A stretch of DNA of 64,000 nt from Candidatus Wallbacteria bacterium (GTDB lineage Bacteria; Muiribacteriota; UBA6191; JACPRK01): the NCBI GenBank assembly GCA_016213845.1, contig JACQZN010000056.1, positions 1-64,000 on the forward strand, in the 5' to 3' direction. The translations under genes were made by a program, and so were the position numbers. The notes below the pieces were generated by a model. That model saw only the letters and a list, made by a program, of their open reading frames with translations. It made no database searches and was not told the DNA's origin. Below are positions 1 to 64,000 of the stretch, one piece after another. Within the stretch, counting starts at the first letter, position 1; each line of letters opens with the position of its first letter.

Positions 1-464
1 CCGACGCGCTCTACCAGCACCTCCACGGCACCGTCGGCCCCGTCGAGCTCTCCGACTGGATCATCACCCGCACCCCACCGCGCGAGCGCCGCCCCGACGA
101 GAACGAACGCACCTACCGCGAGTACCTCGAGCAGATCGAGTACGGCCTCTCCCACGGCTGCGTCCGCGTCAGCAACGAGAACATCCAGCGGCTGCGCAGG
201 CTCTGTCCCGTCGGCACCCGCGTCCACAAGATCTACTGCCTGGTCGAGCGCTTCGACGAAACGCCCCCGGCCGCATCAGAGGCCCCTTCGGCCCAGGGCC
301 CGGCCGGCCACCCGCGCGTAACCGTCAAGTACTACCCCAACATCTACCGCTACGACGACATCGACAACGGCGAGTACTGGCCCGAACGCGCCCAGCTCGT
401 CGAGTACCACCACCCCGAGGACAACGAGCAGCTCGGCCCCGCCCTCCCCAGGAGCGAGGACTGA
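1..464 (+). CDS. L,D-transpeptidase (YkuD-type) C-terminal part, 5' end outside the window
   Basis: Frame starting at base 3 is open to TGA at 462-464 and reads DALYQHLHGTVGPVELSDW...YGLSHGCVRVSNENIQRLRRLCPVGTRVHKIY; HGT and SHGCVR...N motifs are characteristic of YkuD catalytic domains. Not in the ORF track because it is truncated. Confidence 0.8.
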   Translation, partial: DALYQHLHGTVGPVELSDWIITRTPPRERRPDENERTYREYLEQIEYGLSHGCVRVSNENIQRLRRLCPVGTRVHKIYCLVERFDETPPAASEAPSAQGPAGHPRVTVKYYPNIYRYDDIDNGEYWPERAQLVEYHHPEDNEQLGPALPRSED

Positions 465-476
465 CGGGCTCGCGGC

Positions 477-1514
477 CTACAGCCCGGAGCCGCTCTGCAT
501 CTTGGCGATGGCGACCTGCGGGTCGACCAGGCCGTTCTGCATCAGCTCTTTCAAGCTGCCGTCCATCGAGATCATGCCGTCGCGGCGGCTGGTCTGGATG
601 ACGTTCGTGATCATGTGCGTCTTGCCCTCGCGGATGAGGTTGGCAACGGCGGGCGTCATCAGCATGATCTCGCGCGCGGCGACGCGCCCCTTGCCGCCGG
701 CGGCCGGCAGAAGCTGCTGACTGACGACGGCCTTCAAGCTCATCGAGAGCTGCACGCGCACCTGCTGCTGCTGGTAGGGCGGAAAGACGTCGACGATGCG
801 GTCCACGGTCTGGGCCGCCGACTGCGTGTGCAGGGTCGAGAAGACCAGGTGGCCGGTCTCTGCCAGCGTGATGGCGGCGGCAATGGTCTCCAGGTCTCGC
901 ATCTCGCCGACCAGGATCACGTCGGGGTCCTGGCGCAGCACGTACTTGAGGGCGTTGGCGAAGCTGAGCGTGTCGTTGCCGACCTCGCGCTGGTCGACAC
1001 AGCTCTGCTTGTGCGGGTGGACGAACTCGATCGGGTCCTCGATCGTCACGATGTGCGCGCGACGCTCCTTGTTCACCTTGTCGATGACCGCCGCCAGCGT
1101 CGTCGATTTGCCGCTGCCCGTCGGCCCCGTCACCAGCACCAGCCCGCGCGGGTAGTTGGCGAACTCGTGCACGACGGGCGGTAGCCCGAGCGTGTCGATC
1201 GACGGGATCTTGCTCATGATCGTCCGGAACGCGGCGCCCACGTAGCCCTGCTGGCGATAGGCGTTGATGCGGAACCGGCCCACGTTCTTGATCGAGATCG
1301 AGAGATCGAGCTCCAGCGTCTCCTCGAACTTCGCCTTCTGCTCGTCGTCCAGCAGCGCGTAGATCATGCGCTTGGAGAGCTCCGGCGTGAGGATCTCCTC
1401 GCCGTAGGGCTGCAGGTCCCCGCGATACCGGATCATCGGCGGGATGCCGACGGAGAAGATGATGTCCGAGCCGCCGTTCTTCACGGCCGTGGCGAGCAGT
1501 TCGATAATCTCCAT
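477..1514 (-). CDS. pilT: Twitching motility ATPase, PilT/PilU family
   Basis: GPTGSGKSTTLAAVID Walker A, DPDVILVGEMRDLETIAAAITLAETGHLVFSTLHT Walker B/His box, PilT-like N-terminus. Confidence 0.92.
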   Translation of the reverse strand: MEIIELLATAVKNGGSDIIFSVGIPPMIRYRGDLQPYGEEILTPELSKRMIYALLDDEQKAKFEETLELDLSISIKNVGRFRINAYRQQGYVGAAFRTIMSKIPSIDTLGLPPVVHEFANYPRGLVLVTGPTGSGKSTTLAAVIDKVNKERRAHIVTIEDPIEFVHPHKQSCVDQREVGNDTLSFANALKYVLRQDPDVILVGEMRDLETIAAAITLAETGHLVFSTLHTQSAAQTVDRIVDVFPPYQQQQVRVQLSMSLKAVVSQQLLPAAGGKGRVAAREIMLMTPAVANLIREGKTHMITNVIQTSRRDGMISMDGSLKELMQNGLVDPQVAIAKMQSGSGL

Positions 1515-1579
1515 GCGCCTTTTCCGGTCACGGGTTGACGGGCGGTGGCGAGTATAACACGCCCTCCGCGCGTGCTAAG

Positions 1580-3187
1580 ATGCCTCTCGCCATGCCCCTT
1601 TCCCGCGAGCTGGAGCTGTTGGCCGAGCAGCTCAAGAGCCCGGACCGGATGGTCCGGATGCGCGCGCTCGTGCTGATGGTGAACAAGGGCGATACGTCGC
1701 TGGAGCCGCTGCTTTCCAAGCTGGCCGCCAAGGACGAGAGCCCCGAGATCCGCTACTACGCCAAGAAGGCGATCAACATGCTCGCCACCCGGACCGCCCC
1801 GGCCCAGGCCCCGAGCGAGCCGAAAGCGTACGTGCGGCCCGCCGCCCTGGAAGGGCCCGCCCCCGCCGCGCCCGCAAAGCCGACCCCGGACGACGTGCGG
1901 CGCATGATCCTCCTGGGTGATGTCCGGCAGAAGGTCATGGGCCTCAAGCTGGCCTGCGAGCTCGACCTCAAGGCCGTCTCGCCCGACATCGGCGAAATGC
2001 TTCGCAAGGAGACGGACCCCGTCGCCCTCTCTGCCGCCGCCATCGCCGCGGGACGCCTGGGCGGCCCCTCCCACAGCCGCAAGCTGGTCGACCTGCTCGA
2101 ACACGCCGACCCGCGTGTGCGCGCCAACGCCGTCGACGGCCTAGAGGCCACGGGCGACGGCGCGGTCTTCCCGTACCTGATCCGCTGCCTGCGCGACGAG
2201 GACAACCGCTGCCGCGCCAACGCCGCCCGCGCCTTGCGCTCCTACGGCCCCGTGAACCAGAAGGAGACGCTGCGGCTGATGCTCGAGAGCGACGAGGTCT
2301 GGATGCAGGACTCCGCCGTCTACGTGCTCGGGTTCCTCAGCGACCCGGGCGCCTTCGCGCTCTTCAACATCGCCCTCCGAAGCCCGCACAAGGTCGTGCG
2401 CGAGCAGGTCCGCCTGTCACTTTCGCGCCTCAAGGAGAAGGGCAACGAACGCGCCGGCGACCTCCTCGCCCGGCTGGGCGGCGAACGCCAGGGGCGCTCG
2501 GAAGAGGAGCTCTTCGAACGGTTGTCCAAGGTCACGGCCGATATCAAGCTGCCGACCCTCGCGCCCCCCGCGGAACCTCCCTCGCCGCCGGTAGAGGCTG
2601 CTGAGGCCCCGGCACCGCCCGTTGCCGCACCCGCCGCCCAGTCGGAGGCCGCGCCCGCGCCCGAGATGCCCGCGGCCCCCGTGCCCACCGCCGAAGCCGC
2701 CCCGCCCGAGGAGCCTCCCGAGCTTCCGGAACCCCACAAGGAATCGAAGACCTCGCAGTTCTTCCGGCCCGCCCCCAAGCGCCAGGTCCGGCGCAAGTCT
2801 GCCGAGGATGCGCTGGCGGCACTGTCGGCGGTGCAGCAGGCAGAGGTCGCGGACCTCGACTTCCTCGTCAAGGACGAGCTGCGCCAGGACCGCGCCTACA
2901 CGCGCCTGACGGATGCCTTTTCGGACGCGCCGCTGGACCGCGAAGAGCTGGTGCTCACCCGAAGTCAGCGCGCGGCGCTGGCGCTGCTGAACCTGGGCGA
3001 CGTCAAGGACGAGGGCGGCGGGGAGCCCCTCCCCCAGCAGCGCGAGGAGCATCGGATGGAGCAGGCCCGCGAGCGGCTGGCCGAGAACCTGAAAGACCTC
3101 CGGGGCGCCTCGTCGCTGGCGGAGGCGATCAGCGACAAGCTCGCGCGCGAGGACTCCATCTTCGAGCGGCTCAAGGCGCTGGCCTAG
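1580..3187 (+). CDS. HEAT-repeat protein with Pro/Ala-rich linker
   Basis: Repeated helical units (DPRVRANAVDGLEATGDGAVFPYLIRCLRDEDNRCRANAARALRSYG). Start may be 1592 rather than 1580. Confidence 0.75.
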   Translation: MPLAMPLSRELELLAEQLKSPDRMVRMRALVLMVNKGDTSLEPLLSKLAAKDESPEIRYYAKKAINMLATRTAPAQAPSEPKAYVRPAALEGPAPAAPAKPTPDDVRRMILLGDVRQKVMGLKLACELDLKAVSPDIGEMLRKETDPVALSAAAIAAGRLGGPSHSRKLVDLLEHADPRVRANAVDGLEATGDGAVFPYLIRCLRDEDNRCRANAARALRSYGPVNQKETLRLMLESDEVWMQDSAVYVLGFLSDPGAFALFNIALRSPHKVVREQVRLSLSRLKEKGNERAGDLLARLGGERQGRSEEELFERLSKVTADIKLPTLAPPAEPPSPPVEAAEAPAPPVAAPAAQSEAAPAPEMPAAPVPTAEAAPPEEPPELPEPHKESKTSQFFRPAPKRQVRRKSAEDALAALSAVQQAEVADLDFLVKDELRQDRAYTRLTDAFSDAPLDREELVLTRSQRAALALLNLGDVKDEGGGEPLPQQREEHRMEQARERLAENLKDLRGASSLAEAISDKLAREDSIFERLKALA

Positions 3188-3244
3188 CGGCCTTCGACGA
3201 GCTCAGGCCGAACGGTTCCCCAAGGGAGCCAATCGCCGGCGCTC

Positions 3245-4035
3245 CTAGTAGGTGATGTAGACGCGCTGGTGGCGTTCCTTGGCTTCGCGCTCTTCGACCA
3301 TGCGAGCGTTCTCGACGGCGGTGGCGACCTGGGTGGCGACGCCGGCCACCAGGTTCTCGTCGTCGTTGGAGAAGGGCTCGCCCGAGTCCTTGTTGCCCAG
3401 GACGATGGCGCCGATGGCGACGTCGTTGGAGACCAGCGGGCAGAGCAGCATGCTCGAGGTCTCGAATCCGGCGCGCGAGGGGAGCGCCTGGGGATCGCCT
3501 TCGAAACGCATCGGCGCCTTGCGTTCGAAAATGGTTCCGAGGAAGCCCTCGTCGAGCCGCAGCCGGAAGAGCGCCTCTTCCTCCACTGTGTAGCCCGTGA
3601 CGTGCTTGGTCTCTAGCTCCGACGAGTACGGGTTGACCAGTACGAGCAGGCCGCGCTTCACGCCGAGCGTCTCAGTGACGCGCTCCATGATGTCCTCGGC
3701 CATCGTCGTCAGGTCCCGCACGGAGCCGATGATCTTGCCCGTGTCGTAGAGCGTGAGCGCGGCTCCTGGTCGAGGAGTGCCATCTCGCCGAAAAAGGCGT
3801 CCTTGCCGACGACGGCCAGGACCTTCTCGTTCATGTCGTCCCAGTCGATGACCTTGGTGATGGAGAGCTCGCCGGACCCGACGATGTAGAGCGCGTCACC
3901 CGGATCGCGTTCCCGGTAGACGATCTCGCCGGGGCCCAGATCGAGGACCTCGACATGCTTGGCCAGGAACTCGAGCGATTTCTCGTCGAGCTCCCTGAAC
4001 AGCGGGACCAGGCGCAGAGAAGCGGTGTCAACCAT
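3245..4035 (-). pseudogene. cNMP-binding domain plus GAF domain protein, interrupted by a frame change near 3760
   Basis: Frame A MVDTASLRLVPLFRELDEKSLEFLAKHVEVLDLGPGEIVYRERDPGDALYIVGSGELSI...FFGEMALLDQEPRS then loses homology; the next frame reads ALTLYDTGKIIGSVRDLTTMAEDIMERVTETLGVKRGLLVLVNPYSSE... (GAF). Confidence 0.7.
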
Positions 4036-4173
4036 GTCGCTCGTCCTTTCGTACCCTCCGAATCGCGCTTCGCCGCCCATTGTAACACCGGATTTCACCT
4101 CGGGGCTTCGCAGGCAGTTGCGCAGGACAGGAGGCGACCCGCATACTCCTGGATGGCCCGGGAGGCAACCGTT

Positions 4174-5241
4174 ATGGATATCAAGCAACTGCTGACGGCG
4201 ATGCTGGAGCGGAAGGGGTCGGACCTGCACATCCGGGTCGGAAGCCCCGCGCGCGCCCGCATCCGGGGCGGACTGCAGGCTGTCTCGGACGGCCCCATGA
4301 CCGACCAGGACGTCATCGCCATCCTCAAGACGATCCTGTCGCCAGCGGAGCTGAAGCGGCTCGTGGAGCACGCCGACATCGACGTCCTCTACGTCTGCCC
4401 GGACGTCGGCCGGTTCCGCACCAACGTCTTCCGGACCCTCGGGCAGTACGGCCTGGTGATGCGCCACATCCCCACCAACATCCCCTCCATCGAGAAGCTG
4501 GGGCTGCCGCCCGTGCTCAAGCAGCTGGCCGGCGTGGAGCGCGGCATCGTGGTCGTCACCGGCACCACCGGCAGCGGCAAATCGACGACCCTGGCCGCGA
4601 TGATCGACTACATCAACGAGAACGAGGAGTGCAACATCATCACGGTCGAGGACCCCGTCGAGTTCGTCCACACGAGCAAGAAGAGCCTCATCTCCCACCG
4701 CAGCCTGGGCACGGACGTCCCCTCCTTCAAGCACGCTCTCAAGTACGTCCTGCGCCAGGACCCCGACGTCATCCTCATCGGCGAGATGCGCGACTTCGAG
4801 ACCATCGCCGCAGCCGTCGAGGCCGCCGAAACTGGCCACCTCGTCTTCTCCACCCTCCACACGACCAATTGCAGTCAAACGGTCGAACGAATCCTCAATA
4901 CCTACCCCGGCGAGCTCCACGACCAGGTGCGCCTGCAGCTCTCGCTCAACCTCCAGGGCGTGGTCAGCCAGCGCCTCATCCCGACCAAGGACGGCAAGGG
5001 CCGCGTCGCCGCGCTGGAGATCATGGTGAGTACGCCGTCCGTGAAGAAGCACCTCCTCGAGGGCTCCATCGGAGCGCTCTACAAGGACATCGAGGACGGC
5101 GGCACCGAGGGCATGCAGTCCTTCAACCAGGTGCTGGGCCGGCTCTTCGCAGACGGCAAGATCTCGATCGAGGAAGCGCTCAACGCCGCCAGCCGCCCCG
5201 ACGAGCTGAAGCTTCGCATGAAGATGGAAGGCCTGATCTAG
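4174..5241 (+). CDS. pilT: Second PilT-family twitching motility ATPase
   Basis: MDIKQLLTAMLERKGSDLHIRVGSP; GTTGSGKSTTLAAMIDYINE; DPDVILIGEMRDFETIAAAVEAAETGHLVFSTLHT. Confidence 0.92.
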   Translation: MDIKQLLTAMLERKGSDLHIRVGSPARARIRGGLQAVSDGPMTDQDVIAILKTILSPAELKRLVEHADIDVLYVCPDVGRFRTNVFRTLGQYGLVMRHIPTNIPSIEKLGLPPVLKQLAGVERGIVVVTGTTGSGKSTTLAAMIDYINENEECNIITVEDPVEFVHTSKKSLISHRSLGTDVPSFKHALKYVLRQDPDVILIGEMRDFETIAAAVEAAETGHLVFSTLHTTNCSQTVERILNTYPGELHDQVRLQLSLNLQGVVSQRLIPTKDGKGRVAALEIMVSTPSVKKHLLEGSIGALYKDIEDGGTEGMQSFNQVLGRLFADGKISIEEALNAASRPDELKLRMKMEGLI

Positions 5242-5266
5242 TGATCGGCCCGAGGAGGGTTCCGTA

Positions 5267-6136
5267 ATGCAGGACTGGATGGAGCTGCACTTCGGGATGA
5301 CCACGCAGCGGTTCTGCGATCTCCTTCAGGAGACAATCCAGAAGCTCTCGGACGCCCTGCGCGCCCCCGATCGCCACGATCCGCTTCGCATCGACATGGC
5401 CCGCGGTGCGCTCAAGATCCTCACCAAGGGACCCCACTTCGTCCCGCGGGAGCGCAAGATGGCCTATGTCGACGACCTTCTGCATCTGCTGGTCGCGCGC
5501 GAGGCGCTCTACCCGGGCGACGTCAAGCGCGGCGTCTTCGAGGCCATCTGCGTCGGAATGCCCGACCCGCCCCGCAAGAAGCTGATGGACCTCTCGACCC
5601 ACATCTCCGAGGGCGCCCCCGATTGCTCCGACGAGGAGCTCCTGGAGCTGGCCGAGAAGGAGCTCGAGCTGATCCGCTGGCGGCAGCCCAGGCGGCTGGC
5701 CATCTATCAGCGGCTCGTCGGCTCCTTCTGCCTGCTGGCCGTGGGGGCGATCATCTGGTACGGCAACCAGTACCTGATCGCCCAGAAGATGCTGGAACCC
5801 CGCTGGCTCTGGCTCTGCACCGGGCTGGCCTGGTTCTGGGTCCTCACGGCCAACACGCTGCTCTTCATCCTTTTCTTGCGGCCGCCGCCCTCGGAGTTCG
5901 GACCCGAGCTGGTCGACCTATCTTCGGAGAACGAGTCGCAAGTTCTTTTCATCGCCAACGCGATGCTGCGCCACGTCACCGAGCTCTACGTGAAGCAGCC
6001 GCTGATGGCCGCGGGCGCCGCGGCAGGCAGCTGGTACTTCGCCTTCTGGACGCTCTGGCACGGCCAGCGGACGGTGGAGTGGGCGCTGGGTGTGCTTCGG
6101 CATTGGGGCTACCTCTTCTGGAAATGGATTCACTGA
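5267..6136 (+). CDS. Hypothetical membrane protein
   Basis: 289-aa ORF with hydrophobic segments (LVGSFCLLAVGAIIWYGNQYL; WLWLCTGLAWFWVLTANTLLFILFL), following pilT on the same strand. Confidence 0.7.
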   Translation: MQDWMELHFGMTTQRFCDLLQETIQKLSDALRAPDRHDPLRIDMARGALKILTKGPHFVPRERKMAYVDDLLHLLVAREALYPGDVKRGVFEAICVGMPDPPRKKLMDLSTHISEGAPDCSDEELLELAEKELELIRWRQPRRLAIYQRLVGSFCLLAVGAIIWYGNQYLIAQKMLEPRWLWLCTGLAWFWVLTANTLLFILFLRPPPSEFGPELVDLSSENESQVLFIANAMLRHVTELYVKQPLMAAGAAAGSWYFAFWTLWHGQRTVEWALGVLRHWGYLFWKWIH

Positions 6137-7782
6137 GTTCCAACACGGTACCGGCAGCGGCTCGCCTGCTCGCGGCGGCTCTCATCTGGCTCTGCTGCTG
6201 CGCCGGGGAGCTCGCGGCCGCGGGCGCCGTGGCGGTCCACGCGATGGTGGCGACGGACCACGAGCTGGCTAGCGAAGCCGCGTGCGACGTCCTGCGCGAG
6301 GGTGGCACGGCGATGGATGCCGCCGTCACGGCCGCCTATGTCCTGGGCGTGGTCAACCCGCAGTCCTCGGGGCTGGGCGGCGGCGGATTCTTGGTGGCCT
6401 ACGACGCCGCCACCGGCCGCACGCACGCGCTGGAGTATCGCGACCGCGCGCCTTCGGGGACCGCCGAGCTGCTCGCCAGCGGACGCGCCCGTCCGCAGCT
6501 TTCGGGCGGTCTCGCGGCGTCGGTTCCGTGTGAGGTAGTCGGCCTGGAGGCCGCGCGCAAGCGGTTCGGCAGGCTTCCCCGCGCCCGGCTGCTGGCGCCG
6601 GCGATCCGGCTGGCGCGCGAAGGCTTCCCGACAGGCCGGCTGCTGGCCGACATGGCGCGAGCGTACTCGGACCAGCGCTCCCGCGGGGCCGAGCTCGATC
6701 GGCTTCTGATCGGCCCGGACGGACGCTCGATGGTCCGGGGCGAGACCTTCTGGCAGCCGGAGCTGGCCAGCACCCTGGAGCGAATCGCTCGCGAGGGCGC
6801 CGACGCGGTGATGGCCGGGCCCGTGGCGCGGGCCATCGCCCTGGCGGTCAACGCCCACGGTGGCCGGATGTCGCAGTCCGACTTCGACGCGATGGCTGCG
6901 CACTGGGTGGAGCCGCTGGCCGCGCGGTATCGCGACTGCCAGATCTTCGCGATGCCCCCGCCGGCCTCCGGGGCCGCCGTGCTGATGGCCCTGCGGCTCT
7001 TCGAGCCGACCCCGGCCCGCACGCTGGGACCGTACGCGCCGTCGCGCGTGGCGGCGCTGGCGAGTGCGATCCACCACGGGGTCCGGGCCAAGCGGCGCCA
7101 CCTGGGCGACCCGGCCTTCGGCCCGATTCCCCTGGAGCTCTTCCTATCCGGAGCCAATCCGTCCGTTGACTCCGGGACCACTCGAGACGACGAGGAGCCC
7201 GAAGAAGAGGGGCACACGACCAACGTCTGCGTCGTCGACGCAATCGGCAACGCGGTGGCAATGACGATGTCGCTGGGCGCCCCCTTCGGCAGTCACATCC
7301 TGGTGCCGGGCACGGGCATCGTCCTCTCCAACCACATCGCCGACTTCAGCCCGCGGCCCTTCGAGCCCAACGCCTACGGCACCCGCTACGGTCCGGGCAA
7401 CACCATCGCGCCTCTCAAGGCGGCCGTCTCGGGTTCCACGCCGATGCTCGTCTTCCGCGGCGGCCGGCTGGCGCTGGCGATCGGCGGGTCCGGCAGCTCT
7501 CGCATCCCGCCAGCCGTGACGCAGTGCCTGGTCAACGTCGTCGACCACGGAATCCCCCCCGCCCAGGCTGTCGCGCTCCCCCGCTTTCAAGTCACGGGAG
7601 GCTCGGAGAAGATCTCCGTGGAGCCAACGTTTCCCGCCGCCACGCGGGCGGCGCTACGGCTCCTGGGCCACACCGTCCGCGAAGGCGTGAAGCGCTCCTC
7701 CGTAACCGCCATCGCCGTGCGCCCCGGCCTGCTCCTGGGCGCCAGCGACCCCCGCAAGTTCGGCGTCCCCGTCGGCTACTGA
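6124..7782 (+). CDS. ggt: Gamma-glutamyltransferase family protein
   Basis: ATG inside the end of the preceding gene; MVATDHELASEAACDVLREGGTAMDAAVTAAYVLGVVNPQSSGLGGGGF and GHTTNVCVVDAIGNAVAMTMSLGAPFGS (Thr nucleophile region). Confidence 0.92.
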   Translation: MDSLSSNTVPAAARLLAAALIWLCCCAGELAAAGAVAVHAMVATDHELASEAACDVLREGGTAMDAAVTAAYVLGVVNPQSSGLGGGGFLVAYDAATGRTHALEYRDRAPSGTAELLASGRARPQLSGGLAASVPCEVVGLEAARKRFGRLPRARLLAPAIRLAREGFPTGRLLADMARAYSDQRSRGAELDRLLIGPDGRSMVRGETFWQPELASTLERIAREGADAVMAGPVARAIALAVNAHGGRMSQSDFDAMAAHWVEPLAARYRDCQIFAMPPPASGAAVLMALRLFEPTPARTLGPYAPSRVAALASAIHHGVRAKRRHLGDPAFGPIPLELFLSGANPSVDSGTTRDDEEPEEEGHTTNVCVVDAIGNAVAMTMSLGAPFGSHILVPGTGIVLSNHIADFSPRPFEPNAYGTRYGPGNTIAPLKAAVSGSTPMLVFRGGRLALAIGGSGSSRIPPAVTQCLVNVVDHGIPPAQAVALPRFQVTGGSEKISVEPTFPAATRAALRLLGHTVREGVKRSSVTAIAVRPGLLLGASDPRKFGVPVGY

Positions 7783-7790
7783 GTCCCCTC

Positions 7791-7835
7791 CTCACGCCTC
7801 ACTCCTCAAGCCTCAAGCCTCATTCCTCACTACTC
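7791..7835. repeat. Degenerate heptamer tandem repeat (CTCAAGC-type), ends at the downstream GTG start
   Basis: CTCACGC CTCACTC CTCAAGC CTCAAGC CTCATTC CTCACTA CTC, read directly. Confidence 0.85.
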
Positions 7836-8843
7836 GTGAGCCTTCCCCGCGTCATCGACATCCACACCCACCTGGCCGGCCTGGGCGGCGGCGGTACGGG
7901 CTGCTTCGTCTCGACGCGGATGCAGCAATCGCTGGTCTACCACATCCTGAAGTGGTGGACGGGACTGAAACCCGACGACCCCGCCGCCGACGAGGACTTC
8001 GCCGCACGGCTGGCCGGCTTTGTACGAGATTCGGAGAACGTGGACGCAGCGGTCGTCTTCGGCATGGACGGCGTCTACGACAGCCATGGGAGGCTGGTCC
8101 CCGAGAAGAGTCACCTCTACGTGCCGGCGGAGCACCTCTTCCGCGTTTGCCGGCGCGATCCCGAGCGGCTCCTGCCGGGTCCTTCGGTGAACCCCACGCG
8201 GGCCGACGCGCTGGAGGAGCTGGCGCGTGTGGACGAGGCCGGCGCCGTGCTGATCAAGTGGCTGGCGCCGCTGCAGCTCTTCGACCCCTCGGAGCCGAAG
8301 CTGGACCCCTTCTACGAGGAGCTGGCCCGCCGCGGAATTCCGCTGCTGGCCCACACCGGCTGCGAGCACACCTTTCCCGACGTGGCGCACGAGTACGGTC
8401 ACGCCTCGCTCTTCGACCGCGCCCTGCGCATCGGCGTCACGATCGTCTTCGCCCACTGCGGGGTCGCCTGCGGCTTCCACCGCGCGCACCATCAGACCGA
8501 AGAGGTCCTGCGGATGATCCGGCTCCACTCGAACCTCTACACCGACACCTCCGCGCTCGCCAGCTTCCTGAAGTTCTCGAATCTCAAGAAGATCCCGTTC
8601 GCCGACTACCCTGGCCGCTTCGTCCACGGCTCCGACTACCCCATCCCCGCGCTGGCCGCTCCGTTCGCAGCCTCGCTCGGCCTCAAGCGCACGCTGGCTC
8701 TCACCTTCGGCGCCAACCCCATCGAGGCCGACTACCAGATCAAGCTTGCCGCCGGCCAGCCCCGCCACGTCTTCGAAGGCGCCACCGCCGTCCTGGCCCC
8801 GCGCATCGAACGGTGGCTGCAGAGAGTAGTCAGTAGACAGTAG
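7836..8843 (+). CDS. Amidohydrolase family metal-dependent hydrolase
   Basis: GTG start; VSLPRVIDIHTHLAGLGG, LLAHTGCEHTFPD, IVFAHCGVACG, RFVHGSDYPIPAL. The last codons and stop lie in a heptamer repeat. Confidence 0.85.
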   Translation: MSLPRVIDIHTHLAGLGGGGTGCFVSTRMQQSLVYHILKWWTGLKPDDPAADEDFAARLAGFVRDSENVDAAVVFGMDGVYDSHGRLVPEKSHLYVPAEHLFRVCRRDPERLLPGPSVNPTRADALEELARVDEAGAVLIKWLAPLQLFDPSEPKLDPFYEELARRGIPLLAHTGCEHTFPDVAHEYGHASLFDRALRIGVTIVFAHCGVACGFHRAHHQTEEVLRMIRLHSNLYTDTSALASFLKFSNLKKIPFADYPGRFVHGSDYPIPALAAPFAASLGLKRTLALTFGANPIEADYQIKLAAGQPRHVFEGATAVLAPRIERWLQRVVSRQ

Positions 8844-9035
8844 TCAGTAGTCAGTAGGGGTGTCTGGGCGAGGCTACCGAGAATGGTGAAACTCCCCCCC
8901 TCGAGGCCGCCGGATGCACGCCCACAACGTGGCCCCCCCGCAAGACCTCCTTCACCCAGATCGGCTTGGCGCCTTCATGCTGGTCAGGCAATCGCCCTAC
9001 TGACTACTGTCTACTGACTACTGTCTACTGACTAC
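8826..9035. repeat. Inverted pair of heptamer arrays (GTAGTCA/GTAGACA) flanking a 139-bp core
   Basis: Left arm 8826-8857 (GTAGTCA GTAGACA GTAGTCA GTAGTCA GTAG); right arm 8997-9035 whose reverse complement is GTAGTCA GTAGACA GTAGTCA GTAGACA GTAGTCA GTAG. Confidence 0.95.
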
Positions 9036-9041
9036 TTCCCC

Positions 9042-10556
9042 ATGCCCCTCTCCCTCACCACTCTCGAACACCAGGTCGGCCAGCTCTTCCACTACGGCTA
9101 TCTCGGCATCGAGCCCGACGATGCCATCCGCCGGCTGCTCTCCGAACGCCACATCGGCGGCGTGATCCTCTTCGGCCGCAACTTCCGCGACGCCACACAT
9201 CTCACCCGGCTGACGGCAGAGCTCCAGTCGCTGGCGGCCAACCCGCTCTTCATCAGCGCAGACCAGGAGGGCGGCTCCGTCCTGCGCATCCGGCGCGGCG
9301 GCACGCTCTTCCCCTCCAACATGGCCGCCGGCCGGCTCGATCTCGACAGCATCCGGGAGCTCGGCCGCATGTGTGGCCTCGAAATGCGCGCCTGCGGGCT
9401 CAACATGGACTTTGCCCCGGTCCTCGACATCAATGACCCCGAGAACCCGGGCATCGGCATCCGCAGCTTCGGCGAGGACGCCGCCTCCGTGACCCGCGCG
9501 GGCCTGGCCTGGATCGAGGGCTTCCAGTCGACCGGCGCCATCGCCACGGCCAAGCACTTCCCCGGAAAGGGCGCGGCCCGCAAGGACGCCCATCTGGCGC
9601 TGCCGGTCATCGACAAGGGGCTCGAAGGGCTCCACGACTGGGAGTTCCGCCCGTTCCGCGAAGCCTTCGCCGCCGGTTGCCTGGGCGCGATGACCAGCCA
9701 CTGCGTCTACCCCGCCTTCGACGAGCTTCCCGCCACCCTCTCGCCTCTGGTGCAGACCCGGCTGCTCCGGGAGCAGATGGGCTTCCAGGGCGTGCTCGTC
9801 ACGGACGACCTGGCCATGGGCGCCATTGCCCAGGGTCATGACGCGCCGACCGCCGCGCTCGAGTCCTTCCGCGCCGGCGCCGACCAGATCCTGATCTGCC
9901 GCGTCCCGGAGCGCCAGGAGGCCGCGATCGACCGGGTCCTGGCCGCCCTGCGCTCCGGCGACGTCCCGATGTCCAGGCTAATGGAGAGCCTCGACCGCAT
10001 CGAGCGCTGCAAGAGCTGGATCGCCTCACGCCCCAGGCCCGCGGATCCGATCGAGGTTCTTCACGCCCGCCACGCCCCCGTCGTGCAGCAGATGTGCGAC
10101 CGCGCCGCCACCGTGCTGCGCGATCGCCACAAGCTCTTGCCGCTCGCCTGGCGCGGCCCGACGGTCGGCGTGCTCTTCCCGAACATGGACATCCTCACCC
10201 CCGTCGAGGAGCGCACCGACGGCGACACCCGGTTCCTCGACCACTTGCTCGAGCGGATGGGCGGCGCCCGCCTGATGCGCTACGACCCCAAGGACCCCGA
10301 TCTCCAGAGCGTAGAACCCACGGCCTTCCTCGAGTCCGTCGATCGGGTCGTCCTCTTTTCCGTCAACGCGCACCTCCACCCCGGCCAGTCCGCAATGCTG
10401 CGCACGCTCGCGGACCGCTTCGGGGAGCGGATGGTGCTGGTCGCGCTCCGCAACGCCTACGACGAGCGCCTCGCCCCCGAGGTCGGCACCGTCATCGCCA
10501 CTTACGGCTTCCTGGACAACGCCCTCGCCGCCAGCGCCCGCAAGCTCCTGGGCTAG
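9042..10556 (+). CDS. nagZ: Glycoside hydrolase family 3, beta-N-acetylhexosaminidase-like
   Basis: GGVILFGRNF, FISADQEGGSVLRI, MDFAPVLDIN, IRSFGEDA, TAKHFPGKG...D.H, TDDLAMGAI. Confidence 0.88.
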   Translation: MPLSLTTLEHQVGQLFHYGYLGIEPDDAIRRLLSERHIGGVILFGRNFRDATHLTRLTAELQSLAANPLFISADQEGGSVLRIRRGGTLFPSNMAAGRLDLDSIRELGRMCGLEMRACGLNMDFAPVLDINDPENPGIGIRSFGEDAASVTRAGLAWIEGFQSTGAIATAKHFPGKGAARKDAHLALPVIDKGLEGLHDWEFRPFREAFAAGCLGAMTSHCVYPAFDELPATLSPLVQTRLLREQMGFQGVLVTDDLAMGAIAQGHDAPTAALESFRAGADQILICRVPERQEAAIDRVLAALRSGDVPMSRLMESLDRIERCKSWIASRPRPADPIEVLHARHAPVVQQMCDRAATVLRDRHKLLPLAWRGPTVGVLFPNMDILTPVEERTDGDTRFLDHLLERMGGARLMRYDPKDPDLQSVEPTAFLESVDRVVLFSVNAHLHPGQSAMLRTLADRFGERMVLVALRNAYDERLAPEVGTVIATYGFLDNALAASARKLLG

Positions 10557-10563
10557 GACCTCG

Positions 10564-11646
10564 TCAGGCCGGCATCACGATCGCGCCCTCGGCCGGGTCG
10601 CCCAGCAAGCGCGTGCGGCCGTGGGCGTGCTCGCGCGCCGTGTAGGCCGCCAGCACGGCGCCCAGCTCCGCCTGCGATAGAAGGTCCCGCGCCGGCGCTG
10701 GCAGCCCGGGCAGCAACCCGATCAGCGACCGCTGCAGCTCGAGCCGCCCGCGAATCGCCGCGCGCCCCCTGGGGCGCTCCAGAAGCTCCCGCCGCGCGGC
10801 CGCAGCGCACACCTCGACCGCGCGAAGACGTCTCAGACGCAAAAGGTCCGCCAGCTCCAGCGAGCGCAAGATCCACTCGCGCCTCAGCCGACGCCCTCGC
10901 CTGTCCACCGTACGCATCACTCCCAGCTCCATCAGCCCGCGGTCCGCCGCGCGCCCCCAAGGCGGCACCTCCTCGGAGCAGGCACAGCGAGGCTCCGCCT
11001 CCAGACAGCAGCGCCCCATACCGAACGGCAGGGACTGCGGCGCGTCCACACCGACCACGCTCACTCCCTCGGGCAGCCAGCCCGAAACCGCCAGGTCGCT
11101 CGCCAGCGTCGCCCAGGCGACCAGACGCCCGCCGCCGTCCAGCAGCGCCGCTGCCGGCCCCGACGGCGCCGCCAGGGACGGCTCGATCCCTGCCGCCAGG
11201 CTCGAGAGAGCGTCGTCCAGCAACCCCAGCGCCGACGCGTGACCGTCCCACTCCAGGCGCGCCAGCACCTGCTGGCGATCGAACCAGTGCGCGTGCACGT
11301 GCTCATCCGAGAGGTCAACGGGCGAGTCCTCCGGCACGCACTGGGCGAACACGGTCTCCTCGACCTCTCTACCTCGATACGAGAATCCGTACGACAGCCC
11401 CAGCGGATACGCCTCGCCCGACATCCGCCTTCGCCCCCCCACAGTGGCGCGACTGCCCCGCGATCCGATCCCGGTCTCCTCCGCCAGTTCGCGACGCGCC
11501 GCCGCTTCGAGCCGCTCCCCCTCTTTCACCCCGCCCGTCACGGGCTGCCACCCGTTCCCGCGAGCTCGCGGCCGCCTGAGCAACAGGTACTCGACACCCC
11601 CGCCGATCACCAGCCGATACGCCCATACCTGTACTTTCCGCTTCAT
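10564..11646 (-). CDS. NUDIX hydrolase domain fused to a DUF429-like (predicted nuclease) domain
   Basis: NUDIX box GGVKEGERLEAAARRELAEETGI; C-terminal half VVGVDAPQSLPFGMGRCCLE...AVEVCAAAARRELL...GAVLAAYTAREHAHGRTRLLGDPAEGAIVMPA resembles DUF429. Confidence 0.75.
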   Translation of the reverse strand: MKRKVQVWAYRLVIGGGVEYLLLRRPRARGNGWQPVTGGVKEGERLEAAARRELAEETGIGSRGSRATVGGRRRMSGEAYPLGLSYGFSYRGREVEETVFAQCVPEDSPVDLSDEHVHAHWFDRQQVLARLEWDGHASALGLLDDALSSLAAGIEPSLAAPSGPAAALLDGGGRLVAWATLASDLAVSGWLPEGVSVVGVDAPQSLPFGMGRCCLEAEPRCACSEEVPPWGRAADRGLMELGVMRTVDRRGRRLRREWILRSLELADLLRLRRLRAVEVCAAAARRELLERPRGRAAIRGRLELQRSLIGLLPGLPAPARDLLSQAELGAVLAAYTAREHAHGRTRLLGDPAEGAIVMPA

Positions 11647-11720
11647 ACACCCAGGGCCCGGCAAGTCCCCCGCACCCATCCACGACCCACAGCCCTCACC
11701 CTACAGCCTCCAACCCGAGG

Positions 11721-11783
11721 CCTGCCTCCTGCCTCCTGACTCCTGAGGCCTGAAGCCTGAAGCCTGAAGCCTGAGGCCTGATC
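11721..11783. repeat. Heptamer tandem repeat (CCTGAAG-type), nine units, abutting the stop codon of the next gene
   Basis: CCTGCCT CCTGCCT CCTGACT CCTGAGG CCTGAAG CCTGAAG CCTGAAG CCTGAGG CCTGATC, then TCA stop of the minus-strand gene at 11784. Confidence 0.92.
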
Positions 11784-12155
11784 TCACACCCCGTGCGCCG
11801 TTTCGACGACCTCGAACTTGAGCTCGCCGGCGGCCTTCGTGAGGATGTCGATGCGGATTCGATGATTTCCGGCCGTCAGTTTGTGGCCCTTCAGCAGAAT
11901 CTTGATCGGCGTCCCCTTCAGCAGCTTGAACGGCTTCTCAGCCGTGACGGCGCTGGCGGCCATCTGCTGCTCCCCGTTGTCGACGTGGGTCTTTTCGACG
12001 GGAAACGCCTCGCCGTCGATGACGATCGGCTTGAGCCCGACCATCAGGTCGAAGGCGATCTTGTTCTCGAGGGCCATCTCCGTGCCCCCCTTCACCTTCT
12101 TGAGGCTATCGTGCTGGAAAAGCGACCGGAGGATGAACTCGGGGATGAAGGCCAT
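11784..12155 (-). CDS. Small protein resembling C-glycoside deglycosidase beta subunit/DUF6379-like proteins
   Basis: FILRSLFQHDSLKKVKGGTEMALENKIAFDLMVGLKPIVIDGEAF...LKGHKLTAGNHRIRIDILTKAAGELKFEV; family call from pattern memory only. Confidence 0.5.
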   Translation of the reverse strand: MAFIPEFILRSLFQHDSLKKVKGGTEMALENKIAFDLMVGLKPIVIDGEAFPVEKTHVDNGEQQMAASAVTAEKPFKLLKGTPIKILLKGHKLTAGNHRIRIDILTKAAGELKFEVVETAHGV

Positions 12156-12185
12156 AGCGTTCTCGCGGCGAGGTTCGGTGGGCGG

Positions 12186-12320
12186 TCAGCCCTGCCCGCC
12201 GGCCTGGCGCCGGCCCGGCTTGCGGCTGCCGACCACGTGGTCGGTCACGTAACGGGACAGATACCAGGCACCGATGATTCCCAGGACAAGAATCAACACG
12301 TCGGCCACGGGATGGATCAC
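12186..12320 (-). CDS. Small predicted single-TM protein (44 aa), GTG start overlapping the upstream stop
   Basis: VIHPVADVLILVLGIIGAWYLSRYVTDHVVGSRKPGRRQAGGQG*; GTGA start/stop overlap with the 12317-12508 gene. Below the ORF-track length cutoff. Confidence 0.5.
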   Translation of the reverse strand: MIHPVADVLILVLGIIGAWYLSRYVTDHVVGSRKPGRRQAGGQG

Positions 12321-12508
12321 GACGCGCCCCCTTGCGCCCACCGCTCGATGAGATAGCCGACGTAAAAGATGGCAGAACCGATCGCCAACAGCGTCAGCTC
12401 CTTGCCCATCCCCTTGTCCTGGGTAAGCCCGACGAAGAGCGCCAGCACCAGCAAGAGCATCGCCGCAAGCTCGAGCATCTTTCCGAACATGTAGGCCGTA
12501 CCCTTCAA
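12317..12508 (-). CDS. Small membrane protein (63 aa)
   Basis: MKGTAYMFGKMLELAAMLLLVLALFVGLTQDKGMGKELTLLAIGSAIFYVGYLIERWAQ; two hydrophobic segments. Confidence 0.6.
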   Translation of the reverse strand: MKGTAYMFGKMLELAAMLLLVLALFVGLTQDKGMGKELTLLAIGSAIFYVGYLIERWAQGGAS

Positions 12509-12592
12509 ACGCCGCGCCGCTCCCTTCGATTGACTGAATGTCGCGCGTGATTATACAATCCGGCGATCCCGAACGCGATAGGCGCGACCCGC

Positions 12593-13834
<1,242 letters not shown>

Positions 13835-13847
13835 AGAAGGAAATCGA

Positions 13848-15686
13848 ATGGCCGAAAGACCCCGCCTCAGCACCGACGCCGATTCGCTCCTGGCCCGCAT
13901 GGGCAAGGAGCGCTTCGTCCTCGGCTTCGTCTCCGACAACCTGGCCGGCATGCCGCTCACGGCGCGCAACGCCGCCCGCGAGCTCGGCACCGCCCTCGAC
14001 CGGGTCGGCCTCTCGTGCACCGACGTCTCCACGGCGCTCGCCGAGAGCTTCGCCCGCGTGCGCCAGTTCCAGGAGCAGTCCGAGAAGCTGGGCGAATCCT
14101 CCGAGAGCACCTTCAAGCGTCTCGAGGAGGTCTCCGAAGCGCTCAAGCGCTCCCTGGCCGACGCCGCCGACCTCATCCGAGCCGTCAGCCACTTCCAGAC
14201 CGCGGGCGCCGGCATGCAGCCCCGCACGGCCGTCCTCGAAGAGGCCTCCCACGGCGTCCGCGAAGAGGCCGCCCGTCTCGTGGAGCTGGCGGAGCAAATC
14301 AATCTTTTGGCTCTCAACAGCGTCATCGAGGCCGACCACACGGGCCGTGAGGGCCGCCCCTTCGCCGTCTTGGCCCAGGAGATCCGCACCATCGCCTCCC
14401 GGACGGCCGAGGAGGCCAGCGAGGTCCAGCAGATCGTCGAGAAGATCGAGCACGACGTCCTCGAGGCCACCGGCCGCGTCGACAGCAACGAGCAGAGCTA
14501 CCGCGAAGGCGCGGTCAAGGCCGGCGAGCTCTCCCCTGACCTGGCAGCCCTGGAGCGAAGTCTGGCCCAGCTGCGCGACGGACAGGAGGACTTCCGCCGC
14601 GAGTACCGCTCGCTGGCCGACCACCTCGCCGACATCCGCACGCGCTACGAGCAGATGACCGCTGTCACAGAGCGCGTCGTCCTCACCTCCGAGAGCGTCG
14701 GCGCCGCGATGCGCGAGGAGCAGGACTCCCTCACGCGCCTGGCCGCCAGCGTCGACGACGTCCTGGGCGCCGTCGAGGGCCAGCGCGGAGCGCGCTCCGC
14801 CGAGCAAACCGTCGAGGCGGTGCGCGCCAACCTCTCCACAACGGGTGCCCTGCTCACGCACTGCTTCGCCAGCGAGCGCGAGCTCACCAGCGGCCTCGAC
14901 AACGCCGAGCGGCTGGCCAGCGACCAGACCTCCTCGGCCAGCCTGGCCGAACGCAAGTCCGAGCGCCTCGAGGTTCTGGCCAGCTCGCTGGCCGACCGCG
15001 CCGGCTTCATCCGGGCCCGCGGCCAGGAGCTGCTGGCCAACTGGGAGACCCGCGTGCTCGCGCAGGTCCTGGCGCTCATCGGCCACATCGACCTCGCGGC
15101 CACCAAGACCCATGAGGCCGTCGAGGCGATGGGCGCCCTCGAAGCCCGCATCCGCCAGATCGACCTGGTCGCAGCCTCCATCGCGCGCGCCACGCTCAAG
15201 ATCGACATGCTCGCCCTCACAGGCAGCATCGAGGCCAGCAAGGCCGGCGTCCAGGGCGGCGGCTTCGGAGCCGTCGCCTCGCAGGTCCGCCAGCTCGCAG
15301 GCGAATCGGGCCAGGTCGCCGACCGCATCCAGCTCCGCGGCTACCACCTCAATTCCGCGCTCTCCGTGATCCGCCGCAGCTTCCTCGAAGCCGAGGGCGT
15401 CGCCCGCACCGAACACGCCCGCTCCGGCCGCGCCCGCAAGAACCTCCATACCCTCGAGGAGTCCCTGCGCGGCCTCGGCGCCTCGCTCGAAGCCGTCTTC
15501 CAGTCCACCACCGGCGCCGCGACCCAGGCCGGCCTCGTCCTCAAGGACGCCGCCATCCTCGTCAAGGCCACCGAATCGACCACAGCCGGCATCCAGGCCG
15601 CCGCCCGCGCCCTCGCCTCGACCTCAGCCGGCCTCGCCTCGCTCTCCCGAGGCGTCGAGAAGGTCGCCTCGCGCCTGGAGGCCTGA
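13848..15686 (+). CDS. Soluble methyl-accepting chemotaxis-like protein with two signalling tips
   Basis: Tip 1 AEQINLLALNSVIEADHTGREGRPFAVLAQEIRTIASRTAEEASEV; tip 2 LKIDMLALTGSIEASKAGVQGGGFGAVASQVRQLAGESGQVADRI. No TM segment visible. Confidence 0.85.
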   Translation: MAERPRLSTDADSLLARMGKERFVLGFVSDNLAGMPLTARNAARELGTALDRVGLSCTDVSTALAESFARVRQFQEQSEKLGESSESTFKRLEEVSEALKRSLADAADLIRAVSHFQTAGAGMQPRTAVLEEASHGVREEAARLVELAEQINLLALNSVIEADHTGREGRPFAVLAQEIRTIASRTAEEASEVQQIVEKIEHDVLEATGRVDSNEQSYREGAVKAGELSPDLAALERSLAQLRDGQEDFRREYRSLADHLADIRTRYEQMTAVTERVVLTSESVGAAMREEQDSLTRLAASVDDVLGAVEGQRGARSAEQTVEAVRANLSTTGALLTHCFASERELTSGLDNAERLASDQTSSASLAERKSERLEVLASSLADRAGFIRARGQELLANWETRVLAQVLALIGHIDLAATKTHEAVEAMGALEARIRQIDLVAASIARATLKIDMLALTGSIEASKAGVQGGGFGAVASQVRQLAGESGQVADRIQLRGYHLNSALSVIRRSFLEAEGVARTEHARSGRARKNLHTLEESLRGLGASLEAVFQSTTGAATQAGLVLKDAAILVKATESTTAGIQAAARALASTSAGLASLSRGVEKVASRLEA

Positions 15687-17152
15687 TGACTGCGCCCTCA
15701 GGCAAGCTCCGCGTCGAGTTCCGCGTCGGCCGCGGCGCGCCGGTTCCGTCGCTGAAGGGCATGGAGGTCGTCGCCTCGCTAATCCCCATGGGCGCCGTCC
15801 TGGGCTGCGAACCCGATATCCTCGAAAACTCTCCCGACTCCACTGAGTCCTTTTATGCCGTCCTGCTGATGCCCGCCTCCGAGGAGAGCGGCCCCCGGCT
15901 CGAAGAGCGCCTGCGCGCCGACCCGGAGCTCTCCGAGGTCCGCGTCCTGCCGGCCTCCTCCGAGGACGAGCCCGCACGCCCCACCCGCGAGCTGCAGGTC
16001 CAGGTGGAGCGCCTGCGCGCCCTCGAGCGCCAGGCTTCCGAAATGGTGGCCGCCTTCAGCCGCATGACCGGCATCCTCACGCGACTCTCCCCCGCCGGCG
16101 ACTCCGCCCTCCAAGCCGGCCGCAAACCGCCGCCCCGCCGCGGCCTCGAGGAGATCCGCGCCGCCCACCAGTCCGCGACCGCGCTGGCCCAGCAGATGCG
16201 CGACACGGCCCGCAGCCTCCTGCTCGTCCCCGCCCGCGTGGTCCTCGCCCGGCTCAATCGCCCCGTGCGAGACCTGGCCCGCGAGCTCGGCAAGCAGATC
16301 GAGCTCACCGTCCTGGGCGACGACACGGAGCTCGAACAGAGCATCCTGGACGAGCTCCGCGAGCCCCTGGTCCATCTCGTCCGGAACTCCGTCGGCCACG
16401 GCATCGAGGCCCCCGAGCAGCGCATCCGCGCGGGCAAGCCGCCCACAGGCTCGCTCGTCGTCAGCGCCTACGTCGCCGGCGACAACTTCGTCATCGAGGT
16501 CAAGGACGACGGCCACGGCCTCGACCTCGACCGCATCGGACGCCGCGCCATCCAGATGGGACTGACCACCGCCGACGAGCTGCGCGAATCCGCCGACGAG
16601 ACCCTCTTCAAGTACATCTACCTGCCCGGCTTCTCCACCGCCGACAGCGTCAGCACCTTGAGCGGCCGCGGCATCGGCCTGGACGTCGTGAAGGCCCGCG
16701 TGGTCAAGCTCCACGGCACCATCGAGACCACGAGCCAGAGCGGCCTGGGCACAACGTTCACGCTGCGCGTGCCACTGTCCACCTCGCTCATCCGCGCCCT
16801 CGTCGTCGAGACCGCGGAGCAGAAAATCGCGCTGCCCTCGAGTGCCATCCGCTCGGTCGGTTATGCAGCAGACTGGACCGCCTCACGCGCGCGCAGCGGC
16901 AGGCTCTTCAGCCTGGCGGCCGCCCTGGGATGGGGCGAGCGTCCCTCGCCGCTGGTCGTCGAAGTGGGCGTCGCCGAGCGGCGCATCGCTCTGGGCGTGG
17001 AGGCCTGCCGCGACCACGAAGAGCTGGCCATCCGGCCGCTGGGCCGCTACCTCGGCCACGTCCCGAGCATCACCGGCGCGGCCATCCTCCGCAACGGCCA
17101 GCCCGTCCTGGTCCTCGACACCGCAGAGCTGGCGGACCAGCTGGGGATCTGA
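15686..17152 (+). CDS. CheA-like histidine kinase lacking an N-terminal Hpt domain
   Basis: RPVRDLARELGKQIELTVLGDDTELEQSILDELREPLVHLVRNSVGHGIEAPEQR; DDGHGLD; GRGIGLDVVK; C-terminal CheW-like region. Confidence 0.85.
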   Translation: MTAPSGKLRVEFRVGRGAPVPSLKGMEVVASLIPMGAVLGCEPDILENSPDSTESFYAVLLMPASEESGPRLEERLRADPELSEVRVLPASSEDEPARPTRELQVQVERLRALERQASEMVAAFSRMTGILTRLSPAGDSALQAGRKPPPRRGLEEIRAAHQSATALAQQMRDTARSLLLVPARVVLARLNRPVRDLARELGKQIELTVLGDDTELEQSILDELREPLVHLVRNSVGHGIEAPEQRIRAGKPPTGSLVVSAYVAGDNFVIEVKDDGHGLDLDRIGRRAIQMGLTTADELRESADETLFKYIYLPGFSTADSVSTLSGRGIGLDVVKARVVKLHGTIETTSQSGLGTTFTLRVPLSTSLIRALVVETAEQKIALPSSAIRSVGYAADWTASRARSGRLFSLAAALGWGERPSPLVVEVGVAERRIALGVEACRDHEELAIRPLGRYLGHVPSITGAAILRNGQPVLVLDTAELADQLGI

Positions 17153-18303
17153 TGGCCCACGAACAGCCGATCTCCCGCGGCTCGCTGCGACCCATTCTCG
17201 AACGGCTCGAGGAGCTGATCATCGACGCCGGCCTCTCCGGACTCGAAGCCGCCGGCGAGTCGATGGCCTTGCAACTCGACGACCTTTCGGCACGCCTCGA
17301 GAAGCTGGCCGAGGGCACCGGCCCGGCGGGCGCCGCCACCGGCACGGCCACCTTGATCCGCCGCATCCTGAGCCGCGAAGTCCCCCGCCCCCACGGCTTC
17401 TCCGAGCTGCTCCTCGAAGTCCACTCCATGCTGAGCGAGTTCTGCCAGGGCGAGGACGTCGGAGCCCGCCTGCCCGCTCTGACGCTCGCACTCACACCGC
17501 AGCCCGAGGGCCCCCCGCAGCCGCCCGCACCACCGCCGGACGTCGGACGCATGTTCGTCGCCGAAGCGACCGGCTGTCTCGACCAGGTGGAACAAGCTCT
17601 TCTGGAGATGGAGCGGGGGCCGCTGGATGCCGAGCAGCTGCGCGAGCTGGCGCGCGACCTGCACAACATCAAGGGCAGCGCGGGCATGGCCGGCCACGAG
17701 GAGCTGGTCTCGCTGTCCCACGCCATGGAAAACCAGGTGCTGGGCCTGCTTGCCGACGCCGGCGCCGACCGCGCCCGGATCGTCGACTCGCTATTGAAGG
17801 GGCTGGACGAGGCCCGCGCCATCGTCGACCGGCTCCGGCGTGTGGAAGTCGCTCGAGAAACCGAAGCCGGGGCGCGCGCTGCCGAGGCCAGCTATCTCCT
17901 GTTCCATGCCGGCGGCCGCAGACTGGCCGTGAGCCTGGGGGAGCTCGGCCGGGTCGAGCGAGTGCCGCCGAGCGCGGCTGTTCCTTTCACGCCTCCCTTC
18001 GTGATAGGCTTGGTCAATCTGGGCGGAGAGCTCCTTCCGCTGGTCGATCTGGCCCTGAGACTGGGGTGGTCACCTGGCGAGGAGGAGCCGCGCTGGGTCC
18101 TGGTGGTCGGAAAGGGTGAGGAGCGGATCGCTTTGAGAGTCGATCGGGTGGCCCAGGTCGTGACGTTCGAGGCCGCGTGCCTCGTCGCCGCACCATCGGC
18201 GCAAACGACCGGCGAGCTGCCCTGGACGATGGCGCTGGACGAGGGCGAACCCGTGCCCGTCCTGGATGCCGGCCGAGTGGCCGCCTGGCTCGGCTCGCGC
18301 TGA
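17152..18303 (+). CDS. Hpt domain fused to a CheW-like domain
   Basis: RDLHNIKGSAGMAGHEELVSLSHAMENQVL (Hpt) then ASYLLFHAGGRRLAVSLGELGRVERVPPS...VIGLVNLGGELLPLVDLALRLG (CheW). ATG overlaps the upstream TGA. Confidence 0.85.
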   Translation: MAHEQPISRGSLRPILERLEELIIDAGLSGLEAAGESMALQLDDLSARLEKLAEGTGPAGAATGTATLIRRILSREVPRPHGFSELLLEVHSMLSEFCQGEDVGARLPALTLALTPQPEGPPQPPAPPPDVGRMFVAEATGCLDQVEQALLEMERGPLDAEQLRELARDLHNIKGSAGMAGHEELVSLSHAMENQVLGLLADAGADRARIVDSLLKGLDEARAIVDRLRRVEVARETEAGARAAEASYLLFHAGGRRLAVSLGELGRVERVPPSAAVPFTPPFVIGLVNLGGELLPLVDLALRLGWSPGEEEPRWVLVVGKGEERIALRVDRVAQVVTFEAACLVAAPSAQTTGELPWTMALDEGEPVPVLDAGRVAAWLGSR

Positions 18304-18307
18304 ATCG

Positions 18308-18718
18308 ATGACGCCCGAGATGGCCTCGCGCGAACATCCCTCGGTGCTGATCGTGGACGATTCGCCCGCCATCCGCGCGGGGCTGCGCCGCATCCTGGAG
18401 CCGGCAGGCTTCGCCATCGCCGCCGAGGCCGCCGACGGCTCCGAGGGCGTCGAAAGCTACGCCCGGCTCGCGCCCGACCTCGTGACGATGGACGTGGAGA
18501 TGCGCCCGATGGACGGCCTCACCGCCCTGCGCGCCATCCGCGCCGCCGATCCGGCGGCCCGCGTCATCGTCATCACGTCGGCCTATCGCAAGGCCGAGGT
18601 GCTCGAGGCGCTCGCGCTCGGAGCGGGCTATGTACTGAGGAAGCCGCCGAAAGCCGAAAAGCTGATCGAGGCCGCGCGACGCCTGATGGCTCGCAAGCCG
18701 GGCCTCCAAACCGCCTGA
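18308..18718 (+). CDS. CheY-like single-domain response regulator
   Basis: SVLIVDDSPAIRAGLRRIL...DLVTMDVEMRPMDGLTAL...VIVITS...LRKPPKAEKL. Confidence 0.9.
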   Translation: MTPEMASREHPSVLIVDDSPAIRAGLRRILEPAGFAIAAEAADGSEGVESYARLAPDLVTMDVEMRPMDGLTALRAIRAADPAARVIVITSAYRKAEVLEALALGAGYVLRKPPKAEKLIEAARRLMARKPGLQTA

Positions 18719-18724
18719 GGCAAC

Positions 18725-19840
18725 ATGTCCGAAGCCAAGCACGCCGTGGTCATCGTGGACGACTCGCCCGTCGTCCGAACCCTGCTAAAACACATCATCG
18801 ACGGCAGCGCCGACTTCTTCGTCGCCGCGCAAGCCGGTGACGGCCTCGAGGGTGTCGAGCTCATCAAGAAGCTCCGGCCTGCCGTCGTCACGATGGACGT
18901 CCAGATGCCTCGCATGGACGGCCCCAGCGCCATCCAGGAGATCATGCGCGAGTGCCCGACGCCCATCATCGTCTGCAGCGTGCTGGCCTTCGAGGGAGCG
19001 CCGGTCGTGCTCAAGTCGCTGCAGTGCGGCGCCTTCGACTTCGTCACCAAGCCCAAGAGCGTGCTCAGCGATCCGAACCAGTTCGCCCAGCTGCTGATCG
19101 GCAAGCTGCGCGCCGCGCTGTCCGCCAACCGCGAATCGCTGGCCGGGGCCGAGGACTCGAGCGCTGCCGCCCCGGCGCCGTCGCCCGCGCGCTCGGAGCC
19201 CGCCAGCAAAGAGCCCTCGGCGCTCGCGCCGATCGCTGCCGAGCTGGTCGCGTTCGGGGCCAGCACGGGCGGACCCAAGACGATACTCTCGGTACTGCCC
19301 CATTTCCCGGCGGGCTTTCCGGCAGCGATCGTGGTGGCGCTTCAGGACGTTCCGACACCCATCCTCAAACTGATCGCCGATCAGCTCGCCAAGGTCTGCA
19401 AGCTGCCGGTCGACATGGCCACTCCGGACCGCCCGATCGAGCGCGGACGGATCCTGCTCGTCTCCGGGGAGCACCACGCCATGGTCATCCGCGGCGCCGA
19501 GCGCGATCCGATCCTGAAGCTGATCGAGAAGAACCAGTCGACCGAGCAGTCTCCCGCCTTGAACGGCCTCTTCTCCAGCGTGGCCGTCGCCTGCCCCGGA
19601 AAGGCTGTCGGCGTGCTGCTCACGGGTACCGGCAAAGACGGTGCCCTCGGTATCAAGAAGATCCGGCAATCCGGCGGCCGTACCATTGCTGAAGACCGGC
19701 GGACCGCGGTAGTCTTCGACAAGCCCGCCGCAGCCATCGCCCTCGACGTCGTCGACCTGGTGCTGCCATCGTCGCGAATCGTGGAGGGAATCCTCAAACT
19801 GACGGCTTACGAACCGGCCGACGCCGCCGCGGCGCGTTAG
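18725..19840 (+). CDS. CheB-like protein (REC plus methylesterase fold) with altered catalytic region
   Basis: IVDDSPVVRTLLKHII...TMDVQMPRMDG; FGASTGGPKTILSVLPHFP; VVALQDVPTP where QHMP is expected; VLLTGTGKDGALGIK. Confidence 0.88.
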   Translation: MSEAKHAVVIVDDSPVVRTLLKHIIDGSADFFVAAQAGDGLEGVELIKKLRPAVVTMDVQMPRMDGPSAIQEIMRECPTPIIVCSVLAFEGAPVVLKSLQCGAFDFVTKPKSVLSDPNQFAQLLIGKLRAALSANRESLAGAEDSSAAAPAPSPARSEPASKEPSALAPIAAELVAFGASTGGPKTILSVLPHFPAGFPAAIVVALQDVPTPILKLIADQLAKVCKLPVDMATPDRPIERGRILLVSGEHHAMVIRGAERDPILKLIEKNQSTEQSPALNGLFSSVAVACPGKAVGVLLTGTGKDGALGIKKIRQSGGRTIAEDRRTAVVFDKPAAAIALDVVDLVLPSSRIVEGILKLTAYEPADAAAAR

Positions 19841-19861
19841 ACGACCGGCGACTTTACACCT

Positions 19862-20449
19862 ATGGACTCATCCCAGAAGCGAATCCTGATCGTCGATGAC
19901 GAGGCCGACATCCGCGCGATGCTCAAGCGGGCCATCGAGCGCACTCTCAAGATCCCCGCCGACACGGCTTCCAGCGGGCTGGAAGCCCTGGAGCAGATCC
20001 GGGAGACCCGCTACGACCTGATGGTCACCGACCTGTCGATGCCCGAGATGGACGGCCTGGCTCTCTTCCGAGCCGTCAAGGAGCGCCATCCCGAGATTCA
20101 GGTCATCGTCCTGACGGCCACGGCCTCGGTGGAGACCTCGATGGCCGCCGTCAAGAGCCACGTCTACTCCTACCTCACCAAGCCAATCTCGATGGACCGC
20201 TTCATCAAGGAAGTCGAAGCGGCCCTCGCAGCCCTCGATGCCAGCCGGCCGACCCCGGCCACCCGAGATCTCGCCTCCGTGCTGGCCGCAGTCGACAAGG
20301 CCGCCGCCGACATCGGCGCGAAGATCGACCGCCTGGCCGGCCAGGCCCCCGTCGAAGCCCTGGTCGAGCTCAAGGGCCTCTCGGTCCACCTCAAGGAGCA
20401 GCTCGGCTACCTGCGCATCCTCGTCGGCGACGGCCGCCCCCCCGCCTAG
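19862..20449 (+). CDS. Response regulator receiver protein with C-terminal helical extension
   Basis: RILIVDDEADIRAML...DLMVTDLSMPEMDGLALF...VIVLTATASVE...YLTKPISMDRF. Confidence 0.88.
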   Translation: MDSSQKRILIVDDEADIRAMLKRAIERTLKIPADTASSGLEALEQIRETRYDLMVTDLSMPEMDGLALFRAVKERHPEIQVIVLTATASVETSMAAVKSHVYSYLTKPISMDRFIKEVEAALAALDASRPTPATRDLASVLAAVDKAAADIGAKIDRLAGQAPVEALVELKGLSVHLKEQLGYLRILVGDGRPPA

Positions 20450-20512
20450 AGCCAAGGCGGCACCGCGTCCCGACAAGCGTAAACGGAGCCTGCACCCCGC
20501 TTTCGCGCCGCG

Positions 20513-21880
20513 TCACACCGCGTCGGTCGGCATCATGCGCCGGATCCACGCGCGGTAGTCGCCGTCGAATCCGACCTTCTGCTGCAACTCCCGGATGCGA
20601 CCGTGGATGCGCTCCCGAAGCGGCTCGGTCATCTGCGGCAGCTGGGCGATGGCCTCGGCGACGCTGCCGGCCTGGCCGTGGACTTTCGACTCGGTCTTGC
20701 CGAAGAGCGTCTCGGGCAGGACCGCGGCCCCCTCCGGGGCGACCTTCAAGTAGTCGCGCGCCACCAACCCGGCAATCGTGGCGCTGTGCTTGCGCGAGAC
20801 GGCGATGTTGCCCTTGCCGGTCACCACATTGCCGACGCCGAACACGTTGTCGTAGCCTGAGAGCTTGGCCGCGCCATCCTCCGCGAAGATGTAGAACTCG
20901 CCCTTCTGCGGGACGCCAGGGATCGGCTCCGGAATGGAGCCGATGGAGCTGATGATCATGCTGGCGCGCTTCTCGACCTCGGTTCCGGGCAGCTTCAGGA
21001 CCTTGCCGTCCTTGATCTCGGTGCGGATGAAGCGCAGGCCCACCAGCTTGCCGTTCTCGAGCAGGAAGCCGGTCGGCAGGTGAAGCGGCTCGAAGCGGAA
21101 CAGGAACTTCGTCATCGCGTTCTGGAGCAGCCGCTCGCGGACCTCCTCGGTCTTCTTGCGCTCCTCGGGGGTCGCATTTTCCTTGTAGGCCGCAACCGGC
21201 ATGTCGAGCGCGCGCCGCCGGTAGTAGAGCGTGCACCCCTTTACTCCCAGATCCTCGAGCGTCAGACCGTGCTCCTTGAGAACCGCCGCGATGCCCTTGT
21301 GCTCCAAATGAAGCATGGAGTGGTTGTGTCCGCGCGCGCGCAGCGCCCGGCCCACCAGCTCCAGCATCACGATCTTCACGACGTCATAGGAGGCGAGCCC
21401 ACCGCCCAGGACCATACAGTCGTCCTCGATGGTGTAGCGCGGACCGTCGTAGCCCTTCTCCTCGTAATGGTTGAACCAGTAGACCAGCGGGTTCTGGTAC
21501 ACCAGCCCCTTGCCCACGTAGTCGTCGAGACCGTCGATCCCCACGGGACGATCCTTCCAGGCACCATTGGCCAGCAGCACGGCGCTGAACCCCCAGTGCT
21601 TCGCCAGATCCTCGAAGGACACGTCTCGACCCAGCTTCACCCCGGGCACGAAGTGTACGCCCGGACGATCCAGCTTGGCGTTGATGCGCTCGTACTCTTG
21701 CGCTCGCTGCTTGTCGTGCCAGCGCGGCAGCCCATCCTCGATCTTTCCGTACGGCTTCATGTTCTGCTCGAGGACGACGACCTCGATGCCGCGGTCCGCC
21801 AGCGTCGCGGCCGCTTCGGCTCCCGAGACGGCTCCACCCACGACGGCCACGATGTACTTGGACTGGCTCTCGACGACCAT
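20513..21880 (-). CDS. FAD/NAD(P)-dependent oxidoreductase
   Basis: KYIVAVVGGAVSGAEAAATLADRGIEVVVLEQN; CMVLGGGLASYDVVKIV; NVFGVGNVVTGKGNIAVSRKHS. Start may be 21922. Confidence 0.8.
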   Translation of the reverse strand: MVVESQSKYIVAVVGGAVSGAEAAATLADRGIEVVVLEQNMKPYGKIEDGLPRWHDKQRAQEYERINAKLDRPGVHFVPGVKLGRDVSFEDLAKHWGFSAVLLANGAWKDRPVGIDGLDDYVGKGLVYQNPLVYWFNHYEEKGYDGPRYTIEDDCMVLGGGLASYDVVKIVMLELVGRALRARGHNHSMLHLEHKGIAAVLKEHGLTLEDLGVKGCTLYYRRRALDMPVAAYKENATPEERKKTEEVRERLLQNAMTKFLFRFEPLHLPTGFLLENGKLVGLRFIRTEIKDGKVLKLPGTEVEKRASMIISSIGSIPEPIPGVPQKGEFYIFAEDGAAKLSGYDNVFGVGNVVTGKGNIAVSRKHSATIAGLVARDYLKVAPEGAAVLPETLFGKTESKVHGQAGSVAEAIAQLPQMTEPLRERIHGRIRELQQKVGFDGDYRAWIRRMMPTDAV

Positions 21881-22111
21881 GACTCTCTCGCTCCTTGCCA
21901 TGCCTTGGGTGACGGCAATCACGCCGCGCCCGGCAGATCACAGGACAGACTGTCCGGGAGGACGCCCGCTCGACGAAACACGCGGGCCATCCGAAGCGCC
22001 GGACCGCCCTTCACGGTAGTACGGCGCCCGTTCGAAGTAAACGGCGGCTCACACGAGGCCGCGACGCGGACTCGCGCAAGATCCGCGCCACACACGCCCC
22101 GGCGGGCCTCG

Positions 22112-22849
22112 CTACCGGCCGCGGCCGAACGTGTAGACCATGCCGAGCCCGACCTGGAGGTCGTCCAGGTTGAACCGGCTGTCGGGGCCGTAGATGTACT
22201 TGGCGAAGACGTCGAAATCGACGCGCCGCCCCGGAAACTCGACTCCCCCGAAGACCGTGAAGACGTTCTGGTTGAACGTTCCCGCGCCGCGCCGATTCAC
22301 CTCGGCATTGCCGATCCCGATCCCGTAGTAGGGATGATGCTTCAGCCGGAAGGCCGGCGAGCCCGCGGCGAACGCCTCGATGGCCAGCTCGACCATCTGC
22401 ACGTCTGCTGTGCTGCCGTTCCAGAAGCCGTACGAGGCCTCGTAGCCCAGCTGGAAGTACTCCCCGTGCCGATCCGGCAGCTTGTACCGAAGCCCGATGC
22501 TGCTGGCCAGCGCTCCGCCCGAAGGCTCGTTTGCTGTGGGGTTGTACCCCGCCAGCCGCCAGAAGGCTGCCCATTCGCTCTCGAAGGGCAGTGAGGTCCT
22601 CAGGCCGAACTCCTCGATCAGCATGCCGCCCTTCTGGGGCCGCGGCTGATCCTGCACGGGCGGCAGCGGAATCTCCTCCGTGGTAACCACCTCGGAGACC
22701 TCCTGCGAGGCCGCATCTATGGCTTCCCGGGCCAGCAGGTCCTCATCGAAATCCGCGACCGGCGGCTCGGCGGGCGCAGACGCCTTCGCCAGCACCCAGC
22801 CGGGCGCAGCTAAAGCCAGCGCGATACAGAGAAACCCGGTGCGAATGAG
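22112..22849 (-). CDS. Predicted secreted or outer-membrane beta-barrel-type protein
   Basis: Signal-like MLIRTGFLCIALALAAPGWVLA; C-terminus with alternating aromatic strands ending VGLGMVYTFGRGR. Confidence 0.6.
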   Translation of the reverse strand, partial: LIRTGFLCIALALAAPGWVLAKASAPAEPPVADFDEDLLAREAIDAASQEVSEVVTTEEIPLPPVQDQPRPQKGGMLIEEFGLRTSLPFESEWAAFWRLAGYNPTANEPSGGALASSIGLRYKLPDRHGEYFQLGYEASYGFWNGSTADVQMVELAIEAFAAGSPAFRLKHHPYYGIGIGNAEVNRRGAGTFNQNVFTVFGGVEFPGRRVDFDVFAKYIYGPDSRFNLDDLQVGLGMVYTFGRGR

Positions 22850-22935
22850 CATGCGATCGATCCACCTATCGGCCCCCGCTGCCATTCAGCGGAGTCGTCA
22901 GGCGTTCGAATCACACCCAAGGCTCGAAACGGAGA

Positions 22936-23973
22936 CTAGTACCCGTCCTCGGCCAGCCGCGTCGCCAGCGCCTCGTAGAGCCCCTTGGCGTCGAAGGTGG
23001 TCAACCAGCCCATCTCGTCCAGATGATCGGCGTCGAGGTCCCCGAGGTACTGCCCCCGGCGCGCGGACGACATCCCGACCATGCCGTCGGTTCGCCCGGC
23101 CAGCTCCGGCCTGAGCCACTCCCTGGGCAAGTCGCGCAACGCTTCCTGGAACCCTTTCTCCGAAAGCGCGTGCACCAGCCGGCCGTCTCCGGCCGCCAGC
23201 TTCCGCAACGCCTTGCCGTCGCCCGCGTCGAGCGGTTGGCGCAAGAGCGTCCTCTCCAGAGCCCGGTTGATGGCGTGCGTCGCCATCAGAGGGACGAAGT
23301 AATTGCGGAACTTCTGGGCCCCGGCCAGGCTCCTGTAGACCACGCGCGGGTCGTCGGGCACGGCAGGGTTGAACGTCAGCTCCATGTGGCGCACGGACAG
23401 ATCATGGAAACCCGCGAGGTCGATGCCGAGCGCCTTCGCCAGCTTCTCGATGCTCGGAAACCGCTGCTGGGCGTAGTAGACGAACCAGTCGGCCAGGAGC
23501 GTGCCGTGGTTCGGCGTGCTCACCATCGTGACCGAGGCAATTCGGTCGGCCATCCCGAGCCGGGCGATCATGTAGCGCGTGTCGAGTCCGCCCATGCTGT
23601 GGGCCAGGATGTTCACCTTGCCGTCGGGGTACCGGCTCCGGATCTGCTCGGCCAGCGCGGTCGCGCGCGCCTCGATGCTGCCGGTCGGCGGAACGTCGGA
23701 GGTGAACACGTCGAACCCGCGCTCCCTCAGGTGCTGCTCGATTCCGTGGAAGTATCGGACCTCGATCGGCCCCCACCGGAGCTTGTCGAACCCACAGATG
23801 CCGTGCGCCAGCACGATCGGATACCGGGTCGGAGTCGCCTTGTCGACGAAAGGCCGGAACAACCGCCGGAACAAGCCCGTCCGCAGGTTGAACGTCCCGA
23901 ACGGCTCCTCGGCATGCAGCGCCGAAGCCATCAGGACAAGAGCCAGAACCGTTGTAGAAATCGCGCGAGTCAT
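22936..23973 (-). CDS. Secreted triacylglycerol lipase-like alpha/beta hydrolase
   Basis: Signal-like MTRAISTTVLALVLMASALHA; YPIVLAHGICGFD, VNILAHSMGGLDTRYM, VSTPNHGTLLADW. Confidence 0.85.
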   Translation of the reverse strand: MTRAISTTVLALVLMASALHAEEPFGTFNLRTGLFRRLFRPFVDKATPTRYPIVLAHGICGFDKLRWGPIEVRYFHGIEQHLRERGFDVFTSDVPPTGSIEARATALAEQIRSRYPDGKVNILAHSMGGLDTRYMIARLGMADRIASVTMVSTPNHGTLLADWFVYYAQQRFPSIEKLAKALGIDLAGFHDLSVRHMELTFNPAVPDDPRVVYRSLAGAQKFRNYFVPLMATHAINRALERTLLRQPLDAGDGKALRKLAAGDGRLVHALSEKGFQEALRDLPREWLRPELAGRTDGMVGMSSARRGQYLGDLDADHLDEMGWLTTFDAKGLYEALATRLAEDGY

Positions 23974-24033
23974 ACGAGCGAAGCGCGAAAGGATAGCAGA
24001 AGAATCTCCTGCTGACAAGCCGATAGTCAGGAG

Positions 24034-24882
24034 ATGACGATGGTGCGAAATCGCACGGCGCCTGTTGCGCTCCTGGCCCTGTTCGCGGCCGGGGCGGTTT
24101 CCGTCTGGTCGGCCGAACCTGCGCCGGCCACGGTGGAGGCCGGGTTCCGGCGGCTCTGGGAGCGGCCGGGACTGCTCCTCGACGCGGGGCTGAACCGGCC
24201 GCCGCCGGGCGAAGGGCCGGTCGTGCTACGGGCCCTGGAGTTCACGGCCCGTTCGAGCCGCCTGGTCTCGGTCGCGTGGACCCCGGCCGCCTCTGGGGGA
24301 AGCGACGGCCCGGTTCGCGGGACGCTGGCGGCGCGCGTGGCGGGCGTGATGCCCCCATCCACCAGGACGCTCGAAATCGACCTGGTGGCCGAGGGGCTGG
24401 GCCTGGACCGGGAGGCGCTGCGAACGCGCGGGGCCATCCGCCTGGTCGAACCGGGCCGCTATCGCGCAACCTCGCGGCTGCCCTTCGACCTCATGGAGCT
24501 GCTCAACAAGGGCACGCGCCTGGGCGAGGAAGGTGGAGCGCTCGTGGCATCCGGCCGCCGCAAGGTGCTGCTCTTCGAGCTTCCGTTCCGCCTGGAAGGC
24601 CCGCTCGCCGCCGTCGACCGCGTACACGTGACGCTGGCGCCGACCCAGCTGTCCCTGGCCAGCATCCCGGCGCCTGGCCCGATCCGAAACGCGCTCGTCG
24701 ATGCCGTCAATCCCGTCTTCTGCATCGACGCCGCGCTCGGCCCCCTGCGCCACCTGCTCTTCGCCGAGGTCGACTCCGTGCGCGTCGAACCCACCGCCGT
24801 CGCCGTGACCGTCGCCGGCCACCCGCGCCTCCCCGGAGAGCCGGAGCCCGGCCCCCCGCACCACCCGCCGCGCACGCGGTGA
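24034..24882 (+). CDS. Hypothetical secreted protein
   Basis: 282-aa ORF with signal-like N-terminus (APVALLALFAAGAVSVWSAEPAP). Confidence 0.6.
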   Translation: MTMVRNRTAPVALLALFAAGAVSVWSAEPAPATVEAGFRRLWERPGLLLDAGLNRPPPGEGPVVLRALEFTARSSRLVSVAWTPAASGGSDGPVRGTLAARVAGVMPPSTRTLEIDLVAEGLGLDREALRTRGAIRLVEPGRYRATSRLPFDLMELLNKGTRLGEEGGALVASGRRKVLLFELPFRLEGPLAAVDRVHVTLAPTQLSLASIPAPGPIRNALVDAVNPVFCIDAALGPLRHLLFAEVDSVRVEPTAVAVTVAGHPRLPGEPEPGPPHHPPRTR

Positions 24883-24904
24883 GAGAGCGGCCGGGGCCTT
24901 CGAC

Positions 24905-26785
24905 CTACCGGATCGCGAAGACCTCGTGATCGGTGCGGAGCCCGGCGCGCGTGTCATCCACGACCCGGATGGAGTGGTCGAGCACATAGAACCAGCGCCG
25001 GCTGTCGATGAAGCCGAAGGTGTGGGTGGGGCGATTGGGTACCCGCTGGCCCGTGAGCACCGGAGTGGCGGTCATCCCCCTGGGATCGATGAGCAGGTAG
25101 GCGGCCCCCAGCTCCGCGCCTCGCTCTACCCGCGCCAGCGCCCGCGAGCCGTCCTCGGTCACATCGAGCTCGCCGATCCGCGCACGAGGCCCCAGCTCCA
25201 GTCGACTCAGTTCCTCTCCGGAGTCCGAAAATCGCAAGAGGGCCCCCGACCAGGAATCCCCTGGGCCGGGCTCCAGGACGGAGAGCAGGAAGTCCGGGCC
25301 GCACTCCGAATGCAGGCTGCCCGGCAGCACCTCCCGGGCCAGCTCCCGGAAGGTGGCCCGCTGGCCAGAGACTTCCATCCTCAGGATCGTCTCGCGCCGC
25401 GTGAAGTCGTCCCATAGAGAGAGCCAGCAGACCAGGCGGGGCGAGGCCGGCGCACCAGCCACGGAGGCCCCCGAGCGGACCGAGGAGCGCATCAGGCTGA
25501 CCCGCACGGAGGGCGAGGTGATACCCGGCACCCACTCGTCGGCACGACGGCCACCCGCGTCGTCGAGCACCAGTGCGCGCAGCCGATAGTCGTGGGCCGA
25601 GTCTCGCGCCAGCACCAGCAGGCCGGGCTCCAGCGCCCAGACTTCCTGTACCGCAAGCTCCGGAGTCGAGAAGAAGACCTCGCCGCGATCCTTGGGGCCC
25701 GTCACCCGCCGGATCTCGCAGCCTGCGACTCCCCTGCCGGTCTGCGTCAAGCGATAGGCCGGATATCCGCTGGTGCCCGGGATCTCCGAGAACGGCAGCC
25801 GCGACGAGAGCTTGCCGGTGGCAAGGTCGTACTCCGCGGGGATCGCCATATCGATCGGGTACCCGGCAACAGCCCAGGGGCCGTCGACGATCACGCGGCT
25901 GGCGCTTCGCCTGCTGGAGACCTTGGCCCACCTGAGCGGTAGCCATCGCGTGCGGCCGGAGCGGGCCTCGACCTGCGCCACGCGCGTGTCCTCCCGCCGG
26001 AACAGGTTGGCCGCACCCGTACGCACCCGCGTCGTCACCAGGAGCGTGCCGTCGCCGCCCGGAACCGCGTCGAGGATGGCGGTCGGCTCGGGCGCCCAGG
26101 CGCGGGTCTGGAGCAGGTGGAGGCCCGCGACGCCGCCGGCCATCACGACCAGCGCCGCCCCGGCTGCCGCCACGCCGGCTGCGTTGCGCCGCCAGCTCCG
26201 CATCATGTCGCCGTGCTCGACGGCGGCCAACGACGCCAGGCTCGCCGCCGCGGCCAGGCCCGCCGACAGGAGCGCGGGCCAGAGCTCCGAGCGGTTCACG
26301 ATGGTCACCAGCGCCATCGCCAGGAACACCGCCGCGAAGCACGAATCGAGTCGCTTGCTCAACTGAGTCGAGAGGAAGAGCCCGGCCGCGTAGCCCATCA
26401 GCGCCGTCGCGAACAGGATTCCGGACGCCTCGAGCCCGCCCAGGGCGCCGAACGCTGCCTGCCTGCCCCCCAGAGAGAGCACCGCCAGGAAGACGGCCGC
26501 CGCCGACAGGGCCGAGAGCGCGCCGGCCGTCCACTTGGCCCTCCAGACGCCCAGCCGCGACACGGGCCGCGAAAGCAGGAGCTCGTAGGTACCACCCTCG
26601 ATCTCGGAGGCGTACTGCTGAGAGCCGAGCGCCGCGCCCAGCACCGCGACCGCATAGCAGGCGATCAAGAGATTGCCCCCGGGGCCCGACCCGGCACCGG
26701 CACCGACGACCATCGCGCCGACCGCCACGCCCGCCGCCAGCACCACGCCCAGCTCCCCGAGCTCCTTGCGCATCAGCTGATTCAT
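24905..26785 (-). CDS. ABC-2-type permease with large C-terminal soluble beta-rich domain
   Basis: N-terminal multiple hydrophobic segments with YASEIEGGTYELLLSRPVSR; residues about 230-626 soluble with repeated beta-rich segments; downstream of the ABC ATPase on the same strand. Confidence 0.75.
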   Translation of the reverse strand: MNQLMRKELGELGVVLAAGVAVGAMVVGAGAGSGPGGNLLIACYAVAVLGAALGSQQYASEIEGGTYELLLSRPVSRLGVWRAKWTAGALSALSAAAVFLAVLSLGGRQAAFGALGGLEASGILFATALMGYAAGLFLSTQLSKRLDSCFAAVFLAMALVTIVNRSELWPALLSAGLAAAASLASLAAVEHGDMMRSWRRNAAGVAAAGAALVVMAGGVAGLHLLQTRAWAPEPTAILDAVPGGDGTLLVTTRVRTGAANLFRREDTRVAQVEARSGRTRWLPLRWAKVSSRRSASRVIVDGPWAVAGYPIDMAIPAEYDLATGKLSSRLPFSEIPGTSGYPAYRLTQTGRGVAGCEIRRVTGPKDRGEVFFSTPELAVQEVWALEPGLLVLARDSAHDYRLRALVLDDAGGRRADEWVPGITSPSVRVSLMRSSVRSGASVAGAPASPRLVCWLSLWDDFTRRETILRMEVSGQRATFRELAREVLPGSLHSECGPDFLLSVLEPGPGDSWSGALLRFSDSGEELSRLELGPRARIGELDVTEDGSRALARVERGAELGAAYLLIDPRGMTATPVLTGQRVPNRPTHTFGFIDSRRWFYVLDHSIRVVDDTRAGLRTDHEVFAIR

Positions 26786-26816
26786 CCGGCCACCTCTCTC
26801 TGGGCGCTCCGCGCCT

Positions 26817-27701
26817 TCACTGCACCAGATCTACGAAGATCTCCTCCAGCGTCAGCGGCTCCACGGCCCGGCCGCGCACCGCCAGCGCGGCCAGCCGGCC
26901 CTCGAAGGCACGCTCATCGAAGTCTCGCACCGTGAGCGTCAGCTCGTTGCCTTCGCGCCGCGCCCGTACCACGCCCGGCAAGTCCAGCTCTCCGGGGGCG
27001 GCGTCCTCGAAAGAGAGCCTGACCCGCCTCGTCGTCTCCTTCAGCCGGTCCAGCTCGCCCTCGTAGACCATCTTGCCTTCGCGCACGACGCCGATCCGAT
27101 CCGCCACCCGCTCGACCTCCTCGATGATGTGCGTCGAGAAGAAAACCGTGCGGCCTTCCTGGGCTATGACCTCCACGATACTCTCGAGGAACTCGCGCCG
27201 CACCACCGCGTCCAGCCCGCTCGTCGGCTCGTCCAGGATCAGCAGCCGCGGCCGGTGCGCCAGCGCCAGCACCAGACAGAGCTTGGCCAGCATCCCCCGC
27301 GAAAGCTCGCGCACCCGCTTCTCGGGCTCGATGCCGAATTTCTCCAGGAGCTCCCGGGCGTGCGCGGCATCGTGCCCAGGATAGAAACCGCCGCTGAACT
27401 CGACCATCTCGCGCGTCCGCATGTACTCGTAGAGCTGCTGGCGCTCGCTCACGTAGCCGATGCTGGCCAGCATCTCTGCGCGCCGCTCGCCCGGGTCGCT
27501 GGAGAGCACGCGCACCTCGCCGCCATCGCGCGGGTGCAGCCCCATCAGTACCTTGATGGTGGTCGTCTTTCCAGCCCCGTTTCGCCCCAGGAATCCGTAC
27601 ACACACCCCTCCGGAACGTACATGTCCAGCCCATTCACGGCCGGCCGCCCGGAGGCGTATCCCTTCACCAGACCTCGCGTCTCGATCGCACCCGCTCCCA
27701 T
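26817..27701 (-). CDS. ABC transporter ATP-binding protein
   Basis: GFLGRNGAGKTTTIKVLMGL, LSRGMLAKLCLVLALAHRPRLLILDEPTSGLD. Confidence 0.93.
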   Translation of the reverse strand: MGAGAIETRGLVKGYASGRPAVNGLDMYVPEGCVYGFLGRNGAGKTTTIKVLMGLHPRDGGEVRVLSSDPGERRAEMLASIGYVSERQQLYEYMRTREMVEFSGGFYPGHDAAHARELLEKFGIEPEKRVRELSRGMLAKLCLVLALAHRPRLLILDEPTSGLDAVVRREFLESIVEVIAQEGRTVFFSTHIIEEVERVADRIGVVREGKMVYEGELDRLKETTRRVRLSFEDAAPGELDLPGVVRARREGNELTLTVRDFDERAFEGRLAALAVRGRAVEPLTLEEIFVDLVQ

Positions 27702-27714
27702 CGCAGCGCCCCTT

Positions 27715-28110
27715 TCAGCCTCGCTCGCTCCCCCGCCCCACCCGGTCGAACGCCTCTTCGAGCGCGTCGCGAACATCCAGCTCTCCCACGCCCAGTAGCC
27801 GCGCCTCCCGCACCGCCTCTTCCAGCAGCGAGAGCACCCGCCGGCGCGCCTGCTTCCCGTCCACCGCGGGCGGCGCCTCGGCCACGAACAGCCCCTCACC
27901 CCGGCGCATTTCCAGGAACCCGGCCCGCTCGAGCGCTCCGTACGCCCGCGCCACCGTGTTCGGGTTCACTCGCAACCGCACCGCAAGCTCCCGGGAGCCA
28001 GGCAGCCGCTCGCCCGGCTTCAACGCTCCGGCCGCGATCGAGCACTGCAGCTGCCGGATGATCTGCAGATGGATGGGCTCGGCAAGCGATGGATTGATCT
28101 CGAGATGCAC
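27715..28110 (-). CDS. GntR-family (YtrA-like) transcriptional regulator
   Basis: PIHLQIIRQLQCSIAAGALKPGERLPGSRELAVRLRVNPNTVARAYGALERAGFLEMRRGEGLFV. Confidence 0.93.
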   Translation of the reverse strand: MHLEINPSLAEPIHLQIIRQLQCSIAAGALKPGERLPGSRELAVRLRVNPNTVARAYGALERAGFLEMRRGEGLFVAEAPPAVDGKQARRRVLSLLEEAVREARLLGVGELDVRDALEEAFDRVGRGSERG

Positions 28111-28229
28111 GCAATCGTCCCATGCCCGAGCCTAGCACGACCGGCAATGCACCGCCTCCCCCGCGGACTGCTGCTAGAATCGGCCCAGGCGATGGCCGCT
28201 CCGCGATGCGAGTGCCCCCGCCATTCATC

Positions 28230-31200
28230 ATGGAACGGCCCGAATCAGACAAACGCCCGGCCAGCGCCCCAGGCCACCTGGCGACTGCGGTGGCCCTTGC
28301 CGCCTGGCTGCTCCTGGCGCCGCAAGCGCCGGCCCAGCTCCTCACCGACGATCACCCCGACCGGGCCGAGGACGTCACGCTGGCCGACACCCTGAAGCTG
28401 GGGGCCGCAGCCACGCCCGCCCGTATCGAGCGCCCGGGAGACGTCGACGTCTTCTCGCTGGTCGTGACCGCCGGGACCACCCTCTCCATCGAGACCCGGC
28501 TCGACGGCATCTCCGACACCGTCCTGCGCGTCTACAGCGGCGCCTCTCGCGGCTCGCTTGTGGCCGAGAACGACGACGCTCGACCGGGAACGCGAGCCTC
28601 GCGGCTCGATCTCGTACCCCCTGCGAGCGGCACGCTCTTCGTCGAGGTCGCGCACTTCTTGGCGCGCGCCGGTACCGGCCGCTACACCGTGCGCGCCTTC
28701 CTCTCCTCGGGCGCGCAGCCGCTGCTCGACGACCGCGCCGACACCGCGGCCGCCGCGCTTGCACCCGGCGACCTCCTCGTAGCGGGCGGCGCAACGCTCG
28801 CCGGAGAGCTCGAGGCCCCGGGCGACGCCGACTTCTTCCGCTTCGACGCTTCCGCCAAGGAGATCTATTCCGTGGAGGTTCTGCTCGAGTCGCTCGAGGA
28901 CTCGCTCGCCACACTCTTCGGGCCCGACTCCCGGCGCGTGGAGGCCGAAAACGACGATGCAGCCGGCACCACCGGCTCGCGCGTCTCGGAGTTCCGGCCG
29001 CGAGTCGACGGCACGCACTACGTACGCGTGCGCCACCCGCGAAACCTGGGCGTGGGCCGATACCGGATCTCGCTGGCAACGCTGGCCGACGACCACCCGG
29101 ATTCACCGCTGGCCACCCGCGCGCCGCGAGACAGGCTCGTCACCGGCGCCGCGGCCCTGCCTGCCACGCTCCAGACGCCCCAGGACGTGGACTGCTTCTC
29201 GTTCGCGGGCTCTTCCAGCGGGGCCTACAAGCTCCAGGCTACCCCCGGCACGGCCCGGCGCCTGTCCCTGGAGATCCTCGACATCGACGGGCGCAACGTG
29301 CTCGCGTCCGTGTCCGGCCTCGACCTCCAGACCGCCACCATCCGGCCGTTCCAACCCGACCTCACCGGCCTCTACTTCGCCCGAGTCCGCGGCGCCGACT
29401 CCGAGATCGCAGGGAGCTACACGTTGCGCCTGAGCTCCGAACGCCGGCTCACGGGCAGCGCCAACCCGCCGCCCGTCATCTCGCTGGCCGTCACGGACAC
29501 CGCAAGCGGCGTCGTCGCCGCGATCGACGCGACCGCCGAGCGCTTCGACGTCTTCGAAGAGTTCTCAGGCACCGTGCTCTTCGACCCCAGGGCGCTCTCG
29601 CTCACCCAGGTCACCTCCGGCCCTGGGACGGCGGGCGCCTCGTTCGCCTCCTTCGACGCCGGACCGGGCGCCGTCGGGATCGAGGTGAAGCGCGGCCTCC
29701 TGCCCCCGCGCGCCGGCCGGCTCGCCACCCTGCGCTTGCAGCGCGCACCGGCAGAGCCCTTCCGGGAGGGCCTCGTCGCGCTGCGCAGCGCGCTCAGCCG
29801 CACGACGGACGAGCGCCTCCTGGTCCTGGCCCCCACCGCCAACGCGGGCGCCGACCGCGTGGTCGAGCGCCTCGCCGGCGTCGCCTCGATTCCCGATCCG
29901 CTGGCGCCCGAGTCCTCCAACCTGCGTGACCACGTCCGGCTGGACGGCCGCGCCAGCTCGGACTCGAACGACCCTTCGAAGCGTTTGACTTACCGCTGGA
30001 CGGTCGCCTCCGCTCCCGGCCCGGTCACCCTGAGCGCCCCAGCCAGCGCAGCCCCCACCTTCGCGCCCCAGGTCCCGGGCCTCTACCTGTTCGATCTGGT
30101 CGTCGAGAACGGCCTCCTGGGAAGCCTGGCTGACCGGGTTGCCATCCTCGTCAACCGTCTCAACCGCCCGCCCACGGCCCAGGCCCGCGTGGTCGACCTC
30201 GCCTCGGGTCGTGGCGCCGACGCCCTGGAAGGCACGCTGCGGATCGCCACGGGCAGCCGCGTGCGCCTGGACGGCCGGCTCGCCTTCGACCCCGATCCCC
30301 AGGACGTCGGACGGCTCCGCTTCGAGTGGCGGCAGCTCGAAGGCGCCTCCGTGGCGCTCCTGCCGGCTTCGACGGCAGCGGCCCCCGAGACGACCGTGAC
30401 CACCGCGGGGCGGTACCGCTTCGAGCTGGCCGTCAGCGACCCGGCGGGCGCCAGGAGCCCGCCCTTCGAGATAGGGTTCCTCGCCGTCGAGCCGGAGAAC
30501 ACGCCGCCCATCCTCTCGATCGTCTCGAGCGCGTCGACGACGGCAGAAACCGGCGGCGACCTCGCCGACGGCTCCACCGGCAGCGCCTCGGCCACGCTCC
30601 GCGTGACGCTCCCCGTGCGCGTCACGCTCAAGGCGGCCGTCTTCGATCCGGACCTGGCGAGACCGCCGCTGAAGCAACGGATGGCCTTTGCCTGGACGCA
30701 GCTCTCCGGCCCGCAGGTTCAAGTGACGACCACGGCCTTCGCCCCGTCGGACGCCAGCGTCTCGGCCATCGCCTTCGAGCCGCGAGCGGCCCGGGTGCTG
30801 GAGCTCGAGTGCGTGGCCGCCGAGCATGACGCGGCCGACGTTCCGACCGGCGTGCGCGTGGCCCGGCGGGTGCGCGTCATCGTGGACGATCCGTCGGAAC
30901 GCACCCCGGTGGCGCGGGCACGCGCAGCAGGGCGGGCGGCCGGGAGCCTGGGCAAGCGCCCCGGGCCGCCGCACCAAGCCGGCGAAGCGCCGCTGGCGCC
31001 CGGCGACGTGGTGGAGCTCGACGCAAGCGGCTCCACCGACCCGGAGACCGCCTCGACGCTCCGCTACACCTGGTCCCAGCTGGAAGGACCGCGCGTCGTG
31101 CTCTCGAACCCCTTCGCCCAGATCACCACTTTCGTCCTGCCCGAGACACCCGACGCCACCCGCCGTACGTATCTCTTCCAGCTGGTCGTGGACGACGGAG

Positions 31201-31811
31201 TCCACGCCAGCGAACCGGCTTTGACGCGCGTCACGGCCGTGCCGCCGGACCCGATCGGCTTCGAGTTGCAACGCGGGGCCGGGGCGCGGCTGGTCTCGCT
31301 GGCGAGCGACCCCTCGACCACGGGTGATCCCTACGACTCGACGGACCTGTTGACGTCACTGGCCGCCGGGGCGGTCCTGGCCCGCATGGAGCCTGATCCA
31401 CAGACAGGCCGGGGTCGGTTTGCGCCCGTCTTCCCCGGAACTCAATCGCAGCCCTACCGCTTGGAGAGCGTCCGCGGCTACCTCCTGCTGGGCGGCCCGA
31501 CCGGGCCGCCGCTGGCGCTCACGGGCCAGCCTTGGCCCAGGTCCCGGCGGGCTCTGGCGCTGCACCCGGGCCTGAACCTGGTCGGCTGGCCGGCGCCCGC
31601 GCCGCCGGAGGAGACCGCGGCGAGCCTGCTGGCGCGCGTGGCAGGCGCCCATGCCTTCCTCGTGCGGGCACGCTCCGAGGCCGGCCGGACTCTCTTCGAG
31701 GTCCACCTGCCGGAGCTGACCGGCACGCAGGGCTGGCCGATCGAGCCCGGGCGCGGCTACCTTCTGTCCGTGCCGGCCCCCACCGTTCTGAGCCTGCCCG
31801 CGTATCCGTAA
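28230..31811 (+). CDS. Large secreted protein with PPC-like and PKD/REJ-like repeat domains
   Basis: Repeated GDVDVFSLVVTAGTTLSIETRLDG...LRVYSG / GDADFFRFDASAKEIYSVEV / QDVDCFSFAGSSSGAYKLQ; later LDGRASSDSNDPSKRLTYRW and LDASGSTDPETASTLRYTWSQLEGP. Start may be 28206. Confidence 0.78.
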   Translation: MERPESDKRPASAPGHLATAVALAAWLLLAPQAPAQLLTDDHPDRAEDVTLADTLKLGAAATPARIERPGDVDVFSLVVTAGTTLSIETRLDGISDTVLRVYSGASRGSLVAENDDARPGTRASRLDLVPPASGTLFVEVAHFLARAGTGRYTVRAFLSSGAQPLLDDRADTAAAALAPGDLLVAGGATLAGELEAPGDADFFRFDASAKEIYSVEVLLESLEDSLATLFGPDSRRVEAENDDAAGTTGSRVSEFRPRVDGTHYVRVRHPRNLGVGRYRISLATLADDHPDSPLATRAPRDRLVTGAAALPATLQTPQDVDCFSFAGSSSGAYKLQATPGTARRLSLEILDIDGRNVLASVSGLDLQTATIRPFQPDLTGLYFARVRGADSEIAGSYTLRLSSERRLTGSANPPPVISLAVTDTASGVVAAIDATAERFDVFEEFSGTVLFDPRALSLTQVTSGPGTAGASFASFDAGPGAVGIEVKRGLLPPRAGRLATLRLQRAPAEPFREGLVALRSALSRTTDERLLVLAPTANAGADRVVERLAGVASIPDPLAPESSNLRDHVRLDGRASSDSNDPSKRLTYRWTVASAPGPVTLSAPASAAPTFAPQVPGLYLFDLVVENGLLGSLADRVAILVNRLNRPPTAQARVVDLASGRGADALEGTLRIATGSRVRLDGRLAFDPDPQDVGRLRFEWRQLEGASVALLPASTAAAPETTVTTAGRYRFELAVSDPAGARSPPFEIGFLAVEPENTPPILSIVSSASTTAETGGDLADGSTGSASATLRVTLPVRVTLKAAVFDPDLARPPLKQRMAFAWTQLSGPQVQVTTTAFAPSDASVSAIAFEPRAARVLELECVAAEHDAADVPTGVRVARRVRVIVDDPSERTPVARARAAGRAAGSLGKRPGPPHQAGEAPLAPGDVVELDASGSTDPETASTLRYTWSQLEGPRVVLSNPFAQITTFVLPETPDATRRTYLFQLVVDDGVHASEPALTRVTAVPPDPIGFELQRGAGARLVSLASDPSTTGDPYDSTDLLTSLAAGAVLARMEPDPQTGRGRFAPVFPGTQSQPYRLESVRGYLLLGGPTGPPLALTGQPWPRSRRALALHPGLNLVGWPAPAPPEETAASLLARVAGAHAFLVRARSEAGRTLFEVHLPELTGTQGWPIEPGRGYLLSVPAPTVLSLPAYP

Positions 31812-31965
31812 GGGGGCGGCTTGACGGGGAGGCCCGCCCTGACGGCCGGAACATTCCGTCCAGACCAGGCTCCTATCAATGGCGCAGCGAACGAAGCCGC
31901 CCAATTCGGGGTATGATCTCCACGGCGCCACTTCACGAATCCCGACCTCGAGGGGAGCTCCTCCT

Positions 31966-34236
31966 ATGAAACAGACGCTTGCCGCCCTGCTGGGAGGGCT
32001 CCTTTCGTCCGCGGCGGCCTTCGGGCTGGAGGTGGAGTTCGCCTGGAGATGGCCCGGCGCCGTGAACGGTGACCGGTACCACGAGCTGGTCGTCCGCGCC
32101 GCGCCTCGCCTCCCGGAGTACCAGGGGGAGCTCGCGGCGCGGCTCGTCCTGGACGGCGACTCGAGCGCCGTAAGCCGGCTCGACGCCCGGGTCGCGGTCC
32201 GCCAGCACAGGTCCGGCCTCCGCTCGGGTCCCGAGCTGGCCCGCTATGCGGTGGCCTTGCCGCTGGCAAACGGCACAGGCATGACGACCCTGTCCATCTT
32301 CGTGCCCTCCAGTTGGTCGTTGCTGGAGTTGTCGGTCGCGACTCCGGACGGTCGGACGGCCAGCAAACGCGTGCTCGCCGACTTCACCGAGGAGTCTTCG
32401 CGCCACGACCGATCCGAGTACTCGCGCACCCTGCTCGTGCTCCCGGAGCGAATGCGGAACCGCTACTCACGGCTGGGCGACACCTCTCGAGCCACGAGCT
32501 CGGCAGGGGAGCTGCCGGCCAACCCAGCGGCCTACTGGCCCTTCGATCGAGTTGAACTGGAGCCGCCGGTGCTCGACGAGCTCTCGCCCTCCGCCTTCGG
32601 CGCCCTGCGCGCATGGCTGCTGCAGGGCGGAGAGCTGCGGCTTCGAGGTGAACCGCCCGCCACGGGCCAGCGGCTCGCGCGGCTAGTCGGTCCCACCGGC
32701 CGCTTCGAGGAGACCCTGCGAACCACGGACTCGTCCACCGAGCGCCGCGTGCTGGCGACCCGTGCCGGCCTGGGGAGGATCGTTGCCGGAGATCTGCTGC
32801 CTCGACCGCTGCCGACCACGATCTCCGCCGGCTCTTGCCTCGACCTCTCGCCGGCCACGGACAGGCTGGGCTGGTACCCCAAGGGCTCGCTCATGCGAGA
32901 GCGGCTGGCCGGGTACGTGGGCTGGCTCCTCCCGTACGCGCTCGCCGTCGCGGGCGCGCTCCTGCTGCTGGCGCGCCGCAAGGCCGACCAGTTCCTGCGC
33001 GTCATGCCGGCCCTCTGCGCCTCGTTTGCGATCTTCTACGGTCTCGTCTATGCCACCCAGACCTCCGAGCTCGTGATCGCGCGGACCCGCCTGGAAGTGG
33101 GTCAGGCGGGCCAGCCCGGCGTCGCCCGGGCGCGCTTCGTCTCCGTCTTCTGCGCGAGCCGCGCCGCAGCCGAGGTCCGTTTCGAGGGCGCCGAGCCGCT
33201 GCCGCCCTTCGAGCTGGCGCGACACCAGGCCCGATATGGCCGCAACGAGCCTACGGACGTCCTGGTGCTCGGAGGCGACGCAGGCGGCTGGACCCTGAAG
33301 TTCGGGTTGCTGCCTGCCCAGGTGCGCTCCTTCATCCAGCGGATGAGCTCCGTCGATTCCGAGGGCGTGGAGGGCCAGCTGCGTCTGGATCTCGGGGCCG
33401 CGCGCTTCCGCGGCGAGGTTCGCTCGGCGCTTCCAGAGGCGCTCGACGAGGTCCACGTCGTCCACGGCTGGCACCACCAGCGGCTCGGGCGACTGGAGCC
33501 CGGCGCCACGGCCTCGATCGACATGCCGTTCGTGGAGCTGCTCAGCGGATCGGGCTGCGGACGCCACCCCGGCTCCAGCTGCGAGCATGTGGCCGTCTGC
33601 CCCTCCTGCGGCCGCTACCACAGCGCCGCCGGCGCCGCTCACAGCGCGCTCCTCGACGGTACCGCCGAGCGCGACCTGCTCCAGCGGCAGCTCTCCGCCG
33701 AGGCCCTCCGTGCTCCGCGTTTCTTCCGCCAGCCCTTGCTCCTCGGCCTGCGTCGGCCCGCTTCGCCCGACGGCGAAACACTGCTGGTCGCCTTCGAGCT
33801 TCCCGTGGCCCAGCTTGCAGCGCCAGCCACCCTCCCGGGCCAGGCGGCCGTGCGGGAGTGGACGTTCCACAACTACGATTACGCGGGCTCCGACCTGCTC
33901 GGCTCCGACACCCTGGGCAATCCGACCCGGGTCCAGCTCAACGCCCAGGAGCCGATCCGCTTCCTCTTCCCCTACCGCGGCGAGGTCTCTCGCATCACGG
34001 TGGACCTGGGACAGTACGACGGCGGCAGCGCGGGCGGCAGCTCGCTCGTCTCGATCCTCAACGTGCGCCGCGGCGTCTACGAGGACTTCATGCGCAAGAA
34101 GCGCGACAAGGTCGTCGTCGCAGCCCGCGCTTCGGAGTTCTTCGATCCGCGGGACGGCTCCGTGCAGCTCAAGGTTTCGAGCAACTGGGGTTCGCTCGGG
34201 AAGGTAGACGTGACTGTCGAAGGGGCGGCACGATGA
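31966..34236 (+). CDS. Membrane-associated protein with extracytoplasmic domain and CX7CX5CX2C motif, first gene of an ABC/rSAM operon
   Basis: Signal-like MKQTLAALLGGLLSSAAAFG; TM YVGWLLPYALAVAGALLLLARRK; CGRHPGSSCEHVAVCPSCGRYH. Stop overlaps the start of the ABC ATPase. Confidence 0.7.
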   Translation: MKQTLAALLGGLLSSAAAFGLEVEFAWRWPGAVNGDRYHELVVRAAPRLPEYQGELAARLVLDGDSSAVSRLDARVAVRQHRSGLRSGPELARYAVALPLANGTGMTTLSIFVPSSWSLLELSVATPDGRTASKRVLADFTEESSRHDRSEYSRTLLVLPERMRNRYSRLGDTSRATSSAGELPANPAAYWPFDRVELEPPVLDELSPSAFGALRAWLLQGGELRLRGEPPATGQRLARLVGPTGRFEETLRTTDSSTERRVLATRAGLGRIVAGDLLPRPLPTTISAGSCLDLSPATDRLGWYPKGSLMRERLAGYVGWLLPYALAVAGALLLLARRKADQFLRVMPALCASFAIFYGLVYATQTSELVIARTRLEVGQAGQPGVARARFVSVFCASRAAAEVRFEGAEPLPPFELARHQARYGRNEPTDVLVLGGDAGGWTLKFGLLPAQVRSFIQRMSSVDSEGVEGQLRLDLGAARFRGEVRSALPEALDEVHVVHGWHHQRLGRLEPGATASIDMPFVELLSGSGCGRHPGSSCEHVAVCPSCGRYHSAAGAAHSALLDGTAERDLLQRQLSAEALRAPRFFRQPLLLGLRRPASPDGETLLVAFELPVAQLAAPATLPGQAAVREWTFHNYDYAGSDLLGSDTLGNPTRVQLNAQEPIRFLFPYRGEVSRITVDLGQYDGGSAGGSSLVSILNVRRGVYEDFMRKKRDKVVVAARASEFFDPRDGSVQLKVSSNWGSLGKVDVTVEGAAR

Positions 34237-35162
34237 TCGCCGCGCGGTCCCTCACGGTCCGCTACGGCCAGCTCGTGGCGCTCGACGGCGTCGACCTGGA
34301 CGTCGCCCCGGGGCAGATATTCGGACTCATCGGACCCAACGGAGCCGGCAAGACCACGCTCATCCGAGTGCTCACCGGCCTGCTGGTCCCGGAAGCCGGC
34401 GGGGCCACCATCGGCGGCTTCGACGTGCTGCGGCAGGAACGTGATGCCCGGCGACGACTGGGCTACATGCCCGACTTCTTCGGCATCTACGACCACCTCA
34501 CCGTGCGCGAGTACCTGCAGCTCTTCGGAGAGCTGAACGGCCTGGCGGGCCCGGGCCTGGCGGGCGCCATCGAACAGGCGCTGGCGGCAGTCCGCCTCAA
34601 GCTCAAGAAGGACGAGCTGGTCGATCACCTGTCACGCGGCATGACGCAGCGGCTGGCGCTGGCGCGCACGCTCCTGCACGACCCGGACGCCTTCGTCCTG
34701 GACGAGCCGGCCTCGGGGCTCGACCCCGCTGCCCGCATCGAGCTCTGGGACATCTTGCGCGGCCTCGCCCAGCGCGGCAAGGCGGTGCTCATCAGCTCCC
34801 ATATCCTCAAGGAGATGGAGGGACTGGTCACCCACGTCGGGCTGCTGGAACGCGGACGGCTGCTCTACTCGGGACCCTACGAGACGCTGGTCAAGGCCGG
34901 CGCCACTCGCCGCGTACGGTTCCGCCCGGTCGGCGACGTGCCGCCCGAGCGCGTCGTCGGCCTGCTCACCGAGCACGGCGGGCGCCTCTCCGGCGTCCCG
35001 GGCGACGCCTACTGGGAAGTCGAGCTGGCCGATGACGACACCGCCGTCGCAGCCCTGGTCGGTCGCCTGGTCGCCGCGGGTGTCGGCGTCTCACTGCCGC
35101 CCGTCGCAGAGGACAGGCTCGAACGCGCCTTCCTGGCGCTCACTGGGAGGGATGCCTCTTGA
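34233..35162 (+). CDS. ABC transporter ATP-binding protein
   Basis: GLIGPNGAGKTTLIRVLTGLL, LSRGMTQRLALARTLLHDPDAFVLDEPASGLDP; ATGA overlap with upstream gene. Confidence 0.93.
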   Translation: MIAARSLTVRYGQLVALDGVDLDVAPGQIFGLIGPNGAGKTTLIRVLTGLLVPEAGGATIGGFDVLRQERDARRRLGYMPDFFGIYDHLTVREYLQLFGELNGLAGPGLAGAIEQALAAVRLKLKKDELVDHLSRGMTQRLALARTLLHDPDAFVLDEPASGLDPAARIELWDILRGLAQRGKAVLISSHILKEMEGLVTHVGLLERGRLLYSGPYETLVKAGATRRVRFRPVGDVPPERVVGLLTEHGGRLSGVPGDAYWEVELADDDTAVAALVGRLVAAGVGVSLPPVAEDRLERAFLALTGRDAS

Positions 35163-36622
35163 TAGCCCTGCTGAAGAAAGAGCTGCGGGTCTCCGTGCGC
35201 GAGAAGTCGACCTGGCTCCTGCTCGCCTCGATGCCGGCCTGCTTCGTCGCCTGCGGTCTCCTCGGCCTCAACGAGTCGACCTACGCCGGCGCTCCAAGGC
35301 TCATGGCCGCCGACGCTGGCCGCCAGCTCCTCTCCTACGCTCTCTACACCCAGGTCTTCGCCGTGATGCTGTTCGTCCCGATCCTGGCGGCGACCAACCT
35401 GGTTCGCGAGGGCGATCGAAAGACGCTCGACGTGCTCATGACCACTCCCCGCAGCGGCGCCGAGCTGGCGCTGGCCAAGCTGCTCTCCCCGGCGCTGCTG
35501 GCGCTCGGCTCCTGCCTGCTCGCTCTGCCGCTGCTGATCGCGCTTCCACTCCTGGGCGGCGTGCGGCCCTGGGAGCCGCTTGCCGGCTTCGCCGCCGTCG
35601 CTCTCGCCGCGCTCGTCGCCTCGGCCGGCGGGCTGGCCGCGGGCGCGCTCGCCCGCACCACGGCAGCCTCGGTCTCACTGGCCGCGCTCGCCGCCGGCTT
35701 CGTCTGCCTCGCCACGGCGTGGACTGGCCTGGGTCCCCGCACCGACCTCGTCACCGCGGCCTTCCCGCCCGGCATCGTGCGCTCCATCGTCGAGTCCGAG
35801 GGCGTCGAGCTCTTCGGACGCGAGGTTCCGCTCCTGTTGCCCGCGCTCGCTTTCCTGCCTCTTGTCGGAAGCTGCCTCTTCTTCGCGTCACTTCCCGCGC
35901 TCTCCTCGCGATTCCGGCGCCAGGCTCTGCCCGTACGAGCCACCGGCGCCGCAGCGCTCGCCCTCGGGCTGGCTCTCATCGCGCTCAACATCGCCAGCAG
36001 CTCGAGTATCCGGGACCTCCACGACTGCGGCGCGGGGATGGCCCTCTTCGCCTGCCTGGTCTCCACGGCGCTCGTGCTGATCGAACGGCTGGACCGGGGC
36101 GGGTTCCTGCGCACTCTCCCGGGCAGTGCGGAGGCCGAGTCGATCGCGGCGGGAGGATGGGTCCGCAGGTTCGCCGCGTCCACCACGGGCCTGGCGCTGT
36201 TGCCTGTCGCCGCGACGCTCCCCGGCCTGGGCATCCTCCTGGCCCGCGGCCTGGGAGGCACCGGGACGGATGACCCGCGCGTCGCGCTCGTTCTTGGGGC
36301 TCTGGCCTACGCAGTCGCCTGGACTCTCCTCCTGGCGGGCGCCTCGCGCGCCGTGGCCTGCCGGGGGCGCACCTGGGCCGAACCGGTCCTGACTGCGATA
36401 CTGCCCGGAGCGCTCCTGGCCTACGGCGTGTCGTACCGCATCTTCTCCCACGCAAACGAGATCGTCGGCATCGATCCCATTGGCGTTCTGATCCCCTTCG
36501 TCAGCGCCTCCTACGACTCCTGTCCCCACCTCTTTGCAACCGGCGTCGCCCACACCGCGGCAACCGCCGGCGCCGCCGCCGTCCTCTGGATCTTCGCTAC
36601 CCGACGCCGAAACAGGAGCTGA
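35159..36622 (+). CDS. ABC-2-type permease (TTG start, overlaps upstream stop)
   Basis: MIALLKKELRVSVREKSTWLLLASMPACFVACGLLG...ATNLVREGDRKTLDVLMTTPRSGAELALAKLL; many hydrophobic segments. Confidence 0.85.
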   Translation: MIALLKKELRVSVREKSTWLLLASMPACFVACGLLGLNESTYAGAPRLMAADAGRQLLSYALYTQVFAVMLFVPILAATNLVREGDRKTLDVLMTTPRSGAELALAKLLSPALLALGSCLLALPLLIALPLLGGVRPWEPLAGFAAVALAALVASAGGLAAGALARTTAASVSLAALAAGFVCLATAWTGLGPRTDLVTAAFPPGIVRSIVESEGVELFGREVPLLLPALAFLPLVGSCLFFASLPALSSRFRRQALPVRATGAAALALGLALIALNIASSSSIRDLHDCGAGMALFACLVSTALVLIERLDRGGFLRTLPGSAEAESIAAGGWVRRFAASTTGLALLPVAATLPGLGILLARGLGGTGTDDPRVALVLGALAYAVAWTLLLAGASRAVACRGRTWAEPVLTAILPGALLAYGVSYRIFSHANEIVGIDPIGVLIPFVSASYDSCPHLFATGVAHTAATAGAAAVLWIFATRRRNRS

Positions 36623-36649
36623 CCGCTCCCCGACCCCTCTCCCCGCCCA

Positions 36650-39154
36650 ATGTCCTACGACGAGAACCGGATCTTTCACACGCCCCCTCTGACGCGTATC
36701 GAGCGCCGCGGCATCGCGCTGGCCATCGACGGCGACACCCCCAACTGGATCGCAACCGACGTGCGCGGGTCGCGGCTGCTGACCTTGCTCGACGGCAAGC
36801 GCCCGTTCGGCGAGGTCGTGCGCGAGTATGCCGCGCGCGAGGGCGTCGAGCTCTCCCGCGCCTGGGTCCACGCCTCCTGGTTCGTGCGGGCCCTGGAGCG
36901 CCAGGGGCTTGCCGCGCCCCACGCCTTTTCGCCGGCCCCCTACTCCGGACGGGCGTCGACTCTCGCCCTGGAGCGGCTCTCCGAGCTCTGGCTCCACACG
37001 AACAACAGCTGCAACTTGCAGTGCACGCACTGCCTGGTCAGCTCCGGCCCCGGCGGCGACAACGGGCTCCCGGGCGAGAAGCTCCGGGACCTCATCACCC
37101 AGGCCCACCGCCTGGGCACCCGCCGCTTCTACTTCACGGGCGGAGAGCCGTTCGCCCGCAAGGACATCTTCGAGCTGATCGCGCTCGTCACCGAGGAGCT
37201 CGCCAGCGAGCTGATTGTCCTGACCAATGCGACCCTGTTCCAGGACGAGCGTCGCGCCAATCTCGCCAGCGTCGACCGGCAGCGGCTGCGCCTGCAGGTC
37301 AGCCTCGACGGCGCGTCGGCCGCAGTCAACGACCGGCTCCGGGGCGAGGGCAGCTTCGAGACCATCTGCGCCGGCCTCCGCACGGCCGCGGGGCTGGGCT
37401 TCCCCGTCACGGTCACGTCGGTGGTGACGCGCGACAACCTGTCCGAGCTGCCCGGAATGGTTGCGCTCACCTCGGAGGCAGGCGTCTCGAACCTGCACCT
37501 GATGTGGCTCCACAGGCGCGGGCGGGCGATTGACCGCGGCGCGGGCTTCTTCCCGTCGACAGCGGAGCTGGTGGATTTGACGCGCCGCGTCAGGACACTC
37601 GCGGCCGCGGCAGGAGTGCAGCTCGACAACACCGCCTCGGCCCGTTACCGCGTCAACGGCCGGCCGGGCGCCCGCTACGACCTGGGGAACCAGGCGTGGG
37701 AGAGCCTCTGCATCTACTCCGACGGCCGCGTCTACCCGTCGGCCGCGCTGGCCAACCACCGGCCGCTCTGCTGCGGCGACGCGCTGGAGCAGCCACTGGA
37801 GCGCATCTGGAGGGACGGTCCCATCGCCCGCGAGCTGCGCGAGGCCACCGTGCTCCGCAAGAGCGGCGCGCACGCCGATTTCCTCAAGTACTTCACGGGC
37901 GGCGGCGACGTCGAGCACAGCTACGTCGCCAGCGAGGCCCGCCACGGCAAGGGCAGCTTCCTGGCGGAGGACCCCTACTACGACCTGGCGCGCGAGCTGG
38001 TCCTGGACGCCATGTTCGAGCTGGCCGCCGAGGGCCGCGCGGCCACCAACATGCGCTCCGGCCACAACGCCCCGCCGCTCTACCACGCGATGGGCGCCGG
38101 TAGCGTCGTCTGCGGCGCCGACGACGTCGACGTCACTCGCGACTACGAGGTCCGCACCCTCCACTCCAACTGCGTCCTCGGGTTCGACGTGGAGCGCCCC
38201 CACCGCCTCGTGCAGCAGTTCTACGGCGAGGCCGCCCAGGAGCCCAAACCCGGCCTCTGCTGCCCGGAGAGCTTCGCCAAGGAGGATGTCTCGCACATCC
38301 CGGAGGCCGTCCAGGCGCGCGCCTTCGGGTGCGGCTCGCCCGTCTCGCTGGCCGGCGTGCGCGAGGGCGAGACCATCGTCGATCTCGGAAGCGGCGGCGG
38401 CATCGATTGCTTCATCGCGGCGCGCAAGACCGGCCCCGCGGGCACCGTCATCGGCGTCGACATGACAGAAAAGATGCTCCAGGTCGCCAACGAAAACCTG
38501 CCGCTCGTCGCCGCCAACCTGGGCTACACCAACGTGGAGTTCCGCAAGGGGTTCCTCGAGAAGGTGCCCGTGGACAGCCGCTCGGTCGACCTCGTCACTT
38601 CCAACTGCGTCATCAACCTCTCGCCGGACAAGCGCGCGGTGCTCTCTGAGATCTGGCGCATGCTGAAGGACCACGGCCGCCTGGTCGTGAGCGACATCGT
38701 CAGCGAGGGGCCGATCCCCTCGCATCTGAAGGTCAACTCGATGCTCTGGGGCGAGTGCCTGGGCGGCGCGCTAGCGGAGGACGAGCTCCTCGGCATGCTC
38801 GAGGCCGCGGGCTTCCATGGGATTTCGCTCCTCAAGAAGTCCTTCTGGCAGGAGGTGGCCGGCTACCGGTTCCACTCGGTCACCGTGCGCGGCTACAAGT
38901 TCGAGAAGAAGGCGGGTTGCGACTTCGTCGGCCAGTGGGCCATCTACCAGGGCCCCTACAAGGCCGTGTTCGATGAGGAGGGGCATCTCTTCCCGCGCGG
39001 CGAGGCGGTCGAGGTCTGCACGGACACCTTCGCCCGGATTGCGCAGCCGCCCTACACCGGGGCCTTCACGCTGGTCGGCGACGGTGCTCCCGCCGGCGCC
39101 CAGCCCGCCGCGGGCGGCGAGGCCTGCTGCGCCCCGGGCGGGGCGTGCTGCTGA
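36650..39154 (+). CDS. PqqD-like / radical SAM-SPASM / ArsM-type SAM methyltransferase fusion
   Basis: NWIATDVRGSRLLTLLDGKRPFGEVVREYA (PqqD-like); CNLQCTHC radical SAM motif; CIYSDGRVYPSAALANHRPLCCGDALEQPLERIWRD (SPASM-like); VQQFYGEAA...GLCCPES...GCGSPVSLAGVREGETIVDLGSGGGIDCFIAARKTGPAGTVIGVDMTEKML...SNCVINLSPDK...WGECLGGAL (ArsM-like); CCAPGGACC tail. Confidence 0.88.
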   Translation: MSYDENRIFHTPPLTRIERRGIALAIDGDTPNWIATDVRGSRLLTLLDGKRPFGEVVREYAAREGVELSRAWVHASWFVRALERQGLAAPHAFSPAPYSGRASTLALERLSELWLHTNNSCNLQCTHCLVSSGPGGDNGLPGEKLRDLITQAHRLGTRRFYFTGGEPFARKDIFELIALVTEELASELIVLTNATLFQDERRANLASVDRQRLRLQVSLDGASAAVNDRLRGEGSFETICAGLRTAAGLGFPVTVTSVVTRDNLSELPGMVALTSEAGVSNLHLMWLHRRGRAIDRGAGFFPSTAELVDLTRRVRTLAAAAGVQLDNTASARYRVNGRPGARYDLGNQAWESLCIYSDGRVYPSAALANHRPLCCGDALEQPLERIWRDGPIARELREATVLRKSGAHADFLKYFTGGGDVEHSYVASEARHGKGSFLAEDPYYDLARELVLDAMFELAAEGRAATNMRSGHNAPPLYHAMGAGSVVCGADDVDVTRDYEVRTLHSNCVLGFDVERPHRLVQQFYGEAAQEPKPGLCCPESFAKEDVSHIPEAVQARAFGCGSPVSLAGVREGETIVDLGSGGGIDCFIAARKTGPAGTVIGVDMTEKMLQVANENLPLVAANLGYTNVEFRKGFLEKVPVDSRSVDLVTSNCVINLSPDKRAVLSEIWRMLKDHGRLVVSDIVSEGPIPSHLKVNSMLWGECLGGALAEDELLGMLEAAGFHGISLLKKSFWQEVAGYRFHSVTVRGYKFEKKAGCDFVGQWAIYQGPYKAVFDEEGHLFPRGEAVEVCTDTFARIAQPPYTGAFTLVGDGAPAGAQPAAGGEACCAPGGACC

Positions 39155-39166
39155 GCCGGACGGGCC

Positions 39167-39193
39167 GCTTCGGGTAGACTTCGCCGCGAGGCG
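39167..39193. repeat. 27-bp direct repeat, copy 1
   Basis: GCTTCGGGTAGACTTCGCCGCGAGGCG, identical to 40906-40932. Confidence 0.95.
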
Positions 39194-39340
39194 CTTGAAC
39201 CTGCAGCTCACCAGAAGATTCGCGCGCGATACTTGAGACCCGCCATCACCATTCATCCGTGAACCGCGCGAGTGCTCCGATTCGTCGGCTACTGGGGGAT
39301 GAAATGGTGACTGCCGATCCGCGGCGCCACCGCCAAGCGC

Positions 39341-40669
39341 TCACCCGGCGCCTCGGCGTGCGGCAGCACGCGCTTGCCTGGGCGCAGCGGGAGCATTCAG
39401 CGCAGCCGAGATTGGAACGGACCAGATACGATCTTCGAGCTGTTCGGCACGACGGCCGGTGTGGAGAACGATGCCGTGCGGAGCCTCGGCCCGGTACTCG
39501 GCCAAGAAGCTTCGAAGTGATCCGAGGTCGGCCCGCCGAATCGATGGGCCCGACTTGACCTCGATGGGCAGGAGCCGGCCGGCAGTCTCGACGACGAAGT
39601 CGACCTCCTCCCCAGAGGAGGTTCGCCAGTAGAGGATCTCGGGCCGGGGAAGAAGCTGCTCTCTCCAGGCAAGCAGCTCGGAGAGTACGAGATTCTCCAG
39701 CAAGGCGCCGCGCAGGTTCATTCTCGCGAGCTCGGCCCCAGTTCGCACGGCGGCCAGAGATGCCGCAAGCCCGGAATCGCAGAAGAAGAGGCGAGGAGAC
39801 TTGATGACGCGCTTCGTGCGATTGACGCAGTAGGCAGGTAGCCGGCGAACCAGGTAGGAGGCCTCGAGCAGGTCCAGGTAGCGGTGAGCCGAGGGCTGCG
39901 GAATCCCCGCATCGCGCGCCATGTCGGACTGGTTCACAAGAGCCCCACTTCTGAGAGCGGCCACTCGCATGAGCCTGCGGAACTCGATCAGGTTCTGGAT
40001 GTTGGAGAGCGACTGCAGATCGCGCTCCAGATATGTGCGGACATAGCCGTCGAACCACTGCTGGCGCGCTACAATCGTGGGCGCCAGCACCGCCGGGGGA
40101 AACCCTCCCGTCAGCAAGATGTCGTCCAGGTGGGGCAGCGGCTGATGTTCACCCTCGAGGCGAGACGGGTCCTCCAGCAAGGCCGTCCAGGCTCCGGCGG
40201 CACCGCCCCCCTGGCGTTCCCCCAGGGTGAAAGGATGCAGCTCGAGGTAGACGGCCCTGCCGGCCAGGGACTCGGACACGCGCCGCATCAGCAGCAGGTT
40301 GGCCGAACCCGACAGGAGAAACCGCCCCGGCCGTCTGCGATCGTCGACGGCTCGCTTGATGGCCAGAAGCAGGTCAGGACTGCGCTGGATCTCGTCCAGC
40401 GTGACCGGCTGCTTTCCATGAAGCAGCGCATCGGGAGCCGTCTGGGCCCTCTCGAGCACGTCCAGATCGTCCAGGGAGTAGTACCGTCGCCCGGGTGGAC
40501 CAAGCAAATGGCGAATCAACGTGCTCTTGCCCGTCTGGCGAGCCCCTGTCAGTACCACGACGGGAAATGTACTCAGGGCCTCTCGCACGTTGGCCGTGAA
40601 GGCACGAGGAAGTGGCAGACTGGGGTTATTCACACCGTGAAAGATAATCCTTCCTGACAGGAATAGCAA
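39341..40669 (-). CDS. AAA-family ATPase with DUF4143-type C-terminal domain
   Basis: VVVLTGARQTGKSTLIRHLL, VTLDEIQRSPDLLLAIKRAVD, FLLSGSANLLLM, ERDLQSLSNIQNLIEFRRLMRVAALRSG, FFCDSGLAASL, EVDFVVE...PIEVKSG. Confidence 0.9.
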   Translation of the reverse strand: MLFLSGRIIFHGVNNPSLPLPRAFTANVREALSTFPVVVLTGARQTGKSTLIRHLLGPPGRRYYSLDDLDVLERAQTAPDALLHGKQPVTLDEIQRSPDLLLAIKRAVDDRRRPGRFLLSGSANLLLMRRVSESLAGRAVYLELHPFTLGERQGGGAAGAWTALLEDPSRLEGEHQPLPHLDDILLTGGFPPAVLAPTIVARQQWFDGYVRTYLERDLQSLSNIQNLIEFRRLMRVAALRSGALVNQSDMARDAGIPQPSAHRYLDLLEASYLVRRLPAYCVNRTKRVIKSPRLFFCDSGLAASLAAVRTGAELARMNLRGALLENLVLSELLAWREQLLPRPEILYWRTSSGEEVDFVVETAGRLLPIEVKSGPSIRRADLGSLRSFLAEYRAEAPHGIVLHTGRRAEQLEDRIWSVPISAALNAPAAPRQARAAARRGAG

Positions 40670-40905
40670 CGACAGAGCGTACGCGCGCGATGCGTGGGGC
40701 TCGCCGCTGCCGGCCGAGCCGCCTTGCCGGCCACCAGCATGGCCTGCCGCCCAGTGATGGCGCTCTCTTCGGGACTGGCGGGACGCCCGTCCTACTGTCT
40801 TCGCCTCTTGCTCGGGCCCAAATCCTCGGCCACCCGATCTTCAAGGGCAAGACCCCGGACAGGGATGACTACCGCCCCCGCCGGGGGCGCTGTGCCCCGC
40901 CCTCG

Positions 40906-40932
40906 GCTTCGGGTAGACTTCGCCGCGAGGCG
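40906..40932. repeat. 27-bp direct repeat, copy 2, just upstream of the Ser/Thr kinase gene
   Basis: GCTTCGGGTAGACTTCGCCGCGAGGCG. Confidence 0.95.
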
Positions 40933-40946
40933 GTGTGGCGCGTCCC

Positions 40947-43052
40947 ATGGAGCTCGAAGGCAAGACGTTCGGCAGATACCGGGTGATGGAGCTGCTCGGG
41001 CAGGGCGGCATGGGGGCCGTCTTCCGGGCGGTGCACGAGGAGCTGGGGCGCGAAGTCGCCCTCAAGGTGCTGCCCGAGGCGCGGCTGGGGCGCGGGCCGC
41101 AGCACCTGAAGCGCTTCATGCGGGAAGCGGCGGTCTGCTCGCGGCTCTCCCACCCCAACATCGTGAAGGTCTACGACTTCGGGGCCGAAAACGAGGTCTA
41201 CTTCTACGCGATGGAGCTCCTGCGCGCCACCAGCCTCGAAGACCGGATGGAGAAGGAGCCGCGCTCGAGCGTGCCCTTCACGCTGAAGGTCGCCCGAGAC
41301 CTGGCGTCGGCGCTGGCCTACTACCTGCCGCAGGGGATCGTCCACCGCGACCTGAAGCCGTCCAACATCATGCTGGTGGACGGCGGCGAGCGGGCAGTCG
41401 TCACGGACTTCGGTCTGGTGAAGGACCTCGCGGCGTCCCGCGTCACCCGGACGGGCGTGATCGTCGGCACGCCCTACTACGTTGCCCCTGAGGTCCTGCA
41501 GGGAGGCTCCACAACGGCGTCGACGGACCTTTGGCAGGTGGGCGTCATCCTCTACCGGATGCTGACAGGCGAGTACCCGATCGGAGAGGACGCAAAGGAT
41601 TCAATGGCCCTCTTCGCTCAGATCGCCAACTGCGAGCCGCGTGAGCTCCGAGAGCTGCGACCCGACGTGCCCCAGGGGCTGGCCGCCGTGGTGATGAACT
41701 GCCTGGCGAAGGACCCGGCTACGCGCTACGCCACAGGCGAAGAGCTGACGGCCGACGTGGAGACCGCCGCCCGGCGGGGCCGGGTCGCCCGCCGCGCCGG
41801 CGTTGCGGCCTCCGACCCGTCGGCCAGCGTGCCCACCCAGCCGATGCCGAGCGGCCGCCAGCCCGCGGCGGCGGCCCCCTCCCCCCCTGGCTCGGGCGCT
41901 CAGGGTGCGGCCGACCCGCCGCCCGCCGGTTCGGGCCGCACGCTCGCGGCGACCCGCGAATCCGTCCCGGGCTCCGCCAGCCGGCCCGCGGCGCTGCACT
42001 CCTCCCGCGTGCCGGCACTCGCAGCCCCAGCGACAGCATCGAGAGCCGCCCTGGTCCTGGCCGCCTGCGCGCTCCTGGCCCTTCCAGCCGCCTTCGCCCT
42101 GCGGCACCGAGCGCCCGACCCGGCGCCACGGGTCGCATCGGAGCCAAACAGTCCGCCAGCTCCACTTGACCGGACGCACACTCTCCCGCCGGACCCCGTC
42201 GGGCCCTTCCTCAAGGCCGTCGCCGATCTCGCCCCCGTCGCCCGCGCCGAGCTGGCCGACGACCTCGTCTTCAAGGCCGCCCCGCGAGACAGACCGCGCG
42301 CAGCCGCAGCGGCCTTTTCAGCCCTGGCGACCTCCCCCGTCGCCCTCCAGCTCGCCGCCAACCCCTCCGTGGCCTGCGCGGCCCTCGCCACCGGCGTCGC
42401 CTGGGACCGCCGCTGCGCTGCCAGCCGCAGGCTCTTCGAGCTCTTGCGCCTCGAGCTCCTCGCCCGCGAGTGGAAGCAACCGTCCCCCTTCCAGCTCCAG
42501 ACCCGCCTGGCCCCTGCAATCGCCTTCCACGACGCCATCGTCGCCTCACGCAAGGACCTCACCCGCCCTCAGCTCCTGGCGCTCTTGCAGCGCCTCTACC
42601 CTCCCCCTGCCCGCCTGGAGATCCTCGTCGAGCACCGCGGCCACGAGGACACCTACGCGTTCGACGGCCACCCCTCCACCGTCCTCGGCGAAGTCGGCAA
42701 CGTCTTCTTCGCCACCACCGATCGCATCCAGACGGAGTCCCTCTCACGCCCCTTCCAGGTCCCCGCCGGCGGCTACAGGAGCCTCACCCTTCTCGCCCTG
42801 CTGAGCGACCTCAACCCCAGCCACGCGTTCATCGCCGAGCTGACTCCCGCAAACACCAGATCATCCCTCCTGCTCCCCATCCTCAGGCTCAGCGACTCCC
42901 CCCGCGACGCCGGCTGGTTCGCCTCCACCACGCGCCTCGCCCCAGGCGTCCTCCCCCCTGGCCGCTACCAGCTCCGCCTCGCCGCCCGCGAGCTCTTCCG
43001 CCGCTCCGTCCCCCGCCCCAACCTGGCCGCCCTCTGCTTCCTCGTCGAGTGA
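40947..43052 (+). CDS. Ser/Thr protein kinase with TM segment and C-terminal domain
   Basis: YRVMELLGQGGMGAVFRAVHEELGREVALKVL, IVHRDLKPSNIMLVDG, VTDFGLVKD, GTPYYVAPEVL. ORF track start 40935; MELEGKTF at 40947 seems more likely. Confidence 0.9.
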   Translation: MELEGKTFGRYRVMELLGQGGMGAVFRAVHEELGREVALKVLPEARLGRGPQHLKRFMREAAVCSRLSHPNIVKVYDFGAENEVYFYAMELLRATSLEDRMEKEPRSSVPFTLKVARDLASALAYYLPQGIVHRDLKPSNIMLVDGGERAVVTDFGLVKDLAASRVTRTGVIVGTPYYVAPEVLQGGSTTASTDLWQVGVILYRMLTGEYPIGEDAKDSMALFAQIANCEPRELRELRPDVPQGLAAVVMNCLAKDPATRYATGEELTADVETAARRGRVARRAGVAASDPSASVPTQPMPSGRQPAAAAPSPPGSGAQGAADPPPAGSGRTLAATRESVPGSASRPAALHSSRVPALAAPATASRAALVLAACALLALPAAFALRHRAPDPAPRVASEPNSPPAPLDRTHTLPPDPVGPFLKAVADLAPVARAELADDLVFKAAPRDRPRAAAAAFSALATSPVALQLAANPSVACAALATGVAWDRRCAASRRLFELLRLELLAREWKQPSPFQLQTRLAPAIAFHDAIVASRKDLTRPQLLALLQRLYPPPARLEILVEHRGHEDTYAFDGHPSTVLGEVGNVFFATTDRIQTESLSRPFQVPAGGYRSLTLLALLSDLNPSHAFIAELTPANTRSSLLLPILRLSDSPRDAGWFASTTRLAPGVLPPGRYQLRLAARELFRRSVPRPNLAALCFLVE

Positions 43053-43066
43053 CGGCCCGCGGCCCT

Positions 43067-43486
43067 CTACTTCTTCCCTCCTGCCTTTCCCATCCCGAGA
43101 ACCACCTTCCACTGCTCCGCGCTTACCGGCACCACACTCAGCCGCCCCAGCCGGAAGAGATCCCAGCCCGCCAGCTCCGCGCGTCCCTTCATCTCGTCCA
43201 GCGTCACCGGCCGCCCCAGAGCCTTCTCGGGCTCCAGATCGAACACCGCAAGCTTCGGATCGCAGTGCTTCGGATCGGCGTATGGATCGCTCGCCACCCG
43301 CGCCAACCCGACCACCGCTCGCACGCCGCCCGTGTGGTAGACCAGCGCCCGGTCCCCTTTCCTCACCTTGCGAATGTGGATCAGCGCCAGGTTGTTCGTC
43401 ACCCCGTCCCAGACCGTCCGGCCGTCGGAGCAAAGCTCCTCCCACGAGTACACCTCGGGTTCCGTCTTCAAGAGCCAACACGCCAT
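43067..43486 (-). CDS. EVE domain-containing protein
   Basis: MACWLLKTEPEVYSWEEL...TVWDGVTNNLALIHIRKVRKGDRALVYHTGGVRAVVGLARV. Confidence 0.93.
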   Translation of the reverse strand: MACWLLKTEPEVYSWEELCSDGRTVWDGVTNNLALIHIRKVRKGDRALVYHTGGVRAVVGLARVASDPYADPKHCDPKLAVFDLEPEKALGRPVTLDEMKGRAELAGWDLFRLGRLSVVPVSAEQWKVVLGMGKAGGKK

Positions 43487-43618
43487 GAATGCCCTCCTGA
43501 TTTCGTGACCGATGCTACCACAGACCCTTGACCCCGAGCCGCTTCCGGTGTAGTCTGGGCGACCTTCGCGGCGGCCGGGCAGAGACCGCGCGAGCTACAT
43601 CATCATGAGAGGTGCTCC

Positions 43619-44416
43619 ATGACTGCATCCGATACGAAGCTGGTCCATTACCGACCCGAAAAGGGCATCGCCGTCATCGAGATGGACGATCCCCCGGCCA
43701 ACACCTACACCTACGAGATGATGCGCCAGCTCGACGAGGCCATCCTCCAGGCCCGCATGGACAACGAGGTCCACGTCATCGTCCTCCGCGGCGCTGGCGA
43801 CAAGTTCTTCAGCGCCGGCGCCAACATCAAGATGCTCTCCGAGGCCGACCCGGGCTGGAAGTACTACTTCTGCCTCCACGCCAACGAGACGCTCTGCCGC
43901 CTCGAGCAAACCCCCAAGCTCACCATCGCAGCCCTGAACGGCCACACCGTCGGCGGCGGCCTCGAGATCGCCATGGCCTGTGACCTGCGTCTCGCCCGCA
44001 AGGACAGCGGTAAGATCGGCCTCCCCGAGGTCAACCTGGGCGTCCTCCCCGGAACCGGCGGCACCCAGCGCCTCGCCCGCATGGTCGGCAAGTCCCGCGC
44101 CATCGAATTGATGGTCACCGGCCGTACCTTCTCCTTCGAGGAGGCCGAGGAGCTGGGCATCGTCAATCAGATCATGGATCGCGACTCGTTCTGGGACGAG
44201 GTCGTCGCCTACGCCCGCCAGTTCGTCCCGCCCAACAAGGCCGCCAAGGCCGTCGGCCGCATCAAGCGCTCCGTGCAGACGGGCCTCGAAGTCGGCTTCG
44301 CCGAAGGCCTCGCCATCGAGCGCGAGATGCAGCAGCTCCTCTTCCAGAGCGAGGACGCCAAGGAAGGCCTCCACGCCTACGTCGAGAAGCGGCAGCCCCG
44401 CTTCGCGGCCCGCTGA
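43619..44416 (+). CDS. Enoyl-CoA hydratase/isomerase family protein
   Basis: VIVLRGAGDKFFSAGANIKML, ALNGHTVGGGLEIAMACDLRLA, LPEVNLGVLPGTGGTQRLARMVG. Confidence 0.93.
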   Translation: MTASDTKLVHYRPEKGIAVIEMDDPPANTYTYEMMRQLDEAILQARMDNEVHVIVLRGAGDKFFSAGANIKMLSEADPGWKYYFCLHANETLCRLEQTPKLTIAALNGHTVGGGLEIAMACDLRLARKDSGKIGLPEVNLGVLPGTGGTQRLARMVGKSRAIELMVTGRTFSFEEAEELGIVNQIMDRDSFWDEVVAYARQFVPPNKAAKAVGRIKRSVQTGLEVGFAEGLAIEREMQQLLFQSEDAKEGLHAYVEKRQPRFAAR

Positions 44417-44434
44417 CCCCCCGGAGCTCGCCAG

Positions 44435-45898
44435 ATGTCGAACACCGAAATCCTCCCGGGCCAGCTCTTCATCGGCGGCCAGTGGCGCGACGCAGCCGCT
44501 GGCGAATCCATCGACACCCTCAATCCGGCCACCGGCGAGAAGCTCACCACCTTGGCCGAGGCCGGCGCCGCCGACGTCGACAGTGCGGTCGCCGCCGCCC
44601 GGCAGGCCTTCGAGTCGAAGCCCTGGGCTACCATGGCCGCAGCCGACCGCGGCCGCCTGCTCACCAAGCTCGCCTCGCTCGTCGAGCGGGATATCGAGAA
44701 GCTCGCCCGGCTCGAGACCCTCGACAACGGCAAGCCCATCTTCGAGTCCCGCTATGTCGACATGCCCACCATCGTCGACATCTTCCACTACTACGCCGGC
44801 TGGGCCACCAAGCTCCACGGCGAGACCATCCCCGTCCGCGGCCCCTACCTCAACTACACCCTCCGCGAACCGGTCGGCGTCGTCGGCGCCATCGTCCCCT
44901 GGAACTTCCCACTCCTCCTGGCCTCCTGGAAGCTGGGACCCGCGCTTGCTGCCGGAAACACCGTCGTCCTCAAACCTGCGGAGCAGACCTCCCTCACCGC
45001 CCTGGAGCTCGCCCGGCTCACCGTCGAGGCCGGCTTCCCCCCGGGCGTCGTCAACGTCGTCACCGGCCGCGGCCACGTCACCGGCGCCGCCCTGGCATCC
45101 CACCCGGGCGTCGACAAAGTCGCCTTCACTGGCAGCACCACCACCGGCAAGGCCGTGATGCGAGCCGGCGTAGAGACCTTGAAGCGCGTCACGCTCGAGC
45201 TGGGCGGCAAGTCACCCAACATCGTCCTGGAGGACGCCGACCTCGAAAACGCCGTCAAGGGCGCCTACAACGGCATCTTCTACGGAAAGGGCGAGGTCTG
45301 CGCCGCAGGCTCCCGCCTCTTCGTCCACAAGAAGATCAAGGAGGCGTTCCTCGAGAAGCTCGTCGAGCGTACCAAGAAACTCCTCCCCGCGGACCCGCTG
45401 GACCCGAAAACGCGATTGGGTGCTTTGGTCAGCGCCGCCCAGATGAAAAAGGTCCTCGACTATGTAGAGCTCGGCAAGTCCGAGGGCAGCCGCCTCGTCA
45501 CCGGCGGCTCCGCCGTCACCGTCGGAAACGGCAAGGGCTACTTCGTCGCCCCCACCATCTTCGACGGCGTCGCCAACGGCTCGCGCCTCGCCCAGGAGGA
45601 GATCTTCGGCCCCGTCCTCGCCACCATCGAGTTCTCCGACACCGAAGAGGCCATCCGCGCCGCCAACGACAACCCCTACGGCCTCGCCGCCGCCGTCTGG
45701 ACCAAGGACATCGCCAAGGCCCACTCCGTCGCCCACCGCTTGCGCGCCGGCACCGTCTGGATCAACTGCTACAACGCCTACGACGCGGCCGCTCCCTTCG
45801 GCGGCGTCAAGGCCAGCGGCTTCGGCCGCGACCTCGGAATGCACGCCCTCGAGTCCTACACCCAGGTCAAGGACGTCTGGGTCAACCTCAAGGACTGA
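44435..45898 (+). CDS. NAD(P)-dependent aldehyde dehydrogenase
   Basis: GAIVPWNFPLLLASWKLGPALAAGNTVVLKPAEQT, VAFTGSTTTGKAVM, LELGGKSPNIVLEDADLE, GKGEVCAAGSRLFV. Confidence 0.95.
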   Translation: MSNTEILPGQLFIGGQWRDAAAGESIDTLNPATGEKLTTLAEAGAADVDSAVAAARQAFESKPWATMAAADRGRLLTKLASLVERDIEKLARLETLDNGKPIFESRYVDMPTIVDIFHYYAGWATKLHGETIPVRGPYLNYTLREPVGVVGAIVPWNFPLLLASWKLGPALAAGNTVVLKPAEQTSLTALELARLTVEAGFPPGVVNVVTGRGHVTGAALASHPGVDKVAFTGSTTTGKAVMRAGVETLKRVTLELGGKSPNIVLEDADLENAVKGAYNGIFYGKGEVCAAGSRLFVHKKIKEAFLEKLVERTKKLLPADPLDPKTRLGALVSAAQMKKVLDYVELGKSEGSRLVTGGSAVTVGNGKGYFVAPTIFDGVANGSRLAQEEIFGPVLATIEFSDTEEAIRAANDNPYGLAAAVWTKDIAKAHSVAHRLRAGTVWINCYNAYDAAAPFGGVKASGFGRDLGMHALESYTQVKDVWVNLKD

Positions 45899-45917
45899 CG
45901 CGAAGGAGCCGCCTGCC

Positions 45918-47033
45918 ATGGCCAGAATCTCCACCTTCGACGACTGGATCGACCTCTTCGCCGAGTGGCGCAGGGACATCGGCATCGATCTCCCCGAGAT
46001 CGCCAGCTACCCCTTCGAGGCCAAGTACGGCACCCTCAAGTGCTCCGAGATCGAGTACGGCGACTTCCGCGGCCAGCCCAAGTGGGAGCGCGTCCTGGAA
46101 ATCCCCGACCAGCGCGTCCGCGACGCCCTCCAGAACCTGATCATCTACCAGGGCGACACCGAGTTCGCCTCCGTCGAGCAGCAGCGCTACCTCGTCGACA
46201 CCGCTCCTGGCGAGTACGACCGCTACGCCCTCGTGCGCGTCATGACCGAGGAGATGCGGCACGGCTTCCAGATGTGCCACCTCCTCGTGAACCACTTCGG
46301 CCACTCCGGCAAGATCGAAGCCGCCAAGCAGCTCGAGCGCCGCGCCTTCGCCAACAACCGGCTCCTCGGCGCCTTCAACCAGATCGTCGCCAACTGGCTC
46401 GACTTCTACACCTACACCGACTTCGTCGACCGCGACGGCAAGTACCAGCTCAACATGCTGAGCACCTCGGCCTTCGCCCCCCTGGCCCGCTCCATGCTCC
46501 CGATGCTCAAGGAGGAGTCCTTCCACCTAGGCACCGGCCACGACGGCATCAAGCGCATCCTCAAGGCCGGCCTCGTCCCCACCGACATCATCCAGAAGTA
46601 TCTGAACAAGTGGATCTCCACGGCGTTCGACCTGTTCGGCGTCGACAACTCCAGCAGCGCCCACTGGTTCTACGTCTGGGGCCTCAAGGGGCGATTCGAC
46701 GAGGCCGCCTCCCCGCCCGACCCAGACAAGAGCAAGCTCAACGAGCACAACCGCGAGCTCTACCGCCAGGAGTGCCTCGAGCTCGTCGGCCAGTTCAACC
46801 GTGCCCTCCCCGAGGGCGCGACTCCGCTCGTCGTCCCCGATCTCAAGTTCAACCGAAAGATCGGCCAGTACGCCAGCCAGTGCTTCACCGTCGACGGACA
46901 GCCCGTGGCCCCCGAGCGCTACCCGGAGTACTCCGCGTCCGTGCTCCCCTCCGAGGCCGATCAAGCACGCCTGAAGCCCATCCTGGCGACCAAGGGTTGG
47001 ATCGCCGAGAAGCCGATGCCGGCAGCAGCCTGA
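45918..47033 (+). CDS. PaaA/BoxB-like di-iron oxygenase (acyl-CoA epoxidase-type)
   Basis: VMTEEMRHGFQMCHLLVNHFG (EExxH) and MLKEESFHLGTGHDGIKRI (EExxH). Confidence 0.78.
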   Translation: MARISTFDDWIDLFAEWRRDIGIDLPEIASYPFEAKYGTLKCSEIEYGDFRGQPKWERVLEIPDQRVRDALQNLIIYQGDTEFASVEQQRYLVDTAPGEYDRYALVRVMTEEMRHGFQMCHLLVNHFGHSGKIEAAKQLERRAFANNRLLGAFNQIVANWLDFYTYTDFVDRDGKYQLNMLSTSAFAPLARSMLPMLKEESFHLGTGHDGIKRILKAGLVPTDIIQKYLNKWISTAFDLFGVDNSSSAHWFYVWGLKGRFDEAASPPDPDKSKLNEHNRELYRQECLELVGQFNRALPEGATPLVVPDLKFNRKIGQYASQCFTVDGQPVAPERYPEYSASVLPSEADQARLKPILATKGWIAEKPMPAAA

Positions 47034-47082
47034 CCCGGCCGGCCCGGCCGGAAGCGGCCCGGCGCACGCCGCCCCAGCCCCC

Positions 47083-47931
47083 ATGGTCATCGACATCCAC
47101 GTCCACGTCCAGCCGCTGGAGATGATGAAACCGGCATGCCGCGCCGTCATGGAGGCCAAGCATCCGGACTTCGAGCGCATAGCGGCGCTGGCCCACGACC
47201 CGGCCCGCTTTGTGGCGTTGATGGACGCCGAGGGAATCGGCAGGGTCGGCGTCATCAACTACGTCGCCGAGCGCGTCATGGGCTTCACCCACGAGGTCAA
47301 CGACTGGGCCGCCCGCTACGCCCGGGACCATCGCGACCGGCTGCTGCCGTTCGGCTCCATCGATCCCACCAGCGACATCGACGCGGCGCGGGAGATGGAC
47401 CGAATCGTGGAGCATCTTCGCCTGGCCGCACTCAAGCTCCACCCGCCCCACCAGCTCTTCCACGCCAACCAGTACCGCCAGGGGCTCACGGCCCTCGAGA
47501 CGGTCTACCGGAAGGCCCAGGACGCCCAGCTGCCGGTGATGATCCACACCGGCACCTCCATCTTCCCGGGCGCCCGAAACGTCTACGCCGATCCGATGGC
47601 CGTCGATGACGTGGCGGTCGACTTCCCCGAGCTGCCGATCATCCTGGCCCATGGCGGCCGGCCGCTCTACATGCAGACAGCCGCCTTCCTGGTGCGGCGC
47701 CACCGGAATGTCTGGATGGACATCTCGGGCATCCCACCTCAGTCGTTGCTCGACTACTTCCCCAGGCTCGAGCAGCTCTCCGACCGGGTGCTCTGGGGCT
47801 CCGACTGGCCCGGTCCGATGGTGCCCGGGATGGCCGCGAACCTTGGCCGATTCCTTGCGCTGCCATTGTCGGAAGCGGCCCGGCAGCGCATCCTCCACGA
47901 GAACGCCGAGAAGCTCTTCCGGCTCGCCTGA
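47083..47931 (+). CDS. Amidohydrolase_2 family protein (decarboxylase/hydrolase type)
   Basis: MVIDIHVHVQPLEMM, LKLHPPHQLF, VMIHTGTSIFPG, IILAHGGRP, VLWGSDWPGPM. Confidence 0.87.
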   Translation: MVIDIHVHVQPLEMMKPACRAVMEAKHPDFERIAALAHDPARFVALMDAEGIGRVGVINYVAERVMGFTHEVNDWAARYARDHRDRLLPFGSIDPTSDIDAAREMDRIVEHLRLAALKLHPPHQLFHANQYRQGLTALETVYRKAQDAQLPVMIHTGTSIFPGARNVYADPMAVDDVAVDFPELPIILAHGGRPLYMQTAAFLVRRHRNVWMDISGIPPQSLLDYFPRLEQLSDRVLWGSDWPGPMVPGMAANLGRFLALPLSEAARQRILHENAEKLFRLA

Positions 47932-47942
47932 TTCGAGGTCCG

Positions 47943-48722
<780 letters not shown>

Positions 48723-48751
48723 CCCGCCCGAAGGCGGAGGGAGCCATCGCG

Positions 48752-49177
48752 ATGGTCAAGCACGAACGCCTGCGCCGCGGCGAGGAGATGGGCCGCAAGA
48801 TCGTCGGCAACAAATGGGACCGGCTGGTGGAGGTGTTGCAAGAGACCCACCCCGACATGGCGAAGTACATCGTCGAGTGGGCCTACGGCGAGGTCTTCGC
48901 GCGCCCGGACCTGGGCTTGAGGGAACGCGAGATCGCCAGCGTGGTTTCGCTCACCATCCTGCGGCTCGGCCCCCAGTTGAAGACCCACATCTACGGCGCG
49001 CTCAACGTCGGCATCACCGAGCGCGAGCTGATGGAGCTCTTCGTCCACATCGCCATGTTCGTCGGCTTCCCCACGGCACTCTTCGGAACCCGGATCGCCA
49101 AGGACGTCTTCGAGGAGCTCGCCCGAAAGAAAAAGGCCTCCCGGCCCGACGACGGCAAGGAGATCAAACTTCCGTAG
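48752..49177 (+). CDS. Carboxymuconolactone decarboxylase family protein
   Basis: IVEWAYGEVFARPDLGLREREIASVVSLTILRLGPQLKTHIYGALNVGITERELMELFVHIAMFVGFPTAL. Confidence 0.88.
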   Translation: MVKHERLRRGEEMGRKIVGNKWDRLVEVLQETHPDMAKYIVEWAYGEVFARPDLGLREREIASVVSLTILRLGPQLKTHIYGALNVGITERELMELFVHIAMFVGFPTALFGTRIAKDVFEELARKKKASRPDDGKEIKLP

Positions 49178-49294
49178 TCCTGGGCTGGTCGCAGGGGCAA
49201 CCTCGCGCCGAATGAGTCGGTAGTAGGGATTGCACCGGGTCGCGACGGCGTCCCGGTCGCGCTTGTTTCCGGCACACAGCCGCACGGGCTCTCG

Positions 49295-50662
49295 ATGAAG
49301 TCGCTCACCAAACGGATGTCGGGAGGGGGGAAAGCTCAACCCTCGGGTGGGATGGGTGACGAGCTTGCGCAACTGCGGGACCGGATCACGGCCCTGGAGG
49401 CGCTGCTGCATCGCACGGACCGCCTGGCCCTCGGACAGGCCAAGGAGCTCGAGATCGCTCTGGAGCAGCACGCCCATCGGACGGTGGCTCTCGCCGATTC
49501 GGAGCAACGGCTTCTGCAGCAGACGATGCTGCTCCAGTCCGTGCTGGCTAGCCTGTCCGACGGCGTCGTCGCCGTCGACGCCCAGGGACACTTCGTGCTC
49601 TTCAACCCGGCAGCCGAGCGCCTGGTCGGGCTGGGACCCGTGGACGTCACGCCGGCCCAGTGGAGCGAGCGCTACAGCCTTTTCCTCGCGGACGGCGTCA
49701 CGCCCCACCCGTCGGGGGAACTGCCACTGGTGCGCGCCATGCATGGGGAGAGCGTGGACGCCCAGACGGTTTTCGTCAAACGGACCGACAGCCGCCGGGG
49801 GGCCTGGCTCTCCGTGAGCGCCCGCCCGGTCCTCGACTCCGGCGGAACCGTGACGGGCGCGGTGGCGGTCTTTCACGACATCACGGGCGAACGCCTGGCC
49901 ACCGAGCGGCTCCAGCGCTTCGCCCTGCAGCTGGAGCGCAGCAATCGCGACCTCGAGGACTTCGCCTCCGTCACGTCGCACGACCTGCAGGAGCCGCTGC
50001 GGAAGATCGAAGCGTTCGCGCAACTGCTATTGCAGGACTTCGGCGAGACCTTTGCCCCGGAGGCCCGTGAATACGTGGACCGCATGCGGGGAAGCGCCCG
50101 ACGCCTGCAATCCCTCATCGGCGACCTTCTCCGCTTCTCCCGCATCTCCAAGGAAGGCGATCAATTCGCCCCAGTCGACCTGACCCAAATTGTTCGCGAC
50201 GTCGTGGGCGACCTCGACATGCGCGTGAAGCAGGTTGGAGCGACGATCGAGCTCGGAGACTTGCCGGTGCTGGATGCGGATCCCACCCAGATCTATCTGC
50301 TGTTCCAGAACCTGATCGGCAACGCGCTCAAGTTCCACCGCCCCGGGAAAGCGCCCCGCATCCGCGTGCACGGCCGCGTCCTCGTTGCGCCGGCGTCTGC
50401 CGGCGAGTCGACCTCTCTGGCCGGCCTGTGTGAAGTCGCCGTCGAGGACAACGGCATCGGCTTCCCGCCCGAGCAACAGGAGCGCATGTTCAGCATCTTC
50501 CAGCGCCTCCACAACCGCGCGCAGTACGAGGGCTCGGGGATCGGCCTGGCCATCTGCCGCCGCATCGCCGAGCGCCACGGCGGCGCCATCGCCGCCCACG
50601 GCCACCCCGGCGAGGGCGCCACCTTCGTCGTGACTCTTCCCCTGCGCCACCCCTCATTCTAG
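49295..50662 (+). CDS. PAS domain sensor histidine kinase
   Basis: SDGVVAVDAQGHFVLFNPAAERLVGL (PAS); FASVTSHDLQEPLRKIEAFAQLL (HisKA); LIGNALKFHRPGKAPRI, VEDNGIGFPPEQQERMFSIFQRLHNRAQYEGSGIGLAICRRIAERHGG. Confidence 0.93.
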   Translation: MKSLTKRMSGGGKAQPSGGMGDELAQLRDRITALEALLHRTDRLALGQAKELEIALEQHAHRTVALADSEQRLLQQTMLLQSVLASLSDGVVAVDAQGHFVLFNPAAERLVGLGPVDVTPAQWSERYSLFLADGVTPHPSGELPLVRAMHGESVDAQTVFVKRTDSRRGAWLSVSARPVLDSGGTVTGAVAVFHDITGERLATERLQRFALQLERSNRDLEDFASVTSHDLQEPLRKIEAFAQLLLQDFGETFAPEAREYVDRMRGSARRLQSLIGDLLRFSRISKEGDQFAPVDLTQIVRDVVGDLDMRVKQVGATIELGDLPVLDADPTQIYLLFQNLIGNALKFHRPGKAPRIRVHGRVLVAPASAGESTSLAGLCEVAVEDNGIGFPPEQQERMFSIFQRLHNRAQYEGSGIGLAICRRIAERHGGAIAAHGHPGEGATFVVTLPLRHPSF

Positions 50663-50693
50663 GCCACCTCCACGGTGCTCCAGCCCGCCCCGC

Positions 50694-50724
50694 AGGCCCC
50701 GGGGCGTGCCTGTAGCCGGGGCCT
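50694..50724. repeat. Small inverted repeat (9-bp arms)
   Basis: AGGCCCCGG ... CCGGGGCCT with a 13-nt loop. Confidence 0.75.
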
Positions 50725-50728
50725 AGAT

Positions 50729-50789
50729 CCCGTGGCGTCTACCTGTACCGGGTTTTCACCGAAAACCCGGTACAGGTAGACGCCACGGG
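50729..50789. repeat. Perfect inverted repeat: 29-bp stem, 3-nt loop
   Basis: CCCGTGGCGTCTACCTGTACCGGGTTTTC-ACC-GAAAACCCGGTACAGGTAGACGCCACGGG. Confidence 0.95.
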
Positions 50790-50918
50790 TTTTCCACCCT
50801 GAGCCTGTCGGAGGATGTACGGCCAAGGCCACGCGTTCTCACGCACCGAGCGCGTCTTGCCGATGAGTCGAGGGGACTAACCCGGCCCTCCCGGGCCGCG
50901 GAGCCGATCTCTGCAAAG

Positions 50919-52115
50919 ATGTCCAATACAGGCACGTTCTGGAGCGTCATGTTCTGCATGGAGGGCGGCGCGCCGCGGGATGCGCTGGTCGCCGCCTTCG
51001 AGCCTCCAGTGCACGCGCAGGCGATCGACCCCGAGGACGACGTGCTCGGCCTGCTCGCCCACGCCAGCCCCGATCTGCTCCTCTTCGCCTCGCCCACCGG
51101 CGCCAACCTAGGCCTGCTCAAGAGCATCCGGGCCGGCCAGCCCGGTCTGGCCATCGTTGCGCTGGCCCTAGGCTCCACCCTGGCGTCGGAGGGCTTCCTG
51201 GAGCGGTTGGGCGAGCTGGCAGTGACGCGCTTCATCGAGCTGCCGATCGACGCCGCCGAGCTCCGCCGCCGTGTCGTGAGCTTCCTGGACCACTGCCACG
51301 GCGCCTCGGCCGCTCTCGCTTCGCCCAAGCGCCTCTTCCGTGCTGGCGAGCTCGTCTTCATGGAAAACGACCTGGCTCGGGAGTGCTACCTTCTGAACAC
51401 CGGGCGTGTCCAGCTGGCGCGAGCGCTCAATCGAAACACTCTCAGCCCCATCGCCGCCATCGAGCCGGGTTCCGTCTTCGGCGAATCGGCCCTCCTGGAG
51501 GGGGAGCGCCGCAGCTGCACCGCCGTCGCTCTGGAAGACTCCATCGCCACGGCCTTGACCTGCGACACCTTCCCGCACGTGATGCGCGCCCTGCCCGCCT
51601 TCGCGCTCGAGCTGCTCGACCTCTTCATACGGCGCCTCTCCGAGTCGCGCCGACGCGCGGATCCCACCGCGTCCCCCGACGACGAAGACTGGCTCCACCG
51701 CGAGGCGGCCCATTTCTCCGCGCGTCCTGTTCCCCCACTGGAGCCCGACCAGATGGAGTTAGAACCCGGCGAGGTGCTCGCAATGCCCGGTTCCTCCCCT
51801 CAGGCCCTCTACTGGATCGTCGACGGCCAGATTCTGGTCGAGTCTCATGCCATCGGCTCGCTCGAGCCCCCCTCGGCATCGGTGCTCGGCGCGGACAGCC
51901 CGGTCGGCGAGGTCGCCTTTCTGACCGGAGACGTGCTCGACGTCGGCGCGGTTGCGGCAACACGCTCGAGAGTGTCGGTCATACCTCGCGAGCGGTTCGT
52001 CGCAACGATCGCCAGCCGGCCCGACATCGTGTTGAAGCTCGTCCAGAGCCTGGCCTTGCGGTGTCGCGTCCTCGACGAATCCCTCGGAAGCCGGGCGGTT
52101 TTCGAGCTGGCCTGA
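50919..52115 (+). CDS. Degenerate receiver-like domain followed by two cNMP-binding-like domains
   Basis: RLFRAGELVFMENDLARECYLLNTGRVQLARAL...GSVFGESALLEGERRSCTAVALEDS, then a second LEPGEVLAMPGSSPQALYWIVDGQILVES...GEVAFLTGDVLDVGAVAATRSRVSVIPRERF. Confidence 0.72.
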   Translation: MSNTGTFWSVMFCMEGGAPRDALVAAFEPPVHAQAIDPEDDVLGLLAHASPDLLLFASPTGANLGLLKSIRAGQPGLAIVALALGSTLASEGFLERLGELAVTRFIELPIDAAELRRRVVSFLDHCHGASAALASPKRLFRAGELVFMENDLARECYLLNTGRVQLARALNRNTLSPIAAIEPGSVFGESALLEGERRSCTAVALEDSIATALTCDTFPHVMRALPAFALELLDLFIRRLSESRRRADPTASPDDEDWLHREAAHFSARPVPPLEPDQMELEPGEVLAMPGSSPQALYWIVDGQILVESHAIGSLEPPSASVLGADSPVGEVAFLTGDVLDVGAVAATRSRVSVIPRERFVATIASRPDIVLKLVQSLALRCRVLDESLGSRAVFELA

Positions 52116-52140
52116 AGCCAGGAGCGGCGGAGCAGTCCCC

Positions 52141-53811
52141 ATGACCAAGCCCGACATTCTCGCCCGGCTCAAGCAGGCAGGTCGGCTCAAGCCGGCCGAC
52201 TTCGCACGGATCTCTCAATGGCTCGAGGAGCACCCAGGCGGCTCCGAGGACGCACTCTTCGAGCTGTCGCTGTTCCCCGAGACCGAGCTGGCCTACTACC
52301 TCTGCGAAACCTACGACCTGCCGTTCGTCAGCCTCGACCGGGTCGAAGTGCCGCCGCGAGCGCTGAAGCTGCTGGGGATGGACCGCCTCGAAGCAGACTC
52401 GATGGTGCCGTTGCGTCTCGATTCCCATGCGCTCGTGCTGGCTGTGGCCAACCCGGCGCGCCTGCCCGATCTGACGCCGCTGGCCGAGTACTTCCAGTGC
52501 CCCATCCGACTGGTCGTCGCCACGCGCTGCGAGATCCGGGCCGTGCTGGGCCGGCTGCGCGCGCGCTCTGAACGCTCGGCTTCTGCCCTGGAGATACCCC
52601 AGACCGCCGCCCAGACGAGCGATACCGACATGATGCGCCTTCTGGGGCGTGTCCTGCTGGAGGCCTCGCGGGGCCACGCGACTCGGGTCCACGTGAACCC
52701 TGGCGCCGAGGGGCTGGAACTGAGGTTTCGCCGGGACGGACTCCTGGAGGACCGGCTCATCGCCTTGGCGCAAGCCGACCAGGTCCGTCTGGTCGACCTC
52801 GTGAAGCGGCTGGCCGGCCTCGACGTCAAGGACAGGCGCACGCCGCGCTCCGGCCGCATGCGCCTGCCGGTCGGGGACCGCGAGGACAAGCGGGACCTCA
52901 CCCTTCACGTCGCCTGCGCGCCCACGCTGGCCGGCGAACGGGTGACCTTGTCGGTCGTCGAGGTGCCGGAGCTCGTGCCTTCGCTCGAGCAGCTCGGCTT
53001 CTCGGGCGCGCCCCTGGCGCGGCTGCGCGGGCTTCTGCAGAGTCCGGCGGGTGGACTGCTCCTGGTCGCAGGCCCGTCCAGGAGCGGGCGAAGCACCACG
53101 CTGCGCGCAGCCGTGGGTCAGCTCCCCGCTGATCGTCTGGCCGTCTTCAGCGTCGAGGACCCGGTGGAGCAGCGGCTGCCAGGCGTCAACCAGATGCAAG
53201 TCGAAGGCGCGACGGCCTCGGTGCCCGGACTGATCCGCGCCGCCGTCGAGCAGGACGCGGACGTCGTGATGGTCCATGCGCTCGCCGATGCGGAATCGGC
53301 CAGCCAGGCTCTCTCGACCGCATTCGGCGGTCGGTTCGTACTCGCGGGCCTGACAGCGATGGACGCGGCGTCGGCAATCCAGGCTCTCTTCGCCTTGGGC
53401 GCGGACCCTTTCCTTCTGGGCAGCTCGCTCCGCGCCGTGGTGGCGCAGCGGCTTGTCCGACGGCTATGCGAGGCGTGTCGCAGACCCGTGTATCGCATGC
53501 CGGAAGAGGTCGTTCGGCTCAAGGACCGGCTTCACCTGTCCGGGACCACGCTCTTCGAGCCCACTGGATGCGGCGCCTGCGGCTATCGGGGCTACTGCGG
53601 CCGAATGGCGATCCACGAGGTCCTCACGGCCACTCCCCAGCTCGCCCTTGCCCTGCAGGAGCGCATCGCTGCCGCGGAGCTGACCCGCCTGCTGGAGAGC
53701 ACTGGCCACCGCACGCTTCTTCACGATGGGTTCTCCAAGGCACTGGAAGGGAGAACAACTTTTCACGAAGTGCAGAGGGTTGTGGCCACGATCGCCCCGG
53801 GCGTGGTTTGA
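52141..53811 (+). CDS. GspE/PilB-family ATPase homologue with degenerate catalytic motifs
   Basis: N-terminal GspE-like domain; GPSRSGRSTTLRA; FSVEDPVEQRLPGVNQMQV; LRAVVAQRLVRRLCEACRRP...GCGACGYRGYCGRMAIHEVL (tetra-Cys and arm typical of GspE/PilB). Confidence 0.85.
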   Translation: MTKPDILARLKQAGRLKPADFARISQWLEEHPGGSEDALFELSLFPETELAYYLCETYDLPFVSLDRVEVPPRALKLLGMDRLEADSMVPLRLDSHALVLAVANPARLPDLTPLAEYFQCPIRLVVATRCEIRAVLGRLRARSERSASALEIPQTAAQTSDTDMMRLLGRVLLEASRGHATRVHVNPGAEGLELRFRRDGLLEDRLIALAQADQVRLVDLVKRLAGLDVKDRRTPRSGRMRLPVGDREDKRDLTLHVACAPTLAGERVTLSVVEVPELVPSLEQLGFSGAPLARLRGLLQSPAGGLLLVAGPSRSGRSTTLRAAVGQLPADRLAVFSVEDPVEQRLPGVNQMQVEGATASVPGLIRAAVEQDADVVMVHALADAESASQALSTAFGGRFVLAGLTAMDAASAIQALFALGADPFLLGSSLRAVVAQRLVRRLCEACRRPVYRMPEEVVRLKDRLHLSGTTLFEPTGCGACGYRGYCGRMAIHEVLTATPQLALALQERIAAAELTRLLESTGHRTLLHDGFSKALEGRTTFHEVQRVVATIAPGVV

Positions 53812-53821
53812 TTTGTATGAC

Positions 53822-54217
53822 ATGCGTCAGGAACTGTCGGAGCGATTCCTCCAGCTTGTCCAGGATGCCCGCGCGCGCGTCCGTGAGGTGAACGCACTGG
53901 AGCTGGCGGCGGGTCCATCCTCGGACTCACGGCCGCTTCACATCGTCGACATCCGCGACGAATCCGCCTGGGCCAGCGGCCATATCGCCGGTGCCGAGCG
54001 CATCGGCCGTGAGCTGCTGGAGCGCGACATGCGCGACCGCATCGAGCTTCAGAACTCCCACATCGTCATCTGTAGCGGCAGTGGCCTGCGCAGCATCCTG
54101 GTCGCCGACGTTCTCACGCGTATGGGCTTCACGCGGGTCGCGTCCCTGGCGGGCGGCTTCAACGCTTGGCGCGCCGCCGGCCTCCCCGTGGTAGTCGACA
54201 CCACGAGCGAGCGCTAA
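53822..54217 (+). CDS. Rhodanese-like domain protein
   Basis: LHIVDIRDESAWASGHIAGAERI...HIVICSGSGLRSILVADVLTRMGFTRVASLAGGFNAWRAAGLPV. Confidence 0.9.
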   Translation: MRQELSERFLQLVQDARARVREVNALELAAGPSSDSRPLHIVDIRDESAWASGHIAGAERIGRELLERDMRDRIELQNSHIVICSGSGLRSILVADVLTRMGFTRVASLAGGFNAWRAAGLPVVVDTTSER

Positions 54218-54231
54218 CCCCCCGGCGGCAG

Positions 54232-56955
54232 CTAGATCTTGACGCGCCAGGCGACCGCGTTGAGCCGATTCCCGTGCGCGTCAGAGAGCGAGTCGAGGAT
54301 CACGACGAAGCTGTGCCCGTCGGCCGCCGTCGAGACGTCCACGGCGGACGTCGCGTTGGTCACCGTGAGCAAGGCGTCCGCGATGCCTTCCCGGGCGTTG
54401 CGAGACCATCCGGCGTGCGCAGGCTGCACCGGCGTGAGCGCAATGCCCGGGCCGCTCGCCTGCCCCTCCGCGTCAATCGGCACCAGCTTCGCCACCGCCG
54501 CTTCGGGACGCATCGAGATGGGGAACCGGAAGCTCACTCTCAAGCCACCCGCGGGCACCTGCGCGCCGGAGAGGTTGGCGTGGGTCTGGGCGTGGACCGG
54601 CAGTGTCCAGACCGGGTTGGTGTAGCAACGGAAGTCGAAGGGCGGCAATTCTCCGCGCTTTGTGAATCCGCCCAGCGAAAGCGCCGACGAGAGCTTCAGG
54701 GCACCCACCGGCCCGCGAGCCCCCTTGAGCCGGGAAACCACGGCCTCGCGCCACCCGTCTGCGTCCGCCGGGCTGCGCGGATCGGCCAGTGCCGTCGGCT
54801 CCAGCACCTCGGCCTTGCCCGTGTTGCGCTTGACCTGGACCAGCTTCACCGGCTTGCCGGGCGTGTCCAGGTAGACCTCGATTCGCTCGAGGTCGCCGCC
54901 GAAGGAGGAGCTGCCGTTCCAGCGATAGCGCATCATCGGTTCGGCCGAACCGGCCGCGACCAGCGCCGTCCTTCCCCCGTCGAGCGCGCCGTCGCCGCCG
55001 ATGCGCCCCTCGTCGTCCTCGTAGCGCAGCTCTTCGTGCCAGGTCTGGGTGCGCGCGTCGAAGTGGCCGTCCGAATCGAGCTTGAAATCGAGCACCGGCC
55101 CATCGGTCAGAACCCCCTGGCCATGCGCCAGCGCCAGCAGGGCCCGCTGCTGCTCGTTGGTGGCGCTCGGGTGGACCAGGGACGTGGCGTCGACGACCGT
55201 CCGCACCTTGCCGAAGGCGTTGTCGGTCATCCAGAAGAACTTGAACAGCCGCAGCAGGATCGACGGCATCGAGGAGAAGCCGCGGCCCGCCACGTCGGAG
55301 CGCCGGTTGAAATCTCCGTGCGCGTCGGAGCCCGCGACGATGAAGAGCTTGCGGACGAACTTCACATCCTCGCGCTCAGGGTTGGCCGTCGCCATCCCCC
55401 CGGCCAGGAACTCATGCCAGCGCGAGAGGCTGTACTGGAGCGAATCGTCCCAGTTCGGCTCGCCCCGCTTCCACCGATCGTTCTTCGACGGGTCCTCCAG
55501 GAGCGAACGGATCATCGGAGCCTGCGCGATCGACAACTCCACGTACCGGGAGTCCTTTTCGTTCCAGAGCTCGAAGCCCTTGAACACGAAGTCGCGTTCC
55601 ACGCCGTTGACCTTGCGGATGAAGTCGCCGCGCAGCGCTACGTCGAAGTGGCTGTCTTGCCAGACCGTGTCGAATCTCTGCGCCAGCCGGCTGCGGCTGA
55701 AGGGATGGGCCGCGTACGCGAAGCCGAGCGGGAAGTTCGGATCGTGAGTCACCTGCCCCAGCACCCAGTCGAGCTGGTTCGGATTCGGTTCGTCCCGCCA
55801 GAACAGGAAGCTGCCTCCGTGGAAGGGGCCGACGAAGTTGCGGGCCGAGAACAGGAGCAGGTGGGCCGAGAGGCTGCCGATCATGGCTCCCAGCGTGCCC
55901 GGGTGCTTGGCCAGCGAGAGCTCCTCTCCCCGCGTGATGCCGATGAGGTCGTTGTAGTTCTCGAACTCCTTCTGCCCCTCGGCGATCAGCTTGCCGTGGC
56001 GATCGATGAAGTAGTGCGAGTACTCGGGGTGCTTCAGCTGGATCGGGCCCGGTCCGATGCCCTCGGTGGTCGGGCCGTAGTGGGGGTAGTCGCGGTCGCT
56101 GTAGTAGTTGTTGTGGTCGGTCGTGATGATGCGATCGCCGGCGTTGTCGGGATCGTCGATGAACCCGAGCGCGTAGGCGCTCTCGAAGAGCATCCGCACC
56201 GGGCCGCCGTAGTTCTTCCGCAGGGCCTTGTAGGTGAGCTCGCTAGAGAACTCGGCGATCGTGTGGACGTGCGTGTCGAAGCTGCGCCAGCCCTCGAAGG
56301 ACGGCCAGGGATTCGGGTCCAGGGCAATCTCGAGCCGGCGACGGACCGTGTGCTCCGTCTGGAACGGGCCGTCCAGACGCTTGTAGCGCACGGAGGCGAC
56401 CAGGTGGATGACCGACGCCCCGCGGGAGGAGACCTCCTCCGGGATCGGGACGATCAGGATCGTGTGCCAGCCGCGATTGCCGTCATGGATCTCGGCGACC
56501 TGCCAGGGCGCATTGGGCCCCTGCGGAGGCTCCACCGGGCTCACCAGGTCGAGGTCGCTCGTCGTGCGGCCGAAGCCGTCCATCAGCTTGATCCCCTCCC
56601 CGGACAGTCCCGTCGAGGTCGCACCGCCGACGGCCGGTCCGCGGTCGTGGGCGTCCCAGAAGAGCGCCGGGCTCTCGGGCGCATCCCCGTCCTTCAGGGC
56701 GATCTCGAGGACCTGTACGCGGCGCCAGTCGGCCTTGGTCTCCGGAAAGAAGATCGTGACCGGGACGTAGTGCGCACGCCCAGGCCTGAGCCAGACGCGC
56801 CACGGGGCGTCCATCACGACGTTGAGGATGTCGAGCGAAACGTCCGCCTCGAGCGTGCCGACCCTCGGCTGGGCCGGCAATGGCTGCGCCGCCGCCGCCA
56901 GCAATAGCGCCAACCCGATACCCAGCAACCGCGCCCCGTTCACCCGATGCCTCAT
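54232..56955 (-). CDS. Secreted PHP-like metal-dependent hydrolase domain protein
   Basis: Signal-like MRHRVNGARLLGIGLALLLAAAAQPLPAQ; FDTHVHTIAEFS, IITTDHNNYYSD, GEELS, FIVAGSDAHGDF. Confidence 0.72.
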   Translation of the reverse strand: MRHRVNGARLLGIGLALLLAAAAQPLPAQPRVGTLEADVSLDILNVVMDAPWRVWLRPGRAHYVPVTIFFPETKADWRRVQVLEIALKDGDAPESPALFWDAHDRGPAVGGATSTGLSGEGIKLMDGFGRTTSDLDLVSPVEPPQGPNAPWQVAEIHDGNRGWHTILIVPIPEEVSSRGASVIHLVASVRYKRLDGPFQTEHTVRRRLEIALDPNPWPSFEGWRSFDTHVHTIAEFSSELTYKALRKNYGGPVRMLFESAYALGFIDDPDNAGDRIITTDHNNYYSDRDYPHYGPTTEGIGPGPIQLKHPEYSHYFIDRHGKLIAEGQKEFENYNDLIGITRGEELSLAKHPGTLGAMIGSLSAHLLLFSARNFVGPFHGGSFLFWRDEPNPNQLDWVLGQVTHDPNFPLGFAYAAHPFSRSRLAQRFDTVWQDSHFDVALRGDFIRKVNGVERDFVFKGFELWNEKDSRYVELSIAQAPMIRSLLEDPSKNDRWKRGEPNWDDSLQYSLSRWHEFLAGGMATANPEREDVKFVRKLFIVAGSDAHGDFNRRSDVAGRGFSSMPSILLRLFKFFWMTDNAFGKVRTVVDATSLVHPSATNEQQRALLALAHGQGVLTDGPVLDFKLDSDGHFDARTQTWHEELRYEDDEGRIGGDGALDGGRTALVAAGSAEPMMRYRWNGSSSFGGDLERIEVYLDTPGKPVKLVQVKRNTGKAEVLEPTALADPRSPADADGWREAVVSRLKGARGPVGALKLSSALSLGGFTKRGELPPFDFRCYTNPVWTLPVHAQTHANLSGAQVPAGGLRVSFRFPISMRPEAAVAKLVPIDAEGQASGPGIALTPVQPAHAGWSRNAREGIADALLTVTNATSAVDVSTAADGHSFVVILDSLSDAHGNRLNAVAWRVKI

Positions 56956-56971
56956 CCCTGCCGACCTTTCG

Positions 56972-57841
56972 TTACACGGCGACGAGCGCCAGCCCCGTCG
57001 CGTCCGCCTGCCGGACGACTTCCGCTCGGTCAAGCACCACGGTCCGGCCGGCCTCGATGGCCAGCACCGAAGCGCCGGCCTCGCCCAGGACTTCCAGCGT
57101 CCGCAGCCCCACCACGGGCAAGTCGAATCGCGTGTCCTGGTTCGGACCACTCATCTTGACAACCACCGTCCCGCGCCCGCCACAGGCGCCGGCCCGCTGG
57201 ATCGTGGAATCGGTCCCCTCCATCGCCTCCACCGAAACGATGACGCCCGACTTGACCACCACCGTCTGGCCGATGCCGATGTCGGCCATCTGCCGCGCCA
57301 CCTGGACCCCGAAGTCGACGTCCCCCTGCTCTCGAGAATCGGGCCGCCGTCGCGTCAAGACCGCCCGCTCCTGCGGAATGAAGGGCCCCATGAAGGAGGC
57401 CGACTCGCGCACCCGCAGCCCGCTACGTTCCAGCTCCCCCGCAATCGCCCGCAGGATGGCATCGTCGCCCCGGTGGCGGACCTTGCCCACCGTCTCCTGC
57501 AGCCTCTTCTCCATGCCTTCCAGCTCGAAGATGCGGCTCTTCTGGACCTTCCCCGCCATGACCAGCTCCCGGACCCCTTCGGCCCGAAAAGTCTCGATGG
57601 CTTTCGTCAAGCTTCCGATGCCGACCCAGACGATCCGGTCGACGTACTGCGACAGCTCCTGGCTCGCCTCCGCCTCGATGGCGACCGCCACTACCTCGTA
57701 CCCCTTGTCCCGCGCCGCCTGTGCCAGGGTGATCGGAAACCGCCCGTGGCCCGCGATGAGCCCGAGCTTCTCCCTGGGCTGGGCCGTCGGGGTCGCGCCA
57801 CCGGGCGGACTGGCGGAGGAGTTGTCATGCCGAACAGCCAT
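56972..57841 (-). CDS. lpxI: UDP-2,3-diacylglucosamine diphosphatase LpxI
   Basis: KLGLIAGHGRFPITLAQAARDKGYEVVAVAI, ELVMAGKVQK, SGVIVSVEAMEGTDSTIQRAG, DLPVVGLRTLEVLGEAGASVLAIEAGRTVVLDR. Confidence 0.93.
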   Translation of the reverse strand: MAVRHDNSSASPPGGATPTAQPREKLGLIAGHGRFPITLAQAARDKGYEVVAVAIEAEASQELSQYVDRIVWVGIGSLTKAIETFRAEGVRELVMAGKVQKSRIFELEGMEKRLQETVGKVRHRGDDAILRAIAGELERSGLRVRESASFMGPFIPQERAVLTRRRPDSREQGDVDFGVQVARQMADIGIGQTVVVKSGVIVSVEAMEGTDSTIQRAGACGGRGTVVVKMSGPNQDTRFDLPVVGLRTLEVLGEAGASVLAIEAGRTVVLDRAEVVRQADATGLALVAV

Positions 57842-58133
57842 GGCTTCTGTCGGAAGATGTGAATTTTAGCACGCCCCCGCGATCCACCGCCACTAGTTCT
57901 TGCCCCCGAATAATCCGTGGCGCCTACCCATGCCGGTTTCTCTTGGCGGCCCTCAGGTTGCCAAATCGAGTGCCGTGTAGGTACTCTTCCACGCAACATG
58001 CGTTTCGGTGGTGGCGAAGGCCTCGGGAAGGTGTGAACTGCGGCGGCTTCTAGCGCTCGTCGAGCGGCAATCCGAAGACGCGCGGCCCGCGCGCGGCAGG
58101 CGCTTTGCAGACGTGCTCGAGACGGGCGGGGGG

Positions 58134-59114
58134 ATGCGCTTGCGGGACCTCTTCCACCGGCAGCGCGAACTGTCTGAAACCGCCATGACACCGCGGCTGG
58201 TCGCCGACGATGACGACCCCGGCACGGTCTCCGACGGCCGCGAGGCCTTGGTGCTCGTTCACGGCCACTACTGGAAGGACGGCGTCGGCCATGACTTCGA
58301 TCCTGCCGAGCGCGCCTTTCTCTACGAACCATTCCGCGCCGATCCCCGATACGAGGAGCTCAGGCGCCGCTACCGCGTCTACACCTACCTCTACCCGAGC
58401 CACGCCGACTACGCCTACTCCTCGACCGCGCTCGCCGAAGCGCTAGAGCGGCTCCCCTCCCATGGCCCCCACCCCGACGTTACCGTCGTCGCCCACAGCA
58501 TGGGTGGCCTGGTCGCTCGCTACGCCATGCAGAAGGGGCGCGCTGGCGAGCGCCTCCGAAGACTGATCACCCTCGCCACACCCCACCACGGCACGATCCT
58601 GGCCTCCATCATCATGTCGGCCGGACCGCTGCACCGAAAGGTCGGCTGGGTCGGCCACGGCATCCAGAGACTGGGCCGCCGCGTCTGGACCCCCAGCCGC
58701 GGCATGGCCGGGATGGCACACGACAACTTCGACGGGCGCATCGACGAGGTCGAGGAAAATCAGCTAGGGCTCATGGTCAACCGCCAGCTCGCCGAGCTCA
58801 ATGCCACCGACCGCTACCTCGACCGGACCGTCTGCGTCATGGGGCGCGTCAAAGGCTGGTGGCTGAAGGGCCGCAGCGTTTGGGACCAGCTCCCCCGCTG
58901 GTTCATGACCCCCATCGACCCCATCTTCTCCGGGCTCGACCCACTCGTCCACCTCGAGAGCGGCATTGCCGATGGGCTGCCCGTCCAGTCGCGTCATGTC
59001 CTCGACGACCTGGACCACCAATCGATCGTCACCGATTCACGGACGCATGAACTGCTGTACGAGATGCTCCTGGCGTCCTCGTCGGCAGAGGCCGAGGAAG
59101 AGGCCGCCGCCTAG
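58134..59114 (+). CDS. Alpha/beta hydrolase, lipase/PGAP1-like
   Basis: [50 protein letters not shown]. Start uncertain (58008, 58134 or 58182). Confidence 0.85.
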
Positions 59115-60919
59115 CGGCCGGCGAGCTCGCGCGCAGCCGCCGCCGGATCCGCCGGAAAGCGCAGCCGGTGAAGCCGGGGGGCCAGGGCGAGGTTCGCCCG
59201 GAACCTGGCCGCCGTGAGCGGCTGCTCTATCGCCTCCAGAAGCTCCCGCAGCGGCCCGCCCGCCAGAGCCACGCGCGCGGCCTGGACCGCCGCGCAGCCG
59301 TCCAGCCCAGGGTGCGGCTGCGCGAACCGGGCCGCGACCCAGGCCAGCGGCAGCCGCTTCTCATGCCCAGGCCGCTTCCGGATCGTGAGCTGCAGTCTGG
59401 AGGCCAGCGGATCGGCCAGCCCCGCCCGATCGACGATGTGGACCCGATGGCCGTTCGAGAAGGATTCCAGGCCGATGAACCCTAGCGGCGCCACCATCGT
59501 GACGGCCGGGTCCCTGGGCCGCATCGGGTAGAACGAAAACCCCATGGGCGAGTCGCCTCCGCACTCCCGCGCCAGCGCACGTCGCTCCAGCCGCAGCTGT
59601 CGCCCACCCGCCATCGCGCGAATTCCTTCCGCCACTTCACCCCGGATCGATCCGGCAAAGTCTTCGGCGGAGACCGGATTCTCGCACCCCGTCATCTTCA
59701 CGTAGAAGCCTCTCTCATCGGCCACTCCCACAGCCTCGAAGCCCCCCCCGCTCGCGGGCCTCAACGCCACGGCACACACCAGGCACCAGCTCGCCAACAG
59801 CACAGCGGCCATTCCCGCGCGACATCGCGCCCCCGCCGCGGGCCACGGAACCACGCTCACCGGCAAGAGCGCCGCGAAGAGCGCCGGCAGCAGCATGCGG
59901 CCGTGCATGAAGTCGCCCCCCACCCGGACCACGTAAAGCGCCGAGAGGAGTGCCCCGAGCGCGGGAACCGCCGCGAGCAGCCGAGCCGTCCTGCTCCGCC
60001 GCGAGAGCTCGAGCCCACCCCACACGGCAAGCACGGCCAGTGGCACCCAGAGTTGGTAGGTGCCCGCCGTGTCCAGAAGATAGGCCCATCCCTGTTGCCA
60101 GTTGGCCAGCCCCGCTTCCTTCGCCAGGGCCGTGTTGGGCACCAGCGCCGCAAAGTAGCCCATCCGAAAGACCTGGTAAGCGGCGGGGACCACGCCGGCC
60201 AGCGCCAGCAACGCGGTCTTTCGGACCGCCCCTGGTGGCCCAGCGACCCAGAGCGCCCCCAGGAACGTGAGCGAGAAGATTCCCAGGTCGGGCCGCACCA
60301 GCGGCCCCAGCCCGAAAACGATCGCGGCAGCCGCCAATGCTCCCCTTCCCGAGACTGCGTGTACCAACAGCCCAAAGCTGCCGGCCAGCCATGCCAGCGC
60401 CAGCCCGGTCTCCAGCCCCGAAGTGCAGAAGTCCCACGCCGCCGGCACGGACGCGAAGACGAGCGCTCCGAGCGGCAGAAGCGGCCCAGATGCTGCACGA
60501 CCCACGCCCTCGCGGTTGCCTGGCCTCCAGAGCGATCCCGCAGCCCGCTGCGCCATCGCCAATCCCGCCACCGCACAGAGAGCACCCAGAAGGAGCGCGC
60601 CAGATTCCAGCGGGCCGCCGAGCGCGGCCCACCCGGTCAGGAGCGCCACCCAGAGCGGATTGGTGTAGGCCTCGACTCGCTCCCCTACGTTGAAAACCGG
60701 TCCGAACCCGGCCAGCAGGTTCTCCACCACGCGTAGGTCGATGAACGCGTCGTCGCAGATCCACCGCCGCCGCCACGCCATGGCCGCGAGCAGGATCACG
60801 GGCAGTGCCGTGAAGCCGGGGAGCGGCGGCGCCTCGCGTCGCACTCCGTCTGCGCTGTCTTGCAACACTCGGCGAGGTACCCTCCGGATCGTGCGCCGGA
60901 TGCCGATCCCCAGCCCCAC
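59111..60919 (-). CDS. Polytopic membrane protein, GT-C-type glycosyltransferase-like
   Basis: [45 protein letters not shown] (DD...F...N.GERVE.YTNPLW signature) with many TM segments. Convergent stop overlaps the neighbour at CTAG. Confidence 0.8.
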
Positions 60920-60964
60920 GGGTCGAGCGGCCGCTAGCGCCGGACTGCGAGCGGCCGGCCAGCC

Positions 60965-61174
60965 TCAGTCCTCGAGCCGGAACCCGATGCTGAGCACGAC
61001 CTGGTAGGAGGCGACCTTGCCCTTGCTGACAGCGCCTCGCATCTCCTTCACCTCGAACCAGTCCAGGTTCCGGAGCGTCTTCGACGCGCGTGTGATGGCG
61101 TTCTGAATGGCCTCCTCGTAGGACTTCTTCGAAGTACCGACCAGCTCGACCTTCTTGTAGACGTTGTCTGCCAT
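60965..61174 (-). CDS. Dodecin family flavin-binding protein
   Basis: MADNVYKKVELVGTSKKSYEEAIQNAITRASKTLRNLDWFEVKEMRGAVSKGKVASYQVVLSIGFRLED. Confidence 0.96.
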   Translation of the reverse strand: MADNVYKKVELVGTSKKSYEEAIQNAITRASKTLRNLDWFEVKEMRGAVSKGKVASYQVVLSIGFRLED

Positions 61175-61280
61175 GGGAGCTTCCTCCTCGCGTCCGCGGG
61201 GACATCCCGCACCAGCACCATAATCGCCCCCCTGCTTTGGCGCAAGCGCCAGCTCTCCCGGCTCGCTGCGTCCCGGGCGC

Positions 61281-62210
61281 TCAGATCCGCACGGGTGCCC
61301 AGACGGCCCGGTGGTCGCTGCCGAAGTGCTCGCTGCGGCCGGCCGGCGCAAGAAACCCGCCCTTCTTCGCGGACCCCGCATCGGAGTCGTACCAGATGTA
61401 GTCGAGCCGCTTGAGCATGATGCTGTGCCCGAAGATCCGGTTGAGTGACGAGTGCGTGTGCAGCCGCGAACCGTCGCTCTCGTACTCCAGCGCCATCTCC
61501 CGGAAGGTGCGCGACCCGTGGGATGCGTTCATGTCCATCGGGATGATCCGCGGCGCCGACGGGTACGGGGCCATCACCCGCCGAACCCATGCCTTCAACG
61601 TCCGCGCCTCCGCGACCCGATCGTCCTCATCCACCTTCTTGCCGCCCTTCTCGGCGCCGGACCAGACAAGCTTGCCGCAGAAAACGCCGAACGGCCGGCC
61701 CGTCGACTTCTCCGCCAGCACGACCCCCATGAATCTGAGGTTGTAACCGTTGTCGAGATGATCGATCACGACACTACCCAGCCGCTTCACCAGCGTCGCC
61801 TTGTCGGTCCGCCAGTGGACGGCCAGCCCGCTGCCCCGATCGCGAACGCCTTGCTCCTCGAAAACGTGCTCCCAGCTCCCGCCCGTGTGCCTGTTCAGGA
61901 ATCCCTGCATCTTGCGAGCGGATTCCAGGCCGATGACCTCCTCCTCTCCAATCACGGCCGCCTGCGGGCACTCCTTGGCCAGCAGCCGGGCAAAGGCCTC
62001 GGCTGTCTCCCACGTGACCTTGCCGGTGTCGCCGCTCACCGGATGCTTGCCTCCGATGTACGGGTTGCACTGGACCACCATCAAGCTCGTGGTCCGGGCC
62101 GCCGCCTTCGCCAACCCCGCGACAGGATCGAACCGACTCTGCCCCGACGCAGCCGATGCCACGACAAGAGCCAGAACCAGAACACCGACGCACGAGTTCA
62201 TCAAGGTCAT
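61281..62210 (-). CDS. Secreted endonuclease/exonuclease/phosphatase-like protein
   Basis: Signal-like N-terminus; LMVVQCNPYIGGK, VIGEEEVIGLE, IIPMDMNASHGSRTF, LDYIWYDSD, HFGSDHRAVWAPV. Confidence 0.78.
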   Translation of the reverse strand: MTLMNSCVGVLVLALVVASAASGQSRFDPVAGLAKAAARTTSLMVVQCNPYIGGKHPVSGDTGKVTWETAEAFARLLAKECPQAAVIGEEEVIGLESARKMQGFLNRHTGGSWEHVFEEQGVRDRGSGLAVHWRTDKATLVKRLGSVVIDHLDNGYNLRFMGVVLAEKSTGRPFGVFCGKLVWSGAEKGGKKVDEDDRVAEARTLKAWVRRVMAPYPSAPRIIPMDMNASHGSRTFREMALEYESDGSRLHTHSSLNRIFGHSIMLKRLDYIWYDSDAGSAKKGGFLAPAGRSEHFGSDHRAVWAPVRI

Positions 62211-62266
62211 CTGGAAACCTCCTGCCCTCCCCTATGCCCCCCCCGCCCCGAAGTTTACCCCTCCCC

Positions 62267-62306
62267 CTCAAGCCTCACTTCTCAAGCCTCAAGCCTCGAG
62301 CCTCAG
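62267..62306. repeat. Degenerate heptamer tandem repeat (CTCAAGC-type) overlapping the stop codon of the next gene
   Basis: CTCAAGC CTCACTT CTCAAGC CTCAAGC CTCGAGC CTCAG; TCA stop of the minus-strand gene at 62303-62305. Confidence 0.88.
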
Positions 62307-64000
62307 TTCACCCTCCCCCCCTGCCGTACCAGATCCACGGCCTCGTCGACGCTGGCGGCCGCAGGCACGTACTTGAGAAAAAAGTCGAAGATCGACTTCA
62401 CTTCCTGACAGACCTTCCCCTCGATCCGGAAGTCGGGCTGCTCCCCTCGAACCACCACCATCTCTCGGCGGCCGTTCATGTGGTAGAGCTTCGCCAAGAG
62501 CGCGATGCCCAGGCTGCCGATCCAGTGGACGCCGGTCAGGTCGACCACAAGCGGACCTGGCCCTTCGTCGTGCAAGAGCCCCAGCAGTTCCTCCTGGAAG
62601 GAGAGCTCCCGCACGGGCGTCACGTCGCGACGCACGCGCACCACCCGCACCCCGCCCGAGCGGCTCACGTCCAGGATGCCTCCATGCGCGCCGTGGGCGC
62701 CCTCCAGCTTCTCCAGCTTGCCCGCCAACCGCATCTCCGCAAGGGGCTGCGAGTACTCGAAGCTCTCTTCGATCTCCACCTGCGCCTCCTGGAGATGAAA
62801 CCGCATGCGGATGGGGCTGCCGTCTTTCAGCTCGACGCGCCGGTAGAGGTTGCCCACGCCGACCGTGTAGTCGCCGGCGGGAAAGTCCTCGAAGCGGCGC
62901 GGCGTGATCCCTGCCCCCCTGCCGTTGATGAAGATCTCCTTGCCCTCGGGGTCGCTCTTCACGATGAGGATGGCGCCCGGAACCGGAACACCGACGAGGT
63001 TCCGGATGCCCTTCAGCACCGGATCGATCAGCGCCGCCCGCCCGATGCTGCCGCTGCGCGCCTTGAGCCGGTTCAGCCACGTGAGGTCCGGCGGCTCCTC
63101 CGGCAAGCTGGCCAGCACTTTCGCCTGCGCGCGCTCCAAGAGCGGCTCCTTCCACGAGGCCTCTAGCGGCTGCTCCGCAAGCACCCCCAGGACCCGCTCC
63201 AGCAGCTCCCACTGACCCCGCCTCACCAGCCGCTCGGCCAACGTCTCGGTCACCTCCGCCGAGTGCTCCCTCACCTTCTGGTTCGCCGGGTGCTCGCCCG
63301 CCAGCCCCAGCCCGCGGCGGAAGAACCCGATCGACATCTCCCACTCCCCCTTCGACGCCGCCAGCTCGGTGAGGTACGACAGGCAGGTCAGAAAGGTGTA
63401 CGGCAGCTTGCCGTTCTGCGGATACTCGCGCAGGAGCCCCTCCATCCTCTCCTGGGACTTGCGAACGCCGTCGGGGCGGCCCAGGTGAACCTGGTCCTCG
63501 AGCAGGTTTCCGTAGACGCGCATCAGGAAGACGCCCAGCTCGTCGTTCTCGGGACAGTCGGATTGCAGCTCCTCCAGATCTTCGACCAGGTAGCTGGCCC
63601 AGAGAGGGTCGATGAACCAGCGCAGGTCCCGGAAAGCGGTCTCCAGGACCGTGCCGTAGTTGGTGATCAGCTCGACGTCCTGGCGGTTCTTGAGCCCCTC
63701 CAGACTGTAGTGCAGCTTCGGCACCACGCGCGACGCCTCCCACGGGCTGACGTTGGCGACCGCGTTCTTGACCATCTCGCTGTAGATCATCGCCACCGAC
63801 TGCCGTAGCTCCAGGTCCTGGAATCCGTCGATGAAGCGCTCGAAAGCTTCCTGCGCCAGCAGGAAGGCGCCGTTGTCGAAGAGCAGCTTGTTGAGCAGCA
63901 CCTCCTCGAGCACGTCCTTGGGAACCGGCTTGCGGTTGACGCGCGCCACGACCTCCTCGGCGCCGATGCCGAAGACGCCGGCAGCGCTGCGGACGATCTC
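62303..64000 (-). CDS. TPR-like/PEGA/STAS-like domain protein; 5' end probably outside the window
   Basis: GAILIVKSDPEGKEIFINGRGAGITPRRFEDFPAGDYTVGV (PEGA); GPLVVDLTGVHWIGSLGIALLAKLYHMNGRREMVVVRGEQPDFRI (STAS-like). ORF track starts near 63949, but upstream codons (EIVRSAAGVFGIGAEEV) appear open to the window edge. Confidence 0.75.
   Translation of the reverse strand, partial: EIVRSAAGVFGIGAEEVVARVNRKPVPKDVLEEVLLNKLLFDNGAFLLAQEAFERFIDGFQDLELRQSVAMIYSEMVKNAVANVSPWEASRVVPKLHYSLEGLKNRQDVELITNYGTVLETAFRDLRWFIDPLWASYLVEDLEELQSDCPENDELGVFLMRVYGNLLEDQVHLGRPDGVRKSQERMEGLLREYPQNGKLPYTFLTCLSYLTELAASKGEWEMSIGFFRRGLGLAGEHPANQKVREHSAEVTETLAERLVRRGQWELLERVLGVLAEQPLEASWKEPLLERAQAKVLASLPEEPPDLTWLNRLKARSGSIGRAALIDPVLKGIRNLVGVPVPGAILIVKSDPEGKEIFINGRGAGITPRRFEDFPAGDYTVGVGNLYRRVELKDGSPIRMRFHLQEAQVEIEESFEYSQPLAEMRLAGKLEKLEGAHGAHGGILDVSRSGGVRVVRVRRDVTPVRELSFQEELLGLLHDEGPGPLVVDLTGVHWIGSLGIALLAKLYHMNGRREMVVVRGEQPDFRIEGKVCQEVKSIFDFFLKYVPAAASVDEAVDLVRQGGRVN

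Follow-up and report, generated by a model that had tools for sequence, protein, structure and literature searches.

How does a chemosensory cluster signal when its CheA-type kinase carries no Hpt domain and no CheR is encoded beside it? The question is raised by six co-directional genes at positions 13848-20449, on the plus strand of the window, a stretch of 64,000 nucleotides from contig C22; the MAG to which this contig belongs amounts to 6.2 Mb, with an estimated completeness of 84%. In order, the genes encode an MCP, the kinase, an Hpt-CheW protein, CheY, a CheB-like protein and a further receiver protein (Table 1). From their sequences we consider it probable that they specify a self-contained cytoplasmic chemosensory module with a split CheA, one that would operate by phosphorylation in trans and would have lost methylation-based adaptation.

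The genes of the operon abut or sit a few bases apart, the largest gap being 21 bases. The ATG of the kinase gene overlaps the stop codon of the MCP gene, and the kinase and Hpt-CheW genes likewise overlap at stop and start. The gene order, the single strand and the minimal gaps had been part of the original prediction, and they are borne out by the coordinates and by the Pfam domain calls, which back every domain of the six proteins. Two genus-mates were searched (G001 and G002), both groundwater MAGs named Candidatus Wallbacteria. All six genes are found in the same order in G001, at 97-99% identity to the window. In G002, whose copies are 66-84% identical to the window cluster, five genes and the 3' end of the receptor gene follow in order to the end of a contig, the remainder of the receptor being located on another contig. 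The dN/dS value of each of the six genes, measured against the closest relative (G001), is 0.03-0.15, and the receptor is the most conserved gene of the operon. The cluster is under purifying selection. With the order kept in the genus-mates and dN/dS values this low, the cluster is not a product of chance; the observation is real and the six genes look functional. Outside the genus, no full-length orthologue of the Hpt-CheW protein or of the kinase N-terminus was found in the phylum genomes searched. A scan of the collection with an Hpt-CheW profile matched the two genus-mates only, in a search whose sensitivity is limited by two short patterns, and a plasmid search with the Hpt-CheW protein returned CheW-only or Hpt-only matches and no fusion.

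Table 1. Features of the chemosensory operon, with positions in the window.
Feature	Position	Strand	Basis
Soluble tandem (single-chain) MCP, 612 aa, two signalling hairpins	13848..15686	+	Pfam MCPsignal, two stretches; tandem homologues
MCP hairpin 1, residues 141-274, tip motif NLLALNSVIEADHTGREGRPFAVLA	14268..14669	+	Pfam MCPsignal
MCP hairpin 2, tip motif MLALTGSIEASKAGVQGGGFGAVA	15102..15341	+	48 bits; h2 clade
CheA-type kinase without Hpt, 488 aa	15686..17152	+	Pfam HATPase_c + CheW
Hpt-CheW protein, 383 aa	17152..18303	+	Pfam Hpt + CheW
Predicted phospho-acceptor His171 of Hpt	17662..17664	+	Sequence; alignment to CheA P1 structures 1tqg, 2ld6
CheY-like single receiver, ~134 aa, start approximate	~18311..18718	+	Pfam Response_reg 7e-27
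CheB-like protein, receiver + esterase domain	18725..19840	+	Pfam Response_reg + CheB_methylest 1e-41
GAC codon, Asp208 at position of Salmonella CheB catalytic His190	19346..19348	+	Alignment to 1a2o, 6ymz
Receiver protein, 195 aa, uncharacterised C-terminal extension	19862..20449	+	Pfam Response_reg 2e-28

The kinase has a CheA core, consisting of a P4 ATPase and a P5/CheW domain (Pfam HATPase_c, 1e-15, and CheW, 1e-7), preceded by an N-terminal domain of uncertain type and P3-like helices. The ATP-binding boxes of P4 are present as HLVRN, DDGxG, GRGIGLDVVK and GxGTTF. The Asp of the N-box (LDHG) is replaced by Gly, and the P5 domain, which is of the CheA type, is shortened in its first half. 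No Pfam match to an Hpt (P1) domain was obtained in the kinase, and its residues 1-160 contain no histidine at all, on which grounds a hidden Hpt at the N-terminus was rejected. The first histidine, His161, lies in the P3-like region, outside any HxxKG context. The Hpt-less, CheA-like kinase that had been proposed is thereby upheld, and the concealed Hpt that had been named as a possible refutation was not found. The isolated N-terminus (100 residues) gave a weak Pfam match to P2, below the cut-off (E=0.0038); that of G002 gave none, and comparison of the kinase N-terminus with local P2 domains by hhalign returned 0.1%.

The Hpt domain is carried by the next protein, in which a helical N-terminal domain (residues ~5-117) is followed by Hpt (~131-229; Pfam 8e-14) and a CheW-type domain (~248-378; Pfam 4e-21). 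CheW-like domains fused both to the kinase and to the Hpt protein, as had been described, are thus confirmed by Pfam. The motif HNIKGSAGMAG aligns with P1 of the T. maritima and E. coli CheA proteins, and the model of the Hpt domain superposes on 1tqg with a TM-score of 0.84. The CheW domain was modelled poorly. It falls on the CheW side of the split in a CheW/P5 tree (UFBoot 98), and its PDB matches are CheW proteins only. The possibility that this protein is a decayed CheA with a remnant of P5 is disfavoured by the tree, and a kinase remnant is absent. The region before the Hpt comprises five helices of a type that was not recognised. By fold, the whole model comes closest to the repeat proteins BRIC1 and BRIC2 (6ff6, 6fes), and BRIC1 contains two CheA P1-like units by sequence; these likenesses hint at a second, degenerate Hpt-like bundle at the N-terminus. 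The CheW part has Arg and Gly at the positions of Glu38 and Arg62 of E. coli CheW, and these positions are altered in G002 too. The Glu38-Arg62 salt bridge of the E. coli protein is reported to align the receptor and kinase sites (PMC3828127). As the P5 domain of the kinase is shortened and the CheW part is devoid of this pair, it is not certain that an array would form.

The receptor at the head of the operon matched MCPsignal (6e-31) in two separate stretches. It had been listed simply as a soluble MCP; Pfam confirms the MCP call, but the second signalling hairpin had been overlooked. The tip glutamates are the conserved Glu161 in hairpin 1 (codon at 14328-14330) and Glu462 in hairpin 2 (codon at 15231-15233), which places the signalling tips 301 residues apart, compared to 300 in homologous tandem MCPs of the phylum relatives G027 and G038 and of Methylosinus. 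Receptors of Eleftheria and Azospirillum also give two MCPsignal stretches. Since the second tip of the window receptor clusters with the second hairpins of other tandem MCPs (h2 clade, UFBoot 95), the tandem architecture is more likely inherited than newly duplicated; an independent duplication in the window lineage is disfavoured by the tip spacing as well as by this clade. No sensor domain was recognised in the receptor. The AlphaFold model of the receptor is all-helical and of low confidence (pLDDT 52), and it was used for helix content alone. The receptor is probably a built-in single-chain dimer.

The phospho-acceptor Asp and the conserved Lys are kept, as judged by eye, in all three receiver proteins, and the CheY orthologues of the genus-mates are 98% and 82% identical to that of the window. 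The esterase domain of the CheB-like protein is altered at its active site. Ser180 and Asp305 are retained, but the QHMP motif reads QDVP, such that the Ser-His-Asp triad is not intact; the change of His to Asp is seen in all three genus members. The CheBs of tandem-MCP clusters retain QH. The protein narrowly passes one NCBIfam CheB cut-off, and automatic annotation would therefore call it a methylesterase. The earlier designation as CheB-like stands by virtue of the CheB_methylest match, but the lost catalytic His and the missing methylation motifs had escaped notice. No strict consensus methylation motif is present in the receptor of the window or in that of G002, whereas three tandem MCPs from the phylum (L100/L102) have 4-7. 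At least one such motif occurs in five of the six other MCPs of the same genome, the sixth being an ordinary MCP. Trees of the CheB and of the kinase, examined with respect to the tandem-MCP class, both have low support at the relevant nodes.

On contig C22 there was no match to CheR, nor any to CheW beyond the two domains of the operon, in keeping with the original prediction that CheR and a stand-alone CheW are locally absent. The search of the remaining genome that it had recommended located two CheRs (contigs C8 and C123), several CheWs, four further CheA-type kinases, all carrying Hpt, and seven other CheB-type domains. The absence of CheR is a property of the locus and not of the genome. 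The loss of the CheB His, the loss of the methylation motifs and the lack of a local CheR point the same way: the module seems to have given up methylation-based adaptation, and the CheB-like protein probably serves as a receiver, a sink or a binding protein. The genome encodes an FHIPEP (FlhA-type) protein, and no match to FliM was found in this incomplete MAG; flagellar control by the module is not established.

These parts are most naturally read as a system of phosphorylation in trans, because the kinase is devoid of Hpt but has its P4 boxes, and the operon has a single recognised Hpt, which is encoded next door. In the mechanism that we propose, the soluble single-chain tandem MCP would form the base of the complex, the Hpt-less kinase would join it through its P5 domain, and the CheW-type protein, in the place of the coupling protein, would bring the Hpt. 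Within this receptor-based complex, the kinase would phosphorylate His171 of the neighbouring Hpt-CheW protein, and the phosphoryl group would then pass to CheY, to the receiver of the CheB-like protein and/or to the third receiver. CheB would act as receiver, sink or binding protein, in a system with no methylation adaptation. We infer the trans-phosphorylation, the direction of transfer, the geometry of the array and the loss of adaptation in vivo from the sequences of the six proteins. More tentatively, with the odds somewhat against it, the operon may represent a new design of core complex, in which CheW itself carries the phospho-acceptor, each CheW position beside a kinase is a substrate, and a single-chain receptor dimer without a sensor domain or methylation memory drives the reaction.

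Other readings of the operon would alter this picture in different ways. The module might still adapt by methylation, with CheR, and perhaps CheB, supplied in trans by other clusters. The genome holds candidate enzymes for it, in the two CheRs and seven CheB-type domains encoded elsewhere; one ordinary MCP is also without a strict motif, and some MCPs may use non-consensus sites. Yet the receptors of the window and of G002 have none of the strict motifs that related tandem MCPs possess in numbers, and the cognate CheB is without its catalytic His throughout the genus, which leaves adaptation in trans unlikely, if worth keeping in mind. It is still less probable that the Hpt-CheW protein serves as a hub whose phosphoryl groups come chiefly from the other CheAs of the genome, the Hpt-less kinase being a minor or structural component. 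Four such CheA-type kinases exist and Hpt domains are portable; against this, the kinase and Hpt-CheW genes overlap and are conserved together in each of the three genomes, and the kinase retains its P4 boxes and is encoded by a gene under purifying selection. A decaying operon, in which gene fission and lost motifs mark the loss of function, we regard as very improbable. The CheB His, the methylation motifs and the CheW salt-bridge pair are lost and P5 is shortened, as decay would have it, but dN/dS is low for every gene, the receptor is the most conserved of them, and the same altered residues are retained in G002.

The operon could also be a control system for type IV pili (Tfp class) that acts on nearby PilT proteins, a role that the original prediction had entertained. 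PilT-family proteins are indeed encoded at 477-1514 (opposite strand, ~12 kb from the operon, 476 bits) and, as a second ATPase of this family, at 3955-5241 (8.6 kb from the operon), and a cyanobacterial pilus system has a split CheA (PMC7656254). However, the intervening ~8.6-12 kb encodes unrelated functions (between PilT and the operon, amidohydrolase, glycosidase-like, NUDIX and MoeA-type genes), the genome carries 13 PilT-family proteins above the cut-off, and a gene of this family would lie so near a randomly chosen point with a rough probability of 3-5%. For these reasons PilT is a weak lead. The operon has neither the membrane PilJ-type receptor, nor the multi-Hpt CheA with a C-terminal receiver, nor the linked pilus genes of the Tfp class, and its receptor is related to the tandem MCPs of Che2-type clusters. 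The proposed control of the PilT machinery is hence not supported, and we hold a pilus system at this locus to be improbable.

If the preferred reading, a split CheA in a module devoid of methylation adaptation, is true, the operon separates the kinase from its phospho-acceptor and signalling from methylation adaptation, which are normally bundled in chemotaxis. It would offer a natural test of a chemosensory complex that works without adaptation, and of what single-chain MCPs do, a matter called unexplored (PMC4692393). It would also be a test of the theory that split kinases permit switch-like responses, a theory that additionally requires a bifunctional partner (PMC3591291).

The architecture that had been taken as noncanonical is indeed split, in that one operon encodes the Hpt and the kinase as separate proteins, each with a CheW-fold domain, but it has described precedents and is rare rather than unprecedented. 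CheA3/CheA4 of Rhodobacter (Cereibacter) sphaeroides is a split CheA (PMC10782961, PMC6829392, PMC3591291), and it is a precedent for phosphorylation in trans (PMC3591291, PMC10782961). Like the system of the window, it pairs a P3-P4-P5 protein without Hpt with an Hpt/CheW-fold partner in one operon, with cytoplasmic receptors (PMC10782961, PMC3591291). In contrast, CheA3 is described as a full CheA that has decayed, in which ~794 aa separate Hpt from P5 and which has phosphatase activity, whereas the window has a short Hpt and CheW-type partner, a tandem MCP, no local CheR and a CheB triad that is not intact. The Hpt partner of the window does not appear to derive from a duplicated CheA, as the tree places its CheW domain with the CheW proteins (UFBoot 98) and no remnant of a kinase is seen. 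In Hik36/Hik43 (PilL-N/PilL-C) of Synechocystis, the Hpt and the kinase of a CheA likewise reside on separate proteins (PMC7656254); this system differs from the window in that the genes are unlinked, Hik43 has a receiver, and the cluster is one for type IV pili. The survey of Berry et al. (2023) reports bipartite CheAs whose Hpt is encoded by a gene of its own within the operon (PMC10782961). Its text treats separate Hpt genes in general, and we did not find in it a description of an Hpt-CheW fusion beside a tandem MCP.

The receptor has its counterparts in Che2-type clusters. Che2 of Rhodospirillum centenum, in which CheW is tripartite, has an effect on lateral flagella (PMC2890560) and includes a single-chain MCP (PMC4692393). 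We examined tandem-MCP clusters on plasmids of Methylosinus, Eleftheria and Azospirillum and in the phylum relatives G027 and G038. They encode a 3- or 4-CheW protein together with CheB and CheA, the plasmid clusters additionally a HEAT-repeat protein, CheR and CheY, a content in agreement with what is described for Che2 of R. centenum. The window shares with these clusters a homologous soluble tandem MCP, with two hairpins at the same spacing of ~300 residues and a second hairpin of the same type, the likeness to R. centenum itself being by description. The examined clusters keep a CheA with its own Hpt, CheR, a CheB with QH and the multi-CheW protein, all of which are missing from the window cluster. 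Split CheA and single-chain MCPs have each been described before. The open-access literature searched yielded no description of an Hpt on a CheW-type domain together with a tandem MCP and the concerted loss of the methylation parts, and this combination of parts seems to be new.

The receptor gene is preceded on its own strand by a MoeA-type gene (12593-13834), which ends 13 bases upstream of the receptor start, and co-transcription of the two is possible; this gene order is also found in the genus-mate G001. On the other side of the operon, the order of the downstream genes at 20513-24018 (oxidoreductase, unknown and lipase-like) is conserved in a second genus-mate, G002. In Pfam, the 123-residue protein encoded at 11784-12155 hits the HMG-CoA reductase N-terminal model (8e-15), a match that looks odd given how short the protein is.

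The window's own genome (G000), a single MAG, encodes thirteen PilT-family ATPases with scores exceeding the curated cut-off, two of them within the window. At 52960-53481 of the window, a 556-residue open reading frame contains a stretch with weak similarity (70 bits) to PilT/T2SSE-like ATPases. The same MAG encodes an FHIPEP (FlhA-type) protein on contig C80, and no FliM was found in it, which could be due to MAG incompleteness or to a non-flagellar export system. The catalytic histidine is also absent from two other CheB-type domains of G000, L097 (contig C49) and L099 (contig C30), where the replacing residues are Pro and Gln; in L099 the serine motif is absent too (GGAGG).

Coordinates of PilT-family ATPases and of tandem-MCP loci in phylum relatives
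Feature	Location	Score
PilT-family ATPase	window, 477-1514	above curated cut-off
PilT-family ATPase	window, 3955-5241	above curated cut-off
Tandem MCP + four-CheW protein, first pair	L100 (G027:C8), 792-4698	
Tandem MCP + four-CheW protein, second pair	L100 (G027:C8), 7154-11012	
Tandem MCP + four-CheW protein	L102, 7773-11637	

In the phylum relatives, a four-CheW-domain protein comes after each tandem MCP (loci L100 and L102), and G027 carries two copies of this pair, approximately 6 kb apart.

Follow-up and report, generated by a model that had tools for sequence, protein, structure and literature searches.

A multi-phylum family of radical SAM-ArsM fusion proteins and its possible role as a single-chain organoarsenical synthase

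A gene in the window (the whole 64,000-nucleotide stretch of DNA analysed here) encodes a single polypeptide in which a radical SAM (rSAM) half of the RRE-rSAM-SPASM lineage is joined to an ArsM-like arsenic methyltransferase, and the fusion represents a multi-phylum family rather than an oddity of the window's genome (G000). We propose, with a probability of about one half, that it is a bifunctional organoarsenical synthase that replaces the pair formed elsewhere by ArsM and ArsS. No description of this architecture and no characterised member were found in the open-access literature searched. Somewhat more tentatively, we suggest that these proteins are previously undescribed single-polypeptide synthases of several phyla: a radical SAM enzyme of the RRE-SPASM lineage, related to ArsS in the superfamily core only, would have been joined to ArsM and have taken on the adenosyl-arsenic step, in one group without SPASM ligands, with C-As bond formation having arisen at least once more.

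Architecture of the fusion protein

The fusion gene occupies positions 36650..39154 on the (+) strand, the whole ORF encoding 834 aa with a strong coding signature (GC3 0.94 vs GC2 0.49), and its coordinates, length and coding bias all agree with the single ORF proposed in the preliminary description. In G001, a genome of the same genus as that of the window, a syntenic ortholog (L025:7357-9861) is 96% identical to the fusion and a paralog (L023:8578-11079) is 73% identical. Comparison with the ortholog indicated purifying selection on both halves, the dN/dS value being 0.15 for the rSAM half (0.18 in its core and 0.11 in the SPASM/linker part) and 0.07 for the ArsM half, and the full-length architecture recurs in several phyla, which is more than would be expected by chance. 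An AlphaFold model of the fusion built from an 8-row alignment (mean pLDDT 72.4) was usable for the N-terminal half and middling for the ArsM half, with residues 484-537 and the tail poorly modelled, and no geometry of the As site is claimed from it.

The N-terminal PqqD-like/RRE domain (about aa 1-95; 36650..36934, (+) strand) is supported by matches of PF05402 (PqqD) to 2/8 close family members and to the more distant relative L112, by an alignment with SkfB from the PDB sequences that covers residues 1-280 of the window protein, and by Foldseek, in which the N-terminal half matched CteB, SuiB and SkfB, with CteB across 475 columns. The window protein alone gave no PF05402 match, falling below the Pfam threshold, and in the model its residues 11-90 had pLDDT values of mostly 82-94. 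The radical SAM core follows at about aa 110-300 (36977..37549, (+) strand; PF04055, E=6.8e-20, residues 119-268), and carries the CX3CX2C [4Fe-4S] motif with C121, C125 and C128 (CNLQCTHC; 37010..37033, (+) strand), which is invariant in all aligned members. Both the PqqD-like N-terminus and the CX3CX2C motif had been recognized in the preliminary description, as had the ArsM-like part and the Cys tail described below, and this part of the proposed architecture stands; the SPASM-like reading of the Cys region that follows does not hold for this member, a working set of SPASM cysteines not being confirmed.

That region, a degenerate SPASM domain at about aa 345-445 (37682..37984, (+) strand), was defined by alignments of the members and by PF13186 (SPASM), which scored just below its cut-off on the window protein (21.3 bits vs 21.5). 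The ligands C407, C410, C416 and C444 of most other members are A, D, T and Y, respectively, in the window protein and likewise in its genus mates, while C354 and the poorly conserved C375 are kept; several Nitrospirota members are without the same SPASM cysteines. In a first tree the ligand-poor members formed one clade (SH-aLRT 98), but once the ligand columns were removed the data did no more than allow this clade (p-AU 0.43), and a single loss of the ligands is therefore not claimed. Given the purifying selection on it, the rSAM half looks functional without most of the auxiliary-cluster ligands, and in the window's group, which has shed most of them, it probably relies on the catalytic cluster only. 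Beyond this region lies C508 of the motif HSNCVLGF (38171..38173, (+) strand), which is invariant in the fused as well as in the split forms of the protein, the separate rSAM genes ending shortly beyond the motif.

The ArsM-like methyltransferase and its C-terminal domain extend over about aa 516-810 (38195..39079, (+) strand), as defined by NF008823, PF13847 and PDB sequence and fold matches. PF13847 (MTase) matched residues 572-721 with E=4.7e-31 and NF008823 (arsenite methyltransferase) scored 239.9 bits over residues 543-732, below its curated cut-off of 263; the arsenosugar ArsM model NF038099 gave 156.3 bits, far below its cut-off of 400, and the ArsM model NF040538 gave 192 bits and did not reach its cut-off of 500. 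The best PDB sequence matches of the C-terminal half were all ArsM/AS3MT proteins (CrArsM, human AS3MT and CmArsM) and Foldseek with the AlphaFold model also matched it to ArsM structures, its class I MTase fold being most similar to ArsM by both approaches. Alignment to CmArsM placed C561 (FGCGSP; 38330..38332), C653 (SNCVIN; 38606..38608) and C703 (WGECLG; 38756..38758) on C72, C174 and C224, respectively, and C537-C538 (GLCCPE; 38258..38263), judged by its position outside the printed alignment, is the likely counterpart of CmArsM C44 (all on the (+) strand). The conserved cysteines noted in the preliminary description are thus in place, and with the full ArsM Cys set retained, a generic methyltransferase devoid of these residues, which had been named there as the refuting case, can be discarded. 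The Cys-rich C-terminal tail, CCAPGGACC (CCxxGGxCC; 39125..39151, (+) strand), is evident from the sequence, the window protein ending in GGEACCAPGGACC.

Some other readings of the gene were tried and rejected. Selenocysteine was considered because of in-frame TGA codons in some relatives, but these mapped mostly to ordinary terminal stops, and one internal TGA, in L109, was located at a non-conserved site. A viral origin was dropped as relatives were absent from the viral contigs searched, and so was an anti-phage role, as the PADLOC matches to mad2 and pVip were at the superfamily level only, to the MTase and rSAM cores.

Distribution and gene company of the family

To find relatives, contigs of GTDB genomes were scanned using the N-terminal half of the window protein. 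Full-length fusions were detected in Dadabacteria/Thermodesulfobacteriota (L032, L033 and L038; L032 belongs to the unclassified 'Bacterium HR37' and was put in this group by the tree), Latescibacterota (L034), Eisenbacteria (L036) and Hydrogenedentota (L037), and two Nitrospirota copies (L035 and L039) were cut by contig ends. Full-length fusions of these phyla, Nitrospirota included, are 44-56% identical to the window protein. A survey of 396 Nitrospirota genomes distinguished three forms: type A, present in 17/396 genomes, about 44-56% identical and with the Cys tail mostly present; type B, present in 22/396 genomes, about 37% identical and without the type-A tail; and split rSAM and ArsM pairs in three genomes (G049, G059 and G068; L101-L106). 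The terminal cysteines are largely kept in type-A members and missing at those columns in type B. In the type-B proteins L107, L108, L111 and L112, C537 is replaced by Tyr and there are extra SPASM cysteines. Two type-A fusions are present in some Nitrospirota genomes (G166:C2 and C18; G047:C140 and C147), the second one of G047 being cut by a contig end. In the split pairs, the invariant SCVL motif stands almost at the end of the rSAM gene, and the rSAM and ArsM genes are carried by different contigs; in trees, type A groups with the split ArsM by its ArsM half, and the split rSAM is closer to type B by the rSAM half.

Several members keep company of an arsenosugar type, the link of TIGR04282 and TIGR04283 to arsenosugars being given by NCBI family names and co-occurrence. 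In L032, L033 and L038, the fusion is directly followed by a TIGR04282 glycosyltransferase gene over the cut-off and by a PHO4-family transporter gene (by Pfam in L032, by BLAST in L033 and L038). Downstream neighbours in L034 are a PHO4 transporter (Pfam) and a TIGR04283 gene over the cut-off; in the same position L036 has a TIGR04282-like gene just below the cut-off and then a VTT-type protein (BLAST), and L114 has a PHO4-like transporter (BLAST), a VTT protein and the MerA-like FAD oxidoreductase NF004991. A MerA-like FAD oxidoreductase gene is placed upstream of the fusion in L035 and L039, and a VTT protein near it in L115 and L117 (all by BLAST). The second copy of G001 (L031/L023) is flanked by TIGR04282, over the cut-off, and NF004991; genes for a PHO4-like transporter and a DUF547 protein lie close by. 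In 3/3 genomes with split pairs (G049, G059 and G068), VTT and TIGR04283-like genes come after the ArsM gene, and the split rSAM gene overlaps a TIGR04282 gene in G049 and G059. No arsenosugar-type neighbour was seen close to the Nitrospirota type-A loci L116 and L118-L120. A coarse scan within 800 bases revealed no conserved small ORF or precursor peptide beside the fusion genes, its matches being mostly fragments of larger neighbour genes or shared by close relatives. The following gene overlaps the fusion or starts within about 50 bp of it at several loci.

The window copy is not part of an arsenosugar-type cluster but adjoins an ABC-2 transporter, whose ATPase and permease genes (window 34239-36622) end 27 bases before the fusion, so that the latter starts 28 bases after the permease gene, an order and arrangement common to G001; this transporter is a possible exporter of the product. 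A DUF4143/AAA_14 ATPase gene (window 39341-40669) lies between the fusion and a kinase gene in G000. It is missing in G001, where the kinase starts 41 bases after the fusion, and looks like a recent insertion. Further along (window 43619-48722), successive genes for enoyl-CoA hydratase-like, aldehyde dehydrogenase-like, PaaA_PaaC-domain and amidohydrolase proteins are probably concerned with aromatic degradation, the enoyl-CoA hydratase-like and aldehyde dehydrogenase-like names being a reading of the sequence alone.

ArsS (TIGR04167) was found over its cut-off in 0/8 of the examined genomes that carry the fusion and belong to other genera than the window's. In the Nitrospirota survey, in which many genomes are incomplete MAGs, ArsS was present in 0/17 type-A genomes vs 218/379 others (Fisher p 8e-7, uncorrected for relatedness; the genomes being related, such p-values overstate independence). 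TIGR04282 was nevertheless kept in 14/17 of the type-A genomes, and in this sample it otherwise tracks ArsS, occurring in 196/207 ArsS genomes outside the fusion groups vs 24/147 genomes with neither. Canonical genomes carry a separate ArsM gene near ArsS, as in G364:C37:72320-73273 and 73670-74575. Type B coexists with ArsS in 11/22 genomes and is thus not exclusive of it, which assigns the exclusion pattern to type A. Within type A the exclusion is not absolute, since G000, alone of the genomes examined, carries ArsS as well.

Proposed function and alternative readings

The joining of ArsM and radical SAM halves, the company of arsenosugar-named glycosyltransferases and the exclusion of ArsS together make both steps in one protein the simplest reading. 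The ArsM half would bind As(III) via C561, C653 and C703, as the conservation of these residues suggests, and methylate it with SAM, and the radical SAM half would cleave a second SAM and place a 5'-deoxyadenosyl (or other SAM-derived) group onto the methylated trivalent arsenic, 5'-deoxyadenosyl transfer and other radical outcomes being alike at the sequence level. The product would be an arsenosugar precursor, as it is from ArsM and ArsS elsewhere, and might then be processed by the TIGR04282/TIGR04283 glycosyltransferases. ArsS is a radical SAM enzyme that adenosylates As after methylation by ArsM (cited in PMC12159101). As the radical half derives from the RRE-SPASM lineage, its use in this step would be a non-orthologous replacement, with ArsS swapped for a radical enzyme of the RRE-rSAM-SPASM lineage. 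The As(III) substrate, the adenosyl product, channelling between the halves and the number of clusters are features that we infer.

A different product is unlikely, though less so than the other alternatives. The radical half could form another C-As bond or act later, by transfer of a 3-amino-3-carboxypropyl group in the manner of ArsL or by remodelling of a sugar or adenosyl group, the product then not being that of ArsS. Precedent comes from the radical SAM enzyme ArsL, which transfers 3-amino-3-carboxypropyl and so puts a different SAM fragment on As (PMC8552651); moreover, the rSAM half is not an ArsS, since it matches TIGR04167 in the core only (58.4 bits vs a cut-off of 300). Type B points the same way: a B12-binding radical SAM gene is next after the fusion in 4/4 loci read and ArsS coexists in half of its genomes, which together indicate that the family as a whole is not confined to a single product, and type-B fusions probably make something other than the type-A product. 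Against this, type A excludes ArsS yet keeps TIGR04282, which is most simply explained if it fills the ArsS step.

Slightly less probable is that in G000 the fusion acts mainly as an arsenic methyltransferase alongside a separate ArsS, its radical half being a relic or re-tasked. The ArsS gene of G000 (C46:12098-13003; L065:7874-9013) scores 415.6 bits and looks intact, with no ArsM recognised beside it on C46; TIGR04282, like ArsS, is on another contig than the fusion, and no second ArsM-like protein reaches a score comparable to that of the fusion. The SPASM ligands are lost in the window protein, and besides this one intact copy G000 retains only the remnant of a second fusion locus on contig C34 (L024:7384-8013), a deletion remnant of two tandem pieces matching aa 158-198 and 461-494, where the TIGR04282 and MerA-like neighbours of G001 L023 were not found. 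Against this reading stand the purifying selection on the rSAM half (dN/dS 0.15, and 0.11 in the SPASM/linker part), its intact CX3CX2C motif and the loss of the same ligands in Nitrospirota members of genomes that have no ArsS. The presence of ArsS in G000 and the different neighbours nonetheless allow a narrower role for the window copy, whose own role is less certain than that of the family.

It is very improbable that the substrate is a metal or metalloid other than arsenic, such as antimony, selenium or tellurium: soft thiol sites are not strictly selective, but the cysteines of the As(III) site are kept and the neighbours are arsenosugar-named families and a phosphate-family transporter. 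Peptide maturases are the enzymes in which RRE and SPASM domains are most familiar, and the PqqD-like domain might bind the acceptor of methylated arsenic, either a precursor peptide or the Cys tail of the same protein; in spite of the presence of that tail and of the closest folds, CteB, SuiB and SkfB, being all peptide maturases, such RRE-guided peptide chemistry is very improbable given the lack of a conserved small ORF in the coarse scan, the overlapping or close next genes in several loci and a gene context of small-molecule type. Of the earlier suggestion that metalloid methylation is coupled to radical chemistry on a peptide or small molecule, it is thus the small-molecule form that is favoured, by gene context and by the near-complete exclusion of ArsS, and the peptide form that loses ground.

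To our knowledge, few radical SAM enzymes are known to make C-As bonds, ArsS and ArsL being those cited here. If the family does replace the ArsM and ArsS pair, it would count as one more radical enzyme that forms C-As bonds and evolved independently, and having both steps on a single chain could allow reactive trivalent methylarsenicals to be channelled. Predicted arsenosugar-type metabolism would then extend to uncultured groundwater phyla and to Nitrospirota that are scored negative by the ArsS marker. The natural series of members with and without SPASM ligands makes the need for the auxiliary cluster directly testable.

Comparison with known systems

The fusion has the fold and the C72/C174/C224 positions in common with ArsM/AS3MT (CmArsM, 4fr0/4kw7; CrArsM, 5evj; human AS3MT, 8xt7), but its ArsM half sits behind an RRE-rSAM half and scores below the cut-offs of NF008823 and NF038099. 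Its N-terminal half resembles the RRE-rSAM-SPASM maturases (CteB, 5wgg/5why; SuiB, 5v1q; SkfB, 6efn) in domain order and fold; unlike these, it is joined to ArsM, no precursor peptide was found in the coarse scan, and the window member is without most SPASM ligands. In the arsinothricin system, a radical SAM enzyme and ArsM likewise act on one arsenical (PMC8552651), and NF040538 matches the fusion, but ArsL is there a separate protein with a different product; NF040542 (ArsL-type) was not among the best 25 NCBIfam matches of the window protein.

ArsS (TIGR04167) is also a radical SAM enzyme with a CX3CX2C motif that partners ArsM and occurs alongside TIGR04282/TIGR04283 genes, and its genome distribution and that of the type-A fusions are complementary. 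ArsS-like gene company is seen in L032, L033, L034, L038 and the second copy of G001, but not at the window locus. An RRE domain and a SPASM-derived region set the fusion apart from ArsS, and its match to TIGR04167 covers model positions 4-149 of 303 only, well short of membership. It is therefore classed not as an ArsS but as a variant of the ArsM plus radical SAM systems.
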